From a virus, in IMG/VR virus record IMGVR_UViG_3300025132_000262, positions 1 to 25,791 of that record: DNA of 25,791 bases; one strand, 5' to 3'. Position numbers and translations under genes: made by a program. This document shows, piece by piece, positions 1 to 25,791 of this stretch; position 1 is the stretch's first letter, and every line of letters begins with the position of its first letter. The notes under the pieces are model-generated. The model was not told where the DNA came from, made no database searches, and saw only the letters and a list, made by a program, of their open reading frames with translations.

Positions 1-1
1 T

Positions 2-283
2 AATGGCACTGCAACAGTCAATATTGATACAGAGGTTGGAATGACAGAAGGAACATTTGTAGCGTTAAATACAGAGGTTCAATGCTTCACTACAAACGAA
101 ACAGACTGGGATGCAGTTAAAGGTAGCGTGTCAGGAAATACATTAACTATAAATTGTCAAAACTCATCATCAACAGCAACAGTTTCTTGGTTAGTAATTG
201 GTGAAAGACATGACCAACACATGAAGGATACTAATTGGACTGATAGCAACGGTAAAGTAATTGTAGAACCCAAAAAAACTTAA
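2..283 (+). CDS. Tail fibre-like protein, C-terminal end (partial)
   Basis: The frame is open from the left edge, so the gene begins outside the window and only its last 93 codons are visible. The sequence is rich in Thr, Asn and Ser and alternates short beta strands. It ends with a TVSWLVIGERHD segment of the kind found at the C-termini of marine phage tail fibres and structural proteins. A start at the ATG at nt 41 is possible but unlikely, because the upstream codons read the same beta-rich style without a stop. The next gene starts 12 bases downstream, so both are probably co-transcribed in the fibre cluster. The role in receptor binding is inferred from position and composition; no catalytic motif is visible. 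Confidence 0.6.
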   Translation, partial: NGTATVNIDTEVGMTEGTFVALNTEVQCFTTNETDWDAVKGSVSGNTLTINCQNSSSTATVSWLVIGERHDQHMKDTNWTDSNGKVIVEPKKT

Positions 284-295
284 AGGATAAAAAAC

Positions 296-1015
296 GTGGC
301 AATAACAAAAGTAACACGCGAACTACTATCGACAGGAATAGATGACAACTCTAATGCAACTGCGATTACTATAGATTCTAGTGAAGATGTAACTCTTGCT
401 GGACATTTATCATTTGCAGACAGTAAAAATGCTAAATTTGGTGCTGGCTCAGATTTACAAATTTATCACAATGGAAGCCATAGCTACATATCAGATCAAG
501 GCACTGGAAATCTACACATATTGACGAATCATTTAAGTGTCCACAATGCTGCTGACGATGCAATAATATTCCACGCTAATGAGGCTGGTCATGTAATTAT
601 GCCAAATCAACCATGTTTCAGTGCGCCTGCAAGTTACACTAATATACCACTTGCAACTACAACTCAAGTAACTTTAGGCACTGAAAGATTTGATAATGGT
701 AGTGATCTATCTGGAAACGTTTTTACTGCGCCTATTGGTGGGAAATACTTATTTACTTATATTTTCTATTTTTCTTCATTAGATGCTGACCACACTACTC
801 TTGATGCAACTATTAAAACAAGTAATACACAATATCAACAAACTGTTAAACCTAGTGTATTTATGAACTCTGATGGAAATTTTAGTCTTACTGGCTCAAT
901 GATATGTGACATGGATGCAAATGATACTTTTCACATGAATGTATATGTATCTGCAGGCGCGGCACAAACCGACATACACGGAGATTCACACGTTAGTGGG
1001 TGTCTATTAGCATAA
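296..1015 (+). CDS. Tail fibre/adhesin with C1q-like C-terminal domain
   Basis: A GTG start is chosen because it follows AAAGGATAAA at normal spacing and directly follows the previous stop. Residues about 1-60 carry the phage fibre segments ITIDSSEDVTLAGHLSF and KFGAGSDLQIYHNGS; the second is a very common motif in marine phage fibre proteins. From about residue 105 to the end (239 aa) the pattern resembles a C1q/TNF-like trimeric jelly roll: a FD-G-DLSGNVFTAP-GGKYLFTY core and a C-terminal SGCLLA strand. The likely role is a trimeric distal fibre that contacts the host surface. It sits in a run of fibre genes on the same strand. The fibre call is fairly safe; the C1q call rests on pattern recognition only. 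Confidence 0.65.
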   Translation: MAITKVTRELLSTGIDDNSNATAITIDSSEDVTLAGHLSFADSKNAKFGAGSDLQIYHNGSHSYISDQGTGNLHILTNHLSVHNAADDAIIFHANEAGHVIMPNQPCFSAPASYTNIPLATTTQVTLGTERFDNGSDLSGNVFTAPIGGKYLFTYIFYFSSLDADHTTLDATIKTSNTQYQQTVKPSVFMNSDGNFSLTGSMICDMDANDTFHMNVYVSAGAAQTDIHGDSHVSGCLLA

Positions 1016-1047
1016 CGAAATAATTAACCTTAAAAGGGGTAAATACA

Positions 1048-1326
1048 ATGGCAAAATTAACAATAACAATAGAAGTAGATGACACAAATCAAAAGTGTCT
1101 TTTAAACGATATAACAAACATTAATGAGTGGGCGCAAGCTGCTATGACTGGAAAAATTAATGCTTGTTGGAAGCGTATGCAAAACGAGTGGACAACTAAA
1201 TTGATGAATGATGAAAGTTTTACAGACGCTATACCAAGTAACAAAGCAGACTTTGTAACCCTTGTAACAGCAAGATCAGATTATAAAACTAGAGCAGAAC
1301 GTGATGCTGCTTCTGGTACACCTTAA
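1048..1326 (+). CDS. Unknown small protein of the tail-fibre cluster
   Basis: This 92-aa protein has a clear ribosome-binding site (AAAAGGGG about 8 bases before the ATG) and lies between two fibre genes, 32 bases from one and 18 from the other. The N-terminus (MAKLTITIEVDD) is a beta strand. The rest is probably helical and rich in Trp and Lys (NEWAQAAMTGKINACWKRMQNEW). No signal peptide, membrane segment or catalytic motif is visible. Small proteins of this style often accompany fibres in marine phages, as chaperones or minor virion parts, but I do not recognise a family and assign no function. Confidence 0.6.
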   Translation: MAKLTITIEVDDTNQKCLLNDITNINEWAQAAMTGKINACWKRMQNEWTTKLMNDESFTDAIPSNKADFVTLVTARSDYKTRAERDAASGTP

Positions 1327-1344
1327 GCTATAGGAGTAATAAAA

Positions 1345-1830
1345 TTGGCACTTCAAAGTAGTGGAGCAATCTCCATGTCTCAAATCGGAACAGAACTCAG
1401 TAACGCAAGTAGAAGCCTAAGAACCTTGTCTGCTGCTGCTGGCTTTTCTACACCAGATTCGATGTCTGATTTTTACGGATACAGTTCAGGTAGTTTTAAT
1501 TGGAATAACATCAGTGCATCAACTAATGATGCTTTTGTGAATACCAATACTACAACCACGAATATTGGATCTACAATTACTTTAAGATTTAATTTAACTA
1601 AATCAGGTAACGATGCAAACCAGTACATCGTAATCTACAAAAATGGTGCAAGCCAAGTCCAACTGACTTCAGGTAACACAGATTTAACTGGTGTTACATC
1701 AAGCGATACATTCTATGCTGCTGTCTACAATTCCGTTGAAGAAACTTTTACTGGAACGATAACCATAACGGATCAAACGAATACGACTCAGTTAGATACT
1801 GCCACTATTAGTTTTTACCGGGAGCCATAG
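1345..1830 (+). CDS. Tail-associated beta-sandwich protein
   Basis: The gene starts with TTG, preceded by TAGGAG at good spacing. The N-terminal block (SSGAISMSQIGTEL, then a Ser/Ala-rich stretch to SDFYGYSS at about residue 47) is a recurrent N-terminus in phage structural and tail proteins. The remaining 110 residues are almost all short beta strands with Thr/Asn turns, compatible with an Ig-like or carbohydrate-binding fold. It is 161 aa long and its TAG stop directly touches the ATG of the first lysis gene. Membership of the fibre or baseplate group is inferred from the N-terminal pattern and position. No enzyme motif is visible. Confidence 0.6.
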   Translation: MALQSSGAISMSQIGTELSNASRSLRTLSAAAGFSTPDSMSDFYGYSSGSFNWNNISASTNDAFVNTNTTTTNIGSTITLRFNLTKSGNDANQYIVIYKNGASQVQLTSGNTDLTGVTSSDTFYAAVYNSVEETFTGTITITDQTNTTQLDTATISFYREP

Positions 1831-2028
1831 ATGACTACTGATAATAAAGAAGCAATAGATATATTAGCCGGAGGAGTTGGTATTATGAGTTGGGCCAATG
1901 TGCTGCCAAACATTGCAGCTATATTTACGATAATTTGGTTAGGCATAAGAATAATCGAATCAGACACAAGTAAACAAACATACAAATTCCTCAAGAGGAG
2001 ATATGCAGAATGGACCTCAAAGCCTTAA
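1831..2028 (+). CDS. Holin-like membrane protein
   Basis: This 65-aa protein has one strong membrane segment at about residues 22-42 (WANVLPNIAAIFTIIWLGI). A short polar N-terminus and a basic C-terminal tail (KFLKRRYAEWTSK) flank it. That layout, and the phrase PNIAAIFTIIWLGIRI, resemble small phage holins of the HP1 type. The ATG follows the previous stop without a gap, and GGGAG just upstream serves as the ribosome site. The gene overlaps the endolysin start by 19 bases, the usual coupling in a lysis cassette. A role in permeabilising the inner membrane is likely. With a second holin-type gene 0.7 kb downstream, one of the two may act as a modulator. Confidence 0.55.
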   Translation: MTTDNKEAIDILAGGVGIMSWANVLPNIAAIFTIIWLGIRIIESDTSKQTYKFLKRRYAEWTSKP

Positions 2029-2429
2029 CAGAACAACTCAAAATTCATGAGGGGTTCCGCAATCACGTATACCAATGTTCAATGGGACACGACACAATTG
2101 CGTATGGTCACTTAGTCAGCAAAGGTGTATCAAAAGCTGTAGGTGAACTCATTCTCCAAGAAGATATCCAGGAAGCCATTGACGAAGTAAAACGCAATAT
2201 TGGATTCTTCGAGGATCTACCAGGAAAAGCACAAGAAGCAATTGTTAACATGAGTTTTAACTTGGGCATTAGTAGACTGATGCAGTTTAAGAAAATGCTC
2301 ATGCATCTTCGAGACAGGAACTTCAGTAAAGCAGCAGACGAAGTTTTAAACTCCAGGTATGCCACTCAAGTAGGCAAAAGAGCGATGGACGTGGCTACAA
2401 TGATAAAAGAGTGTGAGAAGGATGGATGA
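2010..2429 (+). CDS. Endolysin, T4-type lysozyme (GH24) with E-C-T triad
   Basis: This 139-aa muramidase would cleave the MurNAc-GlcNAc bond of host peptidoglycan at the end of infection. The N-terminus shows the GH24 signature: E14 in HEGFRNHVY, then C23, then T29 in DTIAYGH. The spacing E-8-C-5-T is that of T4-like lysozymes, where the second residue is Asp in T4 and Cys in phage P1 Lyz. There is no signal or SAR segment at the N-terminus, so export should depend on the holin. The ATG is preceded by AGAGGAG. The gene overlaps the holin-like gene upstream and the membrane gene downstream. Fold and role are secure; catalysis with Cys in place of Asp follows known family members. Confidence 0.9.
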   Translation: MDLKALTEQLKIHEGFRNHVYQCSMGHDTIAYGHLVSKGVSKAVGELILQEDIQEAIDEVKRNIGFFEDLPGKAQEAIVNMSFNLGISRLMQFKKMLMHLRDRNFSKAADEVLNSRYATQVGKRAMDVATMIKECEKDG

Positions 2430-2772
2430 ATTTATTGTCCTGGTTAATGAAGTAGGTTTTCCTATTTTAGCTAGTGCAGGTTTAGCGTATTTCATTTGGT
2501 TCCTCATAGGTAAGATCGTCAACAATATGTTAGAAAAAATCGATATGTTAGATGACAAACTACAAACCATTATTAATAGCACCGAAGAACGATTGTCTAG
2601 CAAACTGGATTCACAGCATGGAATCATTATTGCGCTCGTGGATCGTGTAAGAAGCCTTGATTGTGAAGTCCTAAGAATTTCGGTGTTACTTAAGATAATC
2701 AATAAAATACCTGAAACTGTAGATGTGGATAGATTAGATAAAACAAGTAAAAAGAACCAGAGGAAAGATTAA
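2422..2772 (+). CDS. Small membrane protein with coiled coil, lysis cassette
   Basis: The reading frame is open from a GTG at 2413. The ATG at 2422 is preferred because GAGAAGGATGG gives it a ribosome site and it overlaps the endolysin stop by 8 bases. The 116-aa product has one membrane helix at about residues 11-33 (FPILASAGLAYFIWFLIGKIV). A long amphipathic, probably coiled-coil stretch follows (MLEKIDMLDDKLQTIINSTEERL), and the tail is lysine-rich. This architecture fits a BhlA-like holin accessory protein or a spanin-like inner-membrane subunit. Position between endolysin and the 3TM holin supports a lysis role. I cannot tell the two options apart. Confidence 0.55.
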   Translation: MDEFIVLVNEVGFPILASAGLAYFIWFLIGKIVNNMLEKIDMLDDKLQTIINSTEERLSSKLDSQHGIIIALVDRVRSLDCEVLRISVLLKIINKIPETVDVDRLDKTSKKNQRKD

Positions 2773-3141
2773 ATGTCATTAGCAGAAAGTATTACTGGAA
2801 TAGCCGGAACTGTCCTGGACAAATTCGTAGAGGACAAGGACCTAAAAGCAAAACTACAACATGAAATGAATATGCAACTGCATAATGCAAACCTGGCCCA
2901 GATCGAACTCAATAAAAATGATGCGCAAGGAAACTGGTTTCAGTCATCTTGGAGACCACTTACAGGATATGTTTGTGTCTTAGGTTTTGGTGTTAATTTC
3001 TTAGTGAGTCCAATAGCTGCCGGATTTGGTGTAGTAATTCCTCAAGCAGATACATCTACTATGATGCCAGTATTGATGGGTTTGCTTGGGCTTGGTGGCC
3101 TCAGATCATTTGAGAAAACAAAAGGAGTCGAAGGTAAATAG
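2773..3141 (+). CDS. 3TM holin (GTA-type holin family)
   Basis: This 122-aa protein matches the family called holin of three transmembrane segments for gene-transfer-agent release. It has an amphipathic N-terminal helix to about residue 50, the conserved ELNKNDAQGNWFQSSWRPLTGYV block, and hydrophobic segments at about 63-83 and 95-111. In this family the WRP motif sits just before the membrane hairpin. The product should make the inner-membrane lesion that releases endolysin. The ribosome site ACCAGAGGAA lies 7 bases before the ATG. Its 10 bases are exactly complementary to a loop of the RNA predicted at 19651-19929, which could control lysis timing. It is the last gene of the lysis cassette. 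Confidence 0.75.
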   Translation: MSLAESITGIAGTVLDKFVEDKDLKAKLQHEMNMQLHNANLAQIELNKNDAQGNWFQSSWRPLTGYVCVLGFGVNFLVSPIAAGFGVVIPQADTSTMMPVLMGLLGLGGLRSFEKTKGVEGK

Positions 3142-3181
3142 CTATATATCAATAACTTACATTATCTATATAATACTGTAG

Positions 3182-3225
3182 TTTAACCAGGTAACTATTG
3201 ATAAATCCGTTGCGATTTAACCAGG
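3182..3225 (+). repeat. Direct repeats TTTAACCAGG upstream of the attP-like site
   Basis: Two perfect copies of TTTAACCAGG lie at 3182-3191 and 3216-3225, 34 bases apart, in the non-coding stretch between the holin and the integrase operon. The AAATCCGTTG between them (3203-3212) also occurs in the tRNA-Leu fragment at 3443-3452. Short direct repeats beside an attachment core often serve as integrase arm-binding or excisionase sites. That is an inference from position; no family consensus was matched. Confidence 0.4.
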
Positions 3226-3327
3226 ACCCAAAAACAACAAAAAATAACGTAAGCCGAGATGCGAAGCTGCGAGAAATCTTTCTGAATTACTCAATATTTT
3301 CTGATCGGTGTTTTTTTTATCAAATTG

Positions 3328-3347
3328 TTTTGTTTACACCCTTATCC
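3328..3347 (+). promoter_or_regulatory. Degenerate relative of the phage promoter
   Basis: TTTTGTTTACACCCTTATCC shares its first 15 bases with the three phage promoters except for one base, then loses the CTATAGG start region. It lies in non-coding DNA upstream of the attP-like core. It could be a decayed or weak promoter, or chance. Without the TATAG start box I would not expect efficient initiation. Confidence 0.25.
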
Positions 3348-3430
3348 AAAAGCTAGACATTTTGTCCTGAAGAATATATCCTTTGAGATATGGAGATTGT
3401 GAGTTTCACCCAAAAAGGCAGGTTTTTAGC

Positions 3431-3493
3431 ACAACGGACTTAAAATCCGTTGAGATAACTCTCGTGTGGGTTCGAGTCCCACCCCGGGCACCA
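3431..3493 (+). other. attP core: 3' end of tRNA-Leu(UAA)
   Basis: This is the 3' part of a class II tRNA. The anticodon arm has stem ACGGA (3434-3438)/TCCGT (3446-3450) and a 7-base loop CTTAAAA, giving anticodon UAA. The long variable arm is GAGA-TAAC-TCTC (3452-3463). The T arm is GTGGG-TTCGAGT-CCCAC (3466-3482), followed by acceptor strand CCCGGGC, discriminator A and CCA at 3491-3493. No matching GCCCGGG 5' half or proper D arm lies upstream, so it is not a functional tRNA gene. A tRNA 3' end in a phage with a tyrosine integrase 1.7 kb downstream is the classical attP: integration restores the host tRNA gene. Exact core borders need the host sequence. Confidence 0.85.
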
Positions 3494-3510
3494 CTAAAAA
3501 TCGCAAAGGA

Positions 3511-3540
3511 TTGACACTCATTTTCTCCTGGAAATTTTAA
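3511..3540 (+). promoter_or_regulatory. Candidate host sigma70-type promoter
   Basis: A perfect -35 box TTGACA lies at 3511-3516, 18 bases after the attP CCA. The -10 candidates 17-18 bases further are only fair (ATTTTA or TTTTAA at 3534-3540). T7-like phages start early transcription with host RNA polymerase, so a host-type promoter is expected upstream of the integrase operon. The overlap with a perfect inverted repeat strengthens the case. The weak -10 keeps confidence moderate. Confidence 0.4.
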
Positions 3541-3550
3541 CAACAGGAGA
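3524..3550 (+). promoter_or_regulatory. Inverted repeat overlapping the promoter, operator candidate
   Basis: TCTCCTG (3524-3530) and CAGGAGA (3544-3550) form a perfect 7-bp inverted repeat with a 13-base AT-rich spacer. It covers the -10 region of the candidate host promoter. This is the shape of an operator for a dimeric HTH repressor, and an XRE-type repressor gene lies in the operon below (6805-7191). In RNA it would be a hairpin. I noticed no second copy in the window. Confidence 0.4.
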
Positions 3551-3594
3551 GAAACAGTGAGTATATATAAACAAGAAAAAGTAGTAAAAAACAC

Positions 3595-3613
3595 TTTGTG
3601 TACACCCTATAGG
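3595..3613 (+). promoter_or_regulatory. Phage RNA polymerase promoter P1
   Basis: TTTGTGTACACCCTATAGG is the first of three near-identical copies (others at 7941 and 19633). Taking G3612 as +1, positions -17 to -1 match the T7 consensus at 9 of 17 bases, including the whole CTATA. The copy precedes the lysogeny/early operon. The presumed transcript starts GGAAUAAUUC, 29 bases before the first good ATG. Confidence 0.85.
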
Positions 3614-3640
3614 AATAATTCTTCTAAAGGAGTCACAAAT

Positions 3641-3835
3641 ATGAACATTGGTTATGTCCGTAGACAAAAGCAAATAAACACAGATCAGTTATTGATCAAT
3701 TTCTACAATGAGTATTGGACTGGACTAAAAACAGTCAAAGAGTTGTGTGATAAACACAATATTGATCCTGAGACTTGCAATGAGTTCATCAATAGAGGTC
3801 GTGAGTTAAACAACATCGATGGGAGGGCAATCTAA
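3641..3835 (+). CDS. Unknown small protein, first gene of the early operon
   Basis: The frame is open from GTG 3557, but the phage promoter lies inside that extension. The ATG at 3641 has AAAGGAG 8 bases upstream, so the shorter form of 64 aa is annotated. The product has a basic N-terminus (MNIGYVRRQKQIN). A helix-turn-helix-like middle follows, where TVKELCDKHNIDPETCNEFINRG could be a two-helix DNA-binding unit similar to short homeodomain-like HTHs. It overlaps the next ATG by one base (TAATG). The DNA-binding suggestion is weak; no family is recognised. Confidence 0.6.
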   Translation: MNIGYVRRQKQINTDQLLINFYNEYWTGLKTVKELCDKHNIDPETCNEFINRGRELNNIDGRAI

Positions 3836-4869
3836 TGAAAATGATCAAATATGTTATGAGAAATCTCGGTAATAATGCGCTAAGAAACAATAAACAGTTT
3901 GATACTTTAGATGAAGCTGTTTTGTTTGCAAAGGGTAGTAATTGCTGGATTGATGAAGTCGAAGTAAGATCAGATGGTTACTTCAAAAGCACAGAAAAAG
4001 TCCGTAAGGTAATAATTACTAATACACCCGAAGAAATATTCACACAATCAACCATCGTCTATTTCGACAGACACGAGTTTGATCTTGAAGGTTATGGTTA
4101 TCGTATTAATGGTGAGTTTGTTGAAATACATCAAAGCGAGTTACCAAGGTTAAAAGAAAAATTAGGTGACGATGTATTCAATAGTGCCATGCAAGTTGGT
4201 AAAGATTATGGTGTTGACACTATCATTTTTACTGAGGATGACTTTGAAGAAAATGCTAATCCTTGGACTTTGGCTTATGAACAATTCTGTCAAGAGTCAG
4301 ACAATAAAAATAAGGAGGGCAATCTAATGGATGTATCAAAATTAAAAATAGGCGATAGAGTAGAATTTGCAGAAGATACTTTTGCACAAGTAACTAACTA
4401 TGAAACTGATATCTCTAAACAACAAGGAACAGTAGTTAACTTTAGTATTAATACAGGTGATCCAAAAATTAATACTCATGTTTGGATTGAACTAGATGAA
4501 CCCAATGAGCATTTCAATTGTGATGAATGGGGTAATGCTGTTGAGTTTAATTTATTTGAAGATGGTATCCACGATGGTGGAACTTCTGTTAATTACTTAA
4601 AAAGAGCAAAACTCCTACTAACTGATAAACCAAGCATTACTATTAATAAAATTGTTGTGGTAGAGGAATATGGATCAGCATATACAATTCATGAAGGTGC
4701 TTTTCTTTTTACACCTATTGGTGAGTATAACCAAATTTATTACACAACCAATCCATATGAAGGTGGCAATGTTTATGATGAGTGGAGTGAAGTTGATCGC
4801 TCCAATGCTGATGAGCATATCGATTATGATGCGATTCTTAAAGCATTAGACTATAAGGAGAGCGAATAA
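3835..4869 (+). CDS. Unknown acidic protein, possibly two fused genes
   Basis: This 344-aa acidic protein falls into two parts. Residues 1 to about 160 form one unit (KQFDTLDEAVLFAKGSNCWIDE near the N-terminus). The second unit starts at Met165 (nt 4327; MDVSKLKIGDRVEFAEDTFA). The DNA before the internal ATG, GGAGGGCAATCTAATG at 4314-4329, is identical over 16 bases to the start region of the whole gene at 3822-3837. The second part therefore probably has its own ribosome site and may be made separately as a 180-aa protein. The first copy contains the upstream gene's stop; in the second copy the frame is shifted and reads through. No catalytic motif is visible and no function is assigned. ATGA/TAATG-type junctions link it to its neighbours. 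Confidence 0.7.
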   Translation: MKMIKYVMRNLGNNALRNNKQFDTLDEAVLFAKGSNCWIDEVEVRSDGYFKSTEKVRKVIITNTPEEIFTQSTIVYFDRHEFDLEGYGYRINGEFVEIHQSELPRLKEKLGDDVFNSAMQVGKDYGVDTIIFTEDDFEENANPWTLAYEQFCQESDNKNKEGNLMDVSKLKIGDRVEFAEDTFAQVTNYETDISKQQGTVVNFSINTGDPKINTHVWIELDEPNEHFNCDEWGNAVEFNLFEDGIHDGGTSVNYLKRAKLLLTDKPSITINKIVVVEEYGSAYTIHEGAFLFTPIGEYNQIYYTTNPYEGGNVYDEWSEVDRSNADEHIDYDAILKALDYKESE

Positions 4870-5237
4870 TGTTGAAAAACTATAAATTAAGGAAAAGGAC
4901 ATTACAGGATTTGAAGGATATTATTTGTGACTTGATAGATGATATAAATGATTCTCAATGTGAGCATAATAAATCAAGGTTTAGTTATTGTAGAAATGAG
5001 TTCAACACTAAAACTATGCACAAATTAATCGGCATGGCGGTGAGTGAATATAGCGACAGAATAACTCAATCGTATGGTGAAGAATTGCAACACAATAAAA
5101 GAATTTATCTTAAATATGCCAATCATGCTGAAAACTTGCACTACGCTATAAAACAATATAAAGAAGAATTTGAAATAGCGCATGAGTTTACACTCACCCC
5201 TAATTGGTGCTGTAAAGATATGGAGGAGGGCAAATAA
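4869..5237 (+). CDS. Unknown protein upstream of integrase
   Basis: This 122-aa protein is mostly helical, lysine-rich at the N-terminus (MLKNYKLRKRTLQDLKDI) and Tyr/His-rich later. Its ATG overlaps the preceding stop by one base and uses AAGGAGAG as ribosome site. Four Cys residues are scattered (two in the final PNWCCKD segment) without a clear zinc-finger spacing. Its stop overlaps the integrase ATG, so translation of the integrase is probably coupled to it. No family is recognised. Confidence 0.6.
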   Translation: MLKNYKLRKRTLQDLKDIICDLIDDINDSQCEHNKSRFSYCRNEFNTKTMHKLIGMAVSEYSDRITQSYGEELQHNKRIYLKYANHAENLHYAIKQYKEEFEIAHEFTLTPNWCCKDMEEGK

Positions 5238-6166
5238 TGTATACAGTAATTGATTTCGTTCACGAATATGGCAAATACATTTGGAGTGAAGGCACAAAAA
5301 AACATTGGATTGATTCAGTGAAGAAGATGCAAAGGTTTTCTGAGTTCTCAGATTTCAATACAAAACCTATGGATTCATACAAAGCATCTGACATCAAAGA
5401 TTTTTTCCATAGTCTAAGAGAATCAGGCTTATCTGACTCAACGATTAATCGGTATGCATCTGCAATTAGTAGTACATTTGTATTTGCTGTTGATGAAAAA
5501 GTCATACAAAAGTATGACAAGCCATCTATCAAGTGGAAAAAAGCACCACCAGAATCAAGACCTCATTATTTTAGTTTTGAGGAAATCGCATTGATCAATG
5601 AGAAACTGGCAAACCACCCAAAGAATCCTTGGATGGCAGATTACTTTGAGATTGCAATAGCAACTGGTATGAGAAGAGGTGAGATTATGTCTATTGGTCG
5701 TGATCCAGAAACCATAGACAGAGATACTACTTATGGTGTTGTAAATCACAAAAAGAAAACTGTAATGCTATACAGAACGAAAAATGGTAGTAATCGTGAA
5801 GTCGATATGTCTGCTTGTTGGCACAATATCAAGAACCTAAAGTTTGAACCAGGTTACTTTTATACTGATCATGGTTTCTACACAACATGGCGAGAAGTAG
5901 CAAAAGAGATTTGTGGTGAGGACAAAATCAAACTTAAAAACTTTGTCTTCCATGTAGCACGACATACTGCCGCCTCAATAATGATAAACACCATGAATCT
6001 ACCCACGATTAAAGTGCAAAAGAAACTTGGTCATACATCCATAAACACGACTGCAAAGTATGTTCATGTAGAAGGTGATATAGATGTAAGAAGAGAAGAG
6101 TCTAAAGCACTCCATAATCTATGTTTTTCTAGTAAGAAAACAACAAGACAAGCGGAGGTGGCATAA
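5237..6166 (+). CDS. int: Tyrosine recombinase, phage integrase
   Basis: This 309-aa integrase would recombine attP with a host tRNA-Leu gene. The N-terminal core-binding SAM-like domain spans residues about 1-100 (SDIKDFFHSLRESGLSDSTINRYASAIS). The catalytic domain follows with R146 (ATGMRRGEI), probable K182 in the beta hairpin, H239 and R242 (FHVARH), H266 (LGHTSINTTAKY) and the nucleophile Y275, nine residues after H266 as usual. All catalytic positions are present, so it should be active. The start ATG follows TGGAGGAGGG. Eight bases of that site (5221-5228) are complementary to a loop in the RNA predicted at 19651. The attP-like tRNA end lies 1.7 kb upstream. Integrase upstream of RNA polymerase is the arrangement known from some marine T7-like phages. 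Confidence 0.95.
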   Translation: MYTVIDFVHEYGKYIWSEGTKKHWIDSVKKMQRFSEFSDFNTKPMDSYKASDIKDFFHSLRESGLSDSTINRYASAISSTFVFAVDEKVIQKYDKPSIKWKKAPPESRPHYFSFEEIALINEKLANHPKNPWMADYFEIAIATGMRRGEIMSIGRDPETIDRDTTYGVVNHKKKTVMLYRTKNGSNREVDMSACWHNIKNLKFEPGYFYTDHGFYTTWREVAKEICGEDKIKLKNFVFHVARHTAASIMINTMNLPTIKVQKKLGHTSINTTAKYVHVEGDIDVRREESKALHNLCFSSKKTTRQAEVA

Positions 6167-6465
6167 TGAAAACTAACATCTCTATAGAATTGTCTGATCA
6201 ACAAAGAAATAAACTCAGCAACATACTTACAAAAAAGCAGACAAAGAAATTAGCTACAAGGAAAGATGTAAACATGATAGCTAAACTATTGTTTGCTTCA
6301 TTACTGTCACAAGATCAATCTAATGATGATTGTGAGTTTTGTAAGGTGATTGAGGATCTACCATGGACTGTAATGCATAAAGATGAAGTTATGGAAGTGT
6401 ATGGATGGGAAGAAGACGGTAAAAAAGGTATTGAAATCTGGAGACAAGAAAGGAGGGCAGTATAA
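6166..6465 (+). CDS. Unknown protein downstream of integrase
   Basis: This 99-aa protein starts at an ATG that overlaps the integrase stop (TAATG) and has GCGGAGGTGG as ribosome site. The N-terminus (KTNISIELSDQQRNKLSNIL, then TRKDVNMIAKLLFASLL) has a beta strand followed by two helices, reminiscent of ribbon-helix-helix regulators. The C-terminal half is acidic with several Trp. Position next to the integrase would suit an excisionase or small regulator, but the similarity is only structural guesswork. It is translationally coupled to the next gene by another TAATG overlap. Confidence 0.55.
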   Translation: MKTNISIELSDQQRNKLSNILTKKQTKKLATRKDVNMIAKLLFASLLSQDQSNDDCEFCKVIEDLPWTVMHKDEVMEVYGWEEDGKKGIEIWRQERRAV

Positions 6466-6737
6466 TGACTTTTCGTATTCCTAACCTACCAACATTCGAT
6501 GGTGTTGATATCCTGGTCCGTAAAACTGCGCAAGATTCAGTAGAACTATCTTTGGCCAAACTTGATGATGTAATGAGTGATTTAGTTCCCATATTGCATC
6601 ACGAGACCTATGGTAAAGAACTTCTGATGCATGACAACCGACTAAAACATTCTGCAATTCGTCTTCGAGAAGTAGCTGATGCACTCGAAGATTTGAACAA
6701 AAGAATTAACAGTAGTATAAATATACAAGTGGACTAA
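6465..6737 (+). CDS. Unknown small helical protein
   Basis: This 90-aa protein has AGGAGGGCAG before its ATG, which overlaps the previous stop. Residues from about 25 on look like two long helices separated by a turn (SVELSLAKLDDVMSDLVPIL and SAIRLREVADALEDLNKRIN), compatible with a helical hairpin or a dimerising coiled coil. No membrane segment, cysteine pair or catalytic motif is present. It is the last gene before the leader ORF and repressor. Function unknown. Confidence 0.6.
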   Translation: MTFRIPNLPTFDGVDILVRKTAQDSVELSLAKLDDVMSDLVPILHHETYGKELLMHDNRLKHSAIRLREVADALEDLNKRINSSINIQVD

Positions 6738-6758
6738 ATTGACACGAGGAGGACAATT

Positions 6759-6830
6759 ATGATCCCACTTACATTCGGAGAACATTTCAAAAAGGGGAGT
6801 AACAATGCAATACAAACACAATCTACATAA
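6759..6830 (+). CDS. 23-codon leader ORF overlapping the repressor start
   Basis: This short ORF begins with one of the best ribosome sites in the window (GAGGAGGACAATT before the ATG). It encodes MIPLTFGEHFKKGSNNAIQT followed by QST and a stop at 6828-6830. It runs 26 bases into the repressor gene in another frame and covers that gene's ribosome site (GGGGAGT at 6794-6800) and start. Translation of the leader should therefore influence repressor translation, by coupling or by occlusion. The peptide resembles nothing I know. Coding status is inferred from the strong start signal and arrangement. Confidence 0.45.
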   Translation: MIPLTFGEHFKKGSNNAIQTQST

Positions 6831-7191
6831 ACGATTGCAAATGCTCAGAGAACGTCAGCAACTAACTTGTAGGAAGCTAGGCGAAATTCTTGGAGTTGGT
6901 GAGTCTATCGTTGCTAAATGGTGTAATGGCAAACGTGTACCTTCCAGGAGAAACCTGAAAAAGATATGCGATTATTTTAAAGTAGAACCAGCCTGGTTAA
7001 TCTATGGCATCGACAGTGATGCACCAGTTTTAAAAGAAGGTTCTGCTGTATCGGAAACACTCGCTGTTGATGCTGAGTTGGCATTCAATGAACTTAATAC
7101 TGAAAATCAAAAAGCAGTATTAGCCTTCACTAAAGTTTTGCTTTCAAAACAAAAGCAAGACACAAATGGAGGATGTGTTAATGGAGATTAA
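6805..7191 (+). CDS. XRE-family HTH transcriptional regulator
   Basis: This 128-aa protein has an N-terminal Cro/C1-type helix-turn-helix at residues about 7-65, where LTCRKLGEILGVGESIVAKW is the HTH core and CNGKRVPSRRNLKKICDYFKVEPAWLIYG completes the five-helix fold. The C-terminal 60 residues form a short helical dimerisation region (AELAFNELNTENQKAVLAFTKVLL). There is no LexA/C1-type peptidase domain, so induction by RecA-stimulated self-cleavage is not expected. It is the natural candidate for the lysogeny repressor or early switch, just upstream of the RNA polymerase unit. A target could be the inverted repeat at 3524-3550 or the hairpin at 7868-7896; both are inferences. Its translation may depend on the overlapping leader ORF. 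Confidence 0.85.
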   Translation: MQYKHNLHKRLQMLRERQQLTCRKLGEILGVGESIVAKWCNGKRVPSRRNLKKICDYFKVEPAWLIYGIDSDAPVLKEGSAVSETLAVDAELAFNELNTENQKAVLAFTKVLLSKQKQDTNGGCVNGD

Positions 7192-7855
7192 AAATAAAAA
7201 ACACGTTGCTGATGCAATGGTTTATTTTGATGAATTGGTAGCTGAGTTTGTAGCATTAAATTGTGATCCTTTACTTGTAAACCGAGGTAGATGCATCTAC
7301 ATGACACCGAGGGCAATACAGAGAGTTAAAGTAGCCTACCAATCTGAACCGAAACCTTACTTGGAAAAGATGTGTCGCAGCGACTTAACTGTTGCAGTAA
7401 TGGAGTGGATGAAAACCAGAGTCTCTTATAACGAATCTCAAGAATACCCAGCACTTGAAATAATCAATTGGTTCGTTTGGCAAGAAGTTGGTACTGTTCA
7501 CGTCTATCTAATATTACAAGAAGATGCACTTTATGATGTCGTGCCAGCAGATATAAACAAGGCAGTAATACATTGGGCAAAATGTGCAGGACGTTTTATG
7601 GATGCTACTCGTTATCCAAAACTGAGGTGCTATTTCGATACGAAGACGGAAGAGAATGTCTACTTTTCTTCAGACAGTGCTGTATTAAATATTATAAGTG
7701 ATCGTGTTACTGAGTTATTTGGCGACATACAAGTCCAACAAAACAGCATTGAATACAAAGTTTACAATGGTGAACAGGACTACGGTAAATATAACAAAAT
7801 TACTCTAGAAGACCATCAAGAAAGCATTTTAGACACTGTAAACAAAACGATATAG
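7181..7855 (+). CDS. Unknown protein between repressor and RNA polymerase
   Basis: The frame opens at ATG 7166. The ATG at 7181 is preferred because TGGAGG at 7167-7172 gives it correct spacing, and it overlaps the repressor stop region. The 224-aa product is soluble and mixed alpha/beta, rich in aromatic residues (EIINWFVWQEVGTVHVYLIL in the middle). It has no membrane segment, clear nucleotide-binding loop or metal-binding motif. In T7-like phages, genes at this place before RNA polymerase often counter host defences or alter host metabolism, but nothing in the sequence shows that here. It is the last gene before a hairpin and promoter P2. Confidence 0.6.
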   Translation: MEIKNKKHVADAMVYFDELVAEFVALNCDPLLVNRGRCIYMTPRAIQRVKVAYQSEPKPYLEKMCRSDLTVAVMEWMKTRVSYNESQEYPALEIINWFVWQEVGTVHVYLILQEDALYDVVPADINKAVIHWAKCAGRFMDATRYPKLRCYFDTKTEENVYFSSDSAVLNIISDRVTELFGDIQVQQNSIEYKVYNGEQDYGKYNKITLEDHQESILDTVNKTI

Positions 7856-7867
7856 AACACTAGAAAA

Positions 7868-7896
7868 CCTGACACTTAGTAACATTAGGTGTTAGG
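7868..7896 (+). terminator. Hairpin at the end of the early operon
   Basis: CCTGACACTT (7868-7877) pairs with AGGTGTTAGG (7887-7896) over 10 base pairs, two of them G-T, around a 9-base loop. It lies 12 bases after the last early gene and 45 bases before P2. Only TATTTC follows, not a U-run, so it may be a weak terminator, an RNA processing site or an operator rather than a standard intrinsic terminator. Confidence 0.4.
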
Positions 7897-7940
7897 TATT
7901 TCTATACCTATAGACTGGACAAATTGGAGTCAAACAAGAC

Positions 7941-7960
7941 TTTTGTGTACACCCTATAGG
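7941..7960 (+). promoter_or_regulatory. Phage RNA polymerase promoter P2
   Basis: TTTTGTGTACACCCTATAGG is identical to P1 from the third T onward and lies 26 bases before the RNA polymerase ATG. The predicted +1 is G7959. A promoter of this type directly upstream of the polymerase gene implies positive autoregulation: once a few molecules are made, the enzyme amplifies its own transcript and the replication genes downstream. Confidence 0.88.
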
Positions 7961-7986
7961 TAATCCCAAGTAAAGGAGACATAGGT

Positions 7987-10488
7987 ATGAAAGACGTGAA
8001 TCTTATTGAAGAGATTACTAGAGAACAAAAGATGTTCTCAGAAGGAAACCAACGGTATAAAGACAGAGTAGAGAAGAACAAAACTACTTCAACTCAAAAA
8101 CACCCTCACAACATAATATCTAAAGCATTACCTAGAGTGGCTAAAGCACTAAAGGTATTCATAAGTGACGAATTGAATAAATCTTCAGGTAGAAGGTATT
8201 CGTGGATAGAAGATATTAAAACTATAGATACTGATATCTTAGGTTTTATAGGTTTGAACTGTTGTATGGATGCAGTAGCAATGAACCAAAGTTTTACTAC
8301 TTGTATTACCAAGATAGGACTTAGGATAGAACTTGAAGTCTGGGCCAATGGACTTCGAGACAAAGATAAGGCATTGGCTAAAAGAATTGAAAGCCAGGTA
8401 ATCAAAAGCCACTCAAGTGAACGCTATCGAATTAAGGCAGCAAGGATCATTGCATTCAAAGAAGGCTATGTTCAAGAGAAGTGGACTGATGAACGAAAAG
8501 TCAAAGCCGGTTCACCAGTAATCAATGCAATCATGGAGCATTCCAAAGTATTCGATACCTGGTTACAAAGAACAAAAAGTAACAACACAGTTAAGAAGGT
8601 CGGATTGACTACTGAAGCATCTGCCTTGTTAGCCAAATTAGAATACGAAGATTCTTGGGCAGAACCCATGTTACAACCCATGATTATTCCTCCCAAAGAT
8701 TGGGATTCCACGTCTACCGGATGTTATTACGATGAAGTGACTGCCAGTCATGTTCCATTGATTAGGAAGAACCCATCGAACACGAGTGCCTGGAAGAACC
8801 AAAATAAAACTGTCATACATCAAATTAAAAATGAGAATGAATTACCAGAGTACATTGAAGCATTGAATATGTTGCAAAGTACAAAGTTGGTTATCAATGA
8901 ACACGTGGTAGAAGCAATTACCTGGTGCTGGGAAAACAATAAACACTTAGGCAAGTTCCCAATCAAAGAATACTTACCGAACTTAAAACGTCCAGACGAT
9001 TGGGATGATATGTCTCAATTTGATAAGAAAGGATGGACCATCGATGCCAGGAACATTCGTGAGAAGAACCGAGAGATTGATGGTGCCAGGGCAGTGATGG
9101 CCCAGGATCTAAAATGTGCTGAAGACTTAGCACAATATGATGAATTTTATATGCCCTGGAATTTCGATTTTAGAGGCAGAGTCTACCCGGTAACACACTT
9201 TTGCTACCATCGTGATGATCACGTCAAAGCTATGTTCATGTTTAAGAACACTTGTAAACTAGATGAAGATTCAAAGTATTGGTTAGCAATTCACATAGCT
9301 AACGTAGGTGATTACGATAAGATATCGAAGCAACCCTTTAGTGAAAGAGTGAAGTGGGTATTAGAGAACGAAGAAAAGATACTGGATGTGGGCCAGGACT
9401 ATGAGAAGAGTTTTGACTGGTGGTCACAAGCCGACAAACCGTTCCAGTTTTTAGCAGCTTGTCGTGAGTATTTCTTGGCAACCATCAACCCCGATTATGA
9501 AACTGGTTTACCAATATCTTTAGATGCAACCAACAGTGGTACACAACATTATGCTGCTGCCAGTCTGGATGCTAAAGAAGGATACATGGTTAACCTGGTG
9601 CCAACAGATTCACCGCAAGACATTTATCAACGTGTGGCCGATAACGTCAACAAAGCACTAGAAAAAGATAAAGATAATCCATTAGCTAAAACCTGGTTAA
9701 AGTATGGTGTTGGTCGTTCTGAAGTAAAACGAAATACCATGACTTACTCATACTCGTCTAAAGCATTCGGTATGAAAGAACAACTAATGGAAGACTTGAT
9801 GAAGCCATTGCAAAAAGATGTCGATAGAAAGATACGCAAGGTTCATCCATTCGGTGATTCTAAAGAACAAAGTCAGGCAGCAACTTACCTGGCCAACATC
9901 AACTACAAGGTAATCAAAGATTTAATTAAGAGTGCTGAAGGTGGTATGCAGTTTTTCCAGGCTATTGCCGGAATACTTGCAGACCAGGGCAAAGAGATTT
10001 CCTGGACCACACCAGTAGGATTTCCTGTCGTGCAAAAGTATTGCCAATGGAAGTCAAAGAAAATCAGACCGTTCCTTTATGATCGTGCTGCCAATGTCTA
10101 CAAAAGATCACAAGTATCAATTCGAGAGAAGGATGAATACCGGGTAAACAAGAGAAAGAATAAAGCAGCTATCAGTCCTAATGTGATTCACAGTATGGAT
10201 GCTGCCCATTTACTTAAAACAATTATTACTGGCAAAGACAATGGCATAAAAGACTTTTGTGTCATACACGATTCTTTTGCTACTTTGCCATGCGATACCT
10301 GGATGCTATTCCATTGCATCAGAAGAAGTTTTATTGAGATGTATAAAGACTGGTGTATGTATGAAGACTTCTTATTTCAAACTAAACAACAAATGAAGAA
10401 CCCAAGTGATCCAAATATCAAAGATATACCCAAGAAGGGTAACTTAGATTTGGAGAGCATCATGGAGTCTGACTATTGTTTTTCATGA
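7987..10488 (+). CDS. T7-like single-subunit RNA polymerase
   Basis: This 833-aa DNA-directed RNA polymerase is of the T7 gp1 type (883 aa in T7). The catalytic set is complete: D513 in LDATNSGTQHYAA (T7 D537), R577, K581 and Y589 in RSEVKRNTMTYSYSSKAFG (T7 R627, K631, Y639), and D762 in VIHDSFATLP (T7 D812). The constant offset of 50 residues from the fingers to the C-terminus (ESDYCFS, compare FAFA-type ends) shows collinearity; the shortening lies further N-terminal. It should recognise the three TTTGTGTACACCCTATAG promoters. ATG 7987 follows AAAGGAGACATAGG. The gene is rich in CCWGG pentamers, with the 5' end of this gene marking where their density rises. Confidence 0.98.
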   Translation: MKDVNLIEEITREQKMFSEGNQRYKDRVEKNKTTSTQKHPHNIISKALPRVAKALKVFISDELNKSSGRRYSWIEDIKTIDTDILGFIGLNCCMDAVAMNQSFTTCITKIGLRIELEVWANGLRDKDKALAKRIESQVIKSHSSERYRIKAARIIAFKEGYVQEKWTDERKVKAGSPVINAIMEHSKVFDTWLQRTKSNNTVKKVGLTTEASALLAKLEYEDSWAEPMLQPMIIPPKDWDSTSTGCYYDEVTASHVPLIRKNPSNTSAWKNQNKTVIHQIKNENELPEYIEALNMLQSTKLVINEHVVEAITWCWENNKHLGKFPIKEYLPNLKRPDDWDDMSQFDKKGWTIDARNIREKNREIDGARAVMAQDLKCAEDLAQYDEFYMPWNFDFRGRVYPVTHFCYHRDDHVKAMFMFKNTCKLDEDSKYWLAIHIANVGDYDKISKQPFSERVKWVLENEEKILDVGQDYEKSFDWWSQADKPFQFLAACREYFLATINPDYETGLPISLDATNSGTQHYAAASLDAKEGYMVNLVPTDSPQDIYQRVADNVNKALEKDKDNPLAKTWLKYGVGRSEVKRNTMTYSYSSKAFGMKEQLMEDLMKPLQKDVDRKIRKVHPFGDSKEQSQAATYLANINYKVIKDLIKSAEGGMQFFQAIAGILADQGKEISWTTPVGFPVVQKYCQWKSKKIRPFLYDRAANVYKRSQVSIREKDEYRVNKRKNKAAISPNVIHSMDAAHLLKTIITGKDNGIKDFCVIHDSFATLPCDTWMLFHCIRRSFIEMYKDWCMYEDFLFQTKQQMKNPSDPNIKDIPKKGNLDLESIMESDYCFS

Positions 10489-10524
10489 CTAACAACACGA
10501 CAAATTGTCCAGAGTAGGTAAATT

Positions 10525-10695
10525 ATGTATCACAGAGAAAAGGTGTTGGAGTTGTGTGAACTCTCATTACGAAAGGGTGAACCCATTCCAAAGCCACTGA
10601 TCGTTGCAGCTAAACGATTGGGAATACGTCTACCGGAAGGTAGGAATTTAAACAAGCAAACTAAAGAGGAGACAGACAGTGGCACAAAAAGTTAA
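10525..10695 (+). CDS. Unknown 56-aa protein after RNA polymerase
   Basis: This short ORF fills the gap between RNA polymerase and the ssDNA-binding protein. The product begins MYHREKVLELCELSLRKGEP, is basic, and looks like two helices joined at IPKPLIVAAKRLGIRLPEG, which could form a small HTH. It overlaps the start of the next gene by 17 bases in another frame, and AGAGTAGG upstream is a modest ribosome site. Compact codon use and the lack of any other gene in 190 bases support it being real. No family is recognised. Confidence 0.5.
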   Translation: MYHREKVLELCELSLRKGEPIPKPLIVAAKRLGIRLPEGRNLNKQTKEETDSGTKS

Positions 10696-11224
10696 ATTTG
10701 TATCACCACAAGGTCGAGCCAAGTATCCCTGGTTAAATAAACCAGACACTCAGTTTAATCCTGAAGGTGTTTATAAAACGTCACTCATTCTTGAGGATTC
10801 CAAAGCATTCATTAAGCAGATACAAGATATTGCTAAAGAAGAATTTGGACCAAAAGCAAAAACCAAACTTCCATTCGATACTGATGAAGAAACTGGTGAA
10901 ACTTTCATAAAAGTAAAAAGCAAGTATCAACCTAAGTTCTATGATTCAACTGGCCAGATATTGACTGGTAGCCAGGTGCCCAACTTATGGGGTGGATCAG
11001 TTATGAAAGTAGGTGGTTTTATTACTACGTATCAAGTGTCAGGTCAGAAGGGCATATCTCTACAGCTAACTAAAGTACAAATCATTGAGCCAGTAACTTC
11101 TGGTGATGATTCAGGCTTCGATTCTGTCGAAGGTGGTTTTGTAGCAACTGAAGAGGATAGCTTCGATGACGTTCCAACTGAGAAAGTGGCACAAGGACAC
11201 GAGGAAGAAGCGGACCGCTTCTGA
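10679..11224 (+). CDS. gp2.5-like single-stranded DNA-binding protein
   Basis: This 181-aa protein begins with GTG after AGAGGAG. Residues about 1-130 form an OB-fold-like domain (AQKVKFVSPQGRAKYPWLNKPDTQF, then VYKTSLILED, then a late MKVGGFITTYQVSGQKGISLQLTKVQI). The last 45 residues are highly acidic and end EEADRF. A C-terminal acidic tail with terminal Phe is the hallmark of T7 gp2.5, where it contacts DNA polymerase and helicase. It should coat ssDNA and organise the replisome. The gene order RNA polymerase - SSB - endonuclease - primase is that of T7. The 3' end overlaps the endonuclease gene by 59 bases. Confidence 0.85.
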   Translation: MAQKVKFVSPQGRAKYPWLNKPDTQFNPEGVYKTSLILEDSKAFIKQIQDIAKEEFGPKAKTKLPFDTDEETGETFIKVKSKYQPKFYDSTGQILTGSQVPNLWGGSVMKVGGFITTYQVSGQKGISLQLTKVQIIEPVTSGDDSGFDSVEGGFVATEEDSFDDVPTEKVAQGHEEEADRF

Positions 11225-11621
11225 ACGTGGTGTTCGATATGGATACAGGTCAGGACTTGAGAAACAGATTGCTTCTCAACTTAAAAGTAAAAAGTTACCG
11301 GTCATCTATGAGACAGATAGGATTGCATACGAGATACCTTCGAGACAATCCAAATACAAACCTGATTTTAAGCTAACAAAATCTGATGGTGGTGTTTTCT
11401 ACATAGAAACGAAAGGTATGTTCACTGTTGCCGATAGACAAAAGCATTGTCTTATTAAAAAGCAACATCCTGATATTGATATCCGATTCGTATTCAGTAA
11501 TCAAAACAACAAATTGTATAAGGGCAGCAAAACAACTTATGCATCTTGGTGTTGTAAGAACGGTTTCCAGTTTGCACACAAATGGATACCCGATGAATGG
11601 TTAGCTGAATGTATTAGTTAA
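11166..11621 (+). CDS. Endonuclease I, Holliday junction resolvase
   Basis: This 151-aa homologue of T7 gp3 resolves branched DNA and degrades host DNA. The catalytic set is visible: E32 (RSGLEKQ), D67 (YKPDF) and E81-x-K83 (YIETKG), corresponding to T7 E20, D55, E65 and K67. The E-to-D spacing of 35 is identical to T7. The shared block HPDIDIRFVFSNQNNKLYKG also parallels the T7 protein. The ATG at 11166 lies inside the SSB gene and has AAGAGGAT upstream. The resulting N-terminal 20 residues are very basic (WHKDTRKKRT) and extend beyond T7, since no other standard start occurs before the conserved domain. An intrinsic terminator follows. Confidence 0.93.
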   Translation: MTFQLRKWHKDTRKKRTASERGVRYGYRSGLEKQIASQLKSKKLPVIYETDRIAYEIPSRQSKYKPDFKLTKSDGGVFYIETKGMFTVADRQKHCLIKKQHPDIDIRFVFSNQNNKLYKGSKTTYASWCCKNGFQFAHKWIPDEWLAECIS

Positions 11622-11631
11622 GGCGAGCAAA

Positions 11632-11666
11632 GGCACTCCTATTCCCCCGGTAGGAGTGTCTTTTTT
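11632..11666 (+). terminator. Intrinsic terminator between endonuclease I and primase-helicase
   Basis: A 10-bp stem (11632-11641 with 11651-11660, one G-T pair) around TTCCCCCGG is followed by six T at 11661-11666. It starts 11 bases after the endonuclease stop and ends 15 bases before the primase-helicase GTG. No phage promoter lies between it and the downstream genes, so it must be leaky or must tune the ratio of the two blocks. Confidence 0.85.
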
Positions 11667-11680
11667 ACAAGGAGATAATC

Positions 11681-13303
11681 GTGGCAGCAGTAGAGAAACC
11701 AACTGATGACGGTTCAGGGAGTCAATTCATATCACACATACCTTGCGAGCATTGTGGATCAAAAGACAATGCAGCTTTATATACAGATCATACCTATTGC
11801 TTCGGATGTAAAACACATACACCAGGCGATGGTACACAACATAAAATTATGGATGCACCAGAATTACCCAAGACTTTGATTGATGGCCACTACAGTGCAC
11901 TGCCAGTCAGAGCATTAACAGAAGAAACTTGTCGTAAGTTTGATTACAGAATCAGTAAGTATAAAAAGTCACCTGTCCAGGTAGCCAACTATCGTGATAC
12001 CAACGGTTCGATAGTGGCACAAAAGATACGTGATGCAGATAAGAACTTCAGTATCTTAGGCGATGCCAAAAAGATGACACTGTATGGCCAACACTTATGG
12101 AACAGTGGAAAGAAGTTAGTTGTCTGCGAAGGTGAGATTGATGCCATGAGTGTTAGCCAGGTGCAGAATCACAAGTGGGCAACAGTCAGTCTTCCTAATG
12201 GCTGCCAAAGTGGTAAGAAGTCATTAGTAAAAGCCTGGGATTATCTACAACAGTTTGAAGAGATCATTCTGTTTTTTGACCAGGATGAAGCTGGGCAACA
12301 AGCAGCAAAAGAATGTGCCGAAGCATTACCCATTGGTAAAGCTAAGATTGCAAAGTTGTCATACAAAGATGCCAATGAAGCATTAGTGGCCAATCAACCA
12401 CAAGCAATTATCAATGCAATATGGCAAGCAAAAGAATATAGACCAGATGGCATTGTGTCTTCCAATGATCTTAGATCGATCATAAGTGAACACGATGTTG
12501 CATCGACCATAACTTATCCCTGGTCCAAACTGAATGACCTCACAAGAGGTATTAGGCCAGGTGAACTTGTAACTCTATGTGCCGGAAGTGGTGTAGGTAA
12601 AAGCACCATGATAAGAGAACTGGCATACCACCTACATAAGAACGGATCGACTGTCGGTTTACTTATGTTAGAGGAATCCAACAAAAGAACACTACAAGGT
12701 TTAGTTGGACTTGAGTTACGTAAGAACATAACGATTGATCCAGAAGCAGCGACTAAAGAAGAAATCGAAGGTGGCTTCGATGCATTGTTTGGCGATAAAC
12801 CTATCTATTTATTTGATCACTTCGGATCAACTGCCTTGGACATAATCGTCAATCGTATTCAATACATGGTGAGAGGTATGGGATGCACTCATGTGTTCCT
12901 GGACCACATCAGTATTTTAGTAAGTGGACTGACAGGCAAAGTAGCTGATGAAAGAAGATTGATCGATGACATCATGACTACACTCAGAAAGTTAGTCCAA
13001 GAATTAAACATAGGTTTAGTTTTAGTCAGTCACTTAAAACGACCTGCTAACGGTGGAGGTCACGAAGCCGGATCAAAAGTCAGACTCTCAGAATTACGTG
13101 GTTCACACTCACTGGCTCAACTAGCCGATATGTGTATTGGACTCCAGGTAGATTCTGAAGAGCCTAATGCAGATAAACGTCAGCTTGTTTTACTCAAGAA
13201 CCGCTATACAGGTGAAGTAGGTTTTGCTGGCAACGTCAAATACAACCGTCACACAGGCAGACTCATGGATGCCGATAACCCTGAGTGTGACATACCGTTT
13301 TAG
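11681..13303 (+). CDS. T7-like DNA primase-helicase
   Basis: This 540-aa bifunctional replication protein matches T7 gp4 (566 aa). The N-terminal C4 zinc ribbon has C22, C25, C40 and C43. A TOPRIM primase core follows (KLVVCEGEIDAMS, then ILFFDQDEAGQQAA). The RecA/DnaB-type helicase has Walker A GSGVGKST with K307, Walker B ending VFLDH, and the LVSHLKRP motif. The C-terminus DADNPECDIPF is acidic and ends in Phe, as in T7 gp4, where the tail docks on DNA polymerase. GTG start with AAGGAG upstream, directly after the terminator. It should unwind the fork and make primers for the polymerase encoded at 15582. Confidence 0.96.
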   Translation: MAAVEKPTDDGSGSQFISHIPCEHCGSKDNAALYTDHTYCFGCKTHTPGDGTQHKIMDAPELPKTLIDGHYSALPVRALTEETCRKFDYRISKYKKSPVQVANYRDTNGSIVAQKIRDADKNFSILGDAKKMTLYGQHLWNSGKKLVVCEGEIDAMSVSQVQNHKWATVSLPNGCQSGKKSLVKAWDYLQQFEEIILFFDQDEAGQQAAKECAEALPIGKAKIAKLSYKDANEALVANQPQAIINAIWQAKEYRPDGIVSSNDLRSIISEHDVASTITYPWSKLNDLTRGIRPGELVTLCAGSGVGKSTMIRELAYHLHKNGSTVGLLMLEESNKRTLQGLVGLELRKNITIDPEAATKEEIEGGFDALFGDKPIYLFDHFGSTALDIIVNRIQYMVRGMGCTHVFLDHISILVSGLTGKVADERRLIDDIMTTLRKLVQELNIGLVLVSHLKRPANGGGHEAGSKVRLSELRGSHSLAQLADMCIGLQVDSEEPNADKRQLVLLKNRYTGEVGFAGNVKYNRHTGRLMDADNPECDIPF

Positions 13304-13328
13304 GGTCCAGGACCCATAGGAAATTTTT

Positions 13329-13802
13329 ATGCGAAAACCAAGGATTGCACATACAAAAGTAGAAAAAAATAAGTTCCATCAAGGCAACAAAATTGATGGC
13401 AAACATTACTGGCTTACACCTCCAGATTTAATGCAAGAACTTACAGAAGAATTTGGGTTTACGTTTGATGCTTGTCCATACCCATTGCCTGAGGATTTTG
13501 ATGGATTGACTTGTGAGTGGGGTGAATCAACTTACGTTAATCCTCCATTCGGTTCAATTATTCACCAAGGCAAAAAGAAAGGACCAACTGCCTGGGCAAG
13601 AAAATCTATTGAAGAACATAAGAAAGGCAAAAGAGTTGTCATGGTATTTCCTCTGCATAAATGGGTATTGATGATGCTTGATGCTGGTGCCGAGTTACGT
13701 AACTTAGGTGACGTTAGATGGTGTGCAACCGAGGATGGTAAACCTGGTCCAGGTACAGGCAGACACATTGGCTGTTTCATTTTAGATCATGAAAAGGAGT
13801 AA
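13329..13802 (+). CDS. Phage-type DNA N6-adenine methyltransferase
   Basis: This 157-aa protein fits the phage Dam-like family (DNA N-6-adenine-methyltransferase). It has WLTPPDLMQEL at residues 28-38, FTFDACPYPLPEDFDGL at 44-60 as a likely S-adenosylmethionine-binding region, and the catalytic NPPF at 71-74 in YVNPPFGS. A hydrophobic strand near 108-115 (RVVMVFPL) and the C-terminal GRHIGCFILDHEKE are also typical. It would methylate adenine, probably to protect phage DNA from host restriction. It is followed after 2 bases by a cytosine methyltransferase, so the two form a modification cassette inserted between primase-helicase and polymerase genes. The target sequence is unknown. Confidence 0.82.
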   Translation: MRKPRIAHTKVEKNKFHQGNKIDGKHYWLTPPDLMQELTEEFGFTFDACPYPLPEDFDGLTCEWGESTYVNPPFGSIIHQGKKKGPTAWARKSIEEHKKGKRVVMVFPLHKWVLMMLDAGAELRNLGDVRWCATEDGKPGPGTGRHIGCFILDHEKE

Positions 13803-13804
13803 CC

Positions 13805-14311
13805 ATGTTAAGAGTGTTTGACATTTGTTCAGGCATTGGTGGTTTTAGTCTTGCATTACACGCAACAGGTGGTTTTGAAACTGTTGGATTTTGTGAGTTC
13901 GATGAATATTGCCAAAAGATACTGAAAAAGAATTTCCCTGATACACCAATTTTTAATGACTTAAAGGATCTAGCTAAAGATGAAGAAACAATCAGAACTA
14001 TTCCCGACCACGACCTCATCTGCGGAGGAGTGCCATGTCAAAGTTGGAGTGCCGCAGGTAAACAAAAAGGCACAGAAGATGACCGCCACCTCTGGCCGGC
14101 AATGTTTGAAATTGTTAAAGGCAAAGGACCCACTTATGTTGTTGTCGAGAACGTTAATGGTTTCGTCACCTTGGGAGGGGCCGATCTCGTATCAAATGAC
14201 TTGGAAGCCGAAGGCTACGCTACGGCGGCGTTTATTATTCCAGCTTTATCCACAAAAGCTCCCCACCGAAGGGATCGAGTCTGGATCATCGGGAAAAAAA
14301 TCCAAGAGTGA
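13805..14311 (+). CDS. C5-cytosine DNA methyltransferase, catalytic N-terminal part
   Basis: The 168-aa frame contains motif I (DICSGIGGF, residues 6-14), E31 of motif II, the catalytic PCQ motif with C78 in GGVPCQSWSAAGK, ENV at 115-117 and motif VIII (APHRRDRVWIIG, 152-163). It then stops four codons after an A7 run at 14294-14300. The target-recognition region and motif X follow in the +1 frame (14301-15368). With six A instead of seven, the reading would continue as WIIGKKSKSDTWATP, giving one protein of about 520 aa. This is therefore a frameshifted gene, a sequencing homopolymer error, or a gene needing transcriptional slippage. ATG follows AAAAGGAG. Alone it lacks the parts needed for specific methylation. 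Confidence 0.88.
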   Translation: MLRVFDICSGIGGFSLALHATGGFETVGFCEFDEYCQKILKKNFPDTPIFNDLKDLAKDEETIRTIPDHDLICGGVPCQSWSAAGKQKGTEDDRHLWPAMFEIVKGKGPTYVVVENVNGFVTLGGADLVSNDLEAEGYATAAFIIPALSTKAPHRRDRVWIIGKKIQE

Positions 14312-15368
14312 TACTTGGGCAACTCCAACCACACAAGAGATTGAACATCCTAATGCTGAACTTACTGATACTGGCAGAAGAAAATCTAAAGATGGCAAGA
14401 GCAGCCATAGTTTAAATTTAGCCGATCAAGTGAATATGTGGCCAACTCCAACCAGCGACCAACCAGGTGATGGTGAATTTTTAGGAAAATTACAAACTAA
14501 GGATGGGAAACCACCACAACGAAATCAAAGAGCATACGATCCCAAAACAGGCAAACACACACAAATAACACTCAACAGAGCAGTGAAGTTGTGGCCAACT
14601 CCAAGAGTATCCGATACTGAGGGTGGTGTTGTTAAGAATGTTGAAAAGAAAAATGACTCATATTCCAGAGTCAATAAAAAAGGTGTCAGATTCGGAGTCA
14701 AACTAAAAGATGCTGTTGGCTATGAAGAAGATAGAACTTGGCCAACTCCAATTGTTGGAGATGCACACTTGTCCTCTACAAAAGAAGTCGCACAAAAAAG
14801 ATTGAAGGAAGGAAAAGTAACATTAAGCAGAGCAGTACAATCTGAAACTTGGCCAACTCCAAGCAGCAGAGATTACAAAGGTGGTCATGGAACGATTGTA
14901 GAAGAAGATGGTAAATACTACCGGGTTTCTAATACAACTGGCACTAAGTATGGCGCAAGGTTAGATGCACAAGTTGAGAAGATGGAAGCGGATAGAACTT
15001 GGCCAACTCCAAGATCATCGGAATGGAAAGATACTGGGCCAGTAGGCTCTAAATCACATACACACATGGATAAGAAAGGGTATTTATGTACAAAAACTAA
15101 AGATCCCAATGAGCCTAAAGGTGCACTTAATCCTGATTGGGTGGAATGGTTAATGGGATATGCACCGGGTTATACCAATCCAGAGTATACCGAGCCAATG
15201 CAATTAGAAGATCATTTAGGTTTTGAAAGTGAACCAGACATACCCAGAGTAACCACCAGGAAAGAACATCGAGTGAACCGATTGAAGTGTTTAGGCAATT
15301 CGATTGTGCCGCAGATTATGTATGAGATTGGCAATGCCATATTGGCTGACTACAACAAGGAGAAATGA
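14301..15368 (+). CDS. C5-cytosine methyltransferase, target-recognition and C-terminal part
   Basis: This frame continues the methyltransferase after the frameshift at the A7 run. It contains six W-[AP]-TP units, a feature I know from the C-terminal halves of many phage C5 methyltransferases. After them come NPDWVEWLMGYAPGYT and the motif X-like CLGNSIVPQIMYEIGNAIL at the C-terminus. The frame is open further upstream (from ATG 13980), but there it merely overlaps the catalytic part and gives low-complexity nonsense, so no independent start is proposed. No ribosome site lies near 14301. The product probably depends on fusion with the N-terminal part. The gene ends 1 base before the next ATG. 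Confidence 0.8.
   Translation, partial: SKSDTWATPTTQEIEHPNAELTDTGRRKSKDGKSSHSLNLADQVNMWPTPTSDQPGDGEFLGKLQTKDGKPPQRNQRAYDPKTGKHTQITLNRAVKLWPTPRVSDTEGGVVKNVEKKNDSYSRVNKKGVRFGVKLKDAVGYEEDRTWPTPIVGDAHLSSTKEVAQKRLKEGKVTLSRAVQSETWPTPSSRDYKGGHGTIVEEDGKYYRVSNTTGTKYGARLDAQVEKMEADRTWPTPRSSEWKDTGPVGSKSHTHMDKKGYLCTKTKDPNEPKGALNPDWVEWLMGYAPGYTNPEYTEPMQLEDHLGFESEPDIPRVTTRKEHRVNRLKCLGNSIVPQIMYEIGNAILADYNKEK
14316..15012 (+). repeat. Six in-frame TGGCCAACTCCAA repeats in the methyltransferase
   Basis: TGGCCAACTCCAA occurs exactly at 14439, 14592, 14739, 14850 and 15000, and with one change (TGGGCAACTCCAA) at 14316. Spacings are 123, 153, 147, 111 and 150 bases, all multiples of three. Each encodes the W-x-TP motif. 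Identity extends through synonymous positions while the DNA between copies differs, so either conversion among copies or a DNA-level role of the word keeps them alike. Confidence 0.85.
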
Positions 15369-15369
15369 C

Positions 15370-15585
15370 ATGGTAGGAAAAGGTGATAACTTCCGTCCAG
15401 TCCAGGACAAAGAGAAATTTGAATCAGAGTGGGATCGTATCTTTGGTGAAAAAAAGAAAAAAAAGAAAGTTAAGGTTAGAAAGAAAACCCCAAAACACGC
15501 TGTCACTCAAGAGCATAAAGATAAAACCAAATACGATAGAAAAGTTGGATGGGATGCCAATGGTTCTCCCATTGGTGACAAGTGA
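15370..15585 (+). CDS. Unknown lysine-rich protein upstream of DNA polymerase
   Basis: The frame is open from 15304, but the ATG at 15370 follows AAGGAG and begins 1 base after the methyltransferase stop, so a 71-aa product is annotated. The N-terminus MVGKGDNFRPVQDKEKFESE leads to WDRIFGE, a pattern I associate with small proteins near the polymerase gene of marine podoviruses. It is followed by KKKKKKVKVRKK. The strongly basic middle suggests nucleic-acid or polymerase binding. Its stop overlaps the GTG of DNA polymerase (GTGA), so the two are translationally coupled. Function unknown. Confidence 0.65.
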   Translation: MVGKGDNFRPVQDKEKFESEWDRIFGEKKKKKKVKVRKKTPKHAVTQEHKDKTKYDRKVGWDANGSPIGDK

Positions 15586-17354
15586 GGCTCGTATTTGATC
15601 TTGAGAGTAATGGTTTATTAGATCAGTTAGACACAATCCACTGTATTTCTATTGTGGATTTAGATGCCAAAGAACCAAAAGCACATCTCAGTGCAACACC
15701 TCAAGATATACAAACAACCATCAAACTATTAATAGAAGCCGATGAACTCATTGGTCATAACATTATCTGCTTCGATATACCTGCGATACAAAAAGTTTAC
15801 CCAGGGTTTAAACCTAAAGGTCAAGTCACTGACACTTTAGTTTTGTCCAGGTTAATAAAAGCAGACCTATTTAATGATGACTTTAAGAACCAGTCATTGC
15901 CTGATGAATTCCTTAAGAGATTCTATGGCTCACATTCATTAAAAGCCTGGGGTATGAGACTGTCTAATCTTAAAGGTGATTACGATGGTGGATGGGAAAA
16001 CTATAGCGATGCAATGGGCAAATATTGTAACCAGGATGCACAACTTACAGCAGACTTATACAAACATTTATCTAAAGAAGACTTTAGTGAAACTTCCATT
16101 GAACTGGAGCATAACTTAGCTGCTGTCTGTCATGAAGTTGGTAACAATGGATGGACATTCGATTTAGTAAAAGCTGGTGAGTTGTATGGCAAATTGTCAC
16201 AACGAAGAGCAGACCTAAATAAAGAATTGAGTGAACTGTTTGAACCCTGGGAAATACACACTGAGTTTATACCCAAGGTAAATAACAAAACACTTGGCTA
16301 TGTTAAAGGCGAACCATTTACTAAAGTAAAAGTCGTTGAGTTCAATCCCAACAGTAGAAAACACATTCACTATTGCCTGGTAAAGAAATACAACTGGAAG
16401 CCAACCCAATTTAGTCCATCAGGTGATCCTAAACTTGATGAATCTACATTAGAGAAACTTCCATACCCAGAAGCTAAAAAACTGGCCGAGTCATTCATGA
16501 TACAAAAACGTATCGCCATGTTAGCTGAAGGTCGAAGTGCCTGGTTAAAACTATGTGATAACGATGGCAAGCTAAGACACACGATTATTCCTAATGGATG
16601 TGTGTCAGGAAGAGCATCGCATCGTAATCCAAATTTGGGCCAGGTGACTTCTGCAAGGCTGCCTTATGGCAAGGAATGTCGTGAGTTGTTTACAGTGCCA
16701 GCCGGATGGACACTCTTGGGCAGTGACTTGAGTGGTCTTGAAGTTAGGTTACTTGCTCACTTCTTACACCATTATGATAACGGTGAATATGCCAAGCAGA
16801 TACTCGAAGGTGATATCCATACTTACAATGCCAATGCTTTGGGTATTGAACGTAGCCAGGCTAAGACTTGGCTTTATGCCACGATGTATGGTGGTGGCAA
16901 TAAGATCATTGGTGAGATCGTAGGTGGTTCAGCTAAAGATGGATCCAGGCTAAAGAAACAATACGATCAAAACGTACCGGCATTTAAACGTCTAAGAGAA
17001 GAAGTAAGACGTGCTGCTAAACGTGGTTACATCTTTGGATTAGACCGAAGAAAACTTTATATAAGATCAGAACACAAAGCACTCTCACAACTATTACAGA
17101 GTGCCGGTGCAGTCTTATGTAAGCAATGGCTATACCTAGTCTATAAACAAATCAAACAACAACTTAATAACGATGCATACATAGTCGGATGGATTCATGA
17201 CGAAATCCAGATTGCTTGTAAATCGGAAGGAGTCGCAGAACGTGTCGGACAAATCAGCAAAGAAATGGGATTACTGGCAGGAAATACTTACAACGTGCAA
17301 ATCCCCATCGAAAGCGAGTATTCCCTGGGATCAACTTGGCATCAAACGCACTGA
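15582..17354 (+). CDS. T7-like family A DNA polymerase
   Basis: This 590-aa replicative polymerase corresponds to T7 gp5 (704 aa). The 3'-5' proofreading domain has Exo I D6 and E8 (VFDLESNGLL), Exo II D65 (HNIICFDIPA) and Exo III D152 (YCNQDAQLT). The polymerase domain has motif A D382 (GSDLSGLEVRLLAHF), motif B R424-x3-K428 with Y432 and Y436 (RSQAKTWLYATMYGGG), and motif C D540-E541 (GWIHDEIQI). Y432 occupies the position of T7 Y526. All catalytic residues are present, so both activities are expected. GTG start overlapping the preceding stop; starting here keeps the Exo I motif at the very N-terminus as in T7. The 110-residue deficit relative to T7 may lie in the exonuclease-thumb region. 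Confidence 0.97.
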   Translation: MRLVFDLESNGLLDQLDTIHCISIVDLDAKEPKAHLSATPQDIQTTIKLLIEADELIGHNIICFDIPAIQKVYPGFKPKGQVTDTLVLSRLIKADLFNDDFKNQSLPDEFLKRFYGSHSLKAWGMRLSNLKGDYDGGWENYSDAMGKYCNQDAQLTADLYKHLSKEDFSETSIELEHNLAAVCHEVGNNGWTFDLVKAGELYGKLSQRRADLNKELSELFEPWEIHTEFIPKVNNKTLGYVKGEPFTKVKVVEFNPNSRKHIHYCLVKKYNWKPTQFSPSGDPKLDESTLEKLPYPEAKKLAESFMIQKRIAMLAEGRSAWLKLCDNDGKLRHTIIPNGCVSGRASHRNPNLGQVTSARLPYGKECRELFTVPAGWTLLGSDLSGLEVRLLAHFLHHYDNGEYAKQILEGDIHTYNANALGIERSQAKTWLYATMYGGGNKIIGEIVGGSAKDGSRLKKQYDQNVPAFKRLREEVRRAAKRGYIFGLDRRKLYIRSEHKALSQLLQSAGAVLCKQWLYLVYKQIKQQLNNDAYIVGWIHDEIQIACKSEGVAERVGQISKEMGLLAGNTYNVQIPIESEYSLGSTWHQTH

Positions 17355-17382
17355 AGGTAAAGACTACGATGGCTTTGAAACC

Positions 17383-17634
17383 ATGTTGGCATTTTACATT
17401 GTCTTAGATAGAGCACAAAGAAACCCATTTCGTATTAAAGGTAGATTCGCCAGAGAAGGTGCACTGCACGTAGCCATATGTGCCAGTGAAGGATTAATAA
17501 CAGTAAAAGTAGATGACGTGGTATGGACAAACAAGTGGTCCATAACACCAGAAGGGATATCCCTAAAGGAGAAATTGTATGGCTTACTTGAAGAACATTG
17601 TGGAGAATACGAAAGCACCGATACTATTCATTGA
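17383..17634 (+). CDS. Unknown small protein between polymerase and exonuclease
   Basis: The frame is open from 17197, but most of that lies inside the polymerase gene. The ATG at 17383 gives 83 aa and avoids the overlap, though it lacks a good ribosome site. GTG 17242 is an alternative. The codons just before 17383 read WDQLGIKRTEGKDYDGFETM, which looks protein-like, so the true start may be upstream. The product has a central segment (NPFRIKGRFAREGALHVAICASEGLITVKVDDVVWTNKW) with strand-turn-strand character. Its 3' end overlaps the exonuclease gene by 56 bases. No family recognised. Confidence 0.5.
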   Translation: MLAFYIVLDRAQRNPFRIKGRFAREGALHVAICASEGLITVKVDDVVWTNKWSITPEGISLKEKLYGLLEEHCGEYESTDTIH

Positions 17635-18343
17635 TGCTGACTTATACCTCTATCGGGCAGCCAGTGCTGCTGAAGATGAAACCGATTGGGGTGACGATAT
17701 CTGGAGTCTGTCTACAGACCTAAAGACAGCAAAAGAAATCTTTACTAACCAGGTAACTGAGTTCCAAGAAAAACTGAATGTAAATACAGTGTATATGTGT
17801 TTATCTTCCAGAAATAACTACAGAAAAACCCTATACGAACCTTACAAAAGTAGTCGTAAGAAAACACGTAAACCAGTAGGGCACAAAGCACTTATCGACT
17901 GGTGCCACGATACATACAACACGATTACCCAAGACACATTAGAAGCTGATGATGTCATGGGTATCCTGGCCACTGATCCGGATGCTAAAGGTAAACGCAT
18001 CATTGTATCTGATGATAAAGATATGAAAACCATACCAGGACAATTGTATCGCCCAGGTGAAGACGAACTGTTTACCATCCATGCAAAAGAAGCTGATGAA
18101 AACTTCTACATACAAACACTGACTGGAGATACCACTGATGGATACCCAGGGTTAGTTGGTGTTGGACCAGTGAAGGCAAAAAAGATCCTGGGAGAACGTC
18201 CGGACTGGATGTTAGTTCGTAATGCCTATCTAAAAGCTGGTTATACATTAGAAGACCTATTGGCCCAGGCAAGGTGCGCCAGAATATGTCGCTACTCAGA
18301 TTGGGATTTCACTAATGAAAAAGTTATTCCCTGGAGTCCATGA
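17579..18343 (+). CDS. T7 gp6-like 5'-3' exonuclease (FEN family)
   Basis: This 254-aa nuclease belongs to the flap-endonuclease/5'-exonuclease family. It would remove RNA primers and degrade host DNA during replication and concatemer formation. Metal-binding acidic residues are visible: D19 and D21 (ILFIDADLYLYR), E122/D124/D125 (TLEADDVMG), D145/D146/D148 (IIVSDDKDM), and D184/D187 in LTGDTTDGYPGLVGVGPVKA, the helix-3-turn-helix motif. T7 gp6 is 300 aa, so this version is shorter. AAAGGAG precedes the ATG. It closes the T7-type replication block, after DNA polymerase. The following small gene overlaps its stop. Confidence 0.92.
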   Translation: MAYLKNIVENTKAPILFIDADLYLYRAASAAEDETDWGDDIWSLSTDLKTAKEIFTNQVTEFQEKLNVNTVYMCLSSRNNYRKTLYEPYKSSRKKTRKPVGHKALIDWCHDTYNTITQDTLEADDVMGILATDPDAKGKRIIVSDDKDMKTIPGQLYRPGEDELFTIHAKEADENFYIQTLTGDTTDGYPGLVGVGPVKAKKILGERPDWMLVRNAYLKAGYTLEDLLAQARCARICRYSDWDFTNEKVIPWSP

Positions 18344-18534
18344 TGCCTAGATACCTATTCAAACTCACACAAAAACAACCAGAAGAAATGCTTATACAGG
18401 CACCTAATTTAAGAGTAGCAAGATTGATGGTCCTGGATAAGTTCACAAAGAAACCAAAGAAAGAATCTGACTATGCAATAGAACTACGTTTAGTCAGTCA
18501 AAAGAAATTGCAGCAGAGACAATTCGACAAATGA
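18340..18534 (+). CDS. Unknown 64-aa basic protein
   Basis: The ATG overlaps the exonuclease stop (ATGATG). The product is basic (MMPRYLFKLTQKQPEEMLIQ, then RVARLMVLDKFTKKPKK) with a strand-helix-strand feel. Its stop overlaps the next start as ATGA. The tight ATGA coupling on both sides argues for a real gene. No motif gives a function. Confidence 0.55.
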   Translation: MMPRYLFKLTQKQPEEMLIQAPNLRVARLMVLDKFTKKPKKESDYAIELRLVSQKKLQQRQFDK

Positions 18535-18779
18535 AAAGAGAAAGACAGTGCACCGTTACCGGGCAAAAGATAACACCTGATCAAACTTGGATATCAGTGG
18601 ATATGTTCACTGGTTCAATCATCGAGTGTGAAGACTACATAGCAACCCAAGAGTGGCACTTACAAGGCTACAAAAACATAAAGGTAGTTTCAGCAGAGAC
18701 ACCTACAACAATAAGGAACCAGAGCAATGACCAAGAAGAGCAGCAACCTCCAGTCTACTGCGCTATCTGCGAAGACTAA
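18531..18779 (+). CDS. Unknown small protein with N- and C-terminal cysteines
   Basis: This 82-aa protein starts in an ATGA overlap. The first 50 residues (MKRERQCTVTGQKITPDQTW onward) look folded. The C-terminus is polar and ends CAICED. One cysteine at residue 7, one near residue 33 and the pair CAIC at the end could bind a metal, but the spacing matches no finger I know. The last 53 bases overlap the DUF3310 gene, so the low-complexity tail (NQSNDQEEQQPP) may be shaped by the overlap. Function unknown. Confidence 0.5.
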   Translation: MKRERQCTVTGQKITPDQTWISVDMFTGSIIECEDYIATQEWHLQGYKNIKVVSAETPTTIRNQSNDQEEQQPPVYCAICED

Positions 18780-19086
18780 GGAAAACAAGTGGACCAAGCT
18801 ACAAAAAGAACACTCAGCATTACCAAGTAAAGAAGAGTGGGATCAAAACCTACTTAATGTATCTAGCAACATCAATCCAACTCATTACAAGTCAGGTGAC
18901 ATTGAGTGTATTGATGCCATGTGTTCTGCTTTTGGTCGAGACCAAGTCGTTAAGTGGGCCGAGATAAATGCATTCAAGTATATCTGGAGAATGCATAAGA
19001 AAGGACCGCGCAATGACAACATTGAGAAAGCTATATGGATGCTTGAGTTTGCCCTTGGTCGTGATCCTAGAGATAAATCCTCATGA
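18727..19086 (+). CDS. DUF3310 protein, possible nucleotide kinase-like
   Basis: This 119-aa protein carries a DUF3310 domain at residues about 49-112: INPTHYKSGDIECIDAM, then WAEINAFKYIWRMHKKGP, then NDNIEKAIWMLEFALGRD. This domain is widespread in phages and occurs in the T7 gp1.7 nucleotide kinase, so a role in nucleotide metabolism is possible. The domain alone does not prove catalysis. The N-terminal 45 residues are polar and overlap the previous gene. AAGGAACC precedes the ATG at 18727. The stop overlaps the next start as ATGA. Confidence 0.8.
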   Translation: MTKKSSNLQSTALSAKTKENKWTKLQKEHSALPSKEEWDQNLLNVSSNINPTHYKSGDIECIDAMCSAFGRDQVVKWAEINAFKYIWRMHKKGPRNDNIEKAIWMLEFALGRDPRDKSS

Positions 19087-19352
19087 TAAAGAACCTGGAA
19101 AGAATTGGTGGTGCCAAGAAAACCAGGCAAAACAAATATGGATTACGAAGGACACACATAAAGATAGATGATTCATTGTTAGCTGGTTCACTCTTCATCT
19201 ATCTAAGCAGATTAATTGATCCAGCAATAGGCAATGAAGACTATGGATTAGCAACCAAAGACATTGCCCAAGCACACGAAGCAGTCATAAGAACTGTAGC
19301 CACATACATACGTGTAACCGAAGAACACTATTACAACAAAGAGAGAATCTAA
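19083..19352 (+). CDS. Unknown 89-aa protein
   Basis: The gene starts in an ATGA overlap with the DUF3310 gene. The N-terminus is basic (MIKNLERIGGAKKTRQNKYG). The rest appears as three helices with SLLAGSLFIYLSRLIDPAI and IAQAHEAVIRTVATYIRV. The first hydrophobic stretch is short and likely buried rather than membrane-spanning. The stop codon overlaps the following ATG (TAATG). No family recognised. Confidence 0.55.
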   Translation: MIKNLERIGGAKKTRQNKYGLRRTHIKIDDSLLAGSLFIYLSRLIDPAIGNEDYGLATKDIAQAHEAVIRTVATYIRVTEEHYYNKERI

Positions 19353-19624
19353 TGGACACTACAATATTTACCATAGTAGTAAGCTGCCATATGTTTACAT
19401 TGGCTAGAGATGCTCATGTCGCTAGATACATGAGAGATAAGATCAACTATGAGAACCAAGTAACAACAGAGAAACCTATATTTAAAAGGAATAGGTTTGT
19501 AGAACGAATACTCATGATATGCCCAGGATTTAAGACCTATGATAATCCTGAGTACCTATTAGAGATACAAAATGAGGCCTATGGAAACATCATGACTAAT
19601 CATGAGGATACAGAAGAAACCTAA
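19352..19624 (+). CDS. Unknown 90-aa protein, last gene of the replication block
   Basis: The ATG overlaps the previous stop. A hydrophobic N-terminus (MDTTIFTIVVSCHMFTLARD) could be a short membrane anchor or signal-like segment. The remainder is polar with KRNRFVERILMICPGFKTYD in the middle and an acidic C-terminus. It ends 8 bases before promoter P3 and so closes the replication operon. Without recognisable motifs the function remains open. Confidence 0.55.
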   Translation: MDTTIFTIVVSCHMFTLARDAHVARYMRDKINYENQVTTEKPIFKRNRFVERILMICPGFKTYDNPEYLLEIQNEAYGNIMTNHEDTEET

Positions 19625-19632
19625 GACAAATG

Positions 19633-19652
19633 TTTTGTGTACACCCTATAGA
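19633..19652 (+). promoter_or_regulatory. Phage RNA polymerase promoter P3
   Basis: TTTTGTGTACACCCTATAGA is the third copy of the phage promoter, identical to P2 for the first 19 bases. The predicted +1, G19651, is exactly the first base of a hairpin (GAGAT...ATCTC), which supports both the start site and the RNA call below. No protein gene follows for 580 bases. The structural module beginning at 20231 has no other copy nearby. Confidence 0.85.
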
Positions 19653-19929
19653 GATATTCCTCTGGTGATCTCACTCGACCAGTAACCAACTCACACATTG
19701 GTAAACATGAGTGACATGAGTTGACTTTAGTTTATACCTACAACTATTACTCCCTAATCTCCTAACTATAGTTGTTTATTGTCTACTTAAGTATGTTGAT
19801 ACTCCTCCAACAACATAGATCACTGAGGGTTTCTCATTAGTAGTCTTGAGTCACATGATAGCTATGGGATTGTTCGTCTTCCTATGGCGACTGTGGTGGC
19901 TCTGAGGACTATGTTTAGTCCCTTTTTTT
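19651..19929 (+). ncRNA. Candidate structured small RNA with CU-rich loops
   Basis: Between P3 and an intrinsic terminator lie 279 bases without any plausible ORF. Four hairpins precede the terminator. A: GAGAT/ATCTC (19651-19655 with 19668-19672), loop ATTCCTCTGGTG. B: CAACTCA/TGAGTTG (19687-19693 with 19717-19723). C: ACAACTAT/ATAGTTGT (19740-19747 with 19768-19775), a 20-base loop containing CTCCC and TCTCCT. D: TATGTTG/CAACATA (19792-19798 with 19811-19817), loop ATACTCCTCCAA. All stems are perfect. Loops A, C and D are pyrimidine-rich, like the anti-Shine-Dalgarno loops of regulatory RNAs. Loop A is complementary over 10 bases to the 3TM-holin ribosome site, loop D over 8 to that of integrase, and loop C over 7 to those of endolysin and primase-helicase. 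An alternative is an ordinary structured 5' leader of the late mRNA. Direct expression evidence is lacking. Confidence 0.6.
19906..19929 (+). terminator. Intrinsic terminator of the small RNA
   Basis: GGACTA (19906-19911) and TAGTCC (19916-19921) form a perfect 6-bp stem with a TGTT loop. One C and seven T follow at 19923-19929. It would end the P3 transcript at about 279 nt. Late genes downstream would need read-through. Confidence 0.8.
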
Positions 19930-19944
19930 ACTTAAAAGTTGGCC

Positions 19945-20042
19945 TCTGAGACCAATAAATTTCACAGCTACCATAAAAACAAGCCTAATGTCTCAGAAGT
20001 CACCTTTTATTTCCTTTTTCCGCAACGGATATTGAATCCGTT
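19945..20042 (+). repeat. Inverted repeats in the late leader
   Basis: TCTGAGAC (19945-19952) pairs with GTCTCAGA (19990-19997) across 37 bases. Further on, AACGGAT (20024-20030) pairs with ATCCGTT (20036-20042) around ATTGA and is followed by TT. The second hairpin resembles the tRNA anticodon arm in the attP-like site but lacks U33, so it is not a tRNA. From 20043 to 20230 I see no gene; that stretch holds a (TTG)5 tract near 20174 and two AGTTAAAGAG copies at 20156 and 20194. Confidence 0.5.
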
Positions 20043-20230
20043 TTGACACACTTTGGCTTAAACACTGGTACTCCAGAGGATCGACATATTTTTTGGGACT
20101 CCTTCCTGGAAAAAGCAGCCTACCTGGTCAAATCACTTTGCTGACTTCAAAAAAGAGTTAAAGAGTTTTTGCTTGTTGTTGTTGTTGTGATCCAGTTAAA
20201 GAGAGTCCAAAATTTCCCAAGGAGCCACTC

Positions 20231-20398
20231 ATGCCCAAAATCACACTTGAAGAGGATTTCTTTGACAATGGTTACTTCCACGTAACCCCAGAGTTAGAAA
20301 TCGGTATCTCCAGATTCGGCAAAAACAAAAACAAACTCCATACCATAAGACTATCCTGGTTAATCTGGAACCTATGGTTTGAGTTTACCAAAACATAA
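20231..20398 (+). CDS. Unknown 55-aa protein opening the second structural module
   Basis: The ATG follows CCCAAGGAGCC at good spacing. The product starts MPKITLEEDFFDNGYFHVTP and has a strand-rich first half and a tryptophan-rich end (LSWLIWNLWFEFTKT). That end is hydrophobic but only about 12 residues long, so it is more likely a peripheral or buried segment than a full membrane span. It is the first ORF after the RNA/leader region and precedes the fibre-like gene by 18 bases. No family recognised. Confidence 0.6.
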   Translation: MPKITLEEDFFDNGYFHVTPELEIGISRFGKNKNKLHTIRLSWLIWNLWFEFTKT

Positions 20399-20416
20399 TC
20401 ATCACGAGGTAACACA

Positions 20417-21010
20417 ATGGCCTTAGAAACAGGCACCTACATTGATAGCTTAAATGCTTCCAACCCAGCAGCCACCGATGCACTCTCACAAGCTGACGAC
20501 CACTTACGTCTAATCAAGTCCACAGTAAAAGCCACGTTCCCTAATGTATCTGGTGCAATCACATCGACTCATACAGAGTTAAATCTGTTGGATGGTGTAA
20601 CGTCTACTACAGCCGAACTCAATATCCTGGACGGTGTTACGTCTACTGCTGCTGAACTCAACATACTCGATGGAGTCACCAGTACAGCTTCGGAACTCAA
20701 TTTGTTGGATGGCAGTACAGCAGGTACAGTAGTTGCCTCAAAAGCCATAGTAGCTGATGGTAACAAAGATATTAGTGGTGGTCGTAACATTACGATTACT
20801 GGTGAGATAGATGCAGCCACTTTAGACATCTCAGGTAATGGCGATGTGGATGGCACATTAGATGTGGGTGTCTTGGATTTAGGCAACTGGACCATTGACC
20901 AGGTAGGTACTGACCTAAGATTCCTCTATGATGGCACTGCGAAATTTAAGTTAACATCAGCAGGTGTAATGACAACTGTTGGTGACATTACAGCATCAGG
21001 TAGCATCTAA
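20417..21010 (+). CDS. Tail fibre-like protein with LDG repeats
   Basis: This 197-aa virion-type protein starts MALETGTYIDSLNASNPAAT and has AADDHLRLIKSTVKATFPN-like N-terminal text that is common in marine phage fibres. Four 13-residue repeats of the form TST-x2-ELN-[LI]-LDG-V/S follow at residues about 49-100. After them comes a region of short beta repeats (SGNGDVDGTLDVGVLDLGNW). The repeats suggest a beta-helical or trimeric shaft. The gene follows GAGGTAA. In standard T7 order a fibre gene would follow the internal virion proteins, not the replication block, so its place here is unusual. It may be a tail-neck or adaptor component. Confidence 0.75.
   Translation: MALETGTYIDSLNASNPAATDALSQADDHLRLIKSTVKATFPNVSGAITSTHTELNLLDGVTSTTAELNILDGVTSTAAELNILDGVTSTASELNLLDGSTAGTVVASKAIVADGNKDISGGRNITITGEIDAATLDISGNGDVDGTLDVGVLDLGNWTIDQVGTDLRFLYDGTAKFKLTSAGVMTTVGDITASGSI
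20561..20716 (+). repeat. Four tandem 39-base coding repeats
   Basis: Units begin at 20561, 20600, 20639 and 20678, each encoding 13 residues of the TSTxAELNxLDGV type. The units differ at many synonymous positions, so they are old repeats kept by selection on the protein rather than a fresh duplication. Confidence 0.85.
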
Positions 21011-21012
21011 CG

Positions 21013-22629
21013 ATGGCCCTACAAACACTTCCGGTCCGAGGACTCGGTGACATTGGTGTTATAACGGACATTGATCCTAGTGCTTTACCAACGAATGCAT
21101 ACAGTCGTGCTAAGAATGTTAGATTCGATGAAGGGAGTATCACTCGATCTCCTATCTTTAGAACCGTATTAGGTTCACTCAATTTAAACCCAAGATTACT
21201 GCATGGTGTAGAACCAGTGTCAGGCCATAGCACCGTTATAGTGGCTAGTGATACTTACGTCATCAATGAGTATTCTTCAGGTTCCCTTACAGATCGATCT
21301 GGTTCCATAAGTGCCACGAGTGCCAGTGACCTACCTTTTACGTCTACTACTTTGGCAGACATTATTTATATCAATAGAGAAGACAAAGTGCCTTCCTATA
21401 GAGCCAATGGTGGTACTAACTTTGCAGCATTGACTAATTGGGATTCCAATTGGAGAGCAAAATCTCTCAGGTCATACGGTGACTTTTTGTTAGGCATAAA
21501 TATGACAGAAAGTTCTACCAACTATTCTTCCAGGGTTAGATGGAGTGACATTACGACTGCAAATGCCATACCAGGATCCTGGGATGCTACTGATACAACC
21601 AAGAGTGCTGGGTTCAATGATCTCATTCAAATTAAGACACCATTAATCGATGGTGCAGTATTAGGTACTGTCTTTATTCTTTATTCTAAGACTGATGTTT
21701 ACCTAATGGAATTTGTAGGTGGTGCATTAATATTTAACTTCCGTAAAGTTTTTAGTGACATCGGTATTATCAATCAGAATTGTGTTGTCGAAATAGACAG
21801 TAAACATTATGTATTTGGTAATGATGATATCTATGTTCACGATGGCACCTCCAGAGAATCAATATGTGATCAAAGAACAAAAGATTACATCTTTGGTGGC
21901 CTGGATAACTCAAAGATAGACCGTTGTTTTGTGCATTGGTCTGCAGACTTAGAAGAAGTGTACTTTTGTTACCCTAGTGGTGACGATATGGTGGCATTCA
22001 GTAACAGTGATCGCTGCAATAGAGCAGCAGTGTTTAACTACAAGAATAACACCTGGTCCTTCTTGGATTTACCTAATGTTACTTGTGGCACGATTGCCAA
22101 TGTTAACTCAAGTGGTACTTATGCCAATACGTCTACTGCATACAATGTTATTGGTGGTTCGTATTTCTCACAACAAGCCAACTTCGATAGACACACATTG
22201 TTTGCTGGTGAGAACAACAGTAGCGATGGCATTACCTCAGATAAAATCTATGGATTAGATTCTGCTGACCAGGGTTCTCTATCGTTTGCTATAGATACTG
22301 AAGCAACTAAAGCACCATTTGCAGAGAGAACCGGGATAGACATGGATGAACTTGTGCCAGTAAGTGGTTACAAGATTATCAGTAAGATATATCCTCAAGT
22401 GACTACACCGAACCAGGATAAAAACTTTGTGTTTAACTTCGGTGCAGCCGATTTGATTGCCAATTCGCCTAACTATGAAAGTAACGTAACTTTCAATGCT
22501 TCTACAGATCACAAAATGGACTCCAGGGCAGCCGGTAGATATTTGTCTTACAAATTGACTACCTCAGACAACAAAGATTTTGCTTTTACAGGGTTTGATT
22601 TAGATTTAATGACTACAGGAAGAAGATGA
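21013..22629 (+). CDS. Tail hub/nozzle-like beta-rich structural protein
   Basis: This 538-aa protein is almost entirely beta. Its N-terminus has NAYSRAKNVRFDEGSITRSP. The middle contains VLGTVFILYSKTDVYLMEF, then a conserved-looking VFSDIGIINQNCVVEI and YVFGNDDIYVHDG. The end is GRYLSYKLTTSDNKDFAFTG. The order of these elements (a gene-of-ejection-type probe strand, a switch region, then a beta-propeller and a C-terminal sandwich) resembles P22 gp10, the packaged-DNA stabilisation and tail hub protein, and by architecture T7 gp12. That would place it below the portal as part of the tail tube. The similarity is by pattern only, so the exact role is moderately supported. It begins 2 bases after the preceding gene. 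Confidence 0.5.
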   Translation: MALQTLPVRGLGDIGVITDIDPSALPTNAYSRAKNVRFDEGSITRSPIFRTVLGSLNLNPRLLHGVEPVSGHSTVIVASDTYVINEYSSGSLTDRSGSISATSASDLPFTSTTLADIIYINREDKVPSYRANGGTNFAALTNWDSNWRAKSLRSYGDFLLGINMTESSTNYSSRVRWSDITTANAIPGSWDATDTTKSAGFNDLIQIKTPLIDGAVLGTVFILYSKTDVYLMEFVGGALIFNFRKVFSDIGIINQNCVVEIDSKHYVFGNDDIYVHDGTSRESICDQRTKDYIFGGLDNSKIDRCFVHWSADLEEVYFCYPSGDDMVAFSNSDRCNRAAVFNYKNNTWSFLDLPNVTCGTIANVNSSGTYANTSTAYNVIGGSYFSQQANFDRHTLFAGENNSSDGITSDKIYGLDSADQGSLSFAIDTEATKAPFAERTGIDMDELVPVSGYKIISKIYPQVTTPNQDKNFVFNFGAADLIANSPNYESNVTFNASTDHKMDSRAAGRYLSYKLTTSDNKDFAFTGFDLDLMTTGRR

Positions 22630-22630
22630 T

Positions 22631-22909
22631 ATGGCTATATCTGAAAAAACTGACCTGGTTACACCTAAATATACCCGGAGACAATTTCCACAGTTAGAAG
22701 AAAGTCTCAAATCATTCTTAGAAGGTGAGTTCCAACGGTTAGAAAACATATTAACTGCTATGGCCGATGCTCATATTGAAGCTACGGACCAGGAACCAAG
22801 TAATCCCAGGAGAGGCATGGTTAGATTTAATGTCTTACCCTGGAATCCACTCAGTAATAACAGTCAAGGACTTGTAGTTTATAACGGAACTGCATGGGTA
22901 GCAGTATGA
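22631..22909 (+). CDS. Small tail-associated protein
   Basis: This 92-aa protein has a helical, probably coiled-coil first half (FPQLEESLKSFLEGEFQRLE). Its C-terminal half ends RRGMVRFN ... GLVVYNGTAWVAV, a motif often seen in phage fibre and tail adaptor proteins. The layout of helix bundle plus small beta head suits a trimeric plug or connector. The ATG is 1 base after the previous stop and overlaps downstream by ATGA. It lies next to the hub-like gene, at the place of the P22 tail needle, but is much shorter. Role inferred. Confidence 0.55.
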   Translation: MAISEKTDLVTPKYTRRQFPQLEESLKSFLEGEFQRLENILTAMADAHIEATDQEPSNPRRGMVRFNVLPWNPLSNNSQGLVVYNGTAWVAV

Positions 22910-23199
22910 TTTTATATACAGAAGAGCAATTGAAACACGCATACGACAGCTATCGTAAAGAGCACATGAAATTAGGTATACCTATGGCTACTCAAAGCCA
23001 GTTTAGAGTCATTTACCAGAATTTATTGGATATGATCTTTTCAGAAACTTTTGAAGCTAGGTTTCCAATTCAATTTGTTGATGACTCTATATCTCCTGAC
23101 CAATGGACTAAACCAAATAACTTCATTGATGATCAAAGAAAAATTACAGACTTAAATTCTGACGGACAACCTGAAGATCAACCAATAGGAACTGATTAG
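22906..23199 (+). CDS. Unknown 97-aa structural-module protein
   Basis: The frame is open from ATG 22894. The ATG at 22906 overlaps the preceding stop as ATGA and is the likelier start. The product has a helical N-terminal half (YTEEQLKHAYDSYRKEHMKL, then FRVIYQNLLDMIF) and an acidic, proline-containing tail (LNSDGQPEDQPIGTD). It is followed after one base by a lysine-rich microprotein. No family recognised; position suggests a virion assembly or minor structural part. Confidence 0.55.
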   Translation: MILYTEEQLKHAYDSYRKEHMKLGIPMATQSQFRVIYQNLLDMIFSETFEARFPIQFVDDSISPDQWTKPNNFIDDQRKITDLNSDGQPEDQPIGTD

Positions 23200-23200
23200 A

Positions 23201-23251
23201 ATGCATTACGGTAAGAAGAAAAGAAGTAAATCCAAGAAAAAGAAAAAGTAA
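23201..23251 (+). CDS. 16-aa lysine-rich microprotein
   Basis: A short ORF encodes MHYGKKKRSKSKKKKK, with 11 of 16 residues Lys or Arg. The ATG starts one base after the preceding stop and has AGGAAC upstream. Tiny poly-lysine proteins of the form M-x-YGKKK occur next to structural genes in marine phages, in my recollection, which supports reality despite the length. It could bind DNA for packaging or ejection. Without that parallel the ORF would be too short to defend. Confidence 0.45.
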   Translation: MHYGKKKRSKSKKKKK

Positions 23252-23300
23252 GAAGAGCGAACCTTAATCACTAAACAATCACAATAGTAGGAGTAATACT

Positions 23301-24341
23301 ATGGTATGGCCAGTAGTAGCTGCACTTGGTTCAGCAGTAGTAGGCGGTATAACTGCCAGGAATGCAGCCAAAAAACAGGCAGCAGCACAAAAGTATGCAG
23401 CCGATACAGCAGCCGAATCATTTCGTTTTTCTAAACCTTATATACAAAGATCATACGACCAGGCAGAAGATGCATTAGCGTATGCAAATCAACAAGGTGT
23501 CTACCCAGGACAAACTGTTGCACCGTTAGATCCATACCAAATACTTGGTGCTAACTACCTGGGCCAATCCGGGTTAGCCGGGAGACAAGGTGCATTAGAT
23601 ATTATGGGTGCCAGTCAACCTTATGCTCAAAACTTTGCTGACATTTATGGTAGGAGTATGTCTGGTAATCCAATTATGGATGCCCAAAACTTTGCTGCTA
23701 GTAACTCACAACCACTTATTGATCGTGCTATGAGAGACAGTGCCAGAAGACTGACCGAAAGTACCTTACCTGGTATTAATATGGCTGCCAGTGCTACTGA
23801 TAATACAAATAGTTCAAGAGCCGGTATTACCGATGCACTTGCTAGACGTGATTATGATGATCGATTAGTCGATACAACTGCATTAATTGAAGATCAACTT
23901 AGAAACCAATATTTAACTCAGAACCAACAAGCAATGGATACAGCATTGGCTGCCAATAGAGGACTTGGTGCCAGTTACGCTACTGGTATTGATGCCATTG
24001 GTAACATGGGCCGACTTATTGGCACTCCAGGTGACTTGTATCGCGGTTATGATCAAGCATTACTCGATGACTCAGCTAGAAGATATGCTGAAGATCGTGA
24101 TATGCGCCTGAATAATCAGATTGCCTTCCAAAAAGGTATATTGGGCCAGGCAGATTACAGATCACCTTCAATAACACCACCAACAGTATCAACTGGTGCA
24201 GCTACATTGGGTGGTGCTATGCAAGGCTTTGGTGCATTTGCTGATATGTATGGTAAATACGGAGATTTATTTGGTAGTGCACAAAGAAAACCACAATATT
24301 CTGACGTAGAACTCTATATGTCTAATGCGGGGTACAGCTAA
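23301..24341 (+). CDS. Ejection/internal virion protein
   Basis: This 346-aa Ala/Gln/Asn-rich protein begins with a short hydrophobic Gly/Ala segment (VVAALGSAVVGGI, residues 4-16) followed by a long helix (RNAAKKQAAAQKYAADTAAE). The block PYIQRSYDQAEDALAYANQQ and the YPGQTVAPLDPYQ phrase are typical of phage DNA-transfer (ejection) proteins. The remainder is helical with repeated NQ/DA-rich segments. Such proteins leave the head first and form the conduit across the host envelope (P22 gp7/gp20, T7 gp14 classes). AGGAG precedes the ATG. The next gene overlaps its stop by one base, pairing two ejection-type genes. Confidence 0.6.
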   Translation: MVWPVVAALGSAVVGGITARNAAKKQAAAQKYAADTAAESFRFSKPYIQRSYDQAEDALAYANQQGVYPGQTVAPLDPYQILGANYLGQSGLAGRQGALDIMGASQPYAQNFADIYGRSMSGNPIMDAQNFAASNSQPLIDRAMRDSARRLTESTLPGINMAASATDNTNSSRAGITDALARRDYDDRLVDTTALIEDQLRNQYLTQNQQAMDTALAANRGLGASYATGIDAIGNMGRLIGTPGDLYRGYDQALLDDSARRYAEDRDMRLNNQIAFQKGILGQADYRSPSITPPTVSTGAATLGGAMQGFGAFADMYGKYGDLFGSAQRKPQYSDVELYMSNAGYS

Positions 24342-25791
24342 TGGGATTACCTTTACTTTTTGGATTGGGCGGTGCGTATACTGCCGGTCAGTATGGACTC
24401 TTTGATAAAGCAGCAGATTTTTACAAGAATCAATTAGTACCAAGTATTGATGAACAATTACAGCAATCAGGTGGGGTTATACCTGGTGGTCCAACTTTTG
24501 CTCCCACACTTACAAATCCAAACGCTGTTCCTGAGTCGGTAAGATTTACTGGCAATAGAAATGATCCGATTACTATGGTTAATGCCGATGGAACTGTTGG
24601 TACTATTCCAGCGACTGGACCAATTACTTCAAACCCAGGTTCAATAACAGGTACCAATGGTATCTCAGCAGCAGATTTAATTGCATTAGCTAAGAATGCA
24701 CAAACAAATCCAATACTTCCAAATTCTAATCGTACCGAGGAAATAAAAACAGGACTAAAAAACAAAATAGAAGATGCAAGGAGAAGAGGGCAAGAAGCCA
24801 TAGCAATGGGTGATATTGGTTTATATGAACAGACGCAAAAACAAATTGTAGCCCTTGAAGATGCCCTTGCAAAAGCACCTGGAGACATAGCTTCAATGGA
24901 GATGCCTACGCATACAATGCCTGATGGTACAGTCCATCCTGGTGCTACTCATGCAGACTATATGTTGATGCAAAATGATGCCGGAATGACTCGTGGATTA
25001 AAAGGTTATAACCAGATTGATCCCATTATGAAACAAGATGCTGATACCGATAGAAAACGTGATAGAACGTCTTTCGGTGAAATGCTTATGGATCGATTAA
25101 ACCAAGCAGGTTCTGGTACAGAAAAACTAATGAATAGAATGAACCAAGCAGAACCCGGAATGCTAACACCAGCAGAAAAGATGATTAGAACTGGTAGTGC
25201 TATTGTTGGTGCAGCCGATCAAGGTGGTTTAGCTGCCATGCAAGCTGCTGGAAATACTTATGGTGCTATTCAAGATTACGAAAGATTACAAGAGCAACAA
25301 CAAATAGATAACTACATAAACTCTTTGACAAGTTCTGGTCAGCTTACTGGTCAACAGCAGATTGATTTACAAAGAGAAGTTACTGCAATGGAAACACAAC
25401 TAGGTATTATGGACAATTCACTTGCTGCCCTTCGTAGTGATAGCGATTTAACAGGTCCATTTTCAGGTAACATCTTAAGATTTTGGGATAGAGCAAGCAA
25501 CAGTGACAAATCTGCATTTAGAGAAAAGATACGACTAGGTTTAGAAAAACTTAGAGTAGACGGAATACTTGAAAATACTAAAAATACTAAAGGTGCTATC
25601 TCAGATAAAGAAATGGCTTTATTTATGGCACCAACACCAAGTCTTTCTGCTCAAGAAGGTGTTTGGATAGCTTGGATTGAAGAAAGACAAAGAGTATTAA
25701 GAGATGTTATCTATAGAATGCAAAACAACATCAGAATTGATCCAGCTTCAGAAGTAGGTAATCCAATAGTTATATCTAGCGGTGCTACTTC
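24341..25791 (+). CDS. Second ejection-type virion protein (partial)
   Basis: The frame is open from ATG 24341 to the right edge, at least 483 codons, so the C-terminus is missing. The N-terminus has a small Gly-rich hydrophobic stretch (MGLPLLFGLGGAYTAGQYG). A Pro/Thr/Asn-rich linker runs from about residue 45 to 125, and helical Gln/Met-rich regions follow (EKLMNRMNQAEPGMLTPAEK, then GNTYGAIQDYERLQEQQQID). No enzyme motif is visible in the available part. Composition and coupling (TAATG) to the previous ejection-like gene suggest an internal virion protein. A minus-strand frame at 24430-24888 is only its shadow. Confidence 0.55.
   Translation, partial: MGLPLLFGLGGAYTAGQYGLFDKAADFYKNQLVPSIDEQLQQSGGVIPGGPTFAPTLTNPNAVPESVRFTGNRNDPITMVNADGTVGTIPATGPITSNPGSITGTNGISAADLIALAKNAQTNPILPNSNRTEEIKTGLKNKIEDARRRGQEAIAMGDIGLYEQTQKQIVALEDALAKAPGDIASMEMPTHTMPDGTVHPGATHADYMLMQNDAGMTRGLKGYNQIDPIMKQDADTDRKRDRTSFGEMLMDRLNQAGSGTEKLMNRMNQAEPGMLTPAEKMIRTGSAIVGAADQGGLAAMQAAGNTYGAIQDYERLQEQQQIDNYINSLTSSGQLTGQQQIDLQREVTAMETQLGIMDNSLAALRSDSDLTGPFSGNILRFWDRASNSDKSAFREKIRLGLEKLRVDGILENTKNTKGAISDKEMALFMAPTPSLSAQEGVWIAWIEERQRVLRDVIYRMQNNIRIDPASEVGNPIVISSGAT

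Follow-up and report, generated by a model that had tools for sequence, protein, structure and literature searches.

A conserved, structured noncoding RNA element heading the late transcript of uncultured marine temperate T7-like phages

Organization of the locus

The window, meaning the whole stretch of 25,791 nt analysed here (IMG/VR record IMGVR_UViG_3300025132_000262), is a 25.8-kb contig of an uncultured marine temperate phage with a T7-like RNA polymerase (RNAP). It encodes a T7-like RNAP, primase-helicase, DNA polymerase and exonuclease, a tyrosine integrase, and LUZ24-type virion genes (tail and virion protein). The genome is chimeric, with a T7-like transcription/replication module (7987-10488) and a LUZ24-like virion module (20417-25791), the latter showing a circular permutation of the LUZ24 gene order. 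A near-complete relative, G001 (49.9 kb), carries portal, scaffold and capsid genes, the portal and capsid being LUZ24-like and TerL giving a generic match only. The closest isolate matches reach about 30% for the RNAP and 42% for the exonuclease, so that no close isolate was found. A search for the host through prophages in bacterial genomes gave as its nearest match a 5-kb MAG contig at 53% identity, which is uninformative.

At the boundary between the replication and virion genes, downstream of several small ORFs (18340-19624), lies a noncoding element of roughly 700 nt. The features of the locus are as follows.

3594-3616, + strand: second copy of the phage promoter, upstream of the early/integrase genes (exact core copy, weight matrix)
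7941-7963, + strand: third copy of the phage promoter, directly upstream of the phage RNAP gene (exact core copy, weight matrix)
19633-19651, + strand: phage-RNAP promoter P3, TTTTGTGTACACCCTATAG, predicted +1 at G19651 (matrix score 36.1 of 37.8)
19651-19671, + strand: 5' strand of helix P1, starting at +1 (minimum free energy (MFE) pairs 19651/19835 to 19671/19817)
19740-19775, + strand: hairpin C, 8-bp stem, loop UACUCCCUAAUCUCCUAACU (MFE)
19793-19816, + strand: hairpin D, loop AUACUCCUCCAA (MFE)
19817-19835, + strand: 3' strand of helix P1 (MFE)
19848-19902, + strand: extended hairpin 3' of P1, overlapping GACTNNGGT-type repeats (MFE)
19906-19929, + strand: terminator-like hairpin GGACTA-TGTT-TAGTCC followed by a run of seven T (sequence scan)
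19918-19938, + strand: conserved stop/pause slot GTCCCTTTTTTTACTTAAAAG; the same slot in relatives reads TCCC[GT]ATTTGTT
19930-20213, + strand: conserved 3' module, from the slot to the first late gene (39-sequence alignment A3)
20024-20042, + strand: covarying hairpin AACGGAU-AUUGA-AUCCGUU (39 sequences)
20173-20188, + strand: (TTG)n tract, almost invariant across relatives (alignment)
20231-20398, + strand: small ORF that opens the late region (55 aa, no recognised function)
20417-21010, + strand: first recognisable virion gene, a tail protein with a LUZ24 gp57-like N-terminus (phrog_6465; tblastn to LUZ24-like phages 47-57%)

Towards the left end of the window, positions 3419-3494 hold the 3' half of a tRNA-Leu(UAA)-like gene, from the ACUUAAAAU anticodon region to CCA. 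Lying just upstream of the early/integrase genes, it is the probable attP. G001 shares this tRNA-Leu/attP layout, and in G011, a 41-kb contig, another tRNA-like sequence occupies the corresponding site. Beside attP (3328-3350) stands a degenerate promoter-like sequence, TTTTGTTTACACCCTTATCC, which reads TTTTGTGTACACCCTTATAA in G001 and TCCACCCTTATAAT in G011; the site is conserved and departs from the functional consensus after CCCT. The integrase (5237-6166) is 62% identical to that of G001, yet the exonuclease is 100% identical, and integrase alleles swap among very near relatives. At the two ends of G011 (L353 and L354) the integrase/tRNA regions are homologous and not identical, which suggests strain variation at the integration module. 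Contig ends, considered as physical genome ends, are mostly random; the similar ends of G011 represent this variable integrase/tRNA region, with no exact terminal repeat. Elsewhere (13805-15368), a DNA cytosine methyltransferase-like ORF of 168 aa is overlapped in another frame by a 462-aa ORF that seems to continue it, possibly a frameshifted or split methyltransferase.

Phage promoters and the predicted start of the late transcript

The promoter core GTACACCCTATAG occurs with zero mismatches at 3600, 7947 and 19639. On the weight matrix the three sites of the window score 36-37 of 37.8 bits, against 12.6 for the next best site and 13.4 in the shuffled genome. The promoter from which the original prediction started is therefore borne out: P3 is an exact copy of the core and one of three strong phage-RNAP sites in the window. 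It aligns in the relatives L084-L086 and L091 and is present but diverged in L006. G001 has three strong promoters by weight matrix, before the early/integrase genes, before the RNAP gene and at P3, with none in the late genes and a degenerate fourth at attP. In G014 (38.8 kb) there are four; the last of them, at 18290, lies inside the element, and the late genes are again without any. A one-mismatch scan of G008, G011 and G015 found no further phage promoter serving the late genes.

P3 is the sole phage promoter ahead of the virion genes (about 20-34 kb), so it should drive the virion operon, and the RNA that begins there should at least also be the 5' leader of the late transcript. In a scan for host-type promoters by consensus only, sigma70-type sites near the boundary are fewer than expected by chance. 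The copy immediately before the phage's own RNAP gene (7941-7987) may provide positive feedback; in LUZ100, too, a phage promoter is reported immediately upstream of the RNAP gene (PMC10134795).

Folding of the promoter-proximal region

As originally predicted, the 279 nt from 19651 to 19929 hold no credible ORF; the longest reading frame with a start codon spans 22 codons, with a TTG start and without a Shine-Dalgarno (SD) sequence. The region folds at -78.3 kcal/mol compared with -63.0 ± 4.5 in dinucleotide shuffles (z -3.42), and 1 of 200 shuffles is as stable. For the 580-nt leader, the fold stability corresponds to z -3.81.

In the MFE structure, P1 is a 17-bp helix that closes a multibranch domain opening at +1. 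A hairpin proposed earlier at 19651-19672, hairpin A, is absent from this structure; residues 19651-19671 pair with 19817-19835 instead. L091 and L006 also fold P1 and not hairpin A, which is probably wrong. The proposal that +1 falls on the first base of a structure consequently holds for helix P1 and fails for hairpin A. P1 extends over 17-18 bp from +1 in the window, L091 and L006, with differing sequences.

Hairpins C and D stand inside the domain. The stem of hairpin C differs among the three sequences, being ACAACTAT/ATAGTTGT in the window, CTACCAT/ATGGTAG in L091 and GACTA/TAGTC in L006, and the loop CTCCCT is common to all three. The search for compensatory changes proposed with the original prediction thus finds them in stem C and in the closing helix (L091, L006). 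The stem of hairpin D is identical in L084-L086 save for loop insertions. C/U-rich loops had been claimed for hairpins A, C and D; those of C and D are unpaired in the MFE fold.

The putative stop/pause slot and the extent of the element

The region ends in a hairpin and U-run (19906-19929) that had been read as a good intrinsic terminator. Both parts are present, but the stem is not conserved in relatives: GGACTA/TAGTCC becomes TAGCCC in L085 and is absent from L091 and L247. All that is kept at this place is CCC, the T-run and ACTTAAAAG. This slot reads TCCCTTTTTTTAC in the window, TCCCGATTTGTTC or TCCCTATTTTCAAC in relatives and TCCCTATCTGT in L285, where 11 nt are identical to T7. The U-rich part is TTTTTTT in the window, as against ATTTGTT or ATCTGT in relatives. 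The slot occurs once in the window and once in G001; it is similar to TCCCT|ATCTGTT, the sequence at the right-hand end of T7-type terminal repeats.

The 279-nt region is not an isolated unit, as first described, but the first part of a noncoding element running to about 20213. The unit itself is carried by three near relatives (about 95%), by L091 (78%) and, in diverged form, by L006. At the same boundary, directly before the same tail gene, about 40 distinct IMG/VR loci carry a long noncoding stretch (400-1150 nt in most); exonuclease identity among them falls as low as 53-58%. Their layout is constant: a promoter (T..ACCCT..RGAGA), a region of 90-547 nt, the CCC+U-rich slot, the (TTG)n tract and the gene. 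Promoter-to-slot distances of 90-547 nt were measured in 24 members; seven of them have 90-109 nt, too short for such a small RNA (sRNA), and in these the C/U hairpins are missing. The spacing from slot to (TTG)n tract is near constant at 212-264 nt. Because the promoter-to-slot length is highly variable, the sRNA body is the fast-evolving part, and the promoter, the slot and the 3' module are fixed.

Short repeats with a period of about 10-11 (GACTNNGGT) are frequent in the promoter-to-slot region. Examples, of about 10-11 nt, are found at L080:9690-9780, at L041:9040-9160 and in a stretch of L255 about -640 to -400 relative to the tail gene. The tandem-like repeats GACTAAGGAT, GACATGGGTCT and GACTACTATA between promoter and slot are in the style of T7 SRL/SRR. 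A CsrA sponge built on AAGGA repeats was considered and dropped because other lineages have GACTATGGT or GACATGGGTC as repeats.

Three blastn queries returned no isolate homologue of the element in the collections searched, and an exact-loop pattern scan gave no element beyond the known relatives. Against Rfam, the window and 11 relatives yield nothing at the gathering threshold and nothing relevant at E up to 5; a sub-threshold hit to the HIV frameshift element (19924-19966, E 0.16) is merely the T-run plus a hairpin. A search for tRNA and tmRNA gave none. The family is absent from Rfam, and the alignment made here allows its annotation in metagenomes.

Covariation and loop composition

In the 3' module, hairpin 20024-20042 has a covariation score of 0.468 compared with 0.182 ± 0.022 after shuffling, and the signal collapses on a one-column slide, with 88% of cells paired in register vs 29-45% once slid. 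Cells changed on both sides number 45 vs 14.3 ± 2.9 shuffled. One pair is G-U in eight sequences, and an RNA is therefore favoured over a DNA palindrome.

C/U-rich hairpin loops appear in the MFE folds of 13 of 32 members, 1.16 being expected from dinucleotide shuffles; since members share ancestry, such shuffle counts overstate significance, but the slid control and the diversity of stem sequences weigh strongly. On the reverse strand these loops are almost absent. Very long stems bearing C/U loops are found in L049, L063, L076 and L208, of which L049 and L063 are unrelated in sequence to the window. The sequence changes in P1 and hairpin C, the excess of C/U loops and the covariation at 20024-20042 together favour RNA over DNA. 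In conclusion, the locus carries a real, conserved and structured noncoding RNA element, with which the late transcript of this uncultured marine phage group begins.

The C/U-rich loops as possible anti-Shine-Dalgarno motifs

Loops of the CUCCC and CUCCUCC kind are characteristic of anti-SD motifs. The likeness to SD-sequestering loops noted in the original prediction agrees with the alphaproteobacterial sRNAs AbcR1/2, which carry the C/U-rich anti-SD motifs CUCCUCCC and UUCCCCUC (PMC8844928). Loop C (UUACUCCC) has full 8-nt complementarity to the ribosome-binding site (RBS) GGGAGUAA of the HTH gene at 6805, and this site is the same in G001. Loop D is complementary to the integrase RBS in the window, a match lost in G001. 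Pairing energies are slightly better for early than for late RBSs in G001 and G014 (p = 0.02-0.08, uncorrected) and not significantly different in the window. No conserved partner of the C/U loops was found inside the same leader. The preference for targets is thus weak, and pairing of the loops with these candidates is a lead rather than a result.

A proposed late leader with a built-in stop, and its alternatives

The reading we prefer, and to which we give about an even chance, is a late-operon leader RNA with a built-in stop or pause for the phage RNAP, arranged like lambda pR'-6S-tR' and bearing anti-SD loops. In this marine phage, temperate and T7-like, late (virion) transcription would begin in the region. 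Phage RNAP would initiate at G19651, and its first product would be a compact leader in which the P1-closed domain and hairpins C and D present the C/U-rich loops. At about +270 the polymerase would meet the conserved CCC+U-rich site, a putative phage-RNAP counterpart of lambda tR', where some polymerases may stop and free a noncoding transcript about 280 nt long. The remaining polymerases would pass the second leader module, with hairpin 20024-20042 and the (TTG)n tract, and continue through the genes for tail, ejection, terminase, portal and capsid proteins; passage beyond the stop could come from leaky termination, from concentration or from a factor. The CUCCC/CUCCUCC loops would most likely act as anti-SD elements by pairing with ribosome-binding sites, plausibly, after the onset of late transcription, those of lysogeny or early genes. 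Computation shows the identity of P3 and its uniqueness ahead of the late genes, the lack of coding capacity, a structure and C/U loops that are conserved, with compensatory changes in the structure, and the fixed placement of the slot and the 3' module. We infer the transcription, the partial termination, the RNA release and the anti-SD pairing with its targets, and a free 279-nt RNA would likewise be a predicted separate product. Of the original small-RNA proposal, the RNA element and its loops are retained, hairpin A is given up, and the extent proved too narrow.

The slot itself admits a different function. Motifs of the A[TC]CTGTT type are class II pause sites of T7 RNAP and are used in concatemer processing, and lambda late transcripts are known to cross cos. 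The region could accordingly be a genome terminus, a T7-type concatemer junction at which late transcription halts for DNA processing and packaging, with P3 in the role of phiOR, the GACTNNGGT repeats as SRL/SRR and the CCC|U-rich slot as the class II pause that closes the terminal repeat on its right. The terminal repeats of T7, T3, SP6, Syn5 and P-SSP7 (genome ends of the last from PMC3350473) terminate no more than 1 nt from A[TC]CTGTT; in gh-1 the end falls at a duplicated TATCTGT. Given the likeness of TCCC[GT]ATTTGTT in relatives, and of the 11 nt that L285 (TCCCTATCTGT) shares with T7, to these repeat ends, the junction is retained as a possible, if doubtful, reading. Adjoining short repeats with a period of about 10 nt in many relatives, the uniqueness of the slot in the genome and a contig (L233) that begins at the slot point the same way. 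Against this, the motif is missing from the terminal repeats of phiKMV, LUZ24 and LUZ100 (six of eight Autographiviridae repeats checked have it, phiKMV and LUZ100 being without), the portal and capsid are LUZ24-like with TerL merely a generic match, and the slot of the window reads TTTTTTT, not ATCTGTT. Other contig ends are not enriched at the slot, several near-complete contigs overlap at ends located elsewhere, and a DNA terminus needs no RNA-type covariation flanking it. The junction is nevertheless compatible with the leader model, as the late transcript could cross it like lambda at cos. Were the slot a T7-type pause, it would offer a sequence-level handle on genome cut sites, which are invisible in assemblies. 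A single RNA with three roles, as late-operon leader, as transcript to a T7-type junction pause and as anti-SD shut-off of early/lysogeny genes (HTH regulator, integrase), is a decidedly improbable combination; if true, it would couple late transcription, packaging and the lytic decision through one molecule.

A stand-alone, trans-acting phage sRNA whose C/U loops block host or early phage mRNAs, the late genes being served by other promoters or rare read-through, would account for the promoter, the lack of an ORF, the stable fold closed from +1, the U-run and the conserved anti-SD-like loops, which resemble CUCCUCCC of alphaproteobacterial AbcR1/2 (PMC8844928). It is unlikely: the scans gave no other phage promoter that would serve the late genes, the stem of the terminator is not conserved, several members are without the hairpins, and conserved RNA features extend past the terminator. 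Transcription from P3 might otherwise prime leading-strand replication, as at the promoter-linked origins of T7, with the structured region as melted or processed primer. The promoter does lie beside noncoding, repeat-rich sequence that borders the replication genes, but GC skew has no clear switch at the site, a conserved AT-rich segment is not seen, and covarying RNA hairpins and C/U loops would be unexpected there, so that an origin is very unlikely. Hardly credible is an ordinary untranslated spacer with chance hairpins; short hairpins and U-runs do arise by chance and the terminator stem varies, but the comparative data already contradict such a spacer, with z -3.4, compensatory changes, 13 C/U loops vs 1.2 and an order of modules that stays constant across about 40 lineages.

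Comparison with known systems

GOLLD and ROOL are large structured noncoding RNAs of phages and metagenomes; unlike them, the present element matches no Rfam model at the gathering threshold in the window or 11 relatives. It resembles AbcR1/2 and NfeR1 (PMC8844928) and the CcsR/cuckoo RNAs (PMC10253847) in displaying C/U-rich anti-SD motifs in hairpin loops, more than one per RNA. It differs from alphaproteobacterial anti-SD sRNAs in being phage-encoded, predicted to be transcribed by phage RNAP, about 280 nt long and folded into a closed multibranch domain; Rfam models of AbcR/NfeR1/cuckoo-type sRNAs gave no match at the gathering threshold in the window and 11 relatives. With the temperate T7-like phage LUZ100 the group shares an integrase, a T7-like RNAP and a promoter directly before the RNAP gene, and LUZ100 differs in that its virion genes are T7-like and in having eight phage promoters, one of them local to the capsid gene; the excerpted LUZ100 report describes no leader RNA of this kind (PMC10134795).

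T7-type junctions (T7, T3, SP6, Syn5, P-SSP7; PMC3350473) share with the element the TCCC plus U-rich, class-II-like motif, the short repeats and an upstream phage promoter. They lie between lysis and early genes, whereas the element precedes the virion genes, has a degenerate motif in the window and conserved RNA hairpins on both sides, and is known here from metagenome contigs alone; the marine phage group that carries it has no isolate in the collections searched.

In lambda, the single late promoter pR' gives rise to the short 6S leader RNA, which runs to the terminator tR' ahead of the late operon. The element is similarly built, with one late promoter between the replication and late genes, a predicted leader and a putative stop that is terminator-like in the window. 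It departs from lambda in its single-subunit phage RNAP, in a longer structured leader, and in a terminator stem that is not conserved while the CCC+U slot is; a Q-like antiterminator, as in lambda, was not identified here. T7-like phages have served as models of gene control exerted chiefly by promoters, and a conserved structured RNA heading the sole late transcript would add an RNA layer to it.
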